DNA of 64,000 bases, taken from NCBI RefSeq assembly GCF_900184795.1, contig NZ_FXXN01000021.1, positions 1-64,000 on the forward strand. Reading direction: 5' to 3'. Below, one piece after another: positions 1-64,000 of the stretch. The notes under the pieces were generated by a model that saw nothing but the letters and a program-made list of their open reading frames with translations, had not been told where the DNA came from and ran no database searches. How positions within the stretch are numbered: position 1 is the stretch's first letter; each line of letters starts with the position of its first letter. The position numbers and the translations under genes were made by a program. This stretch comes from Magnetospirillum sp. 15-1. Lineage in GTDB: Bacteria > Pseudomonadota > Alphaproteobacteria > Rhodospirillales > Magnetospirillaceae.

Positions 1-119
1 CGCAAGGTGCGGATCAATTCCGATGCCATGCACATCGAAGCGGTCACACAGATCGCGGATGCAGTCTTCCACGGCGCGGAAGTCCACCACGTTCCCCGGT
101 GTCGGTTCAATGTGGCCTT
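1..119 (-). pseudogene. phage terminase large subunit, internal fragment
   Basis: Read on the minus strand, this stretch is one open frame with a short segment typical of phage large terminases: HIEPTPGNVVDF, then RAVEDCIRDLCDRFDVHGIGID. In the family this lies near the start of the nuclease part of TerL. The upstream half of the gene is missing because the frame runs into the IS3-family left end at 120. The downstream half leaves the window. I see no continuation of terminase sequence beyond the right end of the IS at 1424, so the insertion was accompanied or followed by deletion. Family assignment rests on about 40 residues. Confidence 0.6.
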
Positions 120-1423
120 TGACCTGCCTTGGAAATCTTCCTCCAGTTTGAAGTAGAGTCCGGCCCATCAGAGGACGGACGACATGAAGCGCAGCAGGTT
201 CAGTGAAGAACAAATCATCGGCATCCTGAAGGAGCAGGAGGCCGGGGCGGGGACGGCGGATGTGTGCCGCCGGCACGGCATTTCGAGCGCCACTTTCTAC
301 AAATGGAAGGCCAAGTATGGCGGCCTGGAGGTGTCGGAGGCGCGGCGGCTGAAGGCGCTTGAGGATGAGACCCGAAGGGCAGCGCAGCAAACGCCCGGCT
401 GAAGAAGCTGCTGGCGGAATCCATGCTGAACGAGGCCGCGCTCCGCGATCTTCTGGGAAAAAAATGGTAGGGCCCGCCGCCAAGCGGGAAGCTGTCGCCC
501 ATCTGCGGAATGCTTTCGAGATGAGCGAGCGTCGGGCCTGCTCGGTCATCGCAGCGGATCGCACCATGATCCGCTACCGCTCGATCCGGCCGGACGACAG
601 TGCCTTGCGCGACCGCCTGCGCGGGCTTGCCCAGGAGCGTCGCCGGTTCGGCTATCGACGGCTGTTCATCCTGCTGCGGCGCGACGGGGAGTCGTCAGGG
701 ATCACCCGCATCTACCGGCTTTACCGCGAGGAAGGGCTGGCGGTGCGCAAGCGCCGCACTCGGCGCAAGGCCGGCTTGATCGGCGAAGCCCGCGCAGCCG
801 ATCCTGGTGGAGGCCAAGCCCAACGCCCGCTGGTCGCTGGATTTCGTCCATAGACCAGTTGGACAACGGGCGGCGCTTCCGCGTGCTCAACATCGTCGAC
901 GACGTGACTCACGCGGGAGTGCCTGGCTTCGGTGCCCGACACCTCGATCTCGGGCGTACGGGTGGTCCGCGAGCTGACGGCGCTGGTGGCCCGGTGCGGC
1001 AAGCCGGAGATGATCGTGTCCGACAACGGCACCGAGTTGACCAGCAACGCCGTGCTGAAATGGGCGCAGGACCACTGCATGCAATGGCACTACATCGCCC
1101 CCGGCAGGCCCATGCAGAACGGATTCGTCGAGAGCTTCAACGGCCGCATGCGCGACGAACTGCTCAACGAAACGGTGTTCACCAGCATGGCCCAGGCCCG
1201 CGCCGTCATCGCCACCTGGGTCGCCGACTACAACACGACCAGGCCGCACTCGGCCCTGGGCTACCAGACACCGGCGGCCCACGCTGCCAAACTCAAAGCA
1301 ATGGGGCCGGCCTCTCCGCCCCTCCGGGGCTCCGAGCCCGGCCCCATTGCTCAGACCGCGCCACACGGCGTAACTTCGCCCAAGGCTCTACTTACGGCCG
1401 GATGAAACTTCCAAGGCAGGTCA
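120..1423 (+). mobile_element. IS3-family insertion sequence (IS407-like), decayed
   Basis: The element is bounded by inverted repeats TGACCTGCCTTGGAA (from 120) and TTCCAAGGCAGGTCA (to 1423). It encloses an OrfA/OrfB transposase of the IS3 family, broken by frameshifts. No clear target duplication is visible (left flank ends GCCTT, right flank begins TCCG), in line with later deletion beside one end. It sits directly against a terminase fragment, so it entered a prophage. Confidence 0.8.
184..1405 (+). pseudogene. IS3-family transposase OrfA/OrfB, frameshifted
   Basis: OrfA starts at 184 with MKRSRFSEEQIIGILKEQEA and an N-terminal helix-turn-helix (DVCRRHGISSATFYKWKAKYGG). It loses frame near 375, where a short insertion precedes the expected LLAESMLNEAALRD segment. 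OrfB continues in a second frame from about 463 (helical domain with RRFGYRRLFILLRRDG), shifts again near 790, and finishes in a third frame with the DDE integrase core. That core shows DNGTELTSNAVLKWA (second Asp) and FVESFNGRMRDELLN (Glu). At least two lesions separate the parts, so the enzyme is not expected to be made as one functional chain. The DDE segment is well preserved, so decay is recent. Confidence 0.85.
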
Positions 1424-1827
1424 TCCGTCGCATCCGCATTGGCGCTTTTCCCTGCGGGGATCAAATCTGAAATCTCACTTGCGATAGATTGGAGACACAC
1501 CTTCCCCCCCCTGAGGGGGAAAAGGCGTGTTCGATTTCTTGCGATGAGTTGTCGAGGATGCAGCGGCGGATAGATGGAAGGATGCGACCCGATTTCCTTC
1601 CCGATCCCGCCCACCTTTTGCCTTGTCGGGCAAGTCGCGGTCAATCACACAGACCGAGCATTCCATAGCCTGTGTGATCTAGCTGTTGTGGTTTTTCACA
1701 GAGCAGCACTTTGTACCAGATGATTTGAGCCAACTGGGTTTTCGATCCGGCATCACCGGACGTGACCTAATTTCCGACCCATGATCGGGGGTTTCGACTC
1801 CTACCTGCAATCGTTGTCTACTGCCCC
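1424..1827. other. gene-free stretch between two IS remnants
   Basis: No convincing reading frame, RNA gene or repeat is visible. The short minus-strand frames here have atypical composition. The segment is scar DNA between the IS3-family right end and the truncated end of an IS5-family copy. Confidence 0.5.
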
Positions 1828-2434
1828 GTTGCTGTCATAACCCTTGTCGGCCAGCAGGGTGGAGCCATCGCTCAAGGCTCCATCAAGCAATGCCTCTGCC
1901 TCGACGCTGTCGTGGACTTGGCCTGCGGTCAGACGCAAGGTGACGGGACGACCTTCCGCATCGACGAGCGCGTGGATCTTGCTGGTGAGCCCCCCACGGG
2001 AACGTCCCATGCTGCCATCGTCGAGAGCCCCTTTTTTCCCGTGGCCCCGTGTTGGTGAACGCGGACACAGGTCGAGTCGATCATGATGATGTCGCCATCG
2101 TAAGCCTTGGAGATTTCCTCCAGAAGCCGGTCCCAGACGCCCGCCTTGCGCCAGCGGACGAACCGGTTGTAGCAGGTGGTCGATGGGCCGTAGCGCTCGG
2201 GAACTTCCGCCCAAGGCGAGCCCGTGCGGAACCGCCACAGGATACCGTTCAGGACCCGACGGTCATCAACCCGAGGCACGCCGCGAGGCTTGTTCGGAAG
2301 CAAGGGCTCGATGATCGACCATTCGTGATCCGTCAACTCGTACCGCCGCCGTGCCATCAATGCCCTCCGTGCCAGAGGGAATCGTTGAATCACGACGCGC
2401 GACGAAGGGGAAGCCTGTTTATGAGTTTACGGCC
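1828..2434 (-). mobile_element. IS5-family (IS427 group) element, 3'-truncated copy
   Basis: The minus strand carries the first two thirds of the same element that is complete at 9748-10601. One terminus is intact (TTTATGAGTTTACGGCC ending at 2434, followed by TA). The OrfA start MARRRYELTDHEWSIIEPLLP and the A6G4 frameshift region are present. Homology stops inside OrfB just after LADKGYDSN at 1828, where unrelated sequence begins. The part before the frameshift matches the complete copy almost exactly, whereas the OrfB part differs at many third positions. This points to a mosaic of two related IS5 elements. Confidence 0.85.
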
Positions 2435-2438
2435 TAGT

Positions 2439-2877
2439 ACATAAGCGTCAAGAAATTAAGGACACCGCCCCCAAATGAGGGATGACGATCCGGCGCAGGA
2501 TCACGCCGTGGTGTGTAACCAGGTGAATGGTTTTAGACGGGTGTCGAGTGAGATACGGCGGGATGCCATGCGACACCGTGAGACGGGAAACCCAAGGAAA
2601 ACTGCCGGGTGACCACCGTTGAATGACGGATTTCAAGGACCAGAACCCGGAAGGGGATTTTAGACAGCGCCGACAGCGAAAGCGGACAATCGGCGAACGG
2701 TTTTAGACAAGCCGGGAAGAGAATGCCTTTCCGGGCGTATGGCGAGCTTGCCACCAACAGCAGGCCGCCGGAAACGGTCGCCATTGCCGGGCGCAAGGCG
2801 TCCAAGACGGCCTGAAGCGGACCAGCACCAGCGACAGCGGCATCGCGGCCTGAATATTCGATAAACGGATATTCACC
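2439..2877. other. gene-poor stretch with a thrice-repeated TTTTAGAC motif
   Basis: I find no convincing gene. The octamer TTTTAGAC occurs at 2531, 2658 and 2701, each in a GC-rich context. Spacing is irregular, so it is not a CRISPR. Just before 2878 the arms GAATAT and ATATTC flank a 13-base loop and could belong to a promoter or operator for the small phage-like genes that follow. Confidence 0.4.
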
Positions 2878-2991
2878 ATGGCCGCGATCACTGCCGTTGC
2901 GCCTCGGTTGGCAAAGTTGCTGCCGCTGCTGTCCTCCGACAATCCGGGGGAACTGACGGCAACCGCGACTGCAATCGGGCGCATGGCATGA
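2878..2991 (+). CDS. small phage-type protein
   Basis: A 37-residue frame begins MAAITAVAPRLAKLLPLLSS and ends GELTATATAIGRMA. The pattern of a leucine-rich helix followed by SSDNPGE and AIGR resembles the N-terminus of DUF2786-type small phage proteins, so this may be a truncated version. Its stop overlaps the start of the next frame (ATGA at 2988-2991), which suggests translational coupling. No strong ribosome-binding site is visible. It was found by direct reading; function unknown. Confidence 0.45.
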   Translation: MAAITAVAPRLAKLLPLLSSDNPGELTATATAIGRMA

Positions 2992-3212
2992 CCCGCATCG
3001 ACGCTCACTCCCGGCCTGGGCTTCGCCCTTTTGGCAGTATCCTTGCGGAACTGCTCTACCGCATTGCCGTCCGGGCACTGCATTTCCATTGGAGGCGAGC
3101 GGAAGATCGCACCCTCAGCCAGACCGACCGAGCGCAGGCCCTCCGCGAGGCCGATGGCATCATTGCCACCTGTCGCCGCTACGGGCTTCTTCCTCCTGAC
3201 GGAAACCCGTGA
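2988..3212 (+). CDS. hypothetical phage-type protein
   Basis: This 74-residue protein (start MTRIDAHSRPGLRPFGSILA) overlaps the preceding small gene by ATGA, and its own stop overlaps the start of the DnaB fragment. Such tight coupling is typical of a phage early operon. The sequence has a central basic, aromatic helix (LLYRIAVRALHFHWRRAEDR) and no family I recognise. The neighbouring replicative-helicase N-terminus suggests it once belonged to a prophage replication module. Confidence 0.5.
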   Translation: MTRIDAHSRPGLRPFGSILAELLYRIAVRALHFHWRRAEDRTLSQTDRAQALREADGIIATCRRYGLLPPDGNP

Positions 3213-3409
3213 GCATGTTCGAATCGGTCCGCACCCCGCCCCACAACTTCGAGGCCGAACAGGCGCTGCTGGGCGCCATCCTGCTGTCCAACCGCGCCTA
3301 CGAGCGGGTTTCCGAGTTCCTGCAGCCCGACCATTTCGCCGATCCGGTTCATGACCTAGCCGACTGGCTTCGTGGTATCGCCATCGGTGGGCCACGCAAG
3401 GCGCATTGA
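3209..3409 (+). pseudogene. replicative DNA helicase (DnaB-like) N-terminal fragment
   Basis: From a GTG at 3209 (or ATG at 3215) the frame encodes PPHNFEAEQALLGAIL, then LSNRAYERVSEFLQPDHFADPVH. This is the hallmark start of DnaB, the primase-binding N-terminal domain. Homology ends around residue 48. The remaining residues are unrelated, and the RecA-type ATPase domain is absent. The gene was therefore truncated by deletion near 3355. Presence after two coupled small phage genes indicates a prophage-encoded helicase, not the host dnaB. Confidence 0.75.
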
Positions 3410-3740
3410 GCAATGGGGGGGGCGGAGGAGGTGCCGCCCCCCCGATGCCGCCATAAGGCCGGGATCGTCCGTTGTTCAGATTGGTGTCGGTCGGTATATT
3501 GGTGTCCAAGCCTCGCGTGGGCTCCCTCCCCGGCATTTTGGCGTCGGGCCTGGTCAAACCACGCGAGGCTTCGCTCGTTGTGGCGGTACGCTTCCGTTCC
3601 TGCGGCACCCTGGAAATACACCTCCCCCATATCCTTGACGCCGGCCAGCATTTGGCGAATGCTGATGAATGAAGGGTGGCTGCCCAAGGCAGCCGATGAC
3701 GGTGAGCCGTAAGGGGAACCCGAGGTATTGGGGGCCACCC
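3410..3740. other. gene-poor scar region
   Basis: Several frames are open on both strands here, including a minus-strand frame that continues into the fragment at 3741-3894. None has a protein-like composition or a recognisable motif. It is best read as rearranged prophage DNA at the break of the DnaB fragment. Confidence 0.4.
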
Positions 3741-3894
3741 TTCTATCTTCCAGCACGACATCGTAGACATCGAACTGGCCGGGATCGAACCGCAGCCCCT
3801 TTCCCACCATCACGTCGGCCTTCTGACGGCGATAGATCCAGTCGAGCAGACCCACCAGGGTGATTGCGGTCCGAACCAAGATATCGGCCGTCAT
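3741..3894 (-). pseudogene. N-terminal fragment of an unknown phage-type protein
   Basis: The minus-strand frame starts MTADILVRTAITLVGLLDWI and continues YRRQKADVMVGKGLRFDPGQFDVYDVVLEDRR, which reads like a real protein. After about 50 residues the composition changes although the frame stays open to 3349. Its ATG overlaps the stop of the next upstream small gene (ATGA at 3891-3894). I interpret it as a truncated small phage gene; function unknown. Confidence 0.35.
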
Positions 3895-4067
3895 CGCGCA
3901 TCGCTCCCCGCCCCGCCCTTGCATGGGGTCTGTTTCGCAAGATCACGATTCAGGGACCGTTGCCGAATGGCCTCCTTCTCGCCCTTGCCCATGGCTTCCT
4001 CCGGGTGCAGGGGCATGGACGCGGCCATCCCGCTGATCAGCGAAGCCACGCTTTCCCCTCTGGCCAT
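3891..4067 (-). CDS. small hypothetical protein, phage-type operon
   Basis: A 58-residue frame from the ATG at 4067 reads MARGESVASLISGMAASMPL and ends in a basic, polar tail (EKEAIRQRSLNRDLAKQ). Internal ATG codons at 4016 and 3992 are possible alternative starts. The stop overlaps the next start by ATGA, so it is probably co-translated with the fragment at 3741-3894. No family recognised. Confidence 0.4.
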   Translation of the reverse strand: MARGESVASLISGMAASMPLHPEEAMGKGEKEAIRQRSLNRDLAKQTPCKGGAGSDAR

Positions 4068-4088
4068 GGCGTCCCGCGTGTCTCTCCG

Positions 4089-4223
4089 CTACCATTCGCT
4101 ACCCCTTGGACATGCAGGGAACCGGCCGGGCCGGAAGGCTGCGCGGATGGTCTGATATTGACCGCGCGTCCGACGTGCGGACTTCCAAGCTTCGATAAAG
4201 ATGGCTCTGCAGTCGAGGGTCAT
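4089..4223 (-). CDS. small hypothetical protein
   Basis: A 44-residue minus-strand frame (start MTLDCRAIFIEAWKSARRTR) lies upstream of two other small minus-strand frames in a compact array. The helical, arginine-rich composition is like many short phage proteins, but nothing firmly identifies it. Low confidence. Confidence 0.25.
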   Translation of the reverse strand: MTLDCRAIFIEAWKSARRTRGQYQTIRAAFRPGRFPACPRGSEW

Positions 4224-4302
4224 TGGCGGAAGCTCATTGGTGTGTTTGTCACCGTACGCAGAAACAATTGCACCAATCTTTGGTTTGCGTCAACCCCTAT
4301 AC

Positions 4303-4317
4303 GGTGATATTTTCACC
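4303..4317. promoter_or_regulatory. inverted repeat, probable operator of the XRE gene
   Basis: The perfect inverted repeat GGTGATATTTTCACC (5-bp arms, 5-bp spacer) lies 22 bp before the start of the XRE-type regulator at 4339. The position suits autoregulation by that protein. Binding is inferred, not shown. Confidence 0.45.
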
Positions 4318-4338
4318 ACATAGGCATACGGAGGCACC

Positions 4339-4584
4339 ATGACCCCTGAGCAATCCCGTGCCGCCCGGGGTATCCTTGGGTGGAGCGTGCGCGACCTGGC
4401 GGAGAAGGCCGAAGTCGGCGTGAACACGGTGAGCCGCTTCGAGAACAGCGGCGAGGCGATGCATAGCACCGTGACCAAGATGCAGGCAGCGTTGGAGGCC
4501 GGGGGGGTCGCATTCATCACCAGCGGAACGTACCAAGGGGATGGTGGGCCTGGTGTCCGGCAGAAGAAGCTGCCGAATGAATGA
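4339..4584 (+). CDS. XRE-family transcriptional regulator
   Basis: An 81-residue protein that is essentially one Cro/C1-type helix-turn-helix. MTPEQSRAARGILGWSVRDL opens the fold, and EKAEVGVNTVSRFENSG is the recognition helix region. The start is supported by GGAGG seven bases upstream. It stands immediately before the RhuM-family gene with an 18-base gap, so the two are probably one transcript. An inverted repeat upstream may be its operator. Such small XRE proteins commonly control mobile or toxin-like neighbours. Confidence 0.8.
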   Translation: MTPEQSRAARGILGWSVRDLAEKAEVGVNTVSRFENSGEAMHSTVTKMQAALEAGGVAFITSGTYQGDGGPGVRQKKLPNE

Positions 4585-4602
4585 GATTGCAGGAGCAATG
4601 AA

Positions 4603-5655
4603 ATGACTGACCTTGAGCCTGTGGTCCTTCAAGAGGATGAAAAGACAGGAGACCGTTTCCTCGTTTATGGAACAGACAAGGGCCTCCGTATCGACGTCAG
4701 ATATGAGGGTGAAACGCTTTGGATGACCCAAGCACAGATCGCCGATCTGTTTGGTGTGACACGCCAGAGCGTCAACGGGCATCTGAACAATATTTACGAA
4801 GAGGGGGAACTTGAACGGGAGGCAACCTGCAAGGAAATTTTGCAGGTTCGTACCGAGGGTGGGCGCGAGGTCAGCCGCAAAACCCTGATTAATAACCTAG
4901 ACGCCATCATCGCCGTCGGCTACCGCATTTCCTCCAAGCAGGCGACCCTTTTCCGCCGGTGGGCAACCGAAAAGCTGGTGCAATTCGCCACCAAGGGATT
5001 CGTGGTTGATTCGGTTCGCCTCAAGCAGCCCGAGAACACGGATCGTGTTGCCGAACTGCGCGAAATCATCCGGGACATCCGGGCCGACGAGGCCAATGTC
5101 TATCATGAGCTTCGTCGCATCTGTGCCATGTGCCAGGACTACGATGGCTCCTCGGAGGAGTGGCACGAGTTTTATCGGAACACCCAGGCCAAGCTCATGT
5201 ATGCCGTGACGATGCACACTCCGGCCGAAATCATCAAATCGCGCGCCGACGCGACTGCACCGGATATGGGCCTGACGACCAGGCCAAACGACAACATCCG
5301 TAAGCAGGATGTCGCCGTATCCAAGAATTATCTGGCCGATGCTGAAATCAAGGAACTGAACCGCCTGACCACCATCCTCCTCGACATTTTCGAAGACCAG
5401 CTCGACATCGGGCGTCTGGTTGTCATGGCGGACGCAAAGAAACTTCTCGACCAACAGCTCAAGTCGCTCAACCGTGTTGTTCTCACGGGGGGCGGGCACG
5501 TGAAAATGACAGATGCGAAGAAGCGGGCGGAAAAACAGTACGAAATCTACAGCGCCAATCGGAAGGCCGAGCGTCAGAAGGACGCTGATCGGGTTATTTC
5601 TGAATTGAGGCAGACGGATAAGGCTTTGCCAAAGCCGAGGCGACCGAAGCTGTAG
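4603..5655 (+). CDS. RhuM-family protein
   Basis: A 350-residue protein. The N-terminal half contains the RhuM signature region: VRYEGETLWMTQAQIADLFG, then RQSVNGHLNNIYEEGELE, then GYRISSKQATLFRRWATEKL. The family is named after rhuM of Salmonella pathogenicity island 3. Its biochemical role is not established, although relatives often sit beside Fic/Doc or restriction genes. The C-terminal third is a charged helical region rich in Lys and Arg. The chosen ATG has GGAG upstream, whereas an ATG five bases earlier stops at once. The downstream flank is IS5 debris, so the original neighbours are lost. Confidence 0.8.
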   Translation: MTDLEPVVLQEDEKTGDRFLVYGTDKGLRIDVRYEGETLWMTQAQIADLFGVTRQSVNGHLNNIYEEGELEREATCKEILQVRTEGGREVSRKTLINNLDAIIAVGYRISSKQATLFRRWATEKLVQFATKGFVVDSVRLKQPENTDRVAELREIIRDIRADEANVYHELRRICAMCQDYDGSSEEWHEFYRNTQAKLMYAVTMHTPAEIIKSRADATAPDMGLTTRPNDNIRKQDVAVSKNYLADAEIKELNRLTTILLDIFEDQLDIGRLVVMADAKKLLDQQLKSLNRVVLTGGGHVKMTDAKKRAEKQYEIYSANRKAERQKDADRVISELRQTDKALPKPRRPKL

Positions 5656-5676
5656 CTCCCATTTCGCCTCGGCCCA

Positions 5677-5841
5677 TCAATTCACCGCCACCTCCAGCCC
5701 AGTCTCGATCACCAGATACAGAACACCAATCAGGGTCGGGCCCAGCACAAGCCACAACAATGCCCGTCCTCGGCGTCGGCGCGAGCGAAGATCGGCGGAC
5801 CATTGGCGGAAGGCAGCCCAGGGCCACAGCAGGGCCACCAT
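5677..5841 (-). CDS. small membrane protein or C-terminal remnant
   Basis: The minus strand encodes about 54 residues with two hydrophobic stretches (MVALLWPWAAF and LLWLVLGPTLIGVLYLVIE) separated by a strongly basic loop (RSRRRRGR). The frame is open further upstream into the IS5 fragment at 5880, so it may be the tail of a larger membrane protein truncated by that insertion. No ribosome-binding site is apparent. Function unknown. Confidence 0.35.
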   Translation of the reverse strand: MVALLWPWAAFRQWSADLRSRRRRGRALLWLVLGPTLIGVLYLVIETGLEVAVN

Positions 5842-5879
5842 CAGAATTGTCGGCGTGGATCTGGTATAGGTTGGCCGGT

Positions 5880-6157
5880 TGGAGCCATCGCTCAAGGCTC
5901 CATCAAGCAATGCCTCTGCCTCGACGCTGTCGTGGACTTGGCCTGCGGTCAGACGCAAGGTGATGGGACGACCTTCCGCATCGACGAGCGCGTGGATCTT
6001 GCTGGTGAGGCCCCCACGGGAACGTCCCATGCCGCCATTGTCGAGAGCCCCTTTTTTCCCGTGCCCCCGTGCTGGTGAACGCGGACACAGGTCGAGTCGA
6101 TCATGATGATGTCACCATCGTAAGCCTTGGAGATTTCCTCCAGAAGCTGGTCCCAGG
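5880..6157 (-). mobile_element. IS5-family element, internal fragment
   Basis: This 278-bp segment is homologous to the middle of the IS5 elements at 1828-2434 and 9748-10601 and lacks both termini. It matches the 1828 copy more closely than the complete copy in the OrfB part. On the right it joins directly to phage tail sequence at about 6158, and on the left to the membrane-protein remnant. The junctions look like products of IS-mediated deletion. Confidence 0.8.
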
Positions 6158-6169
6158 GGCGCCGCCGTC

Positions 6170-6335
6170 ATGGCTGGCGGCGGTGCAGCGGGCGGCGCGA
6201 CGGCGGGCACCGGCCCGGCCGGGTCGTCGGCTGGCGGCCAGCAACACGTCGTCGTCGAATTGATCCTGCCGGCCGGTATGCGCGCCGAGATGCGCGGCAC
6301 GTCTCCCGGCGTGGCGGTGATGGTCGCGCTATCAG
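6170..6335 (+). pseudogene. phage tail tape-measure-like C-terminal remnant
   Basis: A Gly/Ala-rich segment precedes HVVVELILPAGMRAEMRGTS and PGVAVMVA. The pattern of a glycine-rich linker followed by a short beta-rich tail is seen at the extreme C-terminus of phage tape-measure proteins. The next gene, a DNA-circularisation protein fragment, follows tape measure in Mu-like phages, which supports the call. The frame is abandoned near 6330, where the circularisation frame takes over in a different register. Confidence 0.45.
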
Positions 6336-6815
6336 GCGGCCCAGGGGCTGACCAGCTACGGCGCCGACTGGCCCGTCATCGCCCCCACGACGACCATGCG
6401 GGCGCAGTCCGCCGCCAATCAGGGCGCCATGGTAGCGCTGGTGCGCGGACTGGCCACGGTAGAAGCCGCCAGGGCCTCGGCGGATATCCCCTTCGTGGTC
6501 TATGACGACGCCGTGGCCGTACGCGACCAGGTCGCCGCTGGTCTGGACCAACGCATGATGACCGCGCCCGATGCTACCTATCAGGCCCTGTCCACCTTGC
6601 GGGCGGCCAGTGTCCGCGACATCACCACGCGGGGCGCTGACTTGTCGCGCCTGTCTGACATCACCAACGACGCCGACACCCCGGCCCTGGTCCTGGCCCA
6701 TCGCCTGTGGGGCGATGCCGCGAAGGACACCGTCGTGCTGGAACGTAACCCGACAATCCGCCATCCCGGTTTCATCCCCGGCGGCATGATCCTGAGGGTG
6801 CCGACCAATGGCTGA
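6330..6815 (+). pseudogene. Mu-like phage DNA-circularisation protein, C-terminal fragment
   Basis: The frame reads YQAAQGLTSYGADWPVIAPT and continues without a stop to the terminal segment PALVLAHRLWGD, DAAKDTVVLERNPTIRHPGF and IPGGMILRV. The closing pattern of RNPxIRHPGFIPGG is characteristic of phage DNA circulation / Mu gpN-type tail proteins. Only the C-terminal third is left. The upstream part is fused out of frame to the tape-measure remnant. The stop overlaps the next start by eight bases (6808-6815), the native phage arrangement with the baseplate gene. Confidence 0.65.
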
Positions 6816-7224
6816 TCCGGAAAACCGCGTCACCCTGTGGGTGGATGGCCAGCAACATGAGGGGTGGTCAACCGCCGCCGTGGCGTTGAACCTGGACCAC
6901 ATCGCCGGTGACTTCAGCCTGACCCTGACCGAGGAATATCTGGCGGGCGGTCAACTGCGGCGCCAGCCGGTAAGGGCCGGGCAGGCGTGCCGGTTGCACG
7001 ACCTGCGCCGCACGGCAGCTACGCGCATGGCCGAACTCGGAGTTCCGGTCGAGCATATCGCCCGCGTGCTGAACCACGCCCCGCGAGGCGTTACGGCTAC
7101 GGTGTACGACAAGCACACATACGTGCCGGAAAAACGGCGGGCACTGGATACCTGGGCGAACTACCTGGAAAGTCTGGTAACGCCCCAGGACGGCGAGAGC
7201 AACATTGTGCCGCTCAGGGGATAG
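6808..7224 (+). pseudogene. chimera: phage baseplate protein N-terminus joined to tyrosine-recombinase C-terminus
   Basis: The first ~55 residues match the start of Mu gpP-like baseplate proteins (MADPENRVTLWVDGQQHEGW, then LDHIAGDFSLTLTEEYL). From about residue 64 the same open frame becomes the catalytic end of a tyrosine recombinase: LHDLRRTAATRMAELGVPVE (HxxR box), VLNHA, and VYDKHTYVPEKRRAL with the probable nucleophile Tyr. The junction is near 6988-6997, in the sequence coding for QACRLHDL. Both halves are recognisable and in frame, so a 138-residue fusion could be translated. It lacks the first catalytic Arg of the recombinase and the body of the baseplate protein, so it is probably a deletion scar. 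Confidence 0.7.
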
Positions 7225-7232
7225 GGGGCCGA

Positions 7233-7541
7233 TCAGGAATAGCCCGGTTCTTCAGACATGAGCCGGGCTATATCTCGCGCTCCATGAAGGACGCGAACAA
7301 CGGTTATGCCGAAGCTATCGGGCTGGTAAAAAATGACATAATTGCCAAGAGGAAAGCTACGAATGCCCGCCCCATAATCTTCATGCTCCCGCCCAATAAG
7401 GGGAGCGGAAGCGATGGTTTGGCATTTTTCCTTTATGCTGGCAACAAAGCTCACCGACACCGGCTTGTTATGCTTTGCTATATGGGCGCCAATCTTGGCA
7501 ATATCGCTGATTGCTGGCTTCGAATAGGTGACGCGAGGCAT
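7233..7541 (-). CDS. ParE/RelE-superfamily toxin
   Basis: A 102-residue protein with the RelE/ParE fold pattern: MPRVTYSKPAISDIAKIGAH (N-terminal strand and helix), a central IGREHEDYGAGIRSFPLGNY, and the closing strand VIFYQPDSFGITVVRVLHGA. IRSFPLGNYVIFY and VVRVLHGARD are typical ParE features. The start lies two bases downstream of the stop of the antitoxin gene. ParE toxins usually act on gyrase and RelE-type ones on mRNA; the sequence alone does not decide. The pair may stabilise the prophage or island remnants here. Confidence 0.8.
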   Translation of the reverse strand: MPRVTYSKPAISDIAKIGAHIAKHNKPVSVSFVASIKEKCQTIASAPLIGREHEDYGAGIRSFPLGNYVIFYQPDSFGITVVRVLHGARDIARLMSEEPGYS

Positions 7542-7543
7542 AG

Positions 7544-7801
7544 CTACTCGGCAGCCTCGTCATCCATCAACCGTGCAATTTCGGCGTATGCCTCGTCCTC
7601 GTCGTAGACCTCGCCTGCCGCGATGGCCGCAAGACCTTCCTGAATTTTGGCGCGGGTCTCCAAAAAGTCGGCGGCATCCTCAACCGAAAGTTTTTGGATA
7701 TGGACGGCATACACAGCCCCGGCCTCGCTGCCTTTGAGCGCGGCGGAAAGCTCGGGAGGCAGCTTGTCCCCCTGCATCGCCAATGTCGCGCTGTTCCGCA
7801 T
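7544..7801 (-). CDS. antitoxin partner of the ParE-like toxin
   Basis: An 85-residue protein starting MRNSATLAMQGDKLPPELSA. The start is chosen at 7801 because GAGGAGG lies about nine bases upstream, although the frame is open further. It has an N-terminal strand-like segment followed by helices and an acidic tail (EVYDEDEAYAEIARLMDDEA), as expected for an antitoxin that wraps its basic toxin. It precedes the toxin with a two-base gap in one operon. Confidence 0.7.
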   Translation of the reverse strand: MRNSATLAMQGDKLPPELSAALKGSEAGAVYAVHIQKLSVEDAADFLETRAKIQEGLAAIAAGEVYDEDEAYAEIARLMDDEAAE

Positions 7802-7924
7802 GCCAAAAGCCTCCTCGCATTGCTCCGAACATCTTACACGGAGCGAGCCACCGATTTCCACACCCCCATTTGAGCGGGCCACAGCGGCATATATCCGGAA
7901 GGGAATGCCTCCCTGATACGCCAA

Positions 7925-8459
7925 TAAAATATATCATACAACATTACGTGCAAAAAATTGTCAACAAAACCAACTTTCATTTGGCCGCGCAATTGGCATC
8001 GCAAACCCAATATTAATAAACGCATTACATAACGCACATTATATAATGCGCCCTATTTCCAGACAAATCATTGTGCAAATATTTTTTTGACATCATAACT
8101 ATTATTAATAATATATAAAGCAACATATATCTTAAAATTACGACCATGACTGCAAATAAAATCACTCTCAAATTAGTGGCAACATCAATATTTATTGCAA
8201 TTGGAATCGCCATCATTTTGTTCTCAATAATTGGGCGTTGGCCCAGAAATTCTCCAAACAACACAACGTTCAATTGCGCATCAATTAAGCCCAAAAACGC
8301 ATTTTTAAGGGCATGAGCAGCGTCACGTAAAAATCAACCCCGGCAGACGATAAACTCGGCCTATCCCTGCTATTTTGTGTGCGCACCGGGATACGGATAC
8401 GATGGAGCCACTTGCGTGCCAGCTAAAGAATGCAGGAAGTGACTTCTTGAGATTACCAT
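7925..8459. other. AT-rich stretch with one possible small membrane ORF
   Basis: The base composition drops sharply here compared with the GC-rich flanks, with runs such as TTATTAATAATATATAAAG. Apart from the 56-residue frame at 8146 I see no gene. The region continues as AT-rich DNA to the IS5 insertion at 9748, so it probably arrived by horizontal transfer. Confidence 0.5.
8146..8316 (+). CDS. possible small single-pass membrane protein
   Basis: A 56-residue frame, MTANKITLKLVATSIFIAIG and onward, has a basic N-terminus and one hydrophobic segment (LVATSIFIAIGIAIILFSII) followed by a polar, basic tail. That layout is typical of small inner-membrane peptides. No ribosome-binding site is evident and the region is AT-rich, so it could be chance. 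Function unknown. Confidence 0.3.
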   Translation: MTANKITLKLVATSIFIAIGIAIILFSIIGRWPRNSPNNTTFNCASIKPKNAFLRA

Positions 8460-8729
8460 ATGAACAGGAAAGACGCTTCAGACATGGTCGTGCATGAATT
8501 TATGAGCAACAACGGTTCGGGATGGGGTAGCGCAGCCAGAAAACTGCAACTGAAGCCATACGAATTGCAATTCATCCATGACGTGGCTATGAGGTTACTA
8601 TCAGCGGAAAGAAGCAGATGCGCTCTGCGCAAAATGATGGCGAGTTCCAAGCCTGCCGGAATGGAAAACGATGTGCAGAACCATATCTTGAGAATTGTGC
8701 GCCGACGAAATGGTCAAACTACGAAATAA
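8460..8729 (+). CDS. hypothetical protein
   Basis: An 89-residue protein beginning MNRKDASDMVVHEFMSNNGS, with a helical, charged composition and a basic C-terminus (LRIVRRRNGQTTK). It lies in AT-rich DNA between the ParE pair and the IS5-split gene. I recognise no family. A nucleic-acid-binding role would fit the basic tail but is only a guess. Confidence 0.4.
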   Translation: MNRKDASDMVVHEFMSNNGSGWGSAARKLQLKPYELQFIHDVAMRLLSAERSRCALRKMMASSKPAGMENDVQNHILRIVRRRNGQTTK

Positions 8730-8942
8730 TATCATTGTTCAAACACTAAAGCTGCCGCCAGCATGATTTATAGATAGATACAATCTATCATACACAGCCC
8801 AATCAAATCAGTCCGCATACTGAAGCTCAGATTCATATTCAGAATCATCTTCGTACAATTTAACCATATTCAGAAATTACGTCATGTTCACTTGAGATGT
8901 TTCAGACAAAACAAGTAGATTTAGCATCAGATTGATCAAAAA

Positions 8943-9747
8943 TTAATTAAATTGCACTGTTACGCTATTAAAATCAATACCAGTCAACTGACTTATCTTC
9001 CCAGCATAAGCGGGATCACTTTGCAATAGATGCATTGTATTTACAATTGCCTCGTCGCGGCTATCAATCCTTGACTGCGTTCCTCGGGATATATCGATAG
9101 CAAGGGAGATGGCATCACTTAGCTGCCCCAGGAGAGGAACAGTATCGGATAAGAGGTTGATTGCTGAGGCTACAGCAGCCAATTTATCAGCCCTTTCGTT
9201 CGACGTTGACGCAGCAACTGCGGAATTTATTGCATCACTTAGGTCTCTAATTTTTAGGGTATCTGTTCCGGCGTTATCTGCGACCCCATTTCCAACAGCC
9301 TCGATAATCGCATCACGAAATTTTCCAACAATTAAATTCTTAATAGCGTCTGTTGCTGAGGCCGAAAAAGCATCAAGGACCTTGAGTTGGGCCGACTCAT
9401 CGATTTTATGGAATGTGTCTAAAGCTTCATTTATTGAATTTGAAACTATAAGGGAGTTTACGATATTTGTCATATCGCGCTGCTGCGAATCAGATAACTT
9501 TACCGTATCACCAGTTACAATTGTGTCTAGATATCTATTTGCGTTAACAACAGCCTCCTCGCGCTGAACCCTATCCTTTGCCTCCTTAAGTTTTTCTGAG
9601 TCATTTATCTTTCCAATAATATTCTGATTATTCCCGTCGCGCCCTAGCGCTGGGCCATTATTTTCGCCGCTCGTTGTCCCATTTCCAGACGTTTCCTTGC
9701 CGGTTTGGTTGCCAAAGAGGTTCTCACCAAGGACAGGGAAGGGGTTA
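8943..9747 (-). pseudogene. unknown AT-rich gene split by IS5, C-terminal 265 residues
   Basis: The frame begins at the IS edge with NPFPVLGENLFGNQTGKETS and ends GIDFNSVTVQFN. It has a Gly/Asn-rich linker, then a long helical region with many Ala, Asn and Asp residues and no recognised domain. Removing the IS5 element and one TA joins it in frame to sequence on the far side (AGKREIESKKGFGA, minus strand of 10604-10645). The gene was therefore intact before insertion. An apparent longer ORF reaching 10133 is an artefact of reading antisense through the IS. The composition is far more AT-rich than the chromosome, which indicates acquired DNA. Confidence 0.6.
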
Positions 9748-9824
9748 GGCCGTAAACTCATAAACAGGCTTCCCCTTCGTCGCGCGTCGTGATTCAACGA
9801 TTCCCTCTGGCACGGAGGGCATTG

Positions 9825-10588
9825 ATGGCACGGCGGCGGTACGAGTTGACGGATCACGAATGGTCGATCATCGAGCCCTTGCTTCCGAACAAGCCTCGCG
9901 GCGTGCCTCGGGTTGATGACCGTCGGGTCCTGAACGGTATCCTGTGGCGGTTCCGCACGGGCTCGCCTTGGGCGGAAGTTCCCGAGCGCTACGGCCCATC
10001 GACCACCTGCTACAACCGGTTCGTCCGCTGGCGCAAGGCGGGCGTCTGGGACCGGCTTCTGGAGGAAATCTCCAAGGCTTACGATGGCGACATCATCATG
10101 ATCGACTCGACCTGTGTCCGCGTTCACCAACACGGGGCCACGGGAAAAAAGGGGCTCTCGACGATGGCAGCATGGGACGTTCCCGTGGGGGGCTCACCAG
10201 CAAAATCCACGCGCTCGTCGATGCGGAAGGCCGTCCCGTCACCCTGCGCCTGACCGCCGGGCAGGTCCACGACAGCGTCGAGGCCGAAGCCTTGCTCGAT
10301 GGAGCCTTGGGCGACGGCTCAACCCTGCTGGCCGACAAGGGCTATGACAGCAACGCCATTCGGGCCTTGGCCGAGAAGAACAAGACCTGGGCCAACATCC
10401 CGGTCAGGTCCAACCGCAAGGGCACCTTCGCCTTTTCCGCCTGGGTCTATCGCCAGCGCAATCTGGTCGAACGCTTCTTCAACAAGATCAAACACTTCCG
10501 GGGGATCGCCACCCGCTATGACAAAGACCCACGGAATTTCCTCGCCGCCGTAAAGCTCGTCGCCCTGCGCATTTGGTGCGCCGCGTAA
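9825..10588 (+). CDS. IS5-family transposase OrfA-OrfB, made by -1 frameshift
   Basis: OrfA starts at the ATG 9825 (MARRRYELTDHEWSIIEPLL). Its frame carries the N-terminal DNA-binding region and the first catalytic Asp region (DIIMIDSTCVRVHQHGATGKK). OrfB continues in the -1 frame with MGRSRGGLTSKIHALVDAEG, the second Asp (LLADKGYDSNAIR), and the Glu region (YRQRNLVERFFNKIKHFRGI). A slip at A AAA AAG (10145-10151) would join them into a full DDE transposase of about 254 residues. Without slippage OrfA ends at 10253. This arrangement is standard for the IS427 group. Confidence 0.9.
10145..10151 (+). promoter_or_regulatory. programmed -1 ribosomal frameshift heptamer
   Basis: The heptamer A AAA AAG is positioned with AAA (10146-10148) and AAG (10149-10151) as zero-frame codons of OrfA. 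A -1 slip gives Lys-Lys-Gly-Ala and enters OrfB. It is the classic signal in this IS group. Confidence 0.7.
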
Positions 10589-10603
10589 TGAGTCTACGGC
10601 CTA

Positions 10604-10857
10604 GCACCGAAGCCCTTCTTGCTTTCTATTTCTCGCTTGCCCGCATCAGTTACACAGCGGCAACAACATCCGTTCAATGGCAAGCCATTGATGCACTGAG
10701 AAGGGACATCTGGGGCGAGATCGCCCGAAGGACTCGCACTTGATGAAATGTGGCCGACCGGCCAACCTGACAGAAAATAAGACGAACACTGCTTTACACG
10801 TCTTGGCCGCGCATCAAGAGCGGCCATAACCTCCGTCCAATAACGTCGGAGGTCATG
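10604..10857. other. far side of the IS5-split gene, otherwise no gene
   Basis: On the minus strand the bases next to the IS encode AGKREIESKKGFGA in frame with the fragment at 8943-9747, so the lost N-terminus lies here. No clear start codon with a ribosome-binding site is visible before the divergent gene at 10858. The start may be a TTG near 10680, or the 5' end may be damaged. Confidence 0.4.
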
Positions 10858-11274
10858 ATGGTTTCCCTGAAGTTCTGTGATGTCCAACCGAAAAAGGCAA
10901 TCGATGCCCGACGCCGTTTGCCGCAGGAGATCATCCTCGACGCCATCACCCACCAGATCAGCCTGCTGAAAGACCCGGCTTTTGTCGTGGAACGAGTGCG
11001 CTACCAGAAGACGGACGGGGGCTATAAGCGTGCCGCCGTTGCCAAACCGCCGAGGAAGTGGTGGTGGAAAGGCGATAATGGGAACTGGTACATCCAGATT
11101 CATCTGGGAACCAAGGTCGTTTCCCTGGAGCCGGGCAAGCCAACTCTGCTGTGCGGGACTACCGAAAAGGGTGCCGTTGCGGTGCTGGAGCAGGTCGCCT
11201 GTATGATTCGCGATGGCAAGTTCGCGGATGCTATTGCAGCCACCCATGCCCAGATGCAACGGAAGAAGGGCTAG
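10858..11274 (+). CDS. DUF6641-like protein
   Basis: A 138-residue protein. The pattern of a long helix (ARRRLPQEIILDAITHQISL), then KPPRKWWWKGDNGNWYIQIH, LGTKVVSLEPGKPTLLC and a C-terminal helix resembles the DUF6641 family. That family is defined by a WWW..NG....V.YG...LEL.KGK motif and is common on plasmids and integrative elements. GGAGG stands five bases before the second of two adjacent ATG codons, so 10858 is chosen. Function of the family is unknown. The assignment is from memory of the motif. Confidence 0.55.
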   Translation: MVSLKFCDVQPKKAIDARRRLPQEIILDAITHQISLLKDPAFVVERVRYQKTDGGYKRAAVAKPPRKWWWKGDNGNWYIQIHLGTKVVSLEPGKPTLLCGTTEKGAVAVLEQVACMIRDGKFADAIAATHAQMQRKKG

Positions 11275-11323
11275 AACGCACGATGGCGGGGATCAGTTCC
11301 CCGCCATCGTCGCCAACCCTCCA

Positions 11324-12262
11324 TCATGCTCCGAGGCCACTGTCATCTAGAAACTTCGCGAGGGCTACCGGGGGCGGCGTCACATTCGCAAGGATTTCCA
11401 CTGTCTCATGGTCCACATTGTGGACAATCAGAACGGAAACGCCAAAGTGGTCACCGGCGCTATTCGGATGCGCAGACTCCGGCGGCAGGCGCCCTTCAGA
11501 CACCTTGACCACAGCCCATACGGGAAGCTTCTCGATTCGCCGGAGCAGGTTTACACGCTGCTGAAGCGGCTGGGCCATTTCCGCAGCCCGAACCGCTTTC
11601 ACCTTCGCGTCAGCGATCAACGCTTGCTGCTGGGTGGTGAGTTTGGTTTGTTCAACCTGAGCCTTCTGCTCGGCTTCCGTTTCGATACGGCTCAAATCCT
11701 TGTTCGCCTGGGTGGCGCTCTGACTGGCCAACTCGTATTCATGTACCGCAGCAGCCAGCTTGGCCGAGACTGATGCCCGGTGCATCGGTTGCTCGACACC
11801 AGGGGCATGCCTATCGACTCGCTCACCCCCGTGACTCTGTTGGCAAGCGATTGCAGGCGGATTAACGGTGTTCGGCTTTGGTGCGTCGGACGGCTTTGCG
11901 GGGCCATCCTCGCCGTCAAGGATGCGAACATTCCCTTCGGCATCGAGTTTGGCATACAGGCCACGCAAACCACCATTTTCCTTGAAGTGGCGGACCACCT
12001 TCTCCGGATCGCTCATTTTCTGCCGTGCAAGGTGCATAACGACGCGGGCGAACTCGGACACACGGTTTTTAAGCGTAGTGCAGTCTTCTCCTTCGAAAAT
12101 GAATTCACGGGTCAAGATCGTCGGAACGGGAAGCTTGCAGTTTTCCTCGGGCCATTTAACTCCGCGCGCCGTGAGATCGGCTCGGATGAGCGTCTCATCG
12201 TTTCCGAAGGTCAGCATGTACGCGGCACAGCGAGCAGCTTGACGGAAACGGCCATTGGACAT
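11324..12262 (-). CDS. hypothetical protein with central coiled coil
   Basis: A 312-residue protein. The N-terminal 110 residues are compact (MSNGRFRQAARCAAYMLTFG and onward). A proline-rich linker follows, then a long Ala/Gln/Glu-rich helix (SAKLAAAVHEYELASQSATQ through QKAQVEQTKLTTQQQALIAD) that should form a coiled coil, and a final compact region. Its start overlaps the end of the upstream frame by 52 bases in another register, so the two could be coupled genes or one frameshifted gene. No family recognised. Confidence 0.5.
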   Translation of the reverse strand: MSNGRFRQAARCAAYMLTFGNDETLIRADLTARGVKWPEENCKLPVPTILTREFIFEGEDCTTLKNRVSEFARVVMHLARQKMSDPEKVVRHFKENGGLRGLYAKLDAEGNVRILDGEDGPAKPSDAPKPNTVNPPAIACQQSHGGERVDRHAPGVEQPMHRASVSAKLAAAVHEYELASQSATQANKDLSRIETEAEQKAQVEQTKLTTQQQALIADAKVKAVRAAEMAQPLQQRVNLLRRIEKLPVWAVVKVSEGRLPPESAHPNSAGDHFGVSVLIVHNVDHETVEILANVTPPPVALAKFLDDSGLGA

Positions 12263-12477
12263 TTAATTTTCTCATCGACAACATCAATCAAAGCGACGCC
12301 ATAGTACGGGGATATTATTATGAATGACGGAACCTCCGCCTTATCTCTAATACCCACGGACGGCTGTCTATAGCCGATCTGCCCCTCAAGGGCGGAGAGA
12401 TGCTCATCGAGGAATGCCCCAATTTCCTGAGCAGCGACGTTGCGATCAAGCGCGAGCGACCCGGCGACGTATTCCAT
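12211..12477 (-). CDS. small hypothetical protein
   Basis: An 88-residue frame from ATG 12477 (MEYVAGSLALDRNVAAQEIG). The middle part, SFIIISPYYGVALIDVVDEK, resembles the first conserved strands of NERD-type nuclease domains found before UvrD helicases, but the rest of such a domain is absent. The frame ends inside the start of the next gene. It may be the 5' part of a single gene broken by a frameshift near 12230. Confidence 0.4.
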   Translation of the reverse strand: MEYVAGSLALDRNVAAQEIGAFLDEHLSALEGQIGYRQPSVGIRDKAEVPSFIIISPYYGVALIDVVDEKIKCPMAVSVKLLAVPRTC

Positions 12478-12495
12478 GATCCATCTCTCAACCAA

Positions 12496-12876
12496 AGAGA
12501 TGTCCCTGTTATTGCGATCTTAACGTGATGTCAAGTCAGTCTGACACGCCATGAAATGCTTTACCGGGTGACCCAGGAGACAGAGGATAATAGCCGCGCT
12601 GGACGACCGTGTGGCGCCAAGCCAACCTACTTCTCGCTTGCACCGCACGCGCAGGGCACCCACGCCGGTTCTGATCAGAGCGCATTCTCATTTTCTTGAG
12701 ACAGGAGACATTTGCCCCCATAGGCTTCGCCCCCGCCCGAAGACAGCAAAGCCCGCTCCGATGATCGGGCGGGCTCTCTGGCGGTCGAATGTGGGTAACA
12801 GACTGGGGTACAGGCATGGGTAACACGAGCATGTGCTCGTGACCTAAGTGCCTGATTTTATTGGAAAAATCGGCGC
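12496..12876. other. gene-free stretch left of the attachment site
   Basis: I see no convincing gene. The segment ends at the tRNA-Glu fragment that marks a recombination boundary, so this is probably sequence of the older flank. Confidence 0.4.
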
Positions 12877-12922
12877 TGGCGTCCCCACGGGGATTCGAAC
12901 CCCGGTTACCGCCGTGAGAGGG
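12877..12922 (-). repeat. 3' half of tRNA-Glu, probable attachment site
   Basis: The minus strand reads CCTCTCACGGCGGTAACC followed by GGGGTTCGAATCCCCGTGGG and GACGCCA. This is the anticodon loop (CTC, Glu), the 3' anticodon stem, the full T arm, the acceptor strand and the encoded A of a tRNA-Glu. The 5' half is missing: the bases before CCTCTC do not form the partner strand. A tRNA 3' half standing about 135 bp before a tyrosine-integrase gene is the usual signature of an att site left by integration into a tRNA gene. By polarity the element lies to the right. Confidence 0.8.
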
Positions 12923-13030
12923 GGACTAAACGTGACTTTCCGGACGCCGGCGAACGCTAGCGAATAATTTAAAATCAATGAGTTAGTGTATATTTGTCCT
13001 TGTGAGATCGGCACCGTTCGGGTACATAAT

Positions 13031-13049
13031 TGTGGGAAATTTGTGGGAA
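13031..13049 (+). repeat. TGTGGGAAAT direct repeat in front of the integrase
   Basis: The 19-mer TGTGGGAAATTTGTGGGAA consists of two copies of TGTGGGAA. It recurs with one mismatch at 44514-44532. It lies 8 bp before the integrase start and might be an arm-type integrase or excisionase site. Confidence 0.5.
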
Positions 13050-13056
13050 GCTCGCA

Positions 13057-14343
13057 ATGGCCCGTACCGTCCGCAACGCCAAGATTGACACTCGCTCCGC
13101 CCGCTCCAAACTGCCGACAGGGAAGACCATCCATTGGACCACGATCGCCCCCGGTTGCGCCCTCGGCTATCGCAAGGGGGCAAAGGGCGGGATGTGGATC
13201 GCAAAGTTCGTGAAGGAGGGCTTTCGCCGCGAGGTCTCGCTCGGCCCCGCTGATGATGTGATGGACGCCGATGGCCTCACCGCTCTCGACTATGTCCATG
13301 CCCAAACCAAAGCGCGTGAATGGTTTTCCTCGTCGGCCATGGAGGCCGTCGGCGAGAGGACCATGACACCCGGCAAGGCCACGATCACGGTGGTGATGCA
13401 GGATTATGTTTCCGAATACAAAAGAAAGGGCGGCAAATCCCTGAAGGAGTTGGAAAGTCGGATCAATGCCTTCATCCTCCCCAAATTGGGGGATGTGACG
13501 CTCGAAAAGCTGACGACAAAGCGCCTGCGCGATTGGCACGCCGAGGTCGCTGCCACACCGCCTCGCCTTCGCACGAGAAAGGGGGATGACCAGAAATACC
13601 GAGACACCTCCGAGGATCATGACGCCCTTCGGCGTCGGCAAGCCACCGCCAACCGCACGCTGACCGCCCTAAAGGCGGCGCTGAATTACGCTTTTCATGA
13701 AGGGAAAATCCAGTCCGATATCGCGTGGCGTCGGGTCAAGCCGTTTCGAGAGGCCGATTCGGCAAAAATCCGCTATCTGAAGCCCGATGAATGCGTCCGC
13801 TTGGTCAATGCCTGCGGTGAATCCTTCCGCCCCCTCGTCCAGGCCGCATTACTGACTGGGTGCCGCTATGGGGAATTGACGGCTCTGCGCTGCTCCGACT
13901 TTGACGAAACCGCCCAGACCATTGCCATTCGTGCCAGCAAAGGAGGTAAGCCCCGGCATGTCGTTCTCGGTGACGACGGCGCTGCGTTCTTTACCGATCA
14001 CATTGTTGGACGCGCCAGCAACGCTTTGGTCTTCGCCCGGCCAGATGGGACGGCCTGGGGGAAGTCACATCAGTTCCGCCCATTGGCCGACGCCTGCGAA
14101 GCCGCCAATATCGTGCCTCCCGCCAATTTTCACATCCTGCGCCACACCTATGCCAGCCATCTGGTCCAGGCCGGAGCCCACCTCTCGGTTATTGCCGCCA
14201 ACCTGGGGCATGCCGACACCCGGATGACCGAAAAGCACTATGCCCATCTGGCTCCGTCCCACATCGCCACGGCCATCCGGGCAGCTCTACCGAAGTTGGG
14301 GATCGTTCAACCCCGAACGGTGGTGGCGCTGAAGCGGGCATAG
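13057..14343 (+). CDS. tyrosine recombinase (phage/island integrase)
   Basis: A 428-residue integrase starting MARTVRNAKIDTRSARSKLP; an upstream GTG at 13030 would add nine residues. It has an N-terminal DUF4102-like arm-binding region, a SAM-like core-binding domain at about residues 115-230, and a C-terminal catalytic domain. The catalytic residues are visible: Arg in LTGCRYGELTALR, HxxR in HILRHTYASHL, His/Trp-position His in NLGHADTRM, and the nucleophile Tyr in TEKHYAH. It would catalyse integration and excision at the adjacent tRNA-Glu attachment site. It appears intact, although the element it served is rearranged. Confidence 0.9.
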   Translation: MARTVRNAKIDTRSARSKLPTGKTIHWTTIAPGCALGYRKGAKGGMWIAKFVKEGFRREVSLGPADDVMDADGLTALDYVHAQTKAREWFSSSAMEAVGERTMTPGKATITVVMQDYVSEYKRKGGKSLKELESRINAFILPKLGDVTLEKLTTKRLRDWHAEVAATPPRLRTRKGDDQKYRDTSEDHDALRRRQATANRTLTALKAALNYAFHEGKIQSDIAWRRVKPFREADSAKIRYLKPDECVRLVNACGESFRPLVQAALLTGCRYGELTALRCSDFDETAQTIAIRASKGGKPRHVVLGDDGAAFFTDHIVGRASNALVFARPDGTAWGKSHQFRPLADACEAANIVPPANFHILRHTYASHLVQAGAHLSVIAANLGHADTRMTEKHYAHLAPSHIATAIRAALPKLGIVQPRTVVALKRA

Positions 14344-14556
14344 GAAGTGCGCTTTTCCTTTCCGGTGAAGGGCAGTCGCATCACGGGTTCATCAGTCAGG
14401 AGGAAGTGGTTGCGGGGTTTGTGACGAGGGAGCGGTGAGGGCTTATTGCTCTTTCTGGCGAATTGAAATGCAAGATTTAGCCTACGGAGGCGCCCGCATC
14501 GGCAGGCTCATAATCTCCCTCGGAAACGGTTTTCTCCTCGACGTCGTAATCAGTCA

Positions 14557-14850
14557 TCAGAATCCCACCTCGGCCAAGGACGTGACCACGTCGAAATTGG
14601 CGCCGATCACTTCGAAGTGGCGGCGTCCACAATGGATTTTCTGGTTTTCCTTGGTGCGACGCTCCTCGCTGTCGAGCGTACTCTTGGTTTCCCGCACGAA
14701 ATAGAGGCGTTCATCCCGTTCGGTGACAAAGGCCCAATCGGGATTGTACTGGCCGATGGGGGTGTCGATCTTGAACCAGCGCGGCAGCTTGAGCAGCTTC
14801 GCCAGACGGAAGCGACGATTGTGGCCCTGGAGCGATGGCCCAAGCGGGTC
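14557..14850 (-). pseudogene. type III restriction enzyme (Res) C-terminal remnant
   Basis: The minus-strand frame contains LPRWFKIDTPIGQYNPDWAF, then ERLYFVRETKSTLDSEERRT, then NQKIHCGRRHFEVI, ending VTSLAEVGF. This is the conserved C-terminal endonuclease region of type III restriction subunits, with the PD...ExK-like pattern PDWAF..VRETK. The rest of the roughly 900-residue enzyme and its Mod partner are absent. A 26-residue acidic frame (MTDYDVEEKTVSEGDYEPAD) follows in TGATG overlap down to 14477 and may be a remnant of the same operon. It lies just behind the integrase, as cargo often does. Confidence 0.7.
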
Positions 14851-15060
14851 GGCAAATGGAGGTTGTCGCTGCCCCAGGTGGTAGAGGATCGGGCGGTGGA
14901 ATGGCAAGCCGCTTCAGGCCGGGTAACCACCACGGGCGCGGAGTTGTCATGTAAACGGAAGGGTTGATTTCAAGGCACTCGGTGCGAAGACCAGATCCTG
15001 TAAGCGTGGAGACGGCCAGCCAGTCAGAGGATTGCCAAAATAACCCACCGCCTGCGCCGC

Positions 15061-16368
15061 TTGATCCGCTACCCCAAATTCTCGCTCAAGATCTGGCTGC
15101 ACCGCATGCTGTTCTGGGGCGGAGCGGTGCTTGTGGCCCTGGCCGCCATGCTGTTCGAACGCACCAGCACCCTGGGCAATCACCTGTTCAGCCAAGCCAT
15201 CGCCATTCATCCGGCTCTGGCCTTTGTCATCACGCCCCTGGGGCTTGTCGGGGTGTTGTGGTTGACCCGGCGGGTGTTTCCCGGTGCCCAAGGCAGCGGC
15301 ATCCCCCAGACCATCGCCGCCATGAAGCTTCCGGTCCTGGCCGATCGCAACTCCGTGCTGTCTCTACGCTTGGCGGCCGGCAAGGTGCTGCTGACCAGCC
15401 TTGGCCTTTGTGTCGGGGCTTCGGTGGGCCGTGAAGGCCCGACGGTCCAGATCGGCGCCGCCATCATGCATGCCCTGGGGCGCTGGATCCGGCTGCCAAT
15501 CCAAGAGATCGACCGTACCCTGATTCTGGCCGGCGGCGCCGCCGGAATTGCCGCCGCCTTCAACACCCCTTTGGCCGGAATCGTCTTCGCCATCGAGGAG
15601 TTGTCGCGCTCATTCGAGGAGCGCACCAGCGGCACAGTGCTGACCACTGTTATCGTCTCCGGCGTTACCGCCATGGCGGTGGTAGGCAACTACACGTATT
15701 TCGGCCGTACCGATGCGGTCTTGGATTTGGCGGCGGCCTGGCGGCCGGTGTTGATCTGCGGCATCTGCGGCGGATTGCTGGGCGGCCTGTTCGCCCGCAT
15801 CTTGATCGCCGTCACGCTGGGGCTGCCCGGTCGGGCAGGCCAATGGGTCAAGGACCATCCCTTTGTCTTCGCCTCCCTCTGCGGCCTGGGCATGGCCGTT
15901 CTGGGCATGAGCTCCGGCAACAGCATCTACGGCACCGGCTACGAGGAGGCCAAGGGGCTGATCGAGGGCAAGAGTGAGTTGAGCGCCAGCTTTGGCCTGA
16001 TGAAGCTGGCCGCCACCATGCTGTCTTATGTCAGCGGCATTCCTGGCGGCGTCTTCGCCCCATCGCTGGCGGTCGGAGCGGGCCTCGGCGCCAATCTGGT
16101 GCCGTGGCTCCCGGGCGCTCCCATCGGCGCCCTGGCGATTCTGGGGATGGTTGGGTACTTCACCGGCGTGGTACAGGCGCCCATCACCGCCGTGGTCATC
16201 GTCATGGAGATGACCAGCAGCCAGTCGCTGACCCTGCCCCTGATGGCGGCGGCGGTGATCGCCTACGGCGTGTCGCGGCTGGTTTGCCCCAATCCCATGT
16301 ATCGCACCCTGGCCGAGGCGTTCATCGAGCGGGGAATCCGACGCGAGCCCCGAATGGACAGGGTCTAG
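15061..16368 (+). CDS. clcA: ClC-family chloride channel/antiporter
   Basis: A 435-residue polytopic membrane protein with all ClC selectivity signatures: GSGIPQTIAAMK, GREGPTVQIGAAIM with the gating Glu, the FNTPLAGIVFAIEELSRS segment, and GIPGGVFAPSLAVGAGLGAN. It carries out chloride transport, probably coupled to protons because the gating Glu is present. The start is uncertain. TTG at 15061 has no good ribosome-binding site, and the frame is open 57 bases further back, where ATTGCCAAAATAACC follows AGAGG as if an ATG had become ATT. The 5' end borders the rearranged integrase/restriction region, so a damaged start is possible. Confidence 0.85.
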   Translation: MIRYPKFSLKIWLHRMLFWGGAVLVALAAMLFERTSTLGNHLFSQAIAIHPALAFVITPLGLVGVLWLTRRVFPGAQGSGIPQTIAAMKLPVLADRNSVLSLRLAAGKVLLTSLGLCVGASVGREGPTVQIGAAIMHALGRWIRLPIQEIDRTLILAGGAAGIAAAFNTPLAGIVFAIEELSRSFEERTSGTVLTTVIVSGVTAMAVVGNYTYFGRTDAVLDLAAAWRPVLICGICGGLLGGLFARILIAVTLGLPGRAGQWVKDHPFVFASLCGLGMAVLGMSSGNSIYGTGYEEAKGLIEGKSELSASFGLMKLAATMLSYVSGIPGGVFAPSLAVGAGLGANLVPWLPGAPIGALAILGMVGYFTGVVQAPITAVVIVMEMTSSQSLTLPLMAAAVIAYGVSRLVCPNPMYRTLAEAFIERGIRREPRMDRV

Positions 16369-16437
16369 CCATTCGCTTTAAACGGCGCCGGAGCCGGTCC
16401 AACCTTCCAGGAGTGGCTCGATCCTCCCCCCGATCGC

Positions 16438-16938
16438 CTATTTGCACCCGCCGATGGAGCCCTCGGCGCAGACGCGGCCGTTGATCCAGGTGGCACCGGA
16501 GAGGTCCGCGCCCTGAAGCGAGGCCTTCAACAGATTGGCGCCGCTCAGATTGGCCCCACGAAGGGATGCCTTGGTCAAGGTGGCGCCGCTCAAATTCGCT
16601 TCCGCCAGATTGGCATTGCTCAGATTCGCCGCATGCAGATGAACGCGCTTCAGGTTGGCCTTGGCCAGATTGGCGCGGGTCAGATTGACGATCTGCATGG
16701 AGGAATCGCTGAGGTCGGCACCGGCCAAATTCGCTTCATCCATGCGGGCGGTATCGTAATTGCCGCTGTGAAGGTCTTTGCCGGCAAGACTTGCCTTGCG
16801 AAGCTCACCGAAGGCGCACTGGTTCTCCGGTTCCGGCTTGCAGCTCGGGTTGACTACGCCCCTGTCATTGGCGAAGGCGGAATTCGCCAGGATCATACCG
16901 ACGATGCCAACAGTACCGATGTAACCAGAGATTCTCAT
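16438..16938 (-). CDS. exported pentapeptide-repeat protein
   Basis: A 166-residue protein with a signal peptide (MRISGYIGTVGIVGMILANS, then AFA) and about 15 pentapeptide repeats of the A(N/D)Lxx type, such as ANLSNANLAEANLSGATLTK. These fold into a right-handed quadrilateral beta helix. Cys residues at both ends of the mature chain (CKPEPENQC and CAEGSIGGC) could form disulphides in the periplasm. It converges with the ClC gene and has no operon partner. Some pentapeptide proteins protect gyrase, but an exported one cannot be assigned that role. Confidence 0.8.
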   Translation of the reverse strand: MRISGYIGTVGIVGMILANSAFANDRGVVNPSCKPEPENQCAFGELRKASLAGKDLHSGNYDTARMDEANLAGADLSDSSMQIVNLTRANLAKANLKRVHLHAANLSNANLAEANLSGATLTKASLRGANLSGANLLKASLQGADLSGATWINGRVCAEGSIGGCK

Positions 16939-17066
16939 GATTGTGATCTTTCCTCGATAGAAGAGAGCGGACCACTATACGAAGCCGAGATGACATGACG
17001 CCGCCATGTGAATTACTATTTTGTAACCACATTAGAGCATCATAAATTAAATATCTATACTGTTGG

Positions 17067-18380
17067 CTAGAACGTGCCCGTGTTGATCAGCCGATGGGTG
17101 ACGATACTGGCCACATAGCCCGCCGCCACCGCCCAGCTCCATTTCAGGTGTGAGCCGAAGGTATAGACGCCCCGCGCCTGGCCCATCAGCGCCACCCCGG
17201 CGGCGGAGCCGATGGACAGGAGCGAGCCGCCTACACCGGCGGTCAGGGTGATCAGCAGCCACTGCCCGAGCGGCATGTCGGGCTGCATGGTCAGGACCGC
17301 GAACATCAGCGGGATATTGTCCAGGATGGCCGACAGAAGGCCGATGATGACGTTGGCCGCCGTGGCGCCCAGCTGGCCGTAGAGCAGGTTGGACATCACC
17401 GACAGATAGCCCAGCACGCCCAGCGCACCGACACACATCATCACACCGTAAAAGAACAGCAGCGTGTCCCACTCCACGCGGGCGATCTTGCGGAACACGT
17501 CGAAGGGGTTCTCGGTGGAGGCTCCCCGGCGGCCATGGGTCTTTTGCAGGTAATAGCCCAGCAGCAACAGATAGCCCAACCCGGTCATCATGCCGATCAC
17601 CGGCGGCAAATGCAGATAGTTATGGAAGCAGATGGCGGTGATGATGGTCAGGGCGAACAGGACCGGGACGCCCCAAGCGCCGGGCTTCAGCTTCACCACA
17701 TCGTCACTGGCCTCCGGCCGGCCGCCGGGCAGTGCCAGATGCATCAGGGCGGCGGGCACCACGAAGTTGACCACCGACGGCAGGAACAAGAGAAAGAACT
17801 CGTTGAACTGAACCACACCCTTTTGCCAGACCATCAGGGTGGTGATGTCGCCGAAGGGGCTGAAGGCGCCACCGGCATTGGCGGCGACCACAATATTGAC
17901 GCAGCCCATGGCGACGAAGCGGGGTGAATCCTTGCCCACCGCCAGCACCACGGCGCACATGACCAGGGCGGTGGTCAGATTGTCGGCCACGGGCGAGATG
18001 AAGAAAGCCAGGGTGCCCGTCAGCCAGAACAGGGCGCGGTAGCCAAAGCCCGAGCGGACCAGCCAGGCCCTGAGCGCGTCGAACACGCGGCGTTCCTCCA
18101 GCGAGTTCACATAGGTCATGGCTGCCAGCAGGAACAGCATCAGCTCGGCATATTCCAGGAAGACGTGGCGTATCGGCACCTCCAGTGCGTGTGGAAGGCC
18201 CTGGGCGTTGAAGGCCAGAGCGATCATCACCCACAGGATCCCTGCCGCCACCACCACCGGAATGGATTTGCGCAGATGGGTGGTTTCCTCGGTGATCACC
18301 AAGGCATAGGCGAAGACGAACACCGCCACGGCGGCAAGTCCGACCCAATGGCCGGTCAGATCGGGCAGGTGTTCGGTCAA
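17067..18380 (-). CDS. nhaD: NhaD-type Na+/H+ antiporter
   Basis: A 437-residue membrane protein of the ion transporter superfamily with about 12 hydrophobic segments. Conserved NhaD regions are visible: FFISPVADNLTTALVMCAVV, ANAGGAFSPFGDITTLMVWQ, and LLSAILDNIPLMFAVLTM near the C-terminus. It exports sodium or lithium in exchange for protons. Translation starts at a TTG (18380) that overlaps the TGA of the cyclase gene, with AAGGAG seven bases upstream. It is the last gene of the osa-type stress operon running from 24588 to 17067, which fits a joint osmotic and salt response. Confidence 0.85.
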   Translation of the reverse strand: MTEHLPDLTGHWVGLAAVAVFVFAYALVITEETTHLRKSIPVVVAAGILWVMIALAFNAQGLPHALEVPIRHVFLEYAELMLFLLAAMTYVNSLEERRVFDALRAWLVRSGFGYRALFWLTGTLAFFISPVADNLTTALVMCAVVLAVGKDSPRFVAMGCVNIVVAANAGGAFSPFGDITTLMVWQKGVVQFNEFFLLFLPSVVNFVVPAALMHLALPGGRPEASDDVVKLKPGAWGVPVLFALTIITAICFHNYLHLPPVIGMMTGLGYLLLLGYYLQKTHGRRGASTENPFDVFRKIARVEWDTLLFFYGVMMCVGALGVLGYLSVMSNLLYGQLGATAANVIIGLLSAILDNIPLMFAVLTMQPDMPLGQWLLITLTAGVGGSLLSIGSAAGVALMGQARGVYTFGSHLKWSWAVAAGYVASIVTHRLINTGTF

Positions 18381-19216
18381 ATATTTTCTCCTTGGGCCTC
18401 GGTCATGACCACCCGGTTGCGGCCTTCACGCTTGGCACGGTAAAGGGCCTCGTCGGCCAGTTTCAGTGCGTCGTCCACACTGTGGGTGCCGACCACGGCG
18501 CCCACGCTGACAGTCACGGACAATTCTTGCCCGCCCTGGTTCAGTTTTCCCTTCTCCACCGCCTGGCGGATGCGTTCCGCGGCGATCTGGGCACCTTTTT
18601 GCGCCGTTTCCGGCATCAGCACCGCGAATTCTTCGCCCCCCATGCGGCCAAAGACGTCCACCTGCCGCAGGCACTTGGCGACCACAGCGACGAATAGACG
18701 CAGAACTTCGTCTCCCGTGTCGTGGCCGTGGCGGTCATTGATCCGCTTGAAGTGGTCGATATCCAACATCATCACGGTCATGGGGTGGCCATAGCGCTTG
18801 GCGGATTCCGTCAGAGCCTTGCCGCGCTCCAGGCAGGCGCGGCGGTTGAGAATACCGGTCAAGGGATCGGTGGTCGCCAGAATTTCCAGCTGGCGTTCGA
18901 ATTCGGCACGCTCCACGGCATAACGGCCGAAGACCTCGAACCACAGGACGATGACCGCGCCGGCAATGCCCGACAGCCAGGCCGAAGGGATGATCGGCAC
19001 CTCCCGGTGCCAAACCACATTGTCGAAGGCGTCGAACAGATTGGCGAGGCCAAGGGCCAGCAGAGTCGCGATACCGCCCAGCATCATCAGCAGGCGGCCA
19101 TTGCGGGCCCGGCACCGCGCCGTGCATACCATCAGCCGCACCGATACCACAAAGGCGGCCAGGGCGACGGCCACGATCAGGCTGGCATAGAGGTATTCCA
19201 GCCCGGCCGGCGGCAT
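18377..19216 (-). CDS. membrane-anchored diguanylate cyclase (GGDEF)
   Basis: A 279-residue protein with three N-terminal hydrophobic segments (about 10-30, 45-65, 80-100), then a GGDEF domain. The latter shows TTDPLTGILNRRACLERGKA, MLDIDHFKRINDRHGHDTGD and the active-site variant GRMGGEEFAVLMPE. It should synthesise cyclic di-GMP. No RxxD inhibitory site is evident just before GGEEF. The start is taken at ATG 19216, which overlaps the upstream stop (TGATG) and has GGGAGG about ten bases before it; a TTG at 19234 is the alternative. Its place between a trehalose enzyme and NhaD hints that c-di-GMP output is tied to osmotic status. Confidence 0.85.
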   Translation of the reverse strand: MPPAGLEYLYASLIVAVALAAFVVSVRLMVCTARCRARNGRLLMMLGGIATLLALGLANLFDAFDNVVWHREVPIIPSAWLSGIAGAVIVLWFEVFGRYAVERAEFERQLEILATTDPLTGILNRRACLERGKALTESAKRYGHPMTVMMLDIDHFKRINDRHGHDTGDEVLRLFVAVVAKCLRQVDVFGRMGGEEFAVLMPETAQKGAQIAAERIRQAVEKGKLNQGGQELSVTVSVGAVVGTHSVDDALKLADEALYRAKREGRNRVVMTEAQGENI

Positions 19217-20994
19217 CAGAAAGCGTCCTCCCAATTCCTGGACAGCCGCATGGCGCAGTTGATCAGCCCGACCATGGAATAGGTCTGGGGGAAATTACCC
19301 CACAATTCACCGCTGCGTGGGTCGATATCCTCGGATAGCAGCCCCAGCGGATTACGACGCGCCAGCACCGTCTCGAACAGGGCGCGGGCCTCGTCGTGCC
19401 GCCCCAGGGCGGCCAGAGCGTCGATATACCAGAAGACGCAGATGAGGAAGGCGGTCGAAGGGCGGCCGAAATCGTCCTCGGCCACATAGCGATAAAGGAA
19501 GTCGCCGGTGCGCAAGGTGCCGGCGACGGCATCCACCGTGGCGGCGAAGCGCGGGTCGTCGGCGGCCAGGAAATCCACTTCGTGGAGCAGAAGAAGGGTA
19601 GCGTCTAACTCGTCGCCGTCGAAGGTGGAGGCGAAGCAGCCCTTTTCAGCATTCCAGGCCCGCTGGCAGATGATGGCGTGCAGGCGGTCGGCCTCGCGGC
19701 GCCAGTAGATGGCGCGGTCGGTCTGGCCGATATGGCGCGCGATCTTGGCCAGGCGATCGCAGGCGGCCCAGCACATCACGGACGAGAAGGTGTGGACCGA
19801 GGCGATGGTGCGCAACTCCCACGGCCCCGCGTCGGGCTTGTCGAACACCGCGACGGCGCGATTGCCCAGGCGCTCCAACTGCTCGAACAGGGCGGCATTG
19901 CCCGGATGGGCAAGGCGCTGGTCGAAGAAGGCATGGGTCGAGGCCAGCACCACGCTGCCATAGACGTCGTTCTGGATCTGGATATGGGCCTGATTGCCCA
20001 CCCGCACCGGCCCGAAGTCCCGATACCCGGCCAGATGGGGAATGGTGATCTCGTCGATGGAGGTGTCGCGGGTGATGCCGTAGACCGGCCGCAACTCCCC
20101 GTCCTGGGCTTCCTCGACGATGTCGTTGATGAAGCGCAGGTAGTCCTCCATGGTCCGGGTGACGCCGAGACGGTTCAGGGCATGGATGACGAAATAGGCG
20201 TCGCGCAGCCAGCAGAAGCGGTAATCCCAGTTACGCTGGGTCTCGGGCGCTTCCGGGATGGAGGTGGTGAGCGCCGCGACGATGGCGCCGGTTTCCTCGA
20301 AATTGCACAGCTTCAGGGTGATGGCCGCACGGATCACCGCGTCCTGCCACTCGAAGGGAATGGACAGCGAGCGGACCCAACTGCGCCAATGGTCCAGCGT
20401 CCGCTCGAACAGGTCGCGGGCCGTGGTCTCCACCCCGGCCTGAAGGCTTTCGTCACTGCCCAGCAGCATGTCGATGGGCCGGTCAAGGACGAAGGGCCGT
20501 TCCTCAGTGATGTAGGAGACCGGCGCATTGGTGGTCAGGCGCAGCGTCTGGGCGGGCGACACATAGCGCAGATGATTGCTGCCCCGGGTGAGCTGGGGCT
20601 TCAGCCCGCCATTCTCGAAACCGGGCCGCAGCCGCACCAGCACCCGCGGCCGCCCCTGGATCGCCCTGATCCGCCGGACGATCATGGGCGGGCGGAAGAT
20701 GCGCTCGTACAAGGCGAAGCGAGGCGCGAAATCCACCACCTCGGCAATACCGCCATGATGGTCATAAAGCGTCGTGCGCAGGATGGCCGAATTTGGAAGG
20801 TAAGCCTGTTCCGAATGAAGCTGGTCGACCAGTTCGATGGAGAACATTCCATCGCCCTTTCCTTCGTTAAGTAGGGCATGAAACACCGCGTCACCGTCCA
20901 TGCGGGGGAAACACCCCCAGACGATGGTGGCTTGCGCGTCCACCAGGGCTGCAATGTTGCAATTGCCGATGACGCCGAGATCAAGGGTGCTCAT
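19216..20994 (-). CDS. glycoside hydrolase family 15 protein (glucoamylase/trehalase type)
   Basis: A 592-residue protein starting MSTLDLGVIGNCNIAALVDA. The N-terminal beta-sandwich precedes an (alpha/alpha)6 barrel that carries ETQRNWDYRFCWLRDAYFVI, the standard GH15 signature. Family members of this length hydrolyse trehalose or short alpha-glucans. Its start overlaps the end of otsB by 14 bases, so the product of OtsA/OtsB, trehalose, is the likely substrate. That would pair synthesis and breakdown in one transcript. Confidence 0.85.
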   Translation of the reverse strand: MSTLDLGVIGNCNIAALVDAQATIVWGCFPRMDGDAVFHALLNEGKGDGMFSIELVDQLHSEQAYLPNSAILRTTLYDHHGGIAEVVDFAPRFALYERIFRPPMIVRRIRAIQGRPRVLVRLRPGFENGGLKPQLTRGSNHLRYVSPAQTLRLTTNAPVSYITEERPFVLDRPIDMLLGSDESLQAGVETTARDLFERTLDHWRSWVRSLSIPFEWQDAVIRAAITLKLCNFEETGAIVAALTTSIPEAPETQRNWDYRFCWLRDAYFVIHALNRLGVTRTMEDYLRFINDIVEEAQDGELRPVYGITRDTSIDEITIPHLAGYRDFGPVRVGNQAHIQIQNDVYGSVVLASTHAFFDQRLAHPGNAALFEQLERLGNRAVAVFDKPDAGPWELRTIASVHTFSSVMCWAACDRLAKIARHIGQTDRAIYWRREADRLHAIICQRAWNAEKGCFASTFDGDELDATLLLLHEVDFLAADDPRFAATVDAVAGTLRTGDFLYRYVAEDDFGRPSTAFLICVFWYIDALAALGRHDEARALFETVLARRNPLGLLSEDIDPRSGELWGNFPQTYSMVGLINCAMRLSRNWEDAF

Positions 20995-21742
20995 GGTCTT
21001 GGTGTCCTCCTATTGCGGTATCGAGTCCGTTCAGCCAATGGCGCATGGCCCGGGGATCGGGAAAGCGGAACAGCGCCTGGGTCGTTGGGCTGTCACCCAC
21101 ATGAATGGACAGTCCGCCCATGGCGTTGACGGTGATAAAACCGCTTTCATCGGTCACATCATCGCCGGCGAAGACCGGCCGCCGACCGGCATAGGGGGGT
21201 AGTCGCATGAAGCGCTCGATGGCCAGGCCCTTGCTGTTTCCGGCGGGAATGATCTCCATCACCGATTTTCCCTCCAGCAGGTCGAGGCCATGCGCATCCG
21301 TTGCGACGGCGGCTGCGGCCAGGGTACGGACGGCGGCTTTCTGCTCGGGAGCGGCGCGGAAATGGAGCGCCAGGGACTGGCTTTTGCGCTCCATCATGAC
21401 GCCGGGAAGCCTGCGCCGGGCGGCCTCGATCCCTGCGACAAGGCCGTCGGGCCAGGGCGGCGGCGGAGTGAACCTCTGGCCGCCCAGGCGCCATTCCGCG
21501 CCGTGACAGCCCACCGCATCCCATGGGCCGGGAAAGAGACTGTCGATACTGTCGAGAGACCGGCCGCTGACCAGGGCAAAGGCGCCTCCCAAGGCGCGGG
21601 CCAGGGAGTCAAGCACTTGCGGCAACCCTTCGGGAATGACCACCCCGTCGGGAGTGGGCGCCAGGTCAAGCAAGGTCCCGTCGATATCCAGGAACAAGGC
21701 CCACCCGGCCTGGTCCGCCGAGAGAGGAAGGCCACCCATCAT
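20981..21742 (-). CDS. otsB: trehalose-6-phosphate phosphatase
   Basis: A 253-residue HAD-superfamily phosphatase. Motif I is ALFLDIDGTLLDLAPTPDGV (nucleophile Asp), motif II includes ALVSGRS, and motif IV is FAGDDVTDESGF. It removes phosphate from trehalose-6-phosphate made by OtsA, immediately upstream. The start overlaps the otsA stop by ATGA, and its end overlaps the GH15 gene, so these are translationally coupled. Length and motifs are complete. Confidence 0.9.
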   Translation of the reverse strand: MMGGLPLSADQAGWALFLDIDGTLLDLAPTPDGVVIPEGLPQVLDSLARALGGAFALVSGRSLDSIDSLFPGPWDAVGCHGAEWRLGGQRFTPPPPWPDGLVAGIEAARRRLPGVMMERKSQSLALHFRAAPEQKAAVRTLAAAAVATDAHGLDLLEGKSVMEIIPAGNSKGLAIERFMRLPPYAGRRPVFAGDDVTDESGFITVNAMGGLSIHVGDSPTTQALFRFPDPRAMRHWLNGLDTAIGGHQDHEHP

Positions 21743-23979
21743 GTGTTCCCCACCATGATGGCGCCCTGGGTCACCGCTTCGATGCGATATTCGATATGAC
21801 GGCGCTTGCGCATGCGGGCGGCATCCAGCAGCATCCGGCCCGCCCAGAAGTAGATGTTGTTCTCTCCCACCATCTCGCGCATCAGCCGCATGCGTTCGCG
21901 GCGCTGCACGGCGGGCATGGACAGGCCCGTATGCAGCGCCTCGCCCATGGCCTGGACGTCATAGGGATTGACGATCAGCGCCTCCAGCAATTCGCGCGAC
22001 GCCCCGGCAAAGGTGGACAGCACCAGCACGCCGTCCTCGTCGTCCCGGGCGGCGACGAATTCCTTGGCCACCAGATTCATGCCGTCGTGCAGGCTGGACA
22101 CCAGACAGACATCGGCGGCGCGGAACAGGGTGAACACGTCCTCGGGCTCATGATGTTTGGGCACCAGGATGATCGGCACCCAGCCGTTGCGGCCGAAGCA
22201 TGCATTGACATCGGCGGCAGCCCTTTCCGCCTCGACCTGGGTGTCGCGATAGGCGGCAAGGCGCGAGCGCGTCGGCGCGGCGATCTGCAGCAGAGTGAAG
22301 CGGCCGATCCATTCGGGATGGGCGGCCAGCAGGCTGCCCACCGCATGGAAGCGGTCGGCAATGCCTTTGGTGTAATCGAACCGTTCGACGCCCACCGCCA
22401 ATTTGGTCTCGGGGGCGATGCCGTATTTGTGCCGCACGCTCTCGCGGCACTTTTCGGCGGGCGGCTGGCTGGCCAGGGCGCTGGGCGGCCATTCGATGGA
22501 TATGGGATAGGGGCGCACCAGGGTAGTGCTGTTTCCGGCCCGCACCGTGCTGTGTTCACGGTCGATATGGCTTTCCAGGAAGCGGTCCACCGAATCCAGG
22601 AAATTGATGCAGTGGAACTGGGTGTGGAAGCCCAGGATGGACGAGCCCAACAGTCCCGACAGAATCTCCTCCTTCCATGGACAGATGCCGAAGACCTCGG
22701 GATTGGGCCAGGGAATGTGCCAGAAGGTGATGATGGTCGCCTCGGGCAGGCGTTCCCGCACCATCCTGGGCAGCAGGGCGAAGTGGTAATCCTGGACCAG
22801 GACCACCGGATTGGGCGTTTTGGCCTCGGCCACCACGGCATCGGCGAACTTGCGGTTGACCGCCACGTATTGCTCCCAGTCCGCCGCGCGGAAGCTGGGC
22901 CGCACGAAGGCGATATGACAGAGCGGCCACATGCCCTCATTGGCGAAGCCGTAGTAATAGCCGTCCTGTTCCTCGTCCGACAGCCACAGGCGGCGAAGGG
23001 TATAGGCGGGCGCGTCCGGCGGCACCTGAAGATGATCGTTCTCGTCGACCATGGACGGGTCGGCCGAGCCGCTGCCATGGGCGATCCAGGTGCCGCCGCA
23101 GGCCCGCATGATGGGTTCCAGCGCCGTCACCAGACCGCTGGCCGGGCGTTGCAGCACCACCTTGCCGTCCTCGAGATTGTGGATGTAGGGCTCGCGGTTG
23201 GAGATGACCATCACCTCGGCCCCGGGCAACTCGTCGCGCAACACGCTGCGCAGGCTGTCAGGGCTCCAATCCACCCGGATGGCTTCGGTCAGGACGCGCG
23301 GCGTGTCGAGATCGCGCAGGATCTTGCGCATCTCGCGCACCAGCGGCTCCACATCTGACGAAAGGGCGGAATCGTCCTTGCCGTCGCTGTTCCCCGCCAA
23401 TCCCTTGCGCACCGCCTTGATCCAGCCGCGAAGCGTCAGCCGGGCGACCACCACGGTCACGCCCGCCGCCCCCAATCCCAGCAGGGCGAGAAAGCCCGCG
23501 AGATAAAGCTCGGCGCTGTCGCTGCGCCGTTCGATGAAGCGCAAATCGTGGAGAATGACCAGGCGGCCGAGATAGGTGTTGTCAGCGGCCAGGGCGAAGG
23601 TTGCGACCAGGACCGGCCCGCCGTCGATGTGCTGGACGGCGAAGGCATGGTTCAGGACGGGTGCCGGGGGACAGGCCAGGGCTTTCGGCCATGCCGTGGA
23701 CCTCTGGGCCAACTGCCCATCGGGCGTGCACAGGCCCAGGGCGAGCAGGCGCTCGTCCTGGGTGATGTGCTTGAACAGGGCGTCGATCTTGCGGTCGGCC
23801 TTGGCCAGGACCAGCCCGGTCACCGATTCCTGGACCGAGTTGAACACCAGCTGCGAGCGCATCTCCACGTCGGCGCGGAACCAACGCTCCACCAGCGAGC
23901 CGACCAGCGGCGCTCCGCCCCAGGCGATGCCGCCGAGCACGAGGAGAAGGGGGAGGACGAACCGGATTGCCATTCGCAT
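21739..23979 (-). CDS. otsA: trehalose-6-phosphate synthase with membrane sensor-like N-terminus
   Basis: A 746-residue protein, about 270 residues longer than classical OtsA. Residues 5-25 and about 160-185 are membrane segments enclosing a periplasmic region. A cytoplasmic GT20 domain follows from about 255 to 720. Its signatures are [34 protein letters not shown] and [18 protein letters not shown]. It transfers glucose from UDP- or GDP-glucose to glucose-6-phosphate. The membrane part resembles the extracytoplasmic half of a sensor protein and may couple envelope stress to trehalose synthesis. Such fusions are known in some Proteobacteria. It begins 12 bases after the upstream secreted-protein gene. 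Confidence 0.85.
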
Positions 23980-23991
23980 GGATGTTCTCCT

Positions 23992-24588
23992 CTATGGACC
24001 TGTAGCGGGGCAAGCGCCCGTGGGGCAGGAAGTGATATGGGAGACGGCAACCAACTCCCACAGGGTGCCTTGGGTTTTGTTCAGCTTCTCCTTGCTCGTC
24101 GCGGCGAAGGTCAGCATGCCGGAAAGGCGAACCCGCTTGCCCACCAGGGCGATGGGCGCCCCGTTGGCGTCCACGCGGCCCTCCACCAATCTGGCTGGCA
24201 CGGTCGCCACGACAGCGTGACGAAAACTGAAACGCCCCTTCAGAGAGGACGGCTTCTTGGGCAGCAAGCGGAGACGGTAGCTGCGCTCAACCCGGGCTCC
24301 GCATCGCGATACCGTCGGGCGGATGGAAATCGCGCGGATGAGGTATCCCTCGGTCACGACGACCAGCCCCTCAACCTTCGGGTCGGGCTTGTTCGGCAGC
24401 GCCTGAATGTCCTTCAAGGCCATGACGCGAGCTTGAATATTCGGTTGAGGGGCTATCGATGGAGGGCAGACGATGACCTTCGCAGATGCTGCACCGGTCG
24501 CCATCGCCATCGAAACGATGAGGACGCCCGTGCCCATGCGCCTTGCGGCCCGACCTCCCAGCCATTTCGTCATAAATTCCAGCCACAT
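23992..24588 (-). CDS. secreted hypothetical protein
   Basis: A 198-residue protein with an N-terminal signal (GTGVLIVSMAMATGAASA). The mature part is beta-rich with conserved-looking segments (VEGLVVVTEGYLIRAISIRP, VGKRVRLSGMLTFA, GTLWELVAVSHITSCP) and several Cys residues. The strand pattern recalls a small OB-like barrel, which is a guess. It is the first gene of the otsA-otsB-GH15-GGDEF-nhaD transcript with only 12 bases before otsA. It may serve as a periplasmic component of the OtsA sensor part. No family recognised. Confidence 0.55.
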   Translation of the reverse strand: MWLEFMTKWLGGRAARRMGTGVLIVSMAMATGAASAKVIVCPPSIAPQPNIQARVMALKDIQALPNKPDPKVEGLVVVTEGYLIRAISIRPTVSRCGARVERSYRLRLLPKKPSSLKGRFSFRHAVVATVPARLVEGRVDANGAPIALVGKRVRLSGMLTFAATSKEKLNKTQGTLWELVAVSHITSCPTGACPATGP

Positions 24589-25060
24589 GGCACCCTCCGC
24601 TACCGCCGGGACGTGACGAAAGTCCGACAGGGGTGGATCAAATCTGGTGGCCGAGTTGGCGGAGTGTGGGCAGGGGCTGCTTCAGCCCATACCCTTTCCT
24701 TAGTGTTCCAGCGGCTTTCCGGATGGTCCTGGCTGCCCGAATGCATGCCTGCCTCCACAAATCAATCTTTCTGAACAACGTTATTTGAAAGATCGATTGT
24801 GGCGAGATGATGGTGGGCCAGTCAGCCAGCAGCCGTATCTGCGATTCAGTCAGAGGTCCGCTTTGGAAGAATAGTCCGGACGAGTTGAATGACCGAGATG
24901 GGCGCGGAGCCGTCATCAATGGGCCGAAAGCGGACTGGCCGGTCTCGAAAATAGGATCGGCAATATCGGTCGTTGCGTCGGACATGGATTTCAGAAAGGC
25001 CAACACCGCTGTTGATCAAGGGGGGCGTTGGGCTGGCTGCTTTCGGGTGCGCATGTTTGT
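24589..25060. other. intergenic stretch, no clear gene
   Basis: Short minus-strand frames exist (for example one ending at 24638 with FRKIDLWRQACIRAARTIRK), but none carries a family signature or a good ribosome-binding site. The region separates the stress operon from the RNA-ligase operon and may hold the promoter of the former. Confidence 0.4.
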
Positions 25061-25759
25061 TCATTGGGATCCGGGTACTGCCCCTTTCAGGCGATTCCAC
25101 TCGATCCGGCGTCGGCGCCAATGCTCTCCGATGGCCTGCGTAAAGTCGGGCCGCACCAGTTTGGCGCGCGCCTCCAGCCAGTCGCGGGTTTCATTGCGGA
25201 TCACGACGCCTTCCATCGGACCCGTGCGAACCCGGCTGGGTTCGCCAATGACCATCTGCTTCAGTTCGGTAAGATTGCTCCGTCCCACCCCGATCAGGGG
25301 GACCACCGCCAGCCCAAGACGCGCAGCCAACGCATTGCGCCGGGGGGTCGACCAGAACCTGGCTTCCCTCTTGTCATAGACGTCGAACACCAGGAACCAG
25401 TCGGGCAATTGGTCATAGGTTAAGGAATGGCGCGCGGCGCACCATTCTCCGAACAGGATCTCGCCGTGCCCAAGTTTGGCAGCAAGTTGATCCCGGTGGA
25501 GGCCCAGCCAAGCGTTAGCCTTGTCAAATTGACCGGAATACGGAGGAACCAGATATTGCCCTCGGTTCTGCAAACGCAGCCCCCCATCCGGTCCCACCGA
25601 CAGCCCCAAATTCGCCCCATCAAGCTTTTCCTCTATCACCACCTCGCGGGCCAGAAGTGCATCGGCCTCTGACCCAGACAGGACCTTGTCGTCTCGGGTA
25701 AAGCCGGTGCCAAGGCCGACGAGGTGGGGAATGCGGGGAAAACGAAAAAACGCGCTCAT
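25061..25759 (-). CDS. RNA ligase-family nucleotidyltransferase
   Basis: A 232-residue protein with the covalent nucleotidyltransferase core. Motif I is VIEEKLDGANLGLSVG (catalytic Lys in KLDG). A RGQY segment follows, then FGEWCAARHSL (motif III region) and MEGVVIRNETRDWLEARAKL (motif IV and the motif V Lys). It lacks the OB and zinc modules of DNA ligases, so an RNA-ligase or RNA-repair role is more likely. It starts at the ATG overlapping the PIN-gene stop (ATGA at 25756-25759). As the third gene after an ATPase and a nuclease, it may repair or complete the RNA damage made by its partner. Confidence 0.8.
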   Translation of the reverse strand: MSAFFRFPRIPHLVGLGTGFTRDDKVLSGSEADALLAREVVIEEKLDGANLGLSVGPDGGLRLQNRGQYLVPPYSGQFDKANAWLGLHRDQLAAKLGHGEILFGEWCAARHSLTYDQLPDWFLVFDVYDKREARFWSTPRRNALAARLGLAVVPLIGVGRSNLTELKQMVIGEPSRVRTGPMEGVVIRNETRDWLEARAKLVRPDFTQAIGEHWRRRRIEWNRLKGAVPGSQ

Positions 25760-26271
25760 ACACCAAACTTGTTCTTGTGGAACTTTTGAATATCGTCCGG
25801 GCACAGGAACTCCACGACGATCCCGTGTTGCGTCAAAGCTGGTGCCCAGTCGAGCCATTTCGAGTCTGCCGCCTGCAGGATCGGCGGCTGCTCGGCGTGG
25901 GCGCCCGCGACTGCGACAAATACTCGGTCGGGGGCATCGAAGGTGGCCAGCGCGCGATTGTCGGGGAAACTGTCGAAGCCCCGGTCCTCATGCTCTCGGA
26001 TGACCACAAGATCCACGAACTGGGCCTTCATCCTATTATTCAATGCCCATTTGACAAAAGCATCGCCCGGCCGATTGCCCGTCTTTGGCTGCGTCTTGTT
26101 TTGATACTCTGTCAAAATCCGGAATTGATCGTCCAGGACGAGCCTACCCTGGCGCATCAAAGCCTGCAACGCCAGGGCGCAGGCCGCCACGCAATCCAGC
26201 GACACGTCGTGGTGCTGGCCGTTCGCGACCAGGACGACATTGGTGTCCACCACCCGAGCCGCCGCACTCAC
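25756..26271 (-). CDS. PIN-domain nuclease-like protein
   Basis: A 171-residue protein with a PIN-like layout: ARVVDTNVVLVANG carries the first acidic residue, a helix-rich middle holds LDDQFRILTEYQNK with another, and a later segment reads REHEDRGFDSFPDNRALATF with clustered acids. PIN domains are Mg-dependent ribonucleases. Translation begins with a GTG overlapping the ATPase stop (GTGA), and the stop overlaps the ligase start, so all three are coupled. It is longer than toxin-type PIN proteins (about 130 residues) because of a C-terminal extension. Confidence 0.7.
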   Translation of the reverse strand: MSAAARVVDTNVVLVANGQHHDVSLDCVAACALALQALMRQGRLVLDDQFRILTEYQNKTQPKTGNRPGDAFVKWALNNRMKAQFVDLVVIREHEDRGFDSFPDNRALATFDAPDRVFVAVAGAHAEQPPILQAADSKWLDWAPALTQHGIVVEFLCPDDIQKFHKNKFGV

Positions 26272-27650
26272 TTACGCGACGCCTTCTTTAGCTGATTGGC
26301 TGCTGCCACTGTCCGTGCGGTGAGATCGGCCATTTCGTCGCCGAAGAAATTCTCCGGCCAATTTTCGATGTCGCCCAGGAGGTTAAGACTGAGCGGTTCC
26401 ATTTCGGTCGCGCTCCCCGCCCGCTTACAGAAATAGACGGCCACATCGTCGGGTGTGAGCATGCCCTCGGCGACCCGCCGTTGGAGACGGTTCAGGAAAT
26501 GCTCGGAATGGCTTTCAATGATGAGTTGGATATTACGGTCCTGGCCGCCTTCGCGCGCCTTGATCGCTGCAATAAACACATCGGCCAGTTCCGCCTGGAC
26601 CTGGGGATGGAGGTGGATCTCCGGCTGCTCCATCCAGACGGTCGAATGGGCGGGGCAATAGAACGCTTGGACCAGTGCGGGAAGCACCTGCGAGACCCCG
26701 AACCCGACATCGGTAATCTTAACTTCCGGTGCTTTGGTATGAGTCTTGATTAGGACCTCGTATTCCTTGCGCCCTTCCGCCACGGGTTTCAACACGAAAC
26801 TGTGTATTACACCCAGCTCCTTCAGCCACTTGGCAATACATTCGGCGAAGGGCTCTCTCGGTTTTCCCCGTCCCCAGTTAAAACTTCGCCCCTCGTTTTG
26901 GGCGGAAAGGATCGCGGCGACCGCGTATTCGCCCAACTGGCCAACGTCCTCGGGGCGATCACCTGACCATTGGTAAAGCCGTTGTGGATGCTTGCGCAAT
27001 GGACCGAGATAGCTGATGCTGTTCAGCATCGTCTCGGTTGCCAGTGCGAAATCAGCCAAGAAGCCGGCGTTCTGGTAGCGGGCCATGGTAACTTCGGGAA
27101 TACGATAGAATTTCTCCGGCTCGGCCAACGGCCAAATTCGGCCCGTGGCTCTCACGAACTTATAAGAATCCGACTCCAGCTTGAATTTACCGTCCGCCTT
27201 CCGGGCGTTGGTAACATCCAGAACAATGTCATCATCCTCTATCAGGTCATAGCGGAGGGATCGCATTACCGGTTGGCCCGACTTCTCGGCTGCCACAGAA
27301 ACTTGTAAGCCCAGCTTAGTACCAAAATAGCGTTTCCTGGTGAGGGGATCGCGAAACCCCAGTCCTGTGGGCAGAGACCACCTCAAATCGCACTCAAGCG
27401 TCTGGGAAAGATCGTGGGCGTAAAGGCAGTCGGCGAAGGTCCCAAGGTCGATTAGGGTGGTCGCGTCGCCAAGATTGAGGGCACGCTTCCGGTCGGCCGA
27501 CAACGCTGTCTGTTTCAACGCCAACAGCAAATGGCCCAGGCTGCTCTTGCCAGCGCTGTTGGCGCCAAAGATCACGGTCAGTGGCGCCAACCGTATCTCG
27601 CCAGTGTCCCTCCATGACTTGAAGTTTCGAATGCGAAGGGAAGTGAGCAT
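26268..27650 (-). CDS. ABC-type AAA ATPase (OLD/DUF3696-like) of a putative defence operon
   Basis: A 460-residue SMC/ABC-like ATPase starting MLTSLRIRNFKSWRDTGEIR; the frame is open 54 bases further upstream. Walker A is IFGANSAGKSSLGHLLLALK. The D-loop and Walker B region reads TVWMEQPEIHLHPQVQAELA, with a switch His in IIESHSEHFLNRLQRR. VGFGVSQVLPALVQAF is the signature-like motif. Such stand-alone ATPases act as sensors that control an effector in phage-defence operons. Here the effector candidates are the PIN nuclease and RNA ligase that follow without any gap. Confidence 0.85.
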   Translation of the reverse strand: MLTSLRIRNFKSWRDTGEIRLAPLTVIFGANSAGKSSLGHLLLALKQTALSADRKRALNLGDATTLIDLGTFADCLYAHDLSQTLECDLRWSLPTGLGFRDPLTRKRYFGTKLGLQVSVAAEKSGQPVMRSLRYDLIEDDDIVLDVTNARKADGKFKLESDSYKFVRATGRIWPLAEPEKFYRIPEVTMARYQNAGFLADFALATETMLNSISYLGPLRKHPQRLYQWSGDRPEDVGQLGEYAVAAILSAQNEGRSFNWGRGKPREPFAECIAKWLKELGVIHSFVLKPVAEGRKEYEVLIKTHTKAPEVKITDVGFGVSQVLPALVQAFYCPAHSTVWMEQPEIHLHPQVQAELADVFIAAIKAREGGQDRNIQLIIESHSEHFLNRLQRRVAEGMLTPDDVAVYFCKRAGSATEMEPLSLNLLGDIENWPENFFGDEMADLTARTVAAANQLKKASRK

Positions 27651-27681
27651 GGCGGTTCCTTGCGTCAAATGCGCTGGGCAA

Positions 27682-28044
27682 TTACCCGACGGACACTCTT
27701 CCAAAGAACGGTGAGTGTGGAAACCAAAGAATCGGTTTGCTTGTGGTGAATTTACAGTTCCAGCTATACGGCCCCTCGGTATCGATCTTCAAGAGTTCGA
27801 GAATCGAGACATCGCCAGCGATGCTTATTTCGACCGGCTTGGCCAAGATGTGACTGAAAATGATCGCGATTTTGTCGTCGTCCCCACGTGGGACAAGGAC
27901 GGGGGGCTCGATTCCCAGGCCAAGATCGCCCGGAATAATCCTGAAGTGGGGAAGGAGAAGCTCGTTCAGCAAATTAAATCGGCGTCCGCTTTTGCGACTA
28001 GGCGCGGATTCTCCGAACGTCCAACATGGGCGCAAAGCCGACAT
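27682..28044 (-). CDS. hypothetical protein preceding the ATPase-PIN-ligase operon
   Basis: A 120-residue minus-strand frame ending 31 bases before the ATPase start. The part from RFNLLNELLLPHFRIIPGDL through DDDKIAIIFSHILAKPVEIS to GDVSILELLKIDTEG has high third-position GC and reads like real protein. The opposite-strand frame does not. The first 25 residues are less convincing, so the start may be elsewhere or the gene a remnant. No family recognised. It could be the first gene of the same operon. Confidence 0.4.
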   Translation of the reverse strand: MSALRPCWTFGESAPSRKSGRRFNLLNELLLPHFRIIPGDLGLGIEPPVLVPRGDDDKIAIIFSHILAKPVEISIAGDVSILELLKIDTEGPYSWNCKFTTSKPILWFPHSPFFGRVSVG

Positions 28045-28147
28045 CAAATCTCCAACTGGCGCCCGTCGGCGTTAGGATGTGTTCGGTAGTTATTTCCAAA
28101 ATATTCCAAATAATTTCAGACACATATTACCTCTCCGATAGCAACCG

Positions 28148-28178
28148 ACGCCCTGCCTTCCTGACGGATGCAGGGCGT
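28148..28178 (+). promoter_or_regulatory. hairpin in the leader of the GTPase gene
   Basis: Arms ACGCCCTGC and GCAGGGCGT (9 bp) enclose a 13-base loop. CTCACTTTT follows and then a strong GGAGGGA ribosome-binding site. It could be an attenuator, or the terminator of an upstream transcript. Confidence 0.45.
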
Positions 28179-28197
28179 CTCACTTTTGGAGGGAACG

Positions 28198-28272
28198 ATG
28201 ATGACAGGAGGGATTCTGTCCTCGCCCGAAATGGGCGAACTCCCCCCTCACATAAGACAGGAACGACCATGA
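28198..28272 (+). CDS. 24-residue leader peptide coupled to the GTPase
   Basis: The frame MMTGGILSSPEMGELPPHIR, then QERP, starts after GGAGGGAACG and ends with a TGA overlapping the ATG of the GTPase (ATGA at 28269-28272). The strong ribosome-binding site belongs to this small frame, while the GTPase has only AGGA. The GTPase is therefore probably translated by re-initiation. The peptide itself shows no family. Confidence 0.45.
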   Translation: MMTGGILSSPEMGELPPHIRQERP

Positions 28273-29126
28273 TCGACGTGAACAATGTGGAATCCTTCCT
28301 CGATGCCCTGGCTCGCCAGGGCATCGACATCCCTGCGGAATACCGGACCCAAATATCGTCGCGGCTCAACGACATCATCCAGTACGAACCGATGGTCGGG
28401 GTCTTCGGCAAGACCGGGGCGGGCAAGTCCAGCCTGTGCAATGCCCTGTTCGGCAGGGACATATGCCCGATCAGCGACATTGCCGCCTGCACCCGCACGC
28501 CCCAACAGGTCAGGCTCAACCTTGTGGGCAGGGGCATGACCCTGCTCGACGTTCCCGGCGTGGGTGAGAGCGAAGATCGTGACGCCGAATATGACGCGCT
28601 CTATCGGCAATGGCTGCCCAAGCTCGATCTGGTGCTGTGGATCGTCAAGGCCGATGATCGCGCCCTGGCCGTGGACCAGGATTTCTTCAAACGGCTGGTC
28701 AGGCCGTATCTGGATGTGGGCAAGCCCTTCTTCGTGGTCCTCAGCCAAGTGGACAAGATCGAACCGTTCCGGGAATGGGACGAAAAGGCGCATCAACCCG
28801 GCTCCCGCCAAGCGGCCAATATCGAGGAAAAATGCCGCGTGGTGGCGGGGTTCTTCGGCCTGCCTCCCGGTCAGGTTCTGGCCGCTTCCGCCGCAGAGAA
28901 ATACGGTCTGGTGGAACTGGTGGACGGCATCGTTCACGCCCTGCCTGCCGAAAAGCGGGTCGGCGTGTTGCGCGAGGTACAGAAGGAATACCGTTCGAAA
29001 AAAGCAAAGAGGGATGCGGAAAAGGGGATTCTCGACGTGATCGTCGAGGTCGCCGGAACGGCGCTTGCCAAAGCGGTCGATTGGGTTGCCGGTAAGATCG
29101 GCAGCATCTTCAGCGGCTGGTGGTGA
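28269..29126 (+). CDS. Era/YfjP-like GTPase
   Basis: A 285-residue TRAFAC GTPase. G1 is GVFGKTGAGKSSLCNALFGR (about residue 46), the G2 Thr lies in AACTRTPQQV, G3 is LLDVPGVGESEDRDAEYDAL, and G4 is VVLSQVDKIEP. The C-terminus holds a helical segment with Lys and Arg, then a hydrophobic tail (VIVEVAGTALAKAVDWVAGK, ending FSGWW) that may touch membranes. Such YfjP/YeeP proteins are typical of prophages and islands and are suspected to act in defence or membrane remodelling. Upstream in-frame codons exist, but the ATG at 28269 fits the family start. Confidence 0.8.
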   Translation: MIDVNNVESFLDALARQGIDIPAEYRTQISSRLNDIIQYEPMVGVFGKTGAGKSSLCNALFGRDICPISDIAACTRTPQQVRLNLVGRGMTLLDVPGVGESEDRDAEYDALYRQWLPKLDLVLWIVKADDRALAVDQDFFKRLVRPYLDVGKPFFVVLSQVDKIEPFREWDEKAHQPGSRQAANIEEKCRVVAGFFGLPPGQVLAASAAEKYGLVELVDGIVHALPAEKRVGVLREVQKEYRSKKAKRDAEKGILDVIVEVAGTALAKAVDWVAGKIGSIFSGWW

Positions 29127-29188
29127 CGACAATGGCCCAGACCATCATATCCGTACTGGCCCGCAGCAACGGCATCACGCTGTAGCGG

Positions 29189-29755
29189 TCAGGTTGGAAT
29201 GGTTTTTAGAAACCGGACAGCCCGCGCTTCAATCGCCGGGTCGGGGGACATGGAGAGGAAGCGGTAAAGAACCGTCTCGACATCCAAGGGGCGGATTTCA
29301 TGCCAAGCCCGGATATACGCCTCGTCCTTTTCCGCCATACGGAACAGCTTGGAGACGGTCAGGTCCTCGGGACAGGGAGCCACGGCGAAAACGGTATGGT
29401 CCCCATCCCGGACCTGGACACGCACGGCGCGGTAAATCCACCCTTCCGGCAGCTTGGCCGTCCCGTCGTTCACGCCGTCGATATAAAAGCCATGGGTGTC
29501 GTGAAACTGCGATCCCCACCCGAAGAGGGCGTTGATCTCCTCGGACGCTTCTTCGCCGGGATGGTCACGCTCCCAGTCACGGTAATTGTTCGGATAGGCG
29601 TCGATTTCCTCGGACATCCGAAGAAGCGCCGGGGCCTCGGGCCAGCCGACAAGAACCGCCTGGCTGCCGACCACGATCACGGTATCCGTTTTGAAATGGT
29701 ACGATAGCGCCCGGACCGCCCGGTAAAGATCATCAGCCGTCCTCTGCCCCGACAT
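29189..29755 (-). CDS. nucleotidyltransferase-like protein (DUF6036 type)
   Basis: A 188-residue protein starting MSGQRTADDLYRAVRALSYH. The core VIVVGSQAVLVGWPEAPALL, followed by MSEEIDAYPN, matches the GS...D.D region of minimal nucleotidyltransferases. The later APCPEDLTVSKLFRMAEKDE and IRPLDVETVLYR are seen in AbiEii-like and DUF6036 proteins. Such enzymes often form toxin-antitoxin-like pairs with a small upstream partner, as here. It begins one base after the partner's stop. Confidence 0.6.
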   Translation of the reverse strand: MSGQRTADDLYRAVRALSYHFKTDTVIVVGSQAVLVGWPEAPALLRMSEEIDAYPNNYRDWERDHPGEEASEEINALFGWGSQFHDTHGFYIDGVNDGTAKLPEGWIYRAVRVQVRDGDHTVFAVAPCPEDLTVSKLFRMAEKDEAYIRAWHEIRPLDVETVLYRFLSMSPDPAIEARAVRFLKTIPT

Positions 29756-29756
29756 G

Positions 29757-30146
29757 TCAGCGCAAACCCTGCTTGGCCTTGCGCCAGATACGCCGACGCA
29801 GTTGAGGATCGCGGAAGTCCACGACATCGACCAGAGGAGAGCTAAGGCGCAAGCGCACCATCGCTTCTCCCCGGCTGGTAATGGAGCGGCACAGGGTTTC
29901 GGCGTCCTGGGACAGCAAGCTTTCCCACTCCGGAATGTAATCGAACAACGGCCCGGCCTGCCGTTTCTGGGCAATCCGTATCTTCGCAGATTCGATGAGG
30001 TCTGGGCGCGAGCGGATGCGACGCGCGATCAAGCGGTGCATCAGCAGCTTGGCACGATCATTAACCGTTTCGGCGTTGGCTGTGCCGACGCCTTTGGCGT
30101 TCAATGCCGATCCCATGAATCCCTCGGGTGCATTGGTCGGGGTCAT
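29757..30146 (-). CDS. putative partner (regulator/antitoxin) of the nucleotidyltransferase
   Basis: A basic, helical protein of about 129 residues from ATG 30146 (MTPTNAPEGFMGSALNAKGV); the frame is open to 30317. The core AKLLMHRLIARRIRSRPDLI and the close RDPQLRRRIWRKAKQGLR are strongly basic. A start at 30224 is possible but would overlap the start of the divergent AAA gene. Its stop abuts the nucleotidyltransferase start, so they are co-expressed. In related loci the first gene supplies the antitoxin or a DNA-binding regulator. Family not recognised. Confidence 0.5.
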   Translation of the reverse strand: MTPTNAPEGFMGSALNAKGVGTANAETVNDRAKLLMHRLIARRIRSRPDLIESAKIRIAQKRQAGPLFDYIPEWESLLSQDAETLCRSITSRGEAMVRLRLSSPLVDVVDFRDPQLRRRIWRKAKQGLR

Positions 30147-30222
30147 TTTAGGCAGGCCGGACGGTAATGCCAAGAGGGGCAATGGTTTGCCCCATTTCCA
30201 CATCTTCTCAATGGAGTATTCC

Positions 30223-31197
30223 ATGACCGATCCCCTCGCGGAGATCGGCAGCCTTTCGGCTGCCGATTTCGATGCCGGAGCCTTGTTCAGCGGCCAGCCT
30301 TCGGGCCGCAAAATCAAGGGCTACGCTTCTCCCTGCCGGCACACTCCCGCCGTTGATCCCGACTACCTGTTCCCCGCGATCATGCGGGATTTGGTGGTGT
30401 GGTTCATGAGCGGGAGCGATCCCCTCTACCTCTTCGGTCCCACCGGCAGCGGCAAGACCAGCTTGGTCCGCCAAGTGGCGGCGCGGCTGAATTACCCGGT
30501 GTTCGATGTCACCGGCCACGGACGGCTGGAGTTCCCGGACCTGGCCGGGCACCTGACCGTGGACAACGGCTCCATGCGCTTCGAGCACGGGCCGCTGGCC
30601 CTGGCGATGAAGCACGGCGGGCTGTTTCTGCTCAACGAGATCGACCTGTTGGACCCGGCCACCGCAGCCGGGCTCAACGGGGTGTTGGATGGTGCGCCGC
30701 TCTGCATCCCGGAAAACGGCGGCGAGGTGATTCCGCCCCATCCGATGTTCCGCTTCGTCGCCACCGCCAACACCAATGGCGGGTCCGATGGGACCGGGCT
30801 TTACCAGGGCACGCTTCGCCAGAACCTCGCCTTCATGGATCGGTTCTGGCTGTGCGAGGTGGCCTACCCAGACTCCACGGCGGAACTCCAGATTCTCGAA
30901 CGCCGGGCTCCGGCTCTGCCTGCCGATCTGCGTTCCACCATGGTCGAATTCGCCAACGAGGTTCGCCGCCTGTTCATCGGCGACAGCGACGGCCGGCACC
31001 AAAGCATCGAAGTCACCTTTTCCACCCGCACCTTGATCCGCTGGGCCGATCTGACCCAGCGGTTCCAGCCCTTGGCCCGCGCGGGCATCCAGCCCGTGAC
31101 CTATGCCCTCGACCGGGCGCTGGGGTTTCGCGCCTCTCCGCCCACCCGCGCTTTGCTCCACGAGCTGGGGCAGCGGCTGTTTCCCTCCGCTTCGTAA
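30223..31197 (+). CDS. CobS/MoxR-like AAA+ ATPase
   Basis: A 324-residue AAA+ protein. Walker A is YLFGPTGSGKTSLVRQVAAR (about residue 70), Walker B is GGLFLLNEIDLLDPATAAGL (about 134), and sensor 1 is RFVATANTNGGSDGTGLYQG. The insert pattern and helix 2 region match CobS/MoxR ATPases that remodel partners with a vWA protein. The start at 30223 has GGAG six bases upstream. It is followed by a DUF3150 protein and a CobT-like vWA protein, the same trio found on plasmids and phages. No CobN or cobalamin genes are near, so a role in cobalt chelation is unlikely. Confidence 0.85.
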   Translation: MTDPLAEIGSLSAADFDAGALFSGQPSGRKIKGYASPCRHTPAVDPDYLFPAIMRDLVVWFMSGSDPLYLFGPTGSGKTSLVRQVAARLNYPVFDVTGHGRLEFPDLAGHLTVDNGSMRFEHGPLALAMKHGGLFLLNEIDLLDPATAAGLNGVLDGAPLCIPENGGEVIPPHPMFRFVATANTNGGSDGTGLYQGTLRQNLAFMDRFWLCEVAYPDSTAELQILERRAPALPADLRSTMVEFANEVRRLFIGDSDGRHQSIEVTFSTRTLIRWADLTQRFQPLARAGIQPVTYALDRALGFRASPPTRALLHELGQRLFPSAS

Positions 31198-31202
31198 CAA
31201 GC

Positions 31203-31376
31203 TGCGGAAAAACTCAAAATTCGGGGGCTTTTGCCCCCGATCCCCCAATCGGGAGGCGCAGCCTCCCCAACCCTCCAGCTTTTAAATTATTGATTTTAAA
31301 CAAACTGGAGGCTCGGAGGCTGCGCCTCCGAACGGGTTCGGGCAGTCGCCCGACCGCGAAGCGGAGTTTTTCCGCA
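31203..31376. repeat. large nested inverted repeat inside the AAA-DUF3150-vWA operon
   Basis: Outer arms TGCGGAAAAACTC (31203-31215) and GAGTTTTTCCGCA (31364-31376) are perfectly complementary. Inside lie CCTCCAG and CTGGAGG, plus two small hairpins GGAGGCGCAGCCTCC and GGAGGCTGCGCCTCC. The whole 174 bases could fold into one long branched stem between the first and second gene of the operon. It might tune expression between them or be the trace of a palindromic mobile unit. Confidence 0.7.
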
Positions 31377-31397
31377 CCCTGCTAAAGGAAAAATGCC

Positions 31398-32393
31398 ATG
31401 ACCAATGCCATCTCCACCGACATCACCGTTTTGAAGCAGCTCATCGCCCTGCGGCTGGATGTCAATATCTGGTCCGCCAGGAAGAAACTGACCCCCGCCG
31501 ATTTCGGCACCCTGGATTTGCCCCCGGAAAAACTGGCCTCGCTGGGGAGCAAGAAGGTCTGCAATCCCGAGGATTTGCGGGTGTTCTCCACCCTCAAGGC
31601 CCGCGCCATTGCGCTGTTGGACCGCCACGGCATGCGGTTCCTCGGCGGTTGGGCGATTCCCGAAAACGCCGTCAAGCCGGTGAGCGAGGGACTGAAAGTC
31701 ATCGCAACCGATTTCGCCGCCGCCAAGGACTCCTTCCTCGCCCGCTACGATCAGGCCATCCAGGAATGGGTCGGCAACAATCCCGGCTGGGAATCGCTGA
31801 TCGCCCACTCGCTGGTGGGTATCGACACCGTGCGGGCACGGCTGGGCTTCGCATGGCAGATGTTCAAGGTCGTGCCACCCAAAGGCCAGGCCGGGCAGAC
31901 TCTGACCGAGGCGGTCAATGCCCTCGGCGGTTCGCTGTTCGGGGAAGTCGCCAAGGTGGCCGATGAGGCGTGGCACAAGAGCTTCGCCGGGAAAGCCGAG
32001 GTCACGGCCAAGGCTCTGTCTCCCATCAAAAACCTGCGGCACAAGTTGGCCGGGCTGTCCTTCGTCGAGCCTCGGGTGACGCCCCTGGTGGATGTGATCG
32101 ACGCGGCCTTGGCGGCTGTGCCCCATAAGGGGCCGATCACCGGCACCGCCTTGGTGGGGCTTCAGGGGCTGGTCTGCCTGCTCCGCGATCCCGCCGCCAT
32201 GGTCGAACACGGTCAACGGATCATCGAAGGCCAGAATCCCAACAATGCCTTGCTCGGACTGGTGGCCCCGCCGGCTGCGGATCAGGCCCCGGACATGGAC
32301 GCCGATCGCTTTCCCGATTTCAACGACGACGACCTTCCCCCTGATCTGCCGATGGAACCCGCCTCCACGCTGGACTCCCTCGGCCTATGGTAA
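31398..32393 (+). CDS. DUF3150 protein
   Basis: A 331-residue protein whose first half carries the DUF3150 pattern: ALRLDVNIWSARKKLTPADF, LPPEKLASLGSKKVCNPEDL, RVFSTLKARAIALLDRHGMR, FLGGWAIPENAV. A long helix then contains DSFLARYDQAIQEWVGNNPG. The C-terminus is acidic and disordered (DMDADRFPDFNDDDLPPDLP). The family is found between a CobS-like ATPase and a CobT-like vWA protein and presumably links them. Its molecular role is not known. The gap to the vWA gene is 15 bases. Confidence 0.8.
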   Translation: MTNAISTDITVLKQLIALRLDVNIWSARKKLTPADFGTLDLPPEKLASLGSKKVCNPEDLRVFSTLKARAIALLDRHGMRFLGGWAIPENAVKPVSEGLKVIATDFAAAKDSFLARYDQAIQEWVGNNPGWESLIAHSLVGIDTVRARLGFAWQMFKVVPPKGQAGQTLTEAVNALGGSLFGEVAKVADEAWHKSFAGKAEVTAKALSPIKNLRHKLAGLSFVEPRVTPLVDVIDAALAAVPHKGPITGTALVGLQGLVCLLRDPAAMVEHGQRIIEGQNPNNALLGLVAPPAADQAPDMDADRFPDFNDDDLPPDLPMEPASTLDSLGLW

Positions 32394-32408
32394 GGACTTC
32401 AAACTCCC

Positions 32409-33896
32409 ATGCACAATTCAGCCATCCTGCAAAGCCTGCCCCTGCTGGCCGATGCCCTGGGGCGGGCTTATGGCGTTGCCGTCGAGATCGGCGGCACCGA
32501 CGCCTACACGACGGGCAAGGTCATCCGCCTTCCCGGCCTTCCCGCCGAAGCCGATGCCACCTTCCTGGGTTTGGTGCGCGGCTATATCGACCACGAGGCG
32601 GCGCATGTCCGCTTCACCGAGTTCCGGGCCATTTCCCAGGCCGACACCACCCCGCTGGAGCGGCACATCTGGAACATCTTCGAGGATTGGCGGGTCGAAG
32701 CCAAGCTGGCGGCATATTATCCCGGCTGCCGACAAAATTTTACCTGGCTGATCCGCCACCTGTTCCTGGAGGGGGTGTCAACGCTCCCTTCGGGGGTGGC
32801 CGTGGTTCTGGATTGGCTTCTGCTGATGGTTCGCTCCTGGAGCGTGCCGGAATTGGCAACCCGGTGCCGGGAGGCCGCTGCCCTGATCGACCGCCAGTGG
32901 CCGGGCTTGCGTCCGGATGTGGAACCGATCCTGGAGCGGATGCCCGGTCACTGTCCCGATAGCCTGGCCTGCCTGGACTATGCCCGCCAGGTCATCCACT
33001 GCCTGAAGGATTCAGCTCCGTCTCCTGGAAAAAATCCATCCCCGGATTTGGCGATCAGTAGCGATATTCAAAGCCTGATTTCCGCCGGGGAAAACGATCT
33101 CCCCGATGATTTCGGGCAAGTGCTGAGGAAATCCCTGGGGCGGAACGCGACGGAGATCAATCGCCTCACCGTCGCCATTGTGGGAAACAAACCTCGTCTG
33201 CCCACCGACGCCAAGGATCGTGCCGCCATCGACCATGCCATTGCGGGCCTGCGGGCACGCCTGCATGGATTGGTGCAATCATCCCGGATGGTCAGGCACA
33301 AGCCCGCCAGAGCCGGGAAAATCGACACACGCCGCCTCCATGGTGTGGCCGTGGGAAATCCACGGATATTCGCCATCCATCAGGCTCGCCCCGCCATCAA
33401 CACCGCTCTGCATGTGCTGCTGGACACTTCCGGCTCCATGCGGGAACGCATCGGCCTCGCCAACCAGTGCTGCCGCGCTGTGGCCCAGGCCATGGCCCTG
33501 ATTGGCGTGTCGGTGGGGATCACCGCCTTTCCCGGCGGCGAACCCGGCACGGTGGTTCCTCTGCTTCGACACGGGGAGCGTCCGGGCCAATACCAGGATG
33601 TGGGAGCCAGGGGCATGACTCCCATGGGCGAAGCCCTGTGGTGGGTGCTGCAACGACTGTCCATCCTGCCGGAACAACGCCGCATGGTGCTGATCATCAC
33701 CGATGGCAGCCCCGATGGCGCCGCCAATGTTCGGGCCGCCATCAAAGCAGCAGCGGCCCAGGGCGTCGAGGTCTATGGCCTCGGCATCGAGTCTTCTCAC
33801 ATCACCACCCTGCTGCCCGGTCGCAGCCGGGTGATCGCGACCATCGGCGAATTGCCGAGGGCGGTCTTTTCCATGTTGGAGCAAACGCTCGTGTAA
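32409..33896 (+). CDS. CobT-like von Willebrand A protein
   Basis: A 495-residue protein. The N-terminal part contains GYIDHEAAHVRFTEFRAISQ and later NIFEDWRVEAKLAAYYPG. The HEAAH and downstream EDWR elements are conserved in CobT-like proteins and match a zincin HExxH pattern. The C-terminal vWA domain has a complete MIDAS: ALHVLLDTSGSMRERIGLAN (DxSxS), GARGMTPMGEALWW (Thr) and LIITDGSPDGA (Asp). Together with the AAA+ gene it should form a MoxR-vWA type remodelling machine that acts on an unknown target. A terminator follows at 33902. Confidence 0.85.
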   Translation: MHNSAILQSLPLLADALGRAYGVAVEIGGTDAYTTGKVIRLPGLPAEADATFLGLVRGYIDHEAAHVRFTEFRAISQADTTPLERHIWNIFEDWRVEAKLAAYYPGCRQNFTWLIRHLFLEGVSTLPSGVAVVLDWLLLMVRSWSVPELATRCREAAALIDRQWPGLRPDVEPILERMPGHCPDSLACLDYARQVIHCLKDSAPSPGKNPSPDLAISSDIQSLISAGENDLPDDFGQVLRKSLGRNATEINRLTVAIVGNKPRLPTDAKDRAAIDHAIAGLRARLHGLVQSSRMVRHKPARAGKIDTRRLHGVAVGNPRIFAIHQARPAINTALHVLLDTSGSMRERIGLANQCCRAVAQAMALIGVSVGITAFPGGEPGTVVPLLRHGERPGQYQDVGARGMTPMGEALWWVLQRLSILPEQRRMVLIITDGSPDGAANVRAAIKAAAAQGVEVYGLGIESSHITTLLPGRSRVIATIGELPRAVFSMLEQTLV

Positions 33897-33901
33897 GGGG
33901 G

Positions 33902-33933
33902 CGGCTTGGGGAGAGCCCAGGCCGTCTTTTTTT
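33902..33933 (+). terminator. rho-independent terminator of the AAA-vWA operon
   Basis: A nine-pair stem (CGGCTTGGG with CCCAGGCCG, one G-U pair) and a five-base loop are followed by TCTTTTTTT six bases after the vWA stop codon. Confidence 0.8.
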
Positions 33934-34143
33934 GGGGGGAGTCGAAGAGTTAAGTCGCGGACATCCGCACATCCGCAAAACGCGATAAAACGCGCATTTA
34001 TAGCCCAAAAATCGCGCTGGATTGCTGATTCCAGCCGACTTTTGCCGCCCATGACGCTTGTGACTGTGAGGGGTTATTTGTAATAGCCATCAATAACATC
34101 AAGAAACGAGCTCAGAGTTACTGGTGATAACCTCCCTCATACT

Positions 34144-34755
34144 ATGAAAACTAGCAAGGGAGTTAAGCCAGTGATTGATCGGAGAATAAGGCGAGACATC
34201 ATGGATGTCATCGAAAATACCTGCGATAGGATGACTGAGCGATTTTCCAGAGTTCTTTGTGTTCGGATAGACGTTAGGTTTCCTGCTGACTACCCCCATG
34301 ACGGATTGAATAGAGAAATCGGGGATATGACCAAGAGACTAAGGGAAGGCTTAGGCTTCCACGGCATTGAAGTTCAGTACATATGGACACGGGAGCAGAA
34401 GACATCGGAAAATCCACACTATCACCTCATGGTATTCGTGGATGGACACGAAGTGACGAGCCCATACAGGATTTTCAGCGCAGCCGAGCGGCTCTGGGGG
34501 AACATCATTGGTGTCAGTGCAAGGGGACTGATTGACCATTGCAACCATGACCACAACGGGATTGCGGCTTACAACGGCATCATGCTCCTCCGACCGAGGG
34601 ACAAGGCTTCCGGCCAAGAATTTGACGAACAAAGTCAGGAGTTTGACAACTCTCGCGCCTATGTGTTGTCCCGCGCATCCTATCTGGCGAAGACTCACAC
34701 CAAGGGTAATGCCCCGTACCGGGTGCGGGAGTATGGGTATTCACAACTCAGGTAG
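34144..34755 (+). CDS. YagK/YfjJ (inovirus Gp2-like) protein with HUH-type motif
   Basis: A 203-residue protein with the pattern of the YagK/YfjJ C-terminal family, also called inovirus Gp2. CVRIDVRFPADYPHDGLNRE forms the first strand, VQYIWTREQKTSENPHYHLM the second, and VLSRASYLAKTHTKG carries a conserved Tyr. The HYH in NPHYHLMVFVDG matches the metal-binding HUH of rolling-circle initiators, and the Tyr-containing helix could supply the nucleophile. It is an isolated gene with no capsid or assembly genes beside it. It may be a satellite or a domesticated replication protein. No strong ribosome-binding site is visible. Confidence 0.7.
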   Translation: MKTSKGVKPVIDRRIRRDIMDVIENTCDRMTERFSRVLCVRIDVRFPADYPHDGLNREIGDMTKRLREGLGFHGIEVQYIWTREQKTSENPHYHLMVFVDGHEVTSPYRIFSAAERLWGNIIGVSARGLIDHCNHDHNGIAAYNGIMLLRPRDKASGQEFDEQSQEFDNSRAYVLSRASYLAKTHTKGNAPYRVREYGYSQLR

Positions 34756-34805
34756 CGATGGTGCGCAAAGGGCCAATCCTTGGGACAGACATTTGCGCCT
34801 GACCA

Positions 34806-35087
34806 TTAGGATTTCCGCACCGTTCCCTCAGGCGGTCCTGGCCGTTTGCGGTCAGGGTCTCGGGTGGGGGCGTCCTTCGGGATGCCTTCCAATAGCGCTG
34901 ACGGATGAATATCCAGCGCCCTGCCAAGATCGAAAATCACGTTGAGCGTGGGGTTATACCGCCCCGCCTCCAATCCCCGCAGATAGGGGACTGAGATACC
35001 GGCCCGAAACGCGACCTCCTCTTGGGTCAGGTCGCGGTCGGTGCGCAGGCGTCGCAGCGCCGTTCCGAAATGTTGCTGAGCGTTCAC
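34806..35087 (-). CDS. XRE-family transcriptional regulator
   Basis: A 93-residue protein with one Cro/C1 helix-turn-helix: GTALRRLRTDRDLTQEEVAF, then AGISVPYLRGLEAGRYNPTL. The tail is basic and proline-rich (RDPDRKRPGPPEGTVRKS). It is divergent from the autotransporter, with a perfect 16-bp palindrome between the two starts at 35122. It may therefore repress itself and possibly the autotransporter gene. Confidence 0.8.
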   Translation of the reverse strand: MNAQQHFGTALRRLRTDRDLTQEEVAFRAGISVPYLRGLEAGRYNPTLNVIFDLGRALDIHPSALLEGIPKDAPTRDPDRKRPGPPEGTVRKS

Positions 35088-35121
35088 ATCGAAATCTGAG
35101 GAGCATCAACGTCGCCTGACG

Positions 35122-35137
35122 AGAAAATATATTTTCT
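35122..35137. promoter_or_regulatory. perfect palindrome, candidate operator
   Basis: AGAAAATATATTTTCT is a perfect 16-bp palindrome, 35 bp upstream of the XRE regulator start and within the region shared with the autotransporter promoter. Regulator binding is inferred from position. Confidence 0.5.
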
Positions 35138-35292
35138 GTTATGCGAGTTTGCTGATAGCATCCCGGCATTAAAACCGCCGATTGCGAGCGTTGCAGGCCC
35201 AAAGACCTCTAAGGCCCGCCGAAATCTGGGGGGGATGGGGCGGTAGCTTTCGGGTGGGTGGTGGTCGCCCACACGCATAGAAACAGAGGAAG

Positions 35293-38262
35293 ATGGGGCA
35301 AATGTTCAGAAAAATTCTGCTTGGTGGATCGTCGGCGCTTGCGCTGCTGGCTACGGCTCCCGCTTATGCGATCTGTACCCCAGGAGCAATGGCGGCAGGC
35401 CAAGACTGCACCGTCGATGTGACGGGCGGCACGGGCGAAATCAATCAATCGGTTGCCGACTCGGCAACCTCGCCCGCCACGGCGGTCAACCAAATCGTTG
35501 GAAACGGCGGTACCCTGACCGTAAATCACGGGGCGGGTATCGTGAACCGTGATGCAGGCAGTGATGCCCCCCTGGGGGTCGCTGTTTATTCGGCCCCCGG
35601 CGGCACCAATATCGGCACGATCAACAATCAGGGCATCATCGCGAACGGCCACAGCTCCAATGCGGTCATCAACCTCGCTGGATCGAGCGTGACGACCATC
35701 AACAATGGCACCATAGGCAACGCCACCATCCAGGCGCTTGGCACATCCAGCACCGGCATCCGAATCGGGATTGATGGTGGTTCCGCAACCGCTGGCGGCC
35801 TTGTTCTTAATCAGGGATCGGCCACATCGACCGGGCAGATCCTGGTGGCAAACGGCGATTCTGCCGCCGTCCTCTCCCACGCCACGGGTGATGTTACCAT
35901 CAACAACGTGAACGGGGTGCTGCAGGGTGGTTACGGCGTTGCCCTTGCCACAAACGGTGCCATCACCGTCACGAACGGCAACGGCACCACGGCGAGCAGG
36001 ATCACGGGGCTAAGTAGGAACGCCATTCAGATCGGCCACTCTGACGAACCGGCCTTTGCCCCGACTTTTCAGGTTACGAACAATGCGGGCAGCACCATTG
36101 AAGCCTTGGGGGCTGGTGGCACCGCCATCATGGTGGTCGGCAATGTCGGTGGGGCCAGCACCATCACCAATGCCGGCACCATCACCGCCGGCAGCGGCGG
36201 CGGCGCCATCGACCTGACCGGCAACACCTCGGCCACCAACCACATCACCGTCACCAATACCGGCACCATCAGCGGCAACGTCAAGCTGGGCAGCGGCGAT
36301 ACCCTCAATGTCAACGGCGGCACCATCGCCGGCAACGTCACCGGCCAGAGCGGCAGTACAGCGGTGGCGGTCGGCGGAAACTCCACCGTCAACGGCACCA
36401 TCGGCACGACCGCCATCAATATTCCGGTGACGTTCGGCGGCGACCACACCCTGACCATGGGTAGCGGCAAGACCATCTACGGCGCCGTCACCGCCAACAC
36501 CAATGGGCAGGGCACCGTGGCCTTCGACGGCAGCACCAACATCTATGCCGACATGGGGCAGAATGGCAAAAGCCTGAAAGCCGTCATCCTCAACGGCGGC
36601 TCGGTCGATCTGGACAACAGCAGCTATTATGTCGGCACCACCACGGTGAACAGCAGCGCAACCCTGGGCCTGTGCAGCGCCAACGGCTGCTCGTCGGGCG
36701 ACACCCTGCACGGCGATCTGGTTCTGAACGGCGGTACGCTGAACCTCATCAACGGCGGCGGCACCACTACCCTGGCCGCCGGTTCCAACAGTTCGACCGG
36801 AGCGTTCACCACCACTTCCGGCAGCGTGATCAAGCTCGCCATCGGCGGCGACGGCAACACCTCGGGTGCGGGCAATACCAGCAACATCACCCATATCACG
36901 GCGGCCGGCGTGGCAACGCTGGGCAATGGCACCACCGTGACGCCGACGGTCAACGCGCTGACCATTTCCAACGGCGCCCGCTACATCCTGGTGGACGGCA
37001 CCGGAACGGCGAGCGTGGGCACCGTGACGGCGACCAACAGCGCCCTGGTGTCGTGGTCGGTGCTGCGCGGCGACGATGCCAGCCTGGGCCAGGACATTAG
37101 CGACGTCTATCTGGTCGCCAGCAAGAAGGAACTGACCTCGCTGGTCAGCAGTTCCGGAGCGCAAGGGGCAGCGAGCGCCCTGACCTCCATCGCCTCTTCC
37201 AGCAATGCGGGCGTGCAGCGGATTGTGAACATCATTTCCAACCTGTCCTCGCAGGCCGAAGTGGACAAGGCGGTCAAGCAATTGGCGCCCAACACCAGCG
37301 TCGCCGCCGCCACCACCTCGGGATCGACGGCGGCCACCACCGCCAACGTCAACACCGTCACCACCCGCGCCGCCAATGTGCGTACCGCCCAGGCGGGCGG
37401 CGTGACGGGTATCGCCAGCGGTGAAAGCCTGCGCGGCCTGGGACTGTGGATGCAAGGGCTCGGCTTCACCGGCAGCCAGGATAGCCGCAAGGGACAGGAC
37501 GGCTTCGACGCCACCACCGGCGGCCTGGCTGTCGGCGGCGATGTCCAGGTCGCCGGTCCGCTGCGTCTCGGCGCGGCGTTCTCCTATGCCCGCACCAAGG
37601 TGGACGCCAAGGGCGGTTCCTCGGGTAGCGGCTCCGACATCGACAGCTATCAGGGCACGCTCTACGCCAACTACACCGGCGCGCCCTGGTATGTGGACGC
37701 CACCCTGGTCTATGGCCGTCACCACTACGACAGCACCCGCGCCATCAACTTCCTGGGAACCGAGGCCAAGGGCAGCTATTACGGCAACCAGTACACTGCC
37801 CAGATGGCAGGCGGCTATCCGCTGCTGATCGCCAACACGCTGATCACCCCCAATGCCTCATTGGCCTACAGCCTTCTGCGGCAGGAGGCCTACGAGGAAA
37901 CCGGGGCGCCGGGGGCCAATCTGTCGGTGGAGGAGCAGACCGCCATTTCGCTGCGCGGCGGCCTGGGGGTGAAGGCCGCAAAGTCGTTCAGCAACGGGAC
38001 CTCCCGTCTGGTTCCCGAATTGCGGGCGACGTGGTTCCACGAATTCCGCGACAACGCCCCCAGCCAGACCGCCCGGTTCTCGGCCGGCGGCTCGGCCTTC
38101 ACCAACACCGGGGTGAAGCCCGCACAGGACAGCGCCGTGCTGGGCACCGGCCTGACCATCGCCACCGCCGATCAGGTCAGCGTGTCCGCCAATTACGATG
38201 CCGAACTCAAGGACGGCTATGTGGGGCACAACGGTACGCTTCAGGTGCGTCTGGACTTCTGA
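35293..38262 (+). CDS. autotransporter (type Va) with beta-helix passenger
   Basis: A 989-residue protein. A signal peptide (MFRKILLGGSSALALLATAP, then AYA) is followed by a long passenger rich in Gly, Asn, Thr and short repeats such as ITNAGTITAGSGGG and NTGTISGNVKLGSG. These predict a right-handed beta helix up to about residue 620. Residues about 710-989 form the autotransporter barrel, ending in the typical strand NGTLQVRLDF with a terminal Phe. It should be secreted to the cell surface through the Bam complex. Low-complexity passengers of this kind often act in adhesion. A TTCG-loop terminator and a lipoprotein hydrolase gene follow. Confidence 0.85.
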   Translation: MGQMFRKILLGGSSALALLATAPAYAICTPGAMAAGQDCTVDVTGGTGEINQSVADSATSPATAVNQIVGNGGTLTVNHGAGIVNRDAGSDAPLGVAVYSAPGGTNIGTINNQGIIANGHSSNAVINLAGSSVTTINNGTIGNATIQALGTSSTGIRIGIDGGSATAGGLVLNQGSATSTGQILVANGDSAAVLSHATGDVTINNVNGVLQGGYGVALATNGAITVTNGNGTTASRITGLSRNAIQIGHSDEPAFAPTFQVTNNAGSTIEALGAGGTAIMVVGNVGGASTITNAGTITAGSGGGAIDLTGNTSATNHITVTNTGTISGNVKLGSGDTLNVNGGTIAGNVTGQSGSTAVAVGGNSTVNGTIGTTAINIPVTFGGDHTLTMGSGKTIYGAVTANTNGQGTVAFDGSTNIYADMGQNGKSLKAVILNGGSVDLDNSSYYVGTTTVNSSATLGLCSANGCSSGDTLHGDLVLNGGTLNLINGGGTTTLAAGSNSSTGAFTTTSGSVIKLAIGGDGNTSGAGNTSNITHITAAGVATLGNGTTVTPTVNALTISNGARYILVDGTGTASVGTVTATNSALVSWSVLRGDDASLGQDISDVYLVASKKELTSLVSSSGAQGAASALTSIASSSNAGVQRIVNIISNLSSQAEVDKAVKQLAPNTSVAAATTSGSTAATTANVNTVTTRAANVRTAQAGGVTGIASGESLRGLGLWMQGLGFTGSQDSRKGQDGFDATTGGLAVGGDVQVAGPLRLGAAFSYARTKVDAKGGSSGSGSDIDSYQGTLYANYTGAPWYVDATLVYGRHHYDSTRAINFLGTEAKGSYYGNQYTAQMAGGYPLLIANTLITPNASLAYSLLRQEAYEETGAPGANLSVEEQTAISLRGGLGVKAAKSFSNGTSRLVPELRATWFHEFRDNAPSQTARFSAGGSAFTNTGVKPAQDSAVLGTGLTIATADQVSVSANYDAELKDGYVGHNGTLQVRLDF

Positions 38263-38286
38263 TCCGGCATTGGTTCGTGCAGCATG

Positions 38287-38311
38287 GGGTCGCCTTCGGG
38301 CGACCCTTTTT
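38287..38311 (+). terminator. rho-independent terminator after the autotransporter
   Basis: GGGTCGCC and GGCGACCC form an eight-pair stem with a stable TTCG loop, followed by TTTTT, 24 bases after the stop codon. Confidence 0.9.
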
Positions 38312-38326
38312 GTTTGGGGGGGAAGA

Positions 38327-39145
38327 ATGCGGTTGGTCTTTGCCATGGTGCTGGCACTGGTGATGACGGGATGCGCCAGTCCTGAAGCTCGCCTTCAGAC
38401 GGCGAACGAGATTGCTCAGCGTGCCGATCTGCGGGCGATCTCGGTCACCGCGCCGCCGTTCACCTTGGCGGCATATGTCCGCAATTCCGACCCGAGCAAC
38501 CCCGTCGTCATCTACATCGAGGGCGATGGGCTGGCGTGGATTTCCCGCTCTCAGCCATCCCTGGACCCGACGCCACGCAATCCTGTCGGGCTGCGGCTGG
38601 CGGCGGAAGACCATGGACCCAACGTCATTTATCTGGCCCGACCGTGCCAGTACGTGCGAGTCGCAGCTTGTGACGTGACATATTGGACGGATCGGCGATT
38701 TGCCGAGGACGTTATTCGATCAATGTCCGCCGCCATCGACGCATTGATCCGGCCTGGGCAGCGCATCCATCTGGTGGGGTATTCGGGTGGTGGCGCGGTG
38801 GCGACAATGATCGCGGCCCGTCGAGCCGACGTGCTGAGCCTACGCACCGTGGCGGGCAACCTGGATCATGACGCCTTGAGCCTTTATCACGATGTCAGCC
38901 CCATGGTGGGATCGCTCAATCCCAGGGATGTGGCGCAACAGTTGGTGGGGCTGCCGCAGTTTCACTACGTCGGGGATCGTGACAAGGTGGTGCCGCCCTT
39001 GGTCAGCGCCAGCTATCTGCACGCCATGGGCGACACCCGCTGCGCGGCGATGATCCACGTCGGCGGTACCAGTCACGATGACGGGTGGGTGGAGTTTTGG
39101 CGGGATGCGGCGAAGAGAATGCCAAAATGCAGATTTCCTGCCTGA
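38327..39145 (+). CDS. lipoprotein alpha/beta hydrolase
   Basis: A 272-residue protein with a lipoprotein signal (MRLVFAMVLALVMTGCASPE, lipobox LVMTGC). The alpha/beta-hydrolase core includes PVVIYIEGDGLAWISRSQ (oxyanion region), the nucleophile elbow IHLVGYSGGGAVATMIAARR (Ser in GYSGG), YVGDRDKVVP (acid) and GGTSHDDGWVEFW (catalytic His). It is predicted to be an esterase anchored in the outer or inner membrane. The start at 38327 is chosen because the signal begins there; a longer frame overlaps the autotransporter. Its position suggests a possible link to the autotransporter, although the terminator between them argues for separate transcription. Confidence 0.8.
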   Translation: MRLVFAMVLALVMTGCASPEARLQTANEIAQRADLRAISVTAPPFTLAAYVRNSDPSNPVVIYIEGDGLAWISRSQPSLDPTPRNPVGLRLAAEDHGPNVIYLARPCQYVRVAACDVTYWTDRRFAEDVIRSMSAAIDALIRPGQRIHLVGYSGGGAVATMIAARRADVLSLRTVAGNLDHDALSLYHDVSPMVGSLNPRDVAQQLVGLPQFHYVGDRDKVVPPLVSASYLHAMGDTRCAAMIHVGGTSHDDGWVEFWRDAAKRMPKCRFPA

Positions 39146-39178
39146 GAGCGATGATGATGCCACAGATCAGGAGGGGGG

Positions 39179-39714
39179 ATGATCAGAACGGGTCCGAAAA
39201 TGAGCCCGTACACCATTCGTAAGACACTTATTGTCGCGGCTGTCATGGCAGCGATAATCCCCCCTTGCCTTGGCTGGAAGTGTCGAGACCAAGCCTCAAG
39301 GCGTCGTGAAGGAAAAGCTGTGCTCTGGCACGGAGAAGGTCATCTTCTCGTGCAGCACCGGCAAGAAGATGGTTTCGATTTGTTAAACTGATGCATCCGG
39401 GGCCGTCCAGTATCGCTCCGGAAAGTCGGGCAGCACTCCCGATATCGTGCTGCCGGAAAATCCCGCATCTCGGGAAGGTATGGTCAGGGGCACGACTTCA
39501 TTCTCCGGCGGTGGCGGCGTATATCGCCTTCACCAAAGGAGACACACGCGATATCGTCCACGATTACGTTGGACAGCGTGGCGAAGATGCCGGCATCGAC
39601 GTGGAACGGCGCGGGAAGAAACCAATCAGCATCTAGTGCGTCGGCCTACCTGTCGGCAATCTGGAAAATGAGATCCCATCCAGCATCCTGGCAGACCCGA
39701 AATCAATGCGATAA
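39179..39714 (+). pseudogene. secreted protein gene with several lesions
   Basis: Three reading frames together spell one secreted protein. A signal peptide in the first frame (TIRKTLIVAAVMAAIIPPCL) is followed in a second by GSVETKPQGVVKEKLCSGTE, KVIFSCSTGKKMVSIC, a TAA, then DIVLPENPASREGMVRGTTS and FSGGGGVY. The third gives FTKGDTRDIVHDYVGQRGED, RRGKKPISI, a TAG, then CVGLPVGNLENEIPSSILAD. Two frameshifts and two stops show loss of function. The Cys-containing beta pattern is like small secreted proteins of Proteobacteria, but I cannot name the family. Confidence 0.6.
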
Positions 39715-39720
39715 TAAGGC

Positions 39721-39754
39721 CATATCGGGGAGGTCACATGACCTCCCCGATATG
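39721..39754. repeat. 16-bp perfect hairpin
   Basis: CATATCGGGGAGGTCA and TGACCTCCCCGATATG are perfectly complementary with only CA between them. No T tract follows on either strand, so a simple terminator is less likely than a recombination or palindromic repeat element. It lies just after the decayed secreted-protein gene. Confidence 0.7.
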
Positions 39755-40297
39755 CGCATCGCTGTGAGATGGCGACCCTACACCGCAAGTCCCGCCCAGG
39801 AGCAAGCCGATGCTGGAGGGAACCCGCAAGGCCAATAATGCCCTCAAATCCCTGAACATTCAGCAACTTACAGTTGATTGCTCCTATCGAATGCAGCATC
39901 GTCAAGCTGCCCCGCGTGCCGGTGTCCGAGCAACGTACCCGGTAGCGAGATGCCGATGCCGGAAACCAGCGCTGCATTGCTATCCGCAACATCCCCGGCG
40001 CGCCCCATTCATCCGGTTGAACCGAGATCTGGCCCGCCATCGTCAGGGAGGTGCCTTCGTGTCGGCATTGACCGGGGCAATCCTTCCCCGCAGCGCAAAC
40101 GGCATGTTGCATCTGGGCTACTGCTGTCAGGGGATGGCTTGCCCCAAGGCTTCGGGCCAACTTGTTGATGCCCTTACCAGACGCTCTGCCGCAGCGGTGG
40201 TTCCGACTTGGAGATTCAGGACAGCACAGGGCATCAGTTTGTCGGAATATGCTTTCTACGAGATTAGAGTCTAAAAATCATCAATCATTTTACTTTC
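39755..40297. other. gene-poor stretch
   Basis: Open frames occur on both strands but their composition is not protein-like and no motif is recognisable. Base composition changes from GC-rich to AT-rich near 40270, where the acquired gene at 40298 ends. Confidence 0.45.
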
Positions 40298-41095
40298 TCA
40301 CCCACGATAGCCGTTGCGTTGGTGGATTTTGTATTTGATTGATACTTTTTCTAGCTCTTCTTTTGTGAAGCGTCTATCAAAAAAACTTGTATTTAAAGTA
40401 AAATCCTTCACGCTTTCTATGAAAATTTTATAATTCTTTTCACCAAGAAAATTAGGGAGTCTTTCCTCCCATGAGCGGACAGTTCTTGAGCTGACTCCGA
40501 ATAATTCGGCCACATCAGCTCTGGCTTTTTCTTTTCCCCTTTTTTTAGGGTGCCGTTCATTTTTGTAGATCACGTATCTTACCGCATCTTTTCTTAAGTT
40601 CCAGAGCGAATAAGATTCTCCTTGATTCCCTGTGGTTTTTGCTTCAAGCAGCAGCTGAGTTTCTCCGTGGCGAAGCGCCTGAAGCGCTTCTGCAAGTTCA
40701 AAAAAGCCCGAGAACTTACTTCCGGCTCCATCATTCACAAAGTAATCTCTCCAATCACCAATCGTGCGAAGATATTGCTCAAGAATGTTGCGCTTTATCT
40801 CTGGTGGAAGATGCCTCCATGTACCGTCTCCGTATACCGTTCCTTCGGAAAAATTCTTAATTAATTCTGGTATTTGGAGATCAATAAAGTCCGCCAATAC
40901 TCTGGCGCAAAGCATTAATCCAAACACCGTCCTTGCATTTTTCACCTTGTCGCCGTTGCAATCTGCAAAGTAGCTAGATATATTAAAAATGTTACTTGAA
41001 AGATCATCATCTAGTGCGCGATCAATTATGGCCGCGAATTCCTCGTAAGAAGCGTCAACTATTCTGTAAAATTCTTCCATTTTTTCTCTGCGCAT
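40298..41095 (-). CDS. AT-rich acquired gene with C-terminal helix-turn-helix
   Basis: A 265-residue protein that starts MRREKMEEFYRIVDASYEEF. The N-terminal two thirds are helical (with GLMLCARVLADFIDLQIPEL and TWRHLPPEIKRNILEQYLRT). The C-terminus has a helix-turn-helix: KARADVAELFGVSSRTVRSW, then EERLPNFLGEKN. Codon use is strongly AT-biased compared with neighbours, so the gene is foreign. No partner lies close by. It may be a regulator of a lost mobile element. Family not recognised. Confidence 0.55.
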   Translation of the reverse strand: MRREKMEEFYRIVDASYEEFAAIIDRALDDDLSSNIFNISSYFADCNGDKVKNARTVFGLMLCARVLADFIDLQIPELIKNFSEGTVYGDGTWRHLPPEIKRNILEQYLRTIGDWRDYFVNDGAGSKFSGFFELAEALQALRHGETQLLLEAKTTGNQGESYSLWNLRKDAVRYVIYKNERHPKKRGKEKARADVAELFGVSSRTVRSWEERLPNFLGEKNYKIFIESVKDFTLNTSFFDRRFTKEELEKVSIKYKIHQRNGYRG

Positions 41096-41159
41096 AACCC
41101 ACCCTCAGCATTATGCGAGTAATTCTGAAAATTTACCCAAACCCTACCAAAAACACTAG

Positions 41160-41757
41160 CCCGGAAAATTCATCGGGGTTGGCGGATGTAGATTAACCTG
41201 CTGATTTGGCATGGGATTTTGTTGTATAGGCCGATCCCCGCCATTTCCGGAGGTCACGCCCGCCATGATTGAGCCTACTCTGCCGCTGCCGTGGCTGTCA
41301 CCCATTGAAGGCTGGGCCGTCGTGGCCCGGTTCGACGGCGGCGAAGTGTCCTCGGATGCCGGGGTGCTGGCCCTGCGCGAGATCGAGTCGCGGCTTGGTG
41401 TTGCGGATCGGCTGGCCACTTGCCTGGACGATCCGCGCGCCCCGGATCGGGTGGTGCATCTGCTCCCGAGATCATCCGCTTCCGCCTACTGATGATCGCC
41501 GCCGGATACGAGGACGGCAAAGACGCCACCGGCCTCAAGATGACGCTCGACCAATTGCCGGAATAGGGCCGGGCACCGTGCTCACAATCGACCATCTCGC
41601 GGCTGGAAAATCTGCCCGGCGTTCGGACGTCGCTGCGCCTGGGCCGGGCCATGGTCGATATTTACTGCGACTCGTTCCGCCAGGTGCCCAAACGGATCAC
41701 ACTGGACCTCGACGACATCTTCGACGCGGTGCATGGCGGGCAGCAACTGCGCAAAGT
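41160..41757 (+). mobile_element. IS1380-family element, remnant
   Basis: The left end (CCGGAAAATTCATCGGGGTT near 41161) precedes a transposase start at 41265 with VVARFDGGEVSSDAGVLALR, EIESRLGVADRLATCLDDPR, and then in a shifted frame EIIRFRLLMIAAGYEDGKDA. After a deletion near 41570 the segment RLENLPGVRTSLRLGRAMVD, IYCDSFRQVPKRITLDLDDI resumes and stops near 41757. These are recognisable blocks of IS1380 transposases. The C-terminal half and the right end are missing. Confidence 0.75.
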
Positions 41758-41847
41758 TCATGCTGATATGCGCTTTTTCATCAGTGTCCGTGCCCCTGTA
41801 TTCTCCATTTCGGGTTTCCCACCCACAGACAGAAACGGAGAAAAGTA

Positions 41848-42132
41848 ATGGAACTTTGCCCAAATAATCGTTTCGTTGATCACGATCAATTGCCTTTGAT
41901 GCCGCAACCTTGGACGAGGACGCCAGAAGCGCCATCTCCCCAAACCTATGGCCTGACCAAACCCATCTACGACTTCGATGAACTTCTATCGCTGATCCCG
42001 CTAAAACGGACCAAAATTTTCGAGCTGATTCGTGACGGCAAGCTGCAAAAAACAAAATGCGGCCGCCGCACTATATTCTTGGCTCAGGATGTCGCGGCGT
42101 TCCTCTGGCAACTCCAGCAGGGAAATCTGTAA
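41848..42132 (+). CDS. excisionase/AlpA-like helix-turn-helix protein
   Basis: A 94-residue protein. The C-terminal part reads YDFDELLSLIPLKRTKIFEL and IRDGKLQKTKCGRRTIFLAQ, then DVAAFLWQLQ. This is the winged helix-turn-helix pattern of MerR-like excisionases (HTH_17), which bind DNA at att sites or origins. It overlaps the next gene by one base (TAATG) and heads a three-gene operon with a RepA-like ATPase, as in plasmids and satellite elements. Confidence 0.7.
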   Translation: MELCPNNRFVDHDQLPLMPQPWTRTPEAPSPQTYGLTKPIYDFDELLSLIPLKRTKIFELIRDGKLQKTKCGRRTIFLAQDVAAFLWQLQQGNL

Positions 42133-42548
42133 TGGGCCGCCATTTCCGTCTCCATGAAGGCATCCTGGACGAATATATACGTCTCTCCCGCATGCGCCCT
42201 GCCCTGTGTTACCAACCACCGAACTCCATCTTCGAGCGGAATCTATGGTCAAACGTGCATCGCTATTGCCTGACCGAGGTATCTCGTGTTGCGGAAAAAA
42301 TCCTGGACGGGGGCAAGAGGGAAGGCCGCCTATTCCGGGATGGCTTCTATATCGTTGCCTTGAATCGAGAATACGTAAAGGAGATTGGTCGGACGCTAGA
42401 CCGAGGAGGGTGGGCTTGCTTGAGGACGGAGGTCTACGGCGAGAACCTCGTAGAACTTTATGCCCAGGTACATGACACGTCGTATGTTAAGGGAATTCAA
42501 GCTATAGCCGGAGAGGCAGGACTGGCGACAACCAATGAAATATTCTAA
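42132..42548 (+). CDS. hypothetical protein of the RepA-like operon
   Basis: A 138-residue protein starting MGRHFRLHEGILDEYIRLSR. It is largely helical with a central EVSRVAEKILDGGKREGRLF and has no recognised family. It is translationally coupled on both sides: TAATG with the upstream HTH gene and a 14-base overlap with the ATPase gene. Position suggests an accessory replication or regulatory role. Confidence 0.5.
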   Translation: MGRHFRLHEGILDEYIRLSRMRPALCYQPPNSIFERNLWSNVHRYCLTEVSRVAEKILDGGKREGRLFRDGFYIVALNREYVKEIGRTLDRGGWACLRTEVYGENLVELYAQVHDTSYVKGIQAIAGEAGLATTNEIF

Positions 42549-44151
42549 ATACACCATGCAATGGGTTGAGGATCGAAATCCCCTCAACTCCAAACAATTG
42601 CCGCAAATACCTCCGTGCTACCCATCAAGCTGTGACGTATATTCATACCTTAGTAATTCCGGACATCCTTTTCTGGAGTCATTTTTATACCCAAGACCCG
42701 GTGGGCATCTTGTTCGCATATATCGGACGCTGCAACGCCATCGTCGCGGGCATGCAAATCAGTGGGCCGAGATTTTCCCGCAAGCCCCATACCCATTGTT
42801 CAATTTACATTTTTTGCACCGCTATCCTCGCGATCCTGTGGTCCTCGTCGAGACCGAGGCGCAGGCCTGGGCAGGGACAGACAGAGAGCGAATATACAGC
42901 ACAGTTCCCGATGGTCTTGCAAATCTGGCCCTGGCCGATCTTGCGGCGTTGCGTGACCGAAATGTGGTGGTCGTCCTGGGGGTGGAAACGCTCCCATGGA
43001 GCGGAAGAATCCATCATGCCCTGCTCAATGCAAGGGTTGCCACAGCATCCTTCATTTCAGACTACAACGACACGCCCGTGTCGTTCGAGACTCTGGAAAA
43101 GACAGCGGCAGAGCTTGGAATTGATCTTCTGCTAACTCCCACCAATGACACGGCGGTGGGCGGCTCCTCCGTTGTCGTCGCCTCAGCAGGTCAAGCCCTG
43201 CTCGGCGGCAATGACCTGCGCCGGATGCTACTCGATCCGATCATCCGCGAAGGTTACCTGATCTGGCTGTACGGCGAGCCCAAGTCGGGCAAGTCGTGGA
43301 TGGCTTGGTCCATCGCCGATGCCGTCGCGACGGGGAATTCCACGCTCGCGCGGTGGAAGTCGTCGGAACCATGCGATGTGCTCCTCGTGGACGGGGAAAA
43401 TCTGCCAGATGAGCTTGCACAATCAATTCGCATGGTCATGGCTGGGGCGGGACGCGCCCCAGGCCATGCTCCCTTCGACATTATCTGCGCTCGCAGTCAA
43501 CCTGAGGGTGTGATTGATATCGCTGAGCCTATCTGGCAGGACCACATCAAAAAGGCCGCGAAGGGTAAGAAGCTTGTGATCTTCGACAACATCCAGTCCC
43601 TTACCGACAACCGGGTGAATGTGATCACCTCGCTCCGTCCTTTGTTCATGGACCTGATGAATGACCGTATCGCGGTGTTGGCTATCGACCACACAAACCG
43701 CGATGGCGACCTTCAGGGCAGCATCACCAAGGAACGGCTGGCAAATCTGAGTATTGCCATTCGCTACCCCGATGACGAGGCCAAGGAAGACGGTCGTATT
43801 CAGGTGGAGTTCCCGGTTGCCCGACGACTCTATGGCGACGATGCTAAGCCCTTTCAGCTAAAAAAGACTTTTACCAAGGATAGCTTCGTTCTCCGTGTCC
43901 TGGATGACCAAGCTCCCCCTCCACCCGTCGCATCAGAGCGAGTACGGCGGATCGCTCAAGTTGTATTTGCCAGGAACCATGCGGGCCTCACCTTCGAGGA
44001 GATCAAAGACAATTATAGCATTTCTCCCAGCACGGCTCATGATTACCACAAGGCGGCAGAAAAACTCATTGGCACTGAAAAAGCCGCCTTTGAGGCAGAA
44101 CTGGAGCGGCTAATCGCGCACCGGAAGGCAGAGGAAATCCCCACTGCATAG
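42535..44151 (+). CDS. RepA-like AAA ATPase (replication helicase type)
   Basis: A 538-residue protein. The N-terminal 200 residues are of unknown type, with a strand-rich part (RDPVVLVETEAQAWAG and RNVVVVLGVETLPW) that recalls a TOPRIM-like fold. The RecA-like ATPase has Walker A IWLYGEPKSGKSWMAWSIAD (about residue 247), CDVLLVDGENLPDE, and Walker B KKLVIFDNIQSLTDNRVNVI (about 346). The C-terminus carries a helix-turn-helix region (FEEIKDNYSISPSTAHDYHK). It resembles AAA_25/RepA ATPases that unwind plasmid or satellite origins. A strong terminator follows. Confidence 0.75.
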   Translation: MKYSKYTMQWVEDRNPLNSKQLPQIPPCYPSSCDVYSYLSNSGHPFLESFLYPRPGGHLVRIYRTLQRHRRGHANQWAEIFPQAPYPLFNLHFLHRYPRDPVVLVETEAQAWAGTDRERIYSTVPDGLANLALADLAALRDRNVVVVLGVETLPWSGRIHHALLNARVATASFISDYNDTPVSFETLEKTAAELGIDLLLTPTNDTAVGGSSVVVASAGQALLGGNDLRRMLLDPIIREGYLIWLYGEPKSGKSWMAWSIADAVATGNSTLARWKSSEPCDVLLVDGENLPDELAQSIRMVMAGAGRAPGHAPFDIICARSQPEGVIDIAEPIWQDHIKKAAKGKKLVIFDNIQSLTDNRVNVITSLRPLFMDLMNDRIAVLAIDHTNRDGDLQGSITKERLANLSIAIRYPDDEAKEDGRIQVEFPVARRLYGDDAKPFQLKKTFTKDSFVLRVLDDQAPPPPVASERVRRIAQVVFARNHAGLTFEEIKDNYSISPSTAHDYHKAAEKLIGTEKAAFEAELERLIAHRKAEEIPTA

Positions 44152-44167
44152 GCATTCGGGGGCATAG

Positions 44168-44207
44168 CGGGCCATTCGGGATGGAGAGTACCATCCCGAA
44201 TGGCCCG
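44168..44207 (+). terminator. strong hairpin terminator after the RepA-like gene
   Basis: CGGGCCATTCGGGATGG and CCATCCCGAATGGCCCG form a perfect 17-pair stem with a six-base loop, 17 bases after the stop codon, followed by TTCTGTT. The T tract is imperfect, but stem strength and position support termination. Confidence 0.75.
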
Positions 44208-44627
44208 TTCTGTTATAAATCCTTGTTTTCAATCGGAATCCGGATCGCGTTCGGATTTTCGTCATTTTCGGCCCAACGCTATTTTGGGGGGGGGGCGTGC
44301 TTGGCCCCGCCTCCGTGGACACAGGCATCATCCTTGCGCAGATCATCCTTCACCACCTTGAGAAGGGATGCGACAGCTTGTTCCGCGTCCTCATACGGTC
44401 GGCTGGCGAATTCCGGCAGCCTTGGAAATCGTCGCCAATGGGCCACCACCGATTATTCCCACTCCGAAGGACGGTGACAGCCGCCGAAATCCGCCTTCGT
44501 TCGCGGGCGACTTTGTGGGAAATCTGTGGGAAATGCGCTTAAGGGCCAAGCTAAGCGCTTGAAAATATTGGCGTAGGAAAGGGAGCTCGCGAACAACCCT
44601 CTTTCCATATCTTTCAGATAGATAGAG
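44208..44627. other. intergenic boundary between mobile module and signalling locus
   Basis: No convincing gene is present. It includes a G10 run near 44286 and, at 44514, the TGTGGGAAAT repeat described separately. A minus-strand fragment (WRRFPRLPEFASRPYEDAEQ, then AVASLLKVVKDDLRKDD) around 44320-44450 may be the remnant of a coding region. This looks like an old insertion boundary. Confidence 0.45.
44514..44532 (+). repeat. second copy of the integrase-proximal TGTGGGAAAT repeat
   Basis: TGTGGGAAATCTGTGGGAA differs by one base from the 19-mer at 13031-13049, which stands in front of the integrase. It is followed by AATGCGCTTAAGGGCC and not by an integrase gene. It could be the leftover of another integrase start or a recombination site of a related element. 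Confidence 0.5.
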
Positions 44628-47321
44628 CTATCGGGAATCCTCGTCTTCCTGAACGATCCATGCGCACACCAACGAGAAGATCGCCGTGGTCATCCCTACG
44701 CCGCCCAGATGACTGTTGCCGGCGGCGATCCATGTCATGGGCTGCCCCATCACGGGAAGCAGGCCAAGAACGTTGCCCCAGGCGATGATCCAGTGGGTCA
44801 TCACCAGGACGGCACAGCCGTGCATGACAAATGACAGGGCGGTCCAGGCGAGATCTGCGTCGCCGCGTCTGCGATGTCCGACGGCTTGAACATCATCGGC
44901 AAGGCGGAAGAGAAGCCAGATATAAAATGTCTGGAGTGCAACCAGCGTCAAGCCCGCAACGCCGCCGAACCGGTTCAGCACAAAGGCGCCGATGAAGTCG
45001 TTCTGTACCTCTGGCAGGTCCATGATAGTGCCGCCGTTGATACCAAACCAAGCGCTGGCCCCAAACAACTCACCGTCGCGGATTCGATCCAAAGAGTTGA
45101 TAACCTGATATCCCTCTTCCCGATAAGCCGCAATGTCGGCCCAGACTTGGACGCGGGTCAGCTTGGTTTCCGGCAGATGAGGGATTGTCGCCACAGATTC
45201 GGGGTTGCTGTAGAAGAATGCCAGGGTCGCGACAGCCAGAAAGGTAAATAGTATGACCCCAAGCCGTATCCCCCCCTGCCCACGAAGCGTTGCCGCCCCT
45301 GCGGCTTGCAGTCGTCCCAGAAAATCGGCAGGTGGCAGCGGGATATCCCTTGCCGGAATCGACATCAAATCTCGGACACGCCATGCCCATGTCAAAACGA
45401 ATACGAAGAGAATAACGCCAGGGGAATAATCGCCGACACTGGTGAGGACTGCAGCAATCAACCCCAAAGCTAACAGAGCGAACCAGCCAAAGCGCAGGCT
45501 GCTGCGCAGAGGGTGGTTTCTGAAGCCCGTATCCCAATCCAAACGTGCTTCGCGGATTAAAAGCGCGACTTGGCCCATGAAAACGACAAGAACAACTTTG
45601 GCCAGTTCCGCCGGCTGAATCCCGCCGACACCTTGTTCACCTCCCGCCATCACTTCCCAGAACAAAAGTCCTACGACCAAAACCACCACCCCCAACCGAG
45701 CGATCACCCACAGTAAATCGCCGCCGTGAATATGCCGAATGCGGCCATTGCTCCACTCAATGCAATCACGCCACTTTTTATTAGGTGCGGCTACCCGCTC
45801 CGCAACTCTGGCCATGTGCTGAGGGGACAGCATGCCGAGGAGAGAGACCAATCCTGCGAATATGATCATGAGTTGCGCGGCACCAATGCCGAAACCGTGC
45901 CATCGAAGGTTAAGGGCACCGGCTCCGAGTTGGCTCAAGGTGATCATGCCGGCCAGGGCCAATCCGGTCGTCAGAGTCCAAACCTGCCCCCCGCGACCGC
46001 CAAGCTTCCCCTGTGACCATAGGGCAAGGGTCGCCAACCCCCAGCCGACTATCCACAGATAGCCCATTTCAGCCAGGCCCAATTGTGTACCGAATAGTCG
46101 GCACCAAAGAATCAGCATGGGCGGCGCCAGGCCTGCGGCACTCAAGATCAATCTGCCGTCCAGCCACGGCGTGGCACGCCGTCGATGGCGCCACCACGAA
46201 AGGCCGCAGACCAGAAAACAGGCGGCGGTGAGACAGGCAAGTCCGGGCAACAGCAAGGCGCCCAGGATCGATCCATCCCGCCCCCCGGCACTCCACAAGG
46301 CAGGCTCCGCAGGGGCTCGCGAAACCAGGGCACCCGCAGGTGGAAGAGGCAGGATTCGTCCGTCCTTGATCTCATCCGGTATAGGTGAGACCGGTGCCCT
46401 TACCTCCTCCTTGTACCAGAGCTCCTGATTGAAGGACGGCTTCAGGGTCAGGGCATCCTTGGTCCAGGACACTTCGTAATGAGTGCGGCCCAGAACAATG
46501 CGCTCGACCTTGCCGGTTTCCGAATCGTCCAACGGCAGGAAAATGTCGGAAAAGGTCTGCACTGCCCCATCGGCACGACGGAATGTGATGGCGGCGGCGG
46601 GGCGACCGGGCAGTTCACGCCCCGGCGCCAGATAGAAGGCTTCGCCAAGGCGGGTGACCAAGGCGGCTTCCAGGGTCCGTTCGCCGGTCAGCGGCCAGTT
46701 CTCGGGACAGGCGAAACTGCCGCCAAAGGAGAACAGGCGGGTTTCCGCACGCTTGGCGCCGAAAATGAAGTCATGCAGCCATTGCTTGGTCGCATTGCCG
46801 CGCAATTCACGGGCGCATTTATCCTCCGTCGGCAGGCCCGGTGTCTGATCCAGGGTGCCATTGGTCCAGCCGCCGACACGCCCACTGGCAGGTTCGCTCC
46901 AGGTCAAGGCATCAGCTGTAACGGTCTCAATATGGATACGGGCGTTGCCGATATCGATCTCGTCGCCGGCCATCAGTTTCCAGCGGTCGGGAAACAACGT
47001 TTTCCAGCGTGAGGTGCGGACGTCAATCTTCTTGTCACGAGCGACGTCGGCGATCCGCCAGCTACCGCCATCACAAATGATCCTCAGATGACCGGCGGCG
47101 GCGGCCCGTTTGGTCGGACGCTGGCCCAGTTCCCACCAGCCCAGGTCAATGGGATCGGCTTGGCAGGCAATGGTGCTGCCGCCTGCCTTTTGCGTCGGCG
47201 GCGACCGCTCACCCCCGCCGATCATTTGCGTATGCATCCAGGCGCCGAAGCCTAGCAGGGCGGCTATGGTCGCCAGCCAGACGAGTTCCACCGACGAACG
47301 TTGGTGCCTCAAAATCGACAT
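44628..47321 (-). CDS. SEDS-family (FtsW/RodA) polymerase with FHA-like N-terminus
   Basis: An 897-residue protein starting MSILRHQRSSVELVWLATIA. One N-terminal membrane segment is followed by a periplasmic or cytoplasmic region with an FHA-like beta pattern (GSWRIADVARDKK, LMAGDEIDIGNARIHIETV). Membrane segments begin again at about residue 330. The SEDS core is visible: GIQPAELAKVVLVVFMGQ (about 563), EVQNDFIGAFVLNRFGGVAG (about 774, the catalytic Asp region of FtsW/RodA), and LLPVMGQPMTWIAAGNSHLG (about 860). SEDS proteins polymerise lipid II into glycan strands together with a class B PBP, here encoded two genes upstream. It is the last gene of the operon. Confidence 0.85.
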   Translation of the reverse strand: MSILRHQRSSVELVWLATIAALLGFGAWMHTQMIGGGERSPPTQKAGGSTIACQADPIDLGWWELGQRPTKRAAAAGHLRIICDGGSWRIADVARDKKIDVRTSRWKTLFPDRWKLMAGDEIDIGNARIHIETVTADALTWSEPASGRVGGWTNGTLDQTPGLPTEDKCARELRGNATKQWLHDFIFGAKRAETRLFSFGGSFACPENWPLTGERTLEAALVTRLGEAFYLAPGRELPGRPAAAITFRRADGAVQTFSDIFLPLDDSETGKVERIVLGRTHYEVSWTKDALTLKPSFNQELWYKEEVRAPVSPIPDEIKDGRILPLPPAGALVSRAPAEPALWSAGGRDGSILGALLLPGLACLTAACFLVCGLSWWRHRRRATPWLDGRLILSAAGLAPPMLILWCRLFGTQLGLAEMGYLWIVGWGLATLALWSQGKLGGRGGQVWTLTTGLALAGMITLSQLGAGALNLRWHGFGIGAAQLMIIFAGLVSLLGMLSPQHMARVAERVAAPNKKWRDCIEWSNGRIRHIHGGDLLWVIARLGVVVLVVGLLFWEVMAGGEQGVGGIQPAELAKVVLVVFMGQVALLIREARLDWDTGFRNHPLRSSLRFGWFALLALGLIAAVLTSVGDYSPGVILFVFVLTWAWRVRDLMSIPARDIPLPPADFLGRLQAAGAATLRGQGGIRLGVILFTFLAVATLAFFYSNPESVATIPHLPETKLTRVQVWADIAAYREEGYQVINSLDRIRDGELFGASAWFGINGGTIMDLPEVQNDFIGAFVLNRFGGVAGLTLVALQTFYIWLLFRLADDVQAVGHRRRGDADLAWTALSFVMHGCAVLVMTHWIIAWGNVLGLLPVMGQPMTWIAAGNSHLGGVGMTTAIFSLVCAWIVQEDEDSR

Positions 47322-47403
47322 GGCAACCCCTTGCACTCTGTCTCTCCTTGCCCGGAGAGGTGGCGTTTCCTTTGAGATAATGCAGGGTTTACGGCTTCCG
47401 TAC

Positions 47404-49140
47404 TCATGGCAAAGCCCTGGCGAGACGAAACCCGATATCGCGAAACATTTGGTCCGGAGTGCTGCGGAAACGGGAGGCTGCACGCAGTTCGCTTGGTTGC
47501 ATGCACCAAGACCCACCTCTCAACACGCACCCACTGACTTTCCGTTCTTCTCCAAGGTGCATTGAGTTGAGTGCGTTAGCATAAACATCTGGATGCATTC
47601 CATATGCGTTCTCGTCATATGCATCCTCACACCATTCCCACACGTTGCCGTGCATCTGAAACAGACCCCACGGATTGGGGGCGAAACTGTCCACCGCCAC
47701 CGTCCGCTGCCGGGACACCCCCTTCGCCCCTTTGCCGAAGGTATGATTGCCTTGGTAATTCGCCTGGCTGGTCGAGATCTCGTCCCCCCACCAGAACTCC
47801 GTCTTGCTTCCCGCACGGCAGGCATATTCCCATTCCGCTTCCGTCGGCAAACGCCAACGATGCCGGTCACTGGGGCCGAAACCGCTCTGATCGTTCAGCC
47901 AGCCGATATAACCCTGCGCATCGTCCCAACTGACATTGATCACCGGAAGACGACCACAGCCCCAGCCCATATCAGTCGGGCGTGTCACCTTCTTCGCCGC
48001 AACGTACCGGTCGTATTCTTCAAACGTCACAGCGAAACGGCCAAAGCCAAGCCAGTCGTCGATCCTTATCCCCCGAACCACAGGACGTTCATGACCATAG
48101 CCCTTACCGCTTAGGTCCCCCATATCAAAAACACCCGGAGGAATCGCGCACAACTCCGGCGCCGCGCTGCCGTCACGCAATGTCGCAGAAATGATCTGGC
48201 TGGGCGTGTAGCCGCGAGCAGAAGGCGGGGCAACAGCAGGACTCTTATTGACCACCGCACCACCATTCGCCCTGGCGGCAGCAGATTGCGCCCCAAGCCG
48301 ATCTCGCCATGCCTCAACGCTTTGCGGGCGTTTCCCGCGTTTCAGCGCCAAGGCCCAATCGAGTCCTTCACACCAGGATTGCGAAAGCCGGTCCTGACCA
48401 ACCCGACCTGCCGGGATCAGCGGGTCCGTTTCGTCGTTGCTGAGGCAATCGACCCGTTCACTGGCATTGGGAACATTCGAGCCTATGGTCAGGGTGTAGA
48501 CGGTCATGGCCAGGGCATAAAGGTCTGACCATGGGCCAACCACCCCGCCTTCCTGTTCTGGTGGGGCGAAGGGCGGCGTGCCGGCGGCGTAGCGGGTGCC
48601 CGAACCGATCTCGCGCACCAGCCCGAAATCGATCAGCACCGGCACGTTCCAGCCGTCGCGGATCATGATGTTGTCGGGCTTGATGTCCAAATGCAGCAAG
48701 CCCTTGGCATGGACGTCGGCCAGCCCCTTGAGGATGCCGTCCAGCAGCGGCCGCAATACTGCCTCGGTCAGCCGCCCACCGCCGTCCATCGCCAGATCGC
48801 CCAGCGTCCGTCCGGGGATGAATTCCATCACCAGATAGGCGGTGCCGTTGGCCTCGAGATGGCGCATGACGCGGACGACATTGGGATGGCCGGCCAGTTC
48901 GGCCAGGGCGCGGCCTTCGCGCAGGAACTTGGTCCGGCAATGGTCGAACACCGCTTCCTTGCCGGGCTTGGCCTCCACCTGCCGACCGCGATGGACGACG
49001 ATATCCGCCGGGGCCAGTTCCTTGATCACCACCTCCAGCCCCAAGGTCGGATCGACGGCCTTGTAGGTGTTGGAAAAACCGCCACCGCCGATTTCCGCGA
49101 TGATCTCGTAATCGCCCAGTCGGTCACCGTTTCTTAGCAT
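47404..49140 (-). CDS. Ser/Thr protein kinase fused to FGE/SUMF1-like domain (1)
   Basis: A 578-residue protein. The kinase domain (about 10-280) has a glycine loop (EIGGGGFSNTYKAVDP), the Lys in LEVVIKELAPAD, a catalytic loop LLHLDIKPDNIMIRDG in which HLD replaces HRD, and an intact DFG (VLIDFGLVRE). A short linker leads to a formylglycine-generating-enzyme-like domain from about residue 333 (AIPPGVFDMGDLSGKG, HRWRLPTEAEWEYACRAGSK, NVWEWCEDAY, VLRGGSWCMQPSELRAASRF). HLD at the catalytic loop may mean reduced or RD-independent activity. The FGE-like part could bind ligands or modify proteins. Its start overlaps the PBP gene end by 17 bases. Confidence 0.85.
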   Translation of the reverse strand: MLRNGDRLGDYEIIAEIGGGGFSNTYKAVDPTLGLEVVIKELAPADIVVHRGRQVEAKPGKEAVFDHCRTKFLREGRALAELAGHPNVVRVMRHLEANGTAYLVMEFIPGRTLGDLAMDGGGRLTEAVLRPLLDGILKGLADVHAKGLLHLDIKPDNIMIRDGWNVPVLIDFGLVREIGSGTRYAAGTPPFAPPEQEGGVVGPWSDLYALAMTVYTLTIGSNVPNASERVDCLSNDETDPLIPAGRVGQDRLSQSWCEGLDWALALKRGKRPQSVEAWRDRLGAQSAAARANGGAVVNKSPAVAPPSARGYTPSQIISATLRDGSAAPELCAIPPGVFDMGDLSGKGYGHERPVVRGIRIDDWLGFGRFAVTFEEYDRYVAAKKVTRPTDMGWGCGRLPVINVSWDDAQGYIGWLNDQSGFGPSDRHRWRLPTEAEWEYACRAGSKTEFWWGDEISTSQANYQGNHTFGKGAKGVSRQRTVAVDSFAPNPWGLFQMHGNVWEWCEDAYDENAYGMHPDVYANALNSMHLGEERKVSGCVLRGGSWCMQPSELRAASRFRSTPDQMFRDIGFRLARALP

Positions 49141-51688
49141 TGCTCTTCTTTCCCTGGGGGGCGGTATCAGGAAGCACGGGCTGATAATTTCGCATCAGGT
49201 TGGCGATGACCGGGGCGCAGGCTGCGGAGCCATAGTCCTCCCAATGGGTGACCATGCAGGCGAAGGCCACTTTATGCGGGCCAAATTGCTGGCCTTGGCC
49301 GTCGATCCAGCCTGCCAGCCACCCTGTATTGTACTTTTCCAGTTGTGATGGATGGTCCTTCGACGCCACATTGGCGGTACCGGTCTTGGCCCAAAGAAAT
49401 GGGGTGAGCGGGCTGTTCGCGCCAAAGAACGACTTGGCTGTGCCCTTGGCCGGGACTGCCTTCATGCCGGCCCGTAGTTCCTTGAGAACGTTCGAATCCA
49501 GTTCCAGCTTGTCGGTCATTTCCCGAAGGGGCAGATCATCGCCGTCCAGGCGGGACACGAGGCGCGGCTGGATTGGCTTGCCTTGGGCAACGGTTGCGGC
49601 CACACGGGCGACCGCCAGCGGTGTCGCCGCGACGCCCTGGCCGTAGGCGGCGAACATCAGATCGTGCGTCAACAAACGCCCCTTCACCTTGGCCGCACTC
49701 TCTGCCAACAGGGACGAGGCGACCGAGTCCGCCCGGTAGGAAATGCCATCAACAAGGGGGAGACCGGGCAGAAGGTCATCCCCTCTCGGCTGCTTTGGAT
49801 CGTCCGCTTTGTCCAGGCCGATAACCTTCAGCACTGTGGAAAAATGGGTGTGTGGTACCGCCAGCGACGCTGCCTGGGCATCGGTGAGACCGGACCGGGC
49901 TTTGTCGAACTGATACGTACTTTGACCGTCGATAAGCTCCATCATGCGGACGAACCAGATGTTGAAGGATTCTGCCATGGCCTCGCACAGCCCCAGGTGC
50001 GGTCGCGCCCTGCCCCGACTACAGGGATCGGTGCGGAACGCCTGCATCAGGGATTCAACCCGGGCACCGTTCTTATCGTTGTGATAGGCACGGCCAACAT
50101 TCAGGTCTTCTAGAAGGGAGGGGCGATAATAGCCATAATCGTCACCATATTCGGGCTTACCGTCCTTCGATTTGGCGATTTCGTATCGACGCTGGATGCC
50201 GAGAGAACTGGTCAACGCCCCTTCGGATACGCCATCGACCTGTTCCTGAACGTTTGCGCCCTGCGCGGCAGCATGGGCGATGGCCAGTCCGGAAACCATC
50301 TTGAAGGTCGATCCGGGGGTGAAGTGACGCCCGGCGCCATGCCACGCCCGAACCTGAATGGGATCGAGTTCCGGATAGACCTGCTGGAACGACAACAGAT
50401 CCCAGGAATTGGCATGCTTGGGCACCACATGTCCGTGCCGTTCGGCCACGGCCAGGATGTCGCCGGTTTCAGCGTCCATCAGGACCAGCGACGCCATTCG
50501 GCCTTCGCGTTGCGGCACTGCGGATAGAGCGGAAGTTGCCGCTTTCTGCCAGCGGGTGTCGATCGTCAGCGTCGCCTGGTGTGATTCTCCTGAAGGAAGT
50601 CCCTGGGACAGGCGCTCGATCAAGGACCCCGTGAAAGAGCGACCGGGGCCGGTGACGCGGACCAGATCAAGGTTGCGAGCGGCTTCAGTCGCCTTTCCCT
50701 CCCCATCGGTCAACTCGGTGCCATCGCCCAAGGTCAACTGAACATCAGCGGTATCGCGATGATTGTGTTTCAGGTCACGCCAGGTCAGAACGCCTTGATC
50801 AAGGCGGATACGAATGCCGCCGACACTGTCGTCCGGGACTGATGTCGGCTGGAGAGCGATCTCGATCTTATTGACGCCCTGCACCAAGGGCAGCGGTCGG
50901 ACCATGGCATAGGCGCTTGGGGCCGTATCGCTGCTGCACCACTGCTTTTTCAGGATCCGTGCCAAATCGCCGAGGATTTCGCCCCCGTTTCGGCAGGGGG
51001 CACGAAGCTTAAAATATTGATCAATGGCAAGCTTGGCGCCGTTGACCGTAACCTCTGTCGGCGTGCCGACGACCTGAACGGTCAAGTCGGACTTTCCACT
51101 GACGGTGACTTCCCTTTTTAAGTGGATAATGCCGTTGACGCTGTGGGGGGCCGCCGCCACCCAATCACCCATGCCCTCGGGAATCCCCTCGATCGGCAGA
51201 TTGACGAAGCCCAGTGACAGGGGAACGTCGTCTGTGGTCGGCAAGGCCGTTCCATGCCCCCAGGCCGACCAGGACGCACCCGTGACGTCGGGGGGGGCGT
51301 TGTCACGCACGGCCGCGAAATGGTGAACAGCATTCCACTGCGCCACTTCGGCGATCAGGGTCTGTCCGGAATTTGTGCCGTACAGACGGCGAACCAGCTT
51401 GCGGGCGTGTTCTGCATCCTCGGCTGAAGAGGAGGATTGACCATTTTTCGCCAACAATACCCGCAACAGCCCCTCATCCTCGGCCGGGAGGTCGATCCGG
51501 TAGGAGACCGGATCAAACGTCGCGAGCTTGGAATCGATCAATTGGCTGAACAGCCGCGCAGCGGATCCCGGCGGCCGCTGTTTTGGATCGTCCTGGCGCT
51601 GATGGATATGAAGCAGCGCAATGGCGACAATCAGCACCGGAAGCAGCAACAGACCGCGCCGAAGGAAGAGCAGAAGCCGTGCGGGCAC
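49124..51688 (-). CDS. penicillin-binding protein (transpeptidase)
   Basis: An 854-residue protein with one N-terminal membrane anchor (LLLFLRRGLLLLPVLIVAIA) and a large periplasmic part. The transpeptidase motifs are complete: SxxK in TPGSTFKMVSGLAIAHAA (about residue 459), SxN in AESFNIWFVRMME (about 574), and KTG in FLWAKTGTANVASKDH (about 769). The length and the single anchor fit a class B, PBP2/FtsI-like enzyme that cross-links glycan made by a SEDS partner. The first 440 residues do not show the usual pedestal sequence that I know. Translation starts at GTG directly after the FHA-gene stop. Confidence 0.85.
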   Translation of the reverse strand: MPARLLLFLRRGLLLLPVLIVAIALLHIHQRQDDPKQRPPGSAARLFSQLIDSKLATFDPVSYRIDLPAEDEGLLRVLLAKNGQSSSSAEDAEHARKLVRRLYGTNSGQTLIAEVAQWNAVHHFAAVRDNAPPDVTGASWSAWGHGTALPTTDDVPLSLGFVNLPIEGIPEGMGDWVAAAPHSVNGIIHLKREVTVSGKSDLTVQVVGTPTEVTVNGAKLAIDQYFKLRAPCRNGGEILGDLARILKKQWCSSDTAPSAYAMVRPLPLVQGVNKIEIALQPTSVPDDSVGGIRIRLDQGVLTWRDLKHNHRDTADVQLTLGDGTELTDGEGKATEAARNLDLVRVTGPGRSFTGSLIERLSQGLPSGESHQATLTIDTRWQKAATSALSAVPQREGRMASLVLMDAETGDILAVAERHGHVVPKHANSWDLLSFQQVYPELDPIQVRAWHGAGRHFTPGSTFKMVSGLAIAHAAAQGANVQEQVDGVSEGALTSSLGIQRRYEIAKSKDGKPEYGDDYGYYRPSLLEDLNVGRAYHNDKNGARVESLMQAFRTDPCSRGRARPHLGLCEAMAESFNIWFVRMMELIDGQSTYQFDKARSGLTDAQAASLAVPHTHFSTVLKVIGLDKADDPKQPRGDDLLPGLPLVDGISYRADSVASSLLAESAAKVKGRLLTHDLMFAAYGQGVAATPLAVARVAATVAQGKPIQPRLVSRLDGDDLPLREMTDKLELDSNVLKELRAGMKAVPAKGTAKSFFGANSPLTPFLWAKTGTANVASKDHPSQLEKYNTGWLAGWIDGQGQQFGPHKVAFACMVTHWEDYGSAACAPVIANLMRNYQPVLPDTAPQGKKSNAKKR

Positions 51689-53590
51689 CTATTCCTCCAG
51701 TCGGAACAGATAGGCCCCGATCACGAACAAATCACCCGGCTGCAAAATCTTTTCACGGCCTTCGCGGATTTCGTACTCACCGGTCTTTTCGTAATGGTCT
51801 GCAACCGCGTCCCGATCCGCCTGCCCCCAGGTCTCCGGCGCCAGATTCTCCACGGTTCCGTCCTTGCGCACGATGATCAGCGGCACCGTGGTCGACAATT
51901 GCCGTAGGGTGATACCACCGCCTGCCGCTTGGCGGAACGCCGCGTGGAAACGCGACATCTGCAAATTGTCGATACTGATGCTCTTGCCGTCGGTCAGCGC
52001 CATGTTATCGAGTTCGCGGAAGGCTCCGAACTTGGCGCGGCCAATCCAGTTCCAATCGCCGGAAACCGTCATGTCGGACCCGGCGGCCACGGGAACGTAA
52101 CCGAAGAAGCGCTCCCGCAACGCACTCGGCGCCGCCAAAATCCGCACTGGAGTATTCCCCCCCCAGCTCAGTTTGGCGGGCAAGGCCCCGACCGGCTGCT
52201 CGTGGGCCATTCCTGGGGCCTGCCAGGTCACCTGATCGCTTCCCGCCGTGGACATCAACCGAAGGGTTCGGGCGGGATCCAGGGTACGGGCGGGGCGACC
52301 TTCCTCGTCAAAGGCGATGGTCCATGACCGGTGCGACCCGCCGGGGGACAAGCGCCACAACCCCACACCAAGATTGGAGAAGTGGGGGCCGTCATGCACC
52401 TCCACCTGCACATTAACCTCGGCAATTGCGCCATTCCTCTGGGGGCGGATGTCGAAGACCGTCGTCGTATGGTTGTGGCGGCGCTGGTCGGCATCGGCGG
52501 CCACCACCTCGGGTCGGCGCGGAGGCGTTTGGTGGGCCGCCTGTTCGCCAGACTTAGCCTGCCCGCCTGCCTGGCCCGCCTTGTTATCGGCCTTGGCCTG
52601 TTGCGCCCCGGCTTGCGCGGGCTGGGGCTGGTGGACGGAAGGATGCCGCAGGGCGATGCGGAATTCGTTGCCCTCGACCGGGCCGTCCTCGTCCTTGATT
52701 TTGATGGTGGCGATGACCAAACCGTTCTCTCGGCGTACCGTGTCGGTCGCTGCGTCAAGGCCGAAGAAGATGGTGTCCGGCGCGACCGCCTCGCCCTCCA
52801 TCAGTTTCTTCCAGTTGGCCACACTGATGGCGATCCCACCGTCAAAAGCGCTGGGCAGGATGTCGCCCACCGGAATCGAGGAATGCTCCATGCAGTGGGA
52901 CAGCAGGACGACCTGCTGGCTGGCGTAAAGACCGCCGGGGAATTCGATCATGCGGCCGAGATATTCCTCGGCATTCTGGCGTTTCATCATGCGCAGCGGC
53001 GCCGCCTCGACCAACTCGCCGTCGGCACCGCCGATCAGCAGATCGCCGAACGGCGCTTCGCCGTCGTCGGGGAGATAGATGGAAACTCCAAACTTGACGA
53101 TGATTCGCCCCTCGGCCAGCCCCTTGGTCGGAATGAAGGCGAATTTGGGTTTGTCACGCTCAAAGTGCTTCTGCTTCTTGCCGCAATGGATGTCATCCAG
53201 CCGGGCTTGACCGCGAAGCACGTGCTGTGGACCTGTGGCGGTGAAGCGGTTGTATTGAGATTCGCTGACATGGATGACGACTGAGGAGGCCGTATGGGCC
53301 ACGTTCTCATCAAGTTCATCGTTGCCCTTTTTTACCGCTGCGATCTTGATGATGGGATTGTCGCGGATCGCATCGAACAGGCTGGCCCACTTCTGACCCT
53401 GGGGGAGACGCCACTTGCCTTTGCCTCTCCACAGCGCATCGTAGTCGAAGGGATCCTCGACACCCTCGAACACCAGGGTGGTCAGGATCTGCCCTTGGTT
53501 GCCCAGCAACTTGGGCGCGGGTGGAACGACGACCGCAGGCTCGTCCTTGCCCTTATTTTTCCCCAAAGGGTCCTTCCAATTTAATGCCAT
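51689..53590 (-). CDS. large protein with C-terminal FHA-like domain
   Basis: A 633-residue protein with no signal peptide. The N-terminal 330 residues are of unknown, beta-rich type. A Gln/Ala-rich linker (AQAGAQQAKADNKAGQAGGQ) follows, then a second beta-rich region. The C-terminal ~95 residues look like an FHA domain: WIGRAKFGAF, ISIDNLQMSRFHAAFRQAAG, and ILQPGDLFVIGAYLFRLEE. FHA domains bind phosphothreonine, so this may be a docking protein for kinase targets. It overlaps the PP2C gene by 38 bases and abuts the PBP gene. Confidence 0.65.
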   Translation of the reverse strand: MALNWKDPLGKNKGKDEPAVVVPPAPKLLGNQGQILTTLVFEGVEDPFDYDALWRGKGKWRLPQGQKWASLFDAIRDNPIIKIAAVKKGNDELDENVAHTASSVVIHVSESQYNRFTATGPQHVLRGQARLDDIHCGKKQKHFERDKPKFAFIPTKGLAEGRIIVKFGVSIYLPDDGEAPFGDLLIGGADGELVEAAPLRMMKRQNAEEYLGRMIEFPGGLYASQQVVLLSHCMEHSSIPVGDILPSAFDGGIAISVANWKKLMEGEAVAPDTIFFGLDAATDTVRRENGLVIATIKIKDEDGPVEGNEFRIALRHPSVHQPQPAQAGAQQAKADNKAGQAGGQAKSGEQAAHQTPPRRPEVVAADADQRRHNHTTTVFDIRPQRNGAIAEVNVQVEVHDGPHFSNLGVGLWRLSPGGSHRSWTIAFDEEGRPARTLDPARTLRLMSTAGSDQVTWQAPGMAHEQPVGALPAKLSWGGNTPVRILAAPSALRERFFGYVPVAAGSDMTVSGDWNWIGRAKFGAFRELDNMALTDGKSISIDNLQMSRFHAAFRQAAGGGITLRQLSTTVPLIIVRKDGTVENLAPETWGQADRDAVADHYEKTGEYEIREGREKILQPGDLFVIGAYLFRLEE

Positions 53591-54443
53591 CGTTTCCCCC
53601 TATCGTCCCATCATCATTCCGCGCGGACGCATCCATCTGTTCCACCATCACCACGGCCACCGTGATGTTGTCGTGCCCCCCGGCATTCAGCGCCGCCTCG
53701 ATGCAGGCCTGGACCAACTTCTCTGGGGTGTAGCGACCGGCGACCATCTCCACCAGTGTGGAATGATCGATCTCTTTGCACAAGCCGTCGCTGCACAATA
53801 AAAACAGGTCATTGGCGGCAACTGGGAGAAAGGCCGAGGGGCTTTCACTGTCGATCTCGGGGGCGATGGTCAACCGGGCCTGTGGCCCACCGCCGAAGCA
53901 TGAGGTGATGACCGAAGCCATGGGGTGGTCGCGGGCCTGTTCCGGGGTGATCTGGCCGAGGTCGAGCAAAACCTGGATCACCGAATGATCGGTGGTCTGA
54001 TAAGCGGGGCCGCCGTTGCCGGGGAAGCGATAGAGGCGGCTGTCGCCGGCATAGAGGTGCAGGCATTCGCCATGGGCGAACAGGGCGGCGACGCCGGTAG
54101 CCCCCATCTTCATCAGCGAGAAGTCCTCGGAGATGCGGGCGCTGATGGCGTCTTGCGCACTGTCCATCGCGCTAACCAGCGTCTCGTAACGCTGGGGACG
54201 ATCCCCCGACAAATCCTGGTCGGCAGCCGACAGAATGGCATCGACGACAAGATTGGCGGCAATGCGGCCGCCGACATGGCCGCCCATGCCGTCCGAGAGA
54301 GCGACCAGCAGCCCGTCGCCCGAGGGTAGAGGTGCGGCGCGGGCTGCATCCTCGTTGACTTGGCGCACATGCCCCTGGTCGGTGCCCACTACCCAGTTCA
54401 GTCGGTAAGGGCCAAAGGGGGCGCTACCGGCTTCGATCTGCAT
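53553..54443 (-). CDS. PP2C-type Ser/Thr protein phosphatase
   Basis: A 296-residue PPM phosphatase. The motifs are NWVVGTDQGHVRQVNEDAAR, LLVALSDGMGGHVGGRIAAN (metal-binding Asp and GMGGH, about residue 51), YAGDSRLYRFPG, DLFLLCSDGLCKEIDHSTLV (about 217) and GGHDNITVAVVMVE (about 257). It would remove phosphate from targets of the three kinases in the operon. It resembles PstP of mycobacteria in context but lacks a membrane segment. Its start overlaps the FHA gene by 20 bases. Confidence 0.9.
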   Translation of the reverse strand: MQIEAGSAPFGPYRLNWVVGTDQGHVRQVNEDAARAAPLPSGDGLLVALSDGMGGHVGGRIAANLVVDAILSAADQDLSGDRPQRYETLVSAMDSAQDAISARISEDFSLMKMGATGVAALFAHGECLHLYAGDSRLYRFPGNGGPAYQTTDHSVIQVLLDLGQITPEQARDHPMASVITSCFGGGPQARLTIAPEIDSESPSAFLPVAANDLFLLCSDGLCKEIDHSTLVEMVAGRYTPEKLVQACIEAALNAGGHDNITVAVVMVEQMDASARNDDGTIGGNDGIKLEGPFGEK

Positions 54444-54834
54444 CGACTTCCATCTCCAGTTGGCCGAGACGGATCACATCGCCGACCGCCAGGGCTTTCG
54501 CCCCCAGATCGCCGGGCTTGGGTGGCTCCAGTTTCACCCTGTTGACGAAGGTACCGTTGCGGCTGCCCAGATCGCGGATCGACAGCGTGCCGTCGGCCCA
54601 GTCGATTTCCGCATGGCGGCGGGAGATCATGGCGCCGGGGGCCGGCTCCAATCCGGTGAGGTCCAGATCGGCCGTGCTGTGCGGCGGATCGGACCGGCCC
54701 AGCACGGCGCGCGGGAGGTCAAGGCGGAACACGGTTCCCGCCCTGGGCCCGTTGCGCAGTTTCAGGATGGCGGTGTCGGGTGACAGGCGTTCCCGCCGGA
54801 TCAAGTCACCGCCGCCAAGGGGGGGGAAAGCCAT
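54424..54834 (-). CDS. FHA-domain protein
   Basis: A 136-residue protein that is almost entirely one FHA domain. The phosphothreonine-binding residues are all present: AVLGRSDPPH (about residue 45), MISRRHAEIDWADGTLSIRD (about 71), and LGSRNGTFVNRVKLEP (about 90). The N-terminus carries RERLSPDTAILKLRN, which contains Thr and Ser residues that might be phosphorylated. It is comparable in size to mycobacterial FhaB without the long linker. Gap to the upstream kinase gene is 27 bases. Confidence 0.9.
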   Translation of the reverse strand: MAFPPLGGGDLIRRERLSPDTAILKLRNGPRAGTVFRLDLPRAVLGRSDPPHSTADLDLTGLEPAPGAMISRRHAEIDWADGTLSIRDLGSRNGTFVNRVKLEPPKPGDLGAKALAVGDVIRLGQLEMEVDADRSR

Positions 54835-54861
54835 GTCTCCTCCAACTTAATGCTTCCGTAG

Positions 54862-56628
54862 TCATGGGAGCGTCCGGGCAAGACGGAATCCAGTGCGGTT
54901 GGTGTGTGCATCGGGGGGCAGTGCAGAACGGTGAGCGGAGCGGGTGCGATTTGGAGAGCTAGCCCATGTCCCCCCCCGCTTTACCCGCTGACCTGTGTAA
55001 TGTCTTTTGTCAGCATGTTGTGGAGTGACTGCCTGAGGATAAACCCAATTGTACGCTTCATATGATTCACTAAGATAAGCATCCTCACACCACTCCCATA
55101 CATTTCCAATTATTTGATAAAGCCCCCATTTATTATGTTGAAACCTGTTAGCTGCGACGATTTCCTTCCGGCACCGCCCCGTTTCCCCTTTATCATCGTA
55201 GTTCCCGCCATAATTATCTTTGCTTGTCGAAATTTGGTCACCCCACCAAAATTCCGTGCGACTCCCTGCTCTGCAAGCATATTCCCATTCCGATTCGGTC
55301 GGCAGGCGCCAACGATGCTTGCAATCAAAGCTAAATCCATTCAATTTATTCAGCCAATTAATGTAATCTTGCGCATCGTTCCAACTGACGTGGGTGACTG
55401 GAAACTGACCGCTCGCCCGTTCATGACAGCTGTTGGTTCGTATATTTCTCGATTTTACATATAAGCCATACTCATCACAGGTCACCGCAAAGCGACCCAG
55501 ACCATACCAATAATCAATTTTAACGCTATGGACTACGGGGCGTTGGTCTTCCAGACCTTTTCCGCTCAGATCCCCCATGTCGAACACCCCAGGAGGAATC
55601 GCGCACAATTCCGGTGCCGCGCTGCCATCTCGCAACGTCGCACGAATAATCTGGCCAGGGGTGTAGCGAGCAGAAGACGGGGCAACAGCAGGACTCTTAT
55701 TGACCACCGCACCAACATTCGCCCGGGCAGCAGCAGATTGCTCCCCAAGCATATCGAGCACCTGACCGGCGCTCACCCGCTTTTTCCACTCCTTGCTCAA
55801 ACACTCATCGACAATGCGGTCGAACGGTGGTGGCAGGCGCGTACCTCCGAAATCGGGGCGCCCCTCCAATATCTGGTACATCACCTGATACACCTCGCTG
55901 ACCCCATGCCCGAACGGCACCCGGCCGGTCAGCAGTTCGGCGATAATCACCCCCAGTGCCCACATGTCGCTGGCCGGGCCGACCTCGCTCTTGAACGCCT
56001 CGGGTGACATGTAGATCGGGGTGCCGATCTGGGCGGTACGCGTCAATTGACCGGGCTGGGACAATTCGCGAGCCAGCCCCAGATCGCCCAACTTCCACCG
56101 CTTTTGACCGGCGAACCATAGAATGTTGCCCGGCTTGAGGTCGCGGTGGACGATAGGATTGGGGCGGTCGTGCAGGAAGGCCAGCCCCCGACAAATATCG
56201 ACCGCCAGCTTACGGACCTCATCCACCGACATGCGCCCGCTGCTCATGCGCTTCAGCAGGTCGCACTCGGCCAGTTCCATTTCCATGAACACGCCATGGC
56301 GCCCGCGCAGATCGACGCTGCCGACGCCGTGGCGGGGTGTGGCTACGATACAGTCGTGCCGTTCCGCAGCCACCGTCATCAGTTCATTCAGCTTCCGCGT
56401 TAGGCCCGCGTGGTCGAGAACGAATACAATTTTGCCGTTCTCATCTTCCTCCTCTTCCTCGACCAGGAAAATCTTGACCGCCACCCGCGCATCGGGTTGG
56501 CCGCTCTGGCTCCGCGTCGCCTCGAACACCGAGCCGAATCCGCCGAACCCGCGACGGACGCCGAGGCGGTATTCGGTGTCACCATGGCCACCGCGGAATT
56601 TCAGACCCTCCAGGGATTTCCAATCCAT
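54862..56628 (-). CDS. Ser/Thr protein kinase fused to FGE/SUMF1-like domain (2)
   Basis: A 588-residue protein. The kinase domain has a glycine loop (RRGFGGFGSVFEATRS), an acidic insert (VEEEEEDENGKI), a canonical catalytic loop IVHRDLKPGNILWF (about 163) and DLG in place of DFG (KLGDLGLARELS, about 181). A PEAFKSEVGPASDMWALGV segment matches the APE region. An FGE-like domain starts near residue 346 (AIPPGVFDMGDLSGKGLEDQ) and ends GFRLARTLP. The linker is nearly identical to that of the paralogue at 47404-49140, so the two share recent ancestry or gene conversion. Its FGE part reads GGTWASSPNRTRSAHR, lacking the Cys seen in the paralogue. Confidence 0.85.
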   Translation of the reverse strand: MDWKSLEGLKFRGGHGDTEYRLGVRRGFGGFGSVFEATRSQSGQPDARVAVKIFLVEEEEEDENGKIVFVLDHAGLTRKLNELMTVAAERHDCIVATPRHGVGSVDLRGRHGVFMEMELAECDLLKRMSSGRMSVDEVRKLAVDICRGLAFLHDRPNPIVHRDLKPGNILWFAGQKRWKLGDLGLARELSQPGQLTRTAQIGTPIYMSPEAFKSEVGPASDMWALGVIIAELLTGRVPFGHGVSEVYQVMYQILEGRPDFGGTRLPPPFDRIVDECLSKEWKKRVSAGQVLDMLGEQSAAARANVGAVVNKSPAVAPSSARYTPGQIIRATLRDGSAAPELCAIPPGVFDMGDLSGKGLEDQRPVVHSVKIDYWYGLGRFAVTCDEYGLYVKSRNIRTNSCHERASGQFPVTHVSWNDAQDYINWLNKLNGFSFDCKHRWRLPTESEWEYACRAGSRTEFWWGDQISTSKDNYGGNYDDKGETGRCRKEIVAANRFQHNKWGLYQIIGNVWEWCEDAYLSESYEAYNWVYPQAVTPQHADKRHYTGQRVKRGGTWASSPNRTRSAHRSALPPDAHTNRTGFRLARTLP

Positions 56629-56637
56629 TGTCGGCCT

Positions 56638-57927
56638 CTATTTCCTGTCGTCGGGCTTGCGCGGTAGAATGTCGTCACGCATCAGGCCGAATAGTTCGGT
56701 GGTGCGGCGCTTCGAAATGTCGCCACTCTTGTCCAGTTCCTGCACGTTTTCCTTGGCCGCCACGGCAACGTCGGGGCGACCAGCCTGTTCCGCCGCTACC
56801 GCCATCTGCACAAAGAATTCCCGGGTGGCATTGCGGTCGGTGGAGGAGGTGGCCTTTTGGCCGCACAGGTTCATTTCCCACAGCAGGCGAGCCTGATCGA
56901 CCTCGCGGTCGCGTTTCTGCGATTCGGAAACCGAGGCGGTGTAGATGATGACGGCCTTCTGTTCGGCGGAGAAGCGGCCATCGGCGGATTCGATCCGTAC
57001 CAGGGCGACATCCGCCGGGGTCGAAGCCGGGCGCCCGCCCAACATTGGCGCCGCCATCGGGGGCGGTGGAACCTCGAACTCGATCAGGTAATCGGTGGGA
57101 CCACCGCTGGCCGCTGGGCCGGCGAACACCGGCGCACCTGCCGCCGACGGCATATCGAGGGGGGCATAAGTCGGGGCGATCCGGCAGAACGCCTTGGCCT
57201 TGGCGCCGTCCATCAGCGGACGTACGATTAGGCGCATGCCCTCGGTGGCCATGGATTGCGCCTCGGACAGACGGTGTTGCAGGCGGGCCGACAGCGTCGC
57301 CGGATCGGCCGCTAGCATGAAGCCGCCAGGCGCGATGTCTTCCAGAAAGGCGCCGTTGAAGTCCGAGGGATTGCCCAACCCCAACGCCCACAGCGACAGG
57401 CCCGAGGAGCGCAGCCGGTGCCCCCGTTCCTTGATGCCGTCCAGATCGGCGGCCTCGGTTAGCACCACGCCCTTGGCGGTGGTCGGCTCGCCGTCGGTGA
57501 TCAGGATGGCGACGCGCACCGTTCCGGCGGTATCGGGAACGGCCCGCCCCAACCAATCGAGTGCCAGATCCATGCGGGTAATGCCCTCGGCCGACAGGCG
57601 AGCCAACGCCTCTTCCGCCCTCCGCACCGCACCGGGACCACCGGCAATGCCGTCGAACAACGGCGTCACGGTTCCCGAATAAGCGGCCACCGACAGCCGG
57701 TCCTCGGGGCGCAGCTGACGCACCACCGCCAGTAACGCTTCCTTGGCCCGCGCCAGCTTGTTCTCGCTGCCCATGGAGGAGCTGACATCCAGAGCGATGG
57801 CCATGCGGGTGGGCAGCCCCCGCCCCGCCTGCACCGTCGGTGTCAGCCGCGCCCGCAGGAAGTGGGTCTGCGGCCGCTTGCGGTCGAGGTGGTTGGGGAT
57901 GTCCCAGTCGAGAGTCAGGTTGAACAT
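56638..57927 (-). CDS. von Willebrand A domain protein
   Basis: A 429-residue cytoplasmic protein. The vWA domain has a full MIDAS: RMAIALDVSSSMGSENKLAR (DxSxS, about residue 47), GITRMDLALDWL (Thr) and AILITDGEPTTAKGV (Asp). The C-terminal part is a beta-rich region followed by helices (SESQKRDREVDQARLLWEMN). vWA proteins next to PP2C and kinases are known from TerY-type triads, where they act as scaffolds. It lies between two kinase genes with gaps of 9 and 45 bases. Confidence 0.85.
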   Translation of the reverse strand: MFNLTLDWDIPNHLDRKRPQTHFLRARLTPTVQAGRGLPTRMAIALDVSSSMGSENKLARAKEALLAVVRQLRPEDRLSVAAYSGTVTPLFDGIAGGPGAVRRAEEALARLSAEGITRMDLALDWLGRAVPDTAGTVRVAILITDGEPTTAKGVVLTEAADLDGIKERGHRLRSSGLSLWALGLGNPSDFNGAFLEDIAPGGFMLAADPATLSARLQHRLSEAQSMATEGMRLIVRPLMDGAKAKAFCRIAPTYAPLDMPSAAGAPVFAGPAASGGPTDYLIEFEVPPPPMAAPMLGGRPASTPADVALVRIESADGRFSAEQKAVIIYTASVSESQKRDREVDQARLLWEMNLCGQKATSSTDRNATREFFVQMAVAAEQAGRPDVAVAAKENVQELDKSGDISKRRTTELFGLMRDDILPRKPDDRK

Positions 57928-57972
57928 AATTCCCCTCTACACATGACGATTATTGTTATGAAAAATTGTCGC

Positions 57973-59532
57973 CTACCAAGTAATTTTATCCGCAACACCC
58001 CTGTACTCAAGACAAGACGGCCTGATAAAGCCATCACTGCGAACATCTTCCATTCTTAGTGCATATTTCCCCCAAAGTCCGTATGGGGGCACTCTGTACT
58101 GATCAAAGCCAGCGCAGACATATAAGCTAACAGCAGCTTCATATTTTGTAATTGGGATGAGAAGATATCCTGCGCAGAGGACGGCAAACCCCATACTGAT
58201 CATGAGGCTAATTTTTCTACCCCCCTCTTTTTGCCCCCTGGCTCTTGAGGGTGGCTTAGCTCGCTGATACGCTGTTTGCTCTACGTTAGAGGGTGGGGCG
58301 GGAAATTGCTCCACTGGCGCCGGAGCGCGATGGCGGGCGTAAGCCCGCCCCAGGCCCCCCAGATCATTCGGGTTGTTCTTGATAACATCCGCGACATCCC
58401 TCAGATGGTTCATTATTCTGATGGTGTCTTCCGTACTTCGGCGAAGCGCCTCGTTCCTGGCCTCGTTGCCTCTCCGGATTTCAATCACGCGCGGGTCGTT
58501 GGCTATATCCGCATCGGATGGCCTTTTGTTTCCAAAACCTGGACCAGCACTTCTCCTCGCTGCGACGGTGACGCCCCCTTGAAGGACAAAAGGCGCCTCG
58601 ACCGCCCGCGGCGATGGATTGGGGACGCTATGTGACTCTGGCCGAGGCGGCGCATCAAGCGCCTCTTTGATCTGCCGGGCGGTCCAGCGTCTGCGCGCGT
58701 CCCGTTCAAGGCCGCCTCGAATGAGCCGATGGAACGGCTCAGGTAATTTGACACCACCAAAATCCGGAGCGGCAGACAGAACCTTGCGCATGACTTCCGT
58801 CTGTGAACCATCGAAAGGCATCCGGCCGGTCAGGATTTCCGACAACATCACCGCCAAGGACCAGACGTCCCAAGCCTGTGACTGTTTGCCGTCATAGGCT
58901 TCCGGCGGCATGTACAGATAGGTGCCCATAGCTTGGCTGCTGCGGCGATAGGCATCCTCCCCCAGCGCCCGCACCAATCCGAAATCAGCCAGTTTCCACG
59001 CCCCCTTCACCTTCAGGACGTTCTCCGGCTTGATATCCCGATGAATCAAGCGATCGGATTGCGTGGCGAAATATTCCAAGGCGCAGGTCATCGCCATTCC
59101 CACGTCTCGCGCCAGACTAAGACGTGACGGACTAAGGGCCGCAGCCCCCGTCAAAGCATCGATCTTGGTCCTGAGCGTGATCGGTCGGCCATTCGGGTCC
59201 AGATCCGCCAGTTCCATCGTCATGTATAGAATCGATGCGTTGATCTTCCTTACGTCCACTTGGCCGCAGTGAAAGGCCCTGACGATATGATCGTTGTCCA
59301 GATCGGGCAGAACTAGTAGTTCGTTCATCTGGTCCCTGGCGATCCTTGGATTGGGATCGGGGAAGATCACCTTCACCGCACGCCGCCCGGCCCCCTTGCG
59401 GTCACCGACAACGCTGTCATAGCGGAACACGCCGCCAAAGCTGCCGCCCCCGAGAAATTCCCCCAGCAGAATTTCGGGTGTTAGCTGCTCGTTGACCAGC
59501 AGTCGGCAAGTGATGTCGTGAGGACCGGACAT
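57973..59532 (-). CDS. membrane-anchored Ser/Thr protein kinase
   Basis: A 519-residue protein with an N-terminal kinase domain. It shows GEFLGGGSFGGVFRYDSVVG, the Lys in RRAVKVIFPDP, the canonical loop RLIHRDIKPENVLKVKGAWK (about 164), LADFGLVRALGE (about 183) and MGTYLYMPPEAYDG. A long charged juxtamembrane region follows. A single membrane segment ISLMISMGFAVLCAGYLLIP lies at about residue 449, and about 50 residues remain outside with Cys pairs. This layout resembles PknA/PknB-type receptor kinases, although the external part is small and has no PASTA repeats. It is the second gene of the operon. Confidence 0.85.
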   Translation of the reverse strand: MSGPHDITCRLLVNEQLTPEILLGEFLGGGSFGGVFRYDSVVGDRKGAGRRAVKVIFPDPNPRIARDQMNELLVLPDLDNDHIVRAFHCGQVDVRKINASILYMTMELADLDPNGRPITLRTKIDALTGAAALSPSRLSLARDVGMAMTCALEYFATQSDRLIHRDIKPENVLKVKGAWKLADFGLVRALGEDAYRRSSQAMGTYLYMPPEAYDGKQSQAWDVWSLAVMLSEILTGRMPFDGSQTEVMRKVLSAAPDFGGVKLPEPFHRLIRGGLERDARRRWTARQIKEALDAPPRPESHSVPNPSPRAVEAPFVLQGGVTVAARRSAGPGFGNKRPSDADIANDPRVIEIRRGNEARNEALRRSTEDTIRIMNHLRDVADVIKNNPNDLGGLGRAYARHRAPAPVEQFPAPPSNVEQTAYQRAKPPSRARGQKEGGRKISLMISMGFAVLCAGYLLIPITKYEAAVSLYVCAGFDQYRVPPYGLWGKYALRMEDVRSDGFIRPSCLEYRGVADKITW

Positions 59533-59552
59533 GCTATCAACGCCCCCTCGCT

Positions 59553-61568
59553 CTATCGAACATCCACCTGAAGCTGGCCGACGTCATCCACCCCCAGCGT
59601 CAAGGTCCGTCCTTCCAATGCTTTCGGATCATCCTGGTGCTGGAACACCCAGCGGGGGAAGGCGCGCTCGAACAGCATTTCCAGTTCGGTCTTTACCCGA
59701 CGGCCGCCGAAGGCCAGCTTGTCGCCTTCGGCCATCACCCGCTCTATCCAGTCCGAAAGCGACGGGTCAATGATGATCTGGCAGCGCAGCTTGGTCTGGG
59801 CGTTGTCGATGAACAGGCGACAGAACTTGTCGCAGATGCCGTGTACGAAGGCGGGGCGGAGGAAGTCAAACACCACAATGTTCTCGCCCAGCCGATTGAG
59901 AAGTTCCGGGCGCTTCAGGTCGTTGATGAAGTGCTGTTTTACGTAATGGTCGAAGTGGGCGGCGACGGCCTCGGGCGTCATGCCGTCGATGCCGACCTGG
60001 GCTAGTTGATCGCCCAACTGGGCGGCGCCGATGTTGCTGGTGAAGATGATGACGGCCTGGTTGAAGAATACAGTCTGGCCCTTGCCGTCGGTCAGGCGTC
60101 CGTCCTCCAGGATTTGGAGGAACTTGTCCAGCACACGGGGATGGCCTTTTTCCACCTCGTCAAACAGCAGGATGCTGTGGGGGCGCTCCTGCATTCGCCG
60201 AGTCAATTGGCCACCCTCGTCGTAGCCGACATATCCGGGCGGAGCGCCGATCAGCTTGGCGGCGGCGTGTTCCTCCTGGTATTCGCTCATGTCGAAGCGG
60301 GCGAAGGCGCGGTCGTCGCCGAACACGAATTCGGTCAGGGTCTTGGCCAGTTCCGTTTTGCCGACGCCGGTGGGGCCGACGAAGAAGAACACGCCCTTGG
60401 GCTTGGCGCTCTTGCTGCTGCCGGTCATCGAGACCCCCAGGCGCGAGGCGTAGAGCATATCGACCACCGACTGGATCGCCCTTGGTTGGCCGATGACGCG
60501 GCGCTGAAGCACCTCGCCGGCCTCGGCGATGCGTTTGGCGTCCACCTTCTCCCACGGATCGTCCTGCTCGCCGAACTTGAAATAATCCACCAATTGACGG
60601 GTGTGCCCCGGCAAGACCGGACGGCGGGCGATGTGGGAGGCACGGCGAAGCGCCTCAAGATCGATGACGGTGAAGCCTTCGGTCAGGTTCGCCAACTCTT
60701 CCACGGCCAACTCAAACTGGCTGGGCTCACGGGGACTGGGGGGCGTCTCAGACAGTTCGCCGCCGCCGAAGAAACCCAGGAATCCGCCCTGAGGGCGCAT
60801 AAAGGTGCGGGCGTAATGAACCCGCTCATCCTTGTCGGCCACGCCAACTTGGACCAGTGCAACGTGGGGGTTGTCGCGATACAGCCAGGCGGGAACTTTC
60901 TGGCCGTTAGTGGCCAGCAACACCACCGTGTTGCGACACCCCGATGCCCGGCCTTCCGGGATGACGGCGGCGTCCTCCATGCCACGACGCAGGGTGACCA
61001 GGGCCTGACGCTCGCCCTCGCCGTAATTCTCAGTCTGGACGGTCAGCAAATCGCCCAGTTCAATGATGGCCGCCACCGCTGATTGGGGCTGGCGCAAGGC
61101 GTGGCGGATTTGGGCGAAGGCTTCCAGCGGCGGAATGCGCTGGTTGGAAGCGGCAGCTTGAGGGGAGGCTCGGCCTGGAGCCTGACGAGGTGGGGGAGCT
61201 GTCGGATCGGCTGGAGCCGCCGGAGCGGCGGGTTGGGCGGCTTGAGGCTGGGCGGCCCCACGTTCCGAGGCAACCGAGCGACGGACGATCTCGAAGAATC
61301 GCGCCCGCATGTCGTCGGGCAAAGGCTGCTGATTCGGCTGCGCCGGGGAAGAAGCACGATGCTCGACCTCTTCAAAGCGGTAGCCATCAACCTCGTCATA
61401 ACTGGCTATGACCTCAAATCCCTGCTCGGCAAAGAAGTTGCGCAGGAACTGACCGACGGTGATGTAGCTGTCATTCCACAGGCAGTAGTCGAGCACATTG
61501 CCGTGCAGCACGACGTGCTTGCGCCGCAACACGGTCGTCTGGAACTCCCGAATCCAGGCAGAATTCAT
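59553..61568 (-). CDS. ClpB/ClpA-like AAA+ protein (single D2-type module)
   Basis: A 671-residue protein. The N-terminal ~150 residues are unique (MNSAWIREFQTTVLRRKHVV). A Pro/Ala/Gln-rich linker precedes a degenerate P-loop-like region without Walker A. The C-terminal AAA+ module is canonical for ClpB/HslU-type: Walker A FFVGPTGVGKTELAKTLTEF (about 399), pore loop GAPPGYVGYDEGGQLTRRMQ (about 446), Walker B SILLFDEVEKGHPRVLDKFL (about 469), sensor IIFTSNIGAAQ. It is not ClpV, because the ClpV N-terminus is absent. Start 61568 has GGGAGGGGGG just upstream; an ATG at 61607 is the alternative. It may unfold or remodel complexes of this locus and heads the minus-strand operon. Confidence 0.8.
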   Translation of the reverse strand: MNSAWIREFQTTVLRRKHVVLHGNVLDYCLWNDSYITVGQFLRNFFAEQGFEVIASYDEVDGYRFEEVEHRASSPAQPNQQPLPDDMRARFFEIVRRSVASERGAAQPQAAQPAAPAAPADPTAPPPRQAPGRASPQAAASNQRIPPLEAFAQIRHALRQPQSAVAAIIELGDLLTVQTENYGEGERQALVTLRRGMEDAAVIPEGRASGCRNTVVLLATNGQKVPAWLYRDNPHVALVQVGVADKDERVHYARTFMRPQGGFLGFFGGGELSETPPSPREPSQFELAVEELANLTEGFTVIDLEALRRASHIARRPVLPGHTRQLVDYFKFGEQDDPWEKVDAKRIAEAGEVLQRRVIGQPRAIQSVVDMLYASRLGVSMTGSSKSAKPKGVFFFVGPTGVGKTELAKTLTEFVFGDDRAFARFDMSEYQEEHAAAKLIGAPPGYVGYDEGGQLTRRMQERPHSILLFDEVEKGHPRVLDKFLQILEDGRLTDGKGQTVFFNQAVIIFTSNIGAAQLGDQLAQVGIDGMTPEAVAAHFDHYVKQHFINDLKRPELLNRLGENIVVFDFLRPAFVHGICDKFCRLFIDNAQTKLRCQIIIDPSLSDWIERVMAEGDKLAFGGRRVKTELEMLFERAFPRWVFQHQDDPKALEGRTLTLGVDDVGQLQVDVR

Positions 61569-61721
61569 TCCCCCCTCCCTAAACTTGCGCCGATTGCGGA
61601 CGGACATTTGATGCACGCCACGGTGATTATGCTTTGACCATCGAGAGGTGAAAAGGTGTAATCGAGTTGGTCCTGTTGGGCTTGGGGATTTGGAATAGCG
61701 GAATTCCGAGGCATTGGGGTA
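61569..61721. promoter_or_regulatory. divergent promoter region of the signalling locus
   Basis: These 153 bases separate the first genes of two divergent operons and must hold promoters for both. The minus-strand ribosome-binding site (GGGAGGGGGG) lies at its left edge. I cannot assign -35/-10 boxes with confidence, and no clear operator palindrome is visible. Confidence 0.5.
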
Positions 61722-62600
61722 ATGACCAGCAAGATTATCGTGCCAAATATCGCCGGAGAGGGCGAAGTCGTAGAGGCGAGCGCAGCCCGATCCGTTGGTC
61801 AAGGGGCCGTGATCGCACTTTTAAAATTCGGCTCGAAAGAAGTCGACATCATTGCTCCCGCCACAGGAAAATTGGCGTGGATCATTAATAAAAACGACAT
61901 TGCTTTTGGCGGGGCCTTGATCGGCTATATAAAAGCTGACACAGCTCTTTCGGCAGAAATGTTCGATATTCCTCGCTATCGTATTGAGGACGCATCGGGT
62001 GAAGCTGCTAAATCTGCTGGATTCATTGCCGACCGCTTCAGTCGATGCCTGTCCATGATTGCCGACATGTCGAGCTGCTCCACCCTGGAGGCGCTGGAAA
62101 CGAATGTCGGTGAATTCGAATCGTCCTTCGTGGAGGTGATGGAAGCCCTGTCGGCATACCAATCGATCCGTCGATCTGCCGAGGTCTCCCTCTACGAAGC
62201 CGTGCAGGGTTTTGACCCGATTATCACCCAGATGCAGGATATCATTCGGCAGTTTAATGCGCCACGCTGGGCAGAAATGGTTCGGGAGGGGACCGCGCTG
62301 GCGACCTTCCGACCAACGACACCGTCTGAGCGAAGGGAATTCGCCCTGGCTAATAAAAAGCGGTTTGCTGCTCTGGATCATGAAGAACGGACGAGTTTCG
62401 ATCGATTTGAGATGTCCGTGCGGAAGTTCGCGGCAACTCGTCGAAAGGAACTTGTCTTGCCGCCGCCACCTCCTGTTCCAGCCGCCGACCAAAAGCAGGC
62501 GGTAGCCGAGCCGAAAGAAGTCGTCAAGGAACCGCGCCATCCACCAAAAGGTCTGTTGCGAGGTGACGATATTATTCCCCACAACAGAAATAATACTTGA
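61722..62600 (+). CDS. protein with biotinyl/lipoyl-like N-terminal domain
   Basis: A 292-residue protein. The first 75 residues read as a barrel-sandwich hybrid: KIIVPNIAGEGEVVEASAAR, then GQGAVIALLKFGSKEVDIIA, PATGKLAWIINKNDIAFGGA, LIGYIK. The alternating strands and PATGK turn are those of biotinyl/lipoyl domains. SKEV aligns near the lysine that carries lipoate or biotin, but the usual DKA/MKM context is lacking. A helical middle part and a Pro/Lys-rich tail (VLPPPPPVPAADQKQAVAEP) follow. It opens the plus-strand operon. Whether it is modified is unknown. Confidence 0.6.
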   Translation: MTSKIIVPNIAGEGEVVEASAARSVGQGAVIALLKFGSKEVDIIAPATGKLAWIINKNDIAFGGALIGYIKADTALSAEMFDIPRYRIEDASGEAAKSAGFIADRFSRCLSMIADMSSCSTLEALETNVGEFESSFVEVMEALSAYQSIRRSAEVSLYEAVQGFDPIITQMQDIIRQFNAPRWAEMVREGTALATFRPTTPSERREFALANKKRFAALDHEERTSFDRFEMSVRKFAATRRKELVLPPPPPVPAADQKQAVAEPKEVVKEPRHPPKGLLRGDDIIPHNRNNT

Positions 62601-62634
62601 TGCGGAGATGGTTCAGAATAGGAAGGGGATTGAT

Positions 62635-62877
62635 ATGGGGGCCGTAAATATCCTGGTCACCTATGCCAGCGGACGCCCCGCATCAGGTGTCAAGGTCGTT
62701 GGGGAGGTTGGCGGGATGCTTGGTGGAATGACTGCAAAACTGTCGACGAATGCCGACGGTCATGCCTGTCTGACCTGGAAGTCCAACACATCGTCGTTGG
62801 CCAACGTCTATATCGACGGACGGAAGCACTCCGGCCCCTTCAGATCCGGTGAAACTTATGCATTCTCGGTGCGGTAG
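62635..62877 (+). CDS. small beta-sandwich protein (carboxypeptidase-regulatory-like)
   Basis: An 80-residue protein from ATG 62635, supported by GGAAGGGG upstream. MGAVNILVTYASGRPASGVK, VVGEVGGMLGGMTAKLSTNA and DGHACLTWKSNTSSLANVYI give the strand order of a transthyretin or carboxypeptidase-regulatory beta sandwich (xxG.P..GV.V.....T..DG). There is no signal peptide. It may be an adaptor between larger partners in the locus. A longer frame to 62563 exists but has no better ribosome-binding site. Confidence 0.55.
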   Translation: MGAVNILVTYASGRPASGVKVVGEVGGMLGGMTAKLSTNADGHACLTWKSNTSSLANVYIDGRKHSGPFRSGETYAFSVR

Positions 62878-62885
62878 CCCGGATC

Positions 62886-63536
62886 ATGACGGACACTTCC
62901 CCCCACCTGTGGATCCGCCGACGCATCAGCCCCGTTACCGTGCTTGGGCCCGGCAAAAGGGCCGGCATCTGGGTACAGGGCTGCTCCCGTGGCTGTCCCG
63001 GCTGTATTGTGCCGGATTCGTGGCCGACTGATGGGGGGGAGGTCATGCCGGTCGCCGAGTTGGCGGATTGGGTACTGCAACAAGATAGTATCGACGGGAT
63101 CACCCTGTCTGGCGGCGAGCCCATGGATCAAGCCGCGGAATTGGCGGAACTGGTGCAGATGATCCGGTCAAAGCGTGATCTCGGGGTCTTATGTTACACG
63201 GGATACCAATTGGAACGCCTTGGCAGCGTAGCGCACCAAGCGCTAATCGATCAGATCGATTTGCTGATCGACGGCCCCTATGTCCAGGAACTCCATGGCG
63301 ACCTGTTGTGGCGTGGATCCTCCAATCAGCGCCTTCATCTGCTGACCGACCGCTACAAAATTGAAGTGGCGCAACGGCTGATCGATGCTGATCGGTCGGC
63401 GGGATTGGAATTCCGGTTCGAAGAGGATGGAACCCCCATATTTATCGGGGTTCCGCCTGCGCCGGATTTCGCGCAAACTCTGGCTCAACGTCTTGGGCAA
63501 AAAGGCATTCTTCTGGAAAGGCGGGTTTCCTCATGA
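62886..63536 (+). CDS. radical-SAM activase-like protein (4Fe-4S single-cluster)
   Basis: A 216-residue protein with the radical SAM cluster motif CSRGCPGC (CxxxCxxC, about residue 33) preceded by KRAGIWVQG. DGITLSGGEPMDQAAELAEL is the SAM-binding GGE motif. DLGVLCYTGYQLERL and IDLLIDGPYVQELHGD match NrdG-type activases of anaerobic ribonucleotide reductase. No nrdD is nearby, so it may activate or modify a different protein of this locus. It lies 8 bases after the beta-sandwich gene and overlaps the next gene by ATGA. Confidence 0.85.
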   Translation: MTDTSPHLWIRRRISPVTVLGPGKRAGIWVQGCSRGCPGCIVPDSWPTDGGEVMPVAELADWVLQQDSIDGITLSGGEPMDQAAELAELVQMIRSKRDLGVLCYTGYQLERLGSVAHQALIDQIDLLIDGPYVQELHGDLLWRGSSNQRLHLLTDRYKIEVAQRLIDADRSAGLEFRFEEDGTPIFIGVPPAPDFAQTLAQRLGQKGILLERRVSS

Positions 63537-64000
63537 GCGATAGTCCGAAGCACAGCCCGGTTCGACTTGATCCGCAGCGTCTTGAACGTCTGGAACGGGA
63601 ACGCAAGGCCCGCGCAGAAGCCGAGGCCAAGGCCCGCCGCGAGCGTGAGGCTGCGGAACGCAAACGTCGCGAGGAGGAAGCGCGCAAGCGCCGCGAGGAA
63701 GAAGCCCGCAAGGAGGCTCAGCGCCGATTGGATCAGGCCCGCTCTGACGTCAAGGGGCGGTTGGATGGGGTTGACCGAATGGCCCGCAATCAAGCCGCAT
63801 CCATGGCGGCGGAAGACGTCAATCGCCTTTCGGCGGCATCCGCAGCATTGGCGGGCCGGATCGCCTCGGCCACGGATGTCGGTCGGGTCGCAGCACTGCA
63901 AAAAGAGGTAGAGGCCCTTTCGTCGGACATTGTCGCCGCCATCGAACGCAAGCAACGTGATGACGTCGAACGCCAAAGAATTCGGGATCTGGCTGCGTTG
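63533..64000 (+). CDS. coiled-coil protein, partial (runs off the window)
   Basis: The first 156 residues are visible, starting MSDSPKHSPVRLDPQRLERL. A long, highly charged Arg/Glu/Ala heptad region (ERERKARAEAEAKARREREA and onward) predicts an extended coiled coil, followed by a less charged helical part. It starts in ATGA overlap with the radical-SAM gene, so it belongs to the same operon. Its remaining domains are beyond 64000 and unknown. Confidence 0.7.
   Translation, partial: MSDSPKHSPVRLDPQRLERLERERKARAEAEAKARREREAAERKRREEEARKRREEEARKEAQRRLDQARSDVKGRLDGVDRMARNQAASMAAEDVNRLSAASAALAGRIASATDVGRVAALQKEVEALSSDIVAAIERKQRDDVERQRIRDLAAL

Follow-up and report, generated by a model that had tools for sequence, protein, structure and literature searches.

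A third SEDS–class B PBP pair co-inherited with an FHA-fold protein in Magnetospirillum sp. 15-1: a candidate kinase-linked peptidoglycan synthase

Gene organization of the locus

The window analyzed here, a stretch of 64,000 nucleotides from Magnetospirillum sp. 15-1, carries ten genes on the minus strand (44628..61568) with overlaps or gaps of at most 82 bases; this layout, noticed earlier in a sequence-only reading, was confirmed. At one end, a SEDS-family polymerase of about 900 residues (44628..47336) adjoins FGE-kinase 1, a Ser/Thr kinase with an FGE/C-type-lectin-like domain (47404..49140; Pkinase, 103.6 bits; FGE-sulfatase, 159 bits), and a class B-type penicillin-binding protein (PBP) of 854 residues with one transmembrane (TM) helix and a long N-terminal region (49124..51688; PF00905, 69.9 bits). 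The next four genes encode a soluble adaptor, FHAx, with GR and SRFH in its C-terminal FHA fold (51689..53590), a PP2C-type phosphatase with SDGMGGH and DNIT motifs (53553..54443; PF13672, 41 bits), a small FHA protein with the full GR, SRRH and NG motif (54424..54834; PF00498, 58 bits), and FGE-kinase 2, of the same domain composition as FGE-kinase 1 (54862..56628; Pkinase, 133 bits; FGE-sulfatase, 151.5 bits). Hydropathy indicated no TM helix in either FGE-kinase. The remaining genes encode a vWA-domain protein of a small family, in which DxSxS is present (56638..57927; PF13519, 47 bits), a membrane Ser/Thr kinase, STK3, with one TM helix predicted by hydropathy (441–459) after the kinase domain (57973..59532; Pkinase, 101 bits), and a ClpB-like AAA+ ATPase in which one strong AAA_2 module occupies the C-terminal part (59553..61568; PF07724, 170 bits). 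The array is interleaved: FGE-kinase 1 lies between the PBP and SEDS genes, and the PP2C gene overlaps those of both FHAx and the small FHA protein. A divergent neighbor on the plus strand encodes a 4Fe-4S single-cluster (radical-SAM-like) protein (62886..63536; PF13353, 114.7 bits).

The SEDS protein and its family

The SEDS protein consists of one TM helix, a beta domain (residues about 40–345) predicted to be periplasmic, three extra TM helices, and a ten-TM FtsW/RodA core (about 436–896). It belongs to the polymerase superfamily (PF01098, 64 bits against a cut-off of 26.4), and its predicted model matches the ten-TM FtsW/RodA fold. In RodA, the catalytic Asp is located in an extracellular loop within an HTDF motif. 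Asp776 (898-residue numbering), the putative catalytic residue of the window SEDS, aligned in register with the DF of E. coli MrdB at a weak E-value, and an Asp is kept at this position in 75 of 76 family rows. The scores against the RodA and FtsW equivalog models TIGR02210 and TIGR02614 were 60.7 and 41.6 bits, below the cut-offs of 336.7 and 337.5 bits, respectively. Since the genome contains two further SEDS matches, both with a PBP match nearby (contig C13: 66393-67427 and 67598-68617; contig C25: 108833-109864 and 102417-103256, respectively), the pair in the window is the third. By their arrangement, the C13 and C25 pairs look like RodA/PBP2 and FtsW/FtsI.

The window-type SEDS is accessory and sporadic in distribution. 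Among 56 genomes of the bacterial family (18 from the genus), a match at the level of this SEDS family was confined to the window genome (806 bits); the remaining SEDS matches, including its own second one, reached at most 48 bits. At 1e-20, 5 of 385 class genomes matched. A scan of 84,980 species genomes gave 118 pattern matches, from which 91 relatives were obtained and 80 SEDS loci were kept. These were found mostly in Alpha- and Gammaproteobacteria, with some in Oxalobacteraceae and Desulfobacteria and in metagenome-assembled genomes (MAGs) with other labels (Phycisphaera and Synechococcaceae), which may be binning errors. In two MAGs, the family SEDS occurs at three separate loci each (L021, L026, and L033; L029, L047, and L061). 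Plasmid searches with the window SEDS, which gave two Listeria RodA-type matches, and with a Hoeflea SEDS detected no relatives of the system.

In a quick tree, where many FtsW/RodA rows cover less than half of the columns and actinobacterial SEDS proteins do not figure, 74 family rows including the window split from 25 FtsW/RodA rows with 100% SH-aLRT support, with a tool warning that long branches meet between the two groups. The terminal branch leading to the window row is long. By sequence comparison, these proteins form a distinct SEDS family with at least 80 genome loci.

Co-inheritance of SEDS, PBP, and FHAx

The PBP has the motifs SxxK (S460), SxN (574), and KTG (768). PF00905 was its only Pfam match and no glycosyltransferase domain was present, as in class B PBPs, and it scored 82.9 bits against the PBP2 (MrdA) cut-off of 455 (TIGR03423).

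Gene content was scored in the 53 of 80 loci where the SEDS gene is flanked by 4 kb or more on each side, the other 27 being too short. A PBP reaching the transpeptidase end was found in 36 of the 53 loci (five with broken active-site motifs and one split over ORFs), a PBP stub in 8, and no PBP in 9. FHAx was present in 45 (41 in the main scan and four Bosea loci by tblastn) and not found in 8; a kinase was present in 27 and PP2C in 5. Because 9 loci had no PBP and 8 no FHAx, parts of the unit are dispensable. For the comparison of distance matrices, 33 three-protein sets, window included, were thinned to 19 with SEDS distances above 0.25. The correlations were 0.943 for SEDS–PBP, 0.959 for SEDS–FHAx, and 0.913 for PBP–FHAx, and none of 2000 permutations was as high. 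This result shows, at the level of sequence distances, that SEDS, PBP, and FHAx are co-inherited, with shared vertical descent contributing.

The sequence-only reading had envisaged an independent Gram-negative unit in which a SEDS–PBP pair is tied to kinases and FHA proteins. The 80 loci and the distance matrices bear this out for a co-inherited pair associated with kinases and with an FHA-fold protein, and the outcome that would have spoken against it, namely no conserved unit and no co-inheritance, did not hold for the core. The same reading had treated the ten genes as one unit, which the related loci do not support: none of the 80, including the 53 well-flanked ones, contained the AAA+ or vWA gene. 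FGE domains are optional, since they occur in 11 of the 80 loci. PP2C proved a less regular companion than had been supposed. Fewer than ten genes thus make up the conserved unit, and its range extends further than the sequence alone could show.

Decay of the transpeptidase

The active-site motifs were intact in 37 of 43 long PBPs and broken in six, all from a Competibacteraceae clade (L049, L052, L053, L057, L060, and L094). In 11 further loci (L040, L041, L044, L045, L046, L048, L051, L055, L056, L058, and L062), a stub truncated to the initial ~138 or ~324 of 840 model positions lies directly before the SEDS gene, and no second PBP-profile match was found in these loci. The PBP is intact in the sister loci L047, L050, L061, L066, and L067. 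A tree of 30 loci, which took in 16 of the 17 decayed loci (the fragmented L062 was omitted), gave a minimum of three decay changes (2–3 in bootstraps), of which strongly supported branches force only one. The SEDS Asp was kept in 16 of 16 decayed loci. In the Competibacteraceae clade, the N-terminal part of the PBP thus outlasts catalysis. A transpeptidase that decays or disappears while the neighboring polymerase stays intact provides a natural experiment on which part of a class B PBP is needed by its SEDS partner.

Kinase linkage and phosphothreonine-binding residues of FHAx

A Pkinase match was located within about 10 kb of the family SEDS in 13 of 20 genomes chosen for contig size and spread rather than at random, where uniform placement would give 1.0; the corresponding P of 1e-15 ignores relatedness, relatives not being independent. 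Of 39 kinase ORFs in the SEDS loci, 25 had a predicted TM helix, like STK3 of the window. Kinases without one were found in the Burkholderiales loci L070, L076, L090, and L091, in which no PBP was found. No PASTA domain was matched in the three window kinases, and the two scanned with the PknB_PASTA model scored 88 and 98.8 of 450 bits.

The kinase link was found in 0 of 17 loci of the rhizobial branch, and genome-wide searches gave no Pkinase match in three of six genomes of this branch (two Hoeflea and one Puniceibacterium). In 15 of its loci (L072, L073, L075, L078, L080–L086, L088, L089, L092, and L093), the operon is headed by a large Hsp70/actin-like gene upstream of FHAx. Its products gave weak HSP70 matches in five of eight members (best E 0.0033; DnaK E 0.001), and no Pfam family passed its cut-off in the members scanned. 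SrfB was considered as the identity of this gene and rejected, there being no Pfam or NCBIfam match other than the weak HSP70. A family resembling a coiled-coil TM protein follows SEDS in ten loci.

FHAx comprises an N-domain (30–315), a linker (321–373), and a C-terminal FHA fold (about 400–633). FhaA_N, suspected from the sequence pattern, was not recognized in the N-domain, with no Pfam match among 34 members and a best PDB profile match of E 0.18. We take the Arg of GR and the Ser of SRxH to be the phosphothreonine-binding residues of the FHA domain. If FHAx reads kinase marks, these residues should be kept where kinases are present and be free to decay elsewhere. In 51 aligned rows (L090 with a fused ORF, FHAx pieces shorter than 400 residues, and the four later Bosea loci were omitted), both residues were kept in 24 of 26 scorable kinase-linked rows (n = 27, window included), in 8 of 10 non-rhizobial rows with no kinase in the available stretch, and in 0 of 14 rhizobial rows, a pattern that rests on few independent changes. 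The motif was lost with the kinase kept in L064 and L071 of Oceanospirillaceae, and lost with no kinase detected in L065. Within the N-domain, conservation of D46, G168, P174, Y222, and Q225 extends to the rhizobial branch (5 rows) as well as the other (29 rows), which would fit an N-domain facing SEDS and PBP and an FHA domain facing the kinases. The joint absence of the kinase and the phosphothreonine residues is a second natural experiment, on the role of an FHA protein in the complex.

The FGE regions of the two window kinases are 85–100% identical over the first 60 positions and 25–40% identical over positions 220–280, with further low-identity blocks near 100 and 180 and almost identical linkers, as if their ligand side had diverged. 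Both domains end like the variable proteins of diversity-generating retroelements (DGRs). An active DGR was rejected: PF00078 reverse transcriptase gave no match in the window genome, which is 99.98% complete, and a repeat scan of the window revealed no template repeat.

AAA+, 4Fe-4S, and vWA proteins

The AAA+ protein scored 196.5 bits against the ClpV cut-off of 884.95 (TIGR03345) and was also below the ClpB cut-off. Among the AAA_2 matches listed in the genomes behind the SEDS loci, none lay near a SEDS match. An AAA+ relative adjoins a 4Fe-4S protein, with kinases, FHA, and PP2C, on an Aristaeella plasmid; on a Geminocystis plasmid, another such relative lies together with a 4Fe-4S protein and with a homologue of the neighboring gene at C21:63533-64867 in a single stretch. 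One Competibacteraceae genome has an AAA+ relative with a kinase and a 4Fe-4S protein about 145 kb from SEDS on the same contig, and a second has one with a kinase. No SEDS gene was seen beside these four AAA+ relatives. Relatives of the 4Fe-4S protein lie near an AAA+ gene in L125, L126, and L191.

The vWA family contained nine relatives at 32–68% identity, five further matches being far weaker. In the phylum, 44 of 398 genomes passed 1e-20 and only the window genome exceeded 105 bits; no other array genes were found around the second-best vWA (genome G609). Plasmid searches with the vWA protein and with a relative of it, the latter giving four generic vWA matches, yielded no relatives of the system, and none were found in viral contigs searched with the vWA family.

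Because the other SEDS loci lack AAA+ and vWA and AAA+/4Fe-4S relatives stand elsewhere, the window array is read from its gene content as a signalling cassette joined to a wall unit. Cassette and wall unit may work together in the window, a view favored by the interleaving of the genes.

Discussion

The reading that we favor, with a probability of about 0.6, is that the locus encodes a third SEDS–class B PBP pair, co-inherited with an FHA-fold protein and usually kinase-linked outside the rhizobial branch, which is predicted to act as an accessory peptidoglycan synthase, likely switched by phosphorylation marks for which the FHA protein would be the reader. The residue pattern in FHAx speaks in favor of the proposed switch. 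STK3 at the membrane and the two FGE-kinases in the cytosol would detect a ligand, from the envelope or internal, and in response phosphorylate a partner or themselves. The FHA domain of FHAx would then dock on phosphothreonine while its N-domain holds or releases the SEDS–PBP pair, and PP2C would reset the switch. SEDS would polymerize lipid II and the PBP would crosslink the product, the N-terminal part of the PBP being the candidate SEDS-activating part. The AAA+/4Fe-4S cassette and vWA would be local additions, perhaps for remodelling of the complex.

A bolder extension, to which we give slightly less than even odds, is that bacterial SEDS synthases include a third branch, separate from elongasome and divisome and of plug-in design. 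Its fixed core would be SEDS, the PBP N-domain, and the FHA-fold adaptor; its inputs would be exchangeable (a kinase in most lineages and the Hsp70/actin-like ATPase in the rhizobial branch); and its transpeptidase would be optional, discarded by many Competibacteraceae to leave a signal-gated glycan polymerase.

An unlikely alternative is a conflict or defence system, in which the FGE-kinases would recognize an invader, AAA+ and vWA would build a complex, and the SEDS–PBP pair would be the effector that alters or blocks the wall. The divergence of the FGE domains after a near-identical start and the sporadic occurrence of SEDS (1 of 56 family and 5 of 385 class genomes) are in keeping with it, as are scores of the kinase domains against the PD-T4-6 and mad6 models and of the AAA module against PDC-M37B and DolB. 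Conflict systems already described contain FGE, vWA, kinase, and peptidoglycan-associating parts (PMC7159879, PMC10907252), and the VMAP/vWA-MoxR ternary systems share vWA, AAA+, kinase, FGE, and some peptidoglycan-associating parts with the window (PMC7159879). However, SEDS, PBP, FHAx, PP2C, FHA, and vWA had no PADLOC match, the kinase and AAA matches being domain matches; no reverse transcriptase for an active DGR was found in the genome; the conserved core stands without AAA+ and vWA and usually without FGE; and the window AAA+ is of the Clp type, scoring best as AAA_2 and not MoxR. In the text on VMAP/vWA-MoxR systems, neither 'FtsW' nor 'penicillin' occurs (PMC7159879).

We consider it similarly improbable that SEDS makes some polymer different from crosslinked peptidoglycan, for instance a glycan without crosslinks or a surface polysaccharide, with the PBP kept only as a scaffold. 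Least probable is that an FHAx–PBP–SEDS wall unit and a kinase/AAA+/4Fe-4S signalling cassette merely abut without shared function, which would agree with the separate occurrence of AAA+ (with 4Fe-4S and/or kinase genes) and its absence, with vWA, from other SEDS loci, but not with the interleaved genes or the kinase linkage that recurs at those loci.

The preferred reading, a phosphorylation-switched accessory synthase, can be set against known systems. Type VI secretion has the PpkA-PppA-Fha-ClpV set of kinase, PP2C, FHA, and ClpB-like ATPase; the window shares these four kinds of protein, but its AAA+ misses the ClpV cut-off and no T6SS structural gene is among the ten. Like RodA–PBP2 and FtsW–FtsI, the window pair has the SEDS fold, an Asp at the catalytic position, an SxxK/SxN/KTG transpeptidase, and clustered SEDS and PBP genes; unlike them, it misses the equivalog cut-offs by far, falls on its own side of the tree, and belongs to a family with an FHAx partner and transpeptidase decay in one clade. 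The nearest analogue, judged by likeness of gene content, is the actinobacterial pknA-pknB-rodA-pbpA-fhaA-fhaB cluster, to which pstP also belongs. Mycobacterial and corynebacterial clusters of kinases, RodA, PbpA, and FHA proteins are described with their operon and FHA partners (PMC3989709). Both sets bring together SEDS, a class B PBP, Ser/Thr kinases, FHA proteins, and PP2C. In contrast to the actinobacterial set, the window SEDS is far diverged, has an extra N-domain, and forms a third pair rather than the main RodA; no PASTA domain was found, the FHAx N-domain was not recognized as FhaA_N, and FGE domains, vWA, and AAA+ are additional. Among titles and abstract openings in the open-access literature, we found no paper describing this gene set or its Gram-negative family.

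If the preferred reading is true, phosphorylation-gated peptidoglycan synthesis would extend beyond actinobacteria and firmicutes, Gram-negative bacteria would have a wall-building machine with a predicted switch through protein phosphorylation, and an entire SEDS clade, together with the FHA adaptor particular to it, would become open to study.

Surroundings of the array

Past the window, C21:64887-73110 (L010 4887-13110) contains two additional FGE-kinases, a PP2C, an M50B-like peptidase, and another kinase, and these genes extend the signalling island. The two FGE-kinases, at C21:64887-70030, carry predicted TM helices. Further downstream, a long run of ORFs in L011 and L012 (G000:C21:80001-120000) resembles phage structural and terminase genes by eye, so a prophage is probably present there. 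On the other side of the array, an autotransporter beta-domain protein (35293-38262; PF03797, 219 bits) and an AAA_25 (RepA-like) protein (42535-44151) are encoded. Near-identical direct and inverted repeats (1827-2436, 5874-6156, and 9746-10355; 610-nt arms, 98%), likely insertion sequences or duplicates, flank a low-GC stretch at 8–10 kb.
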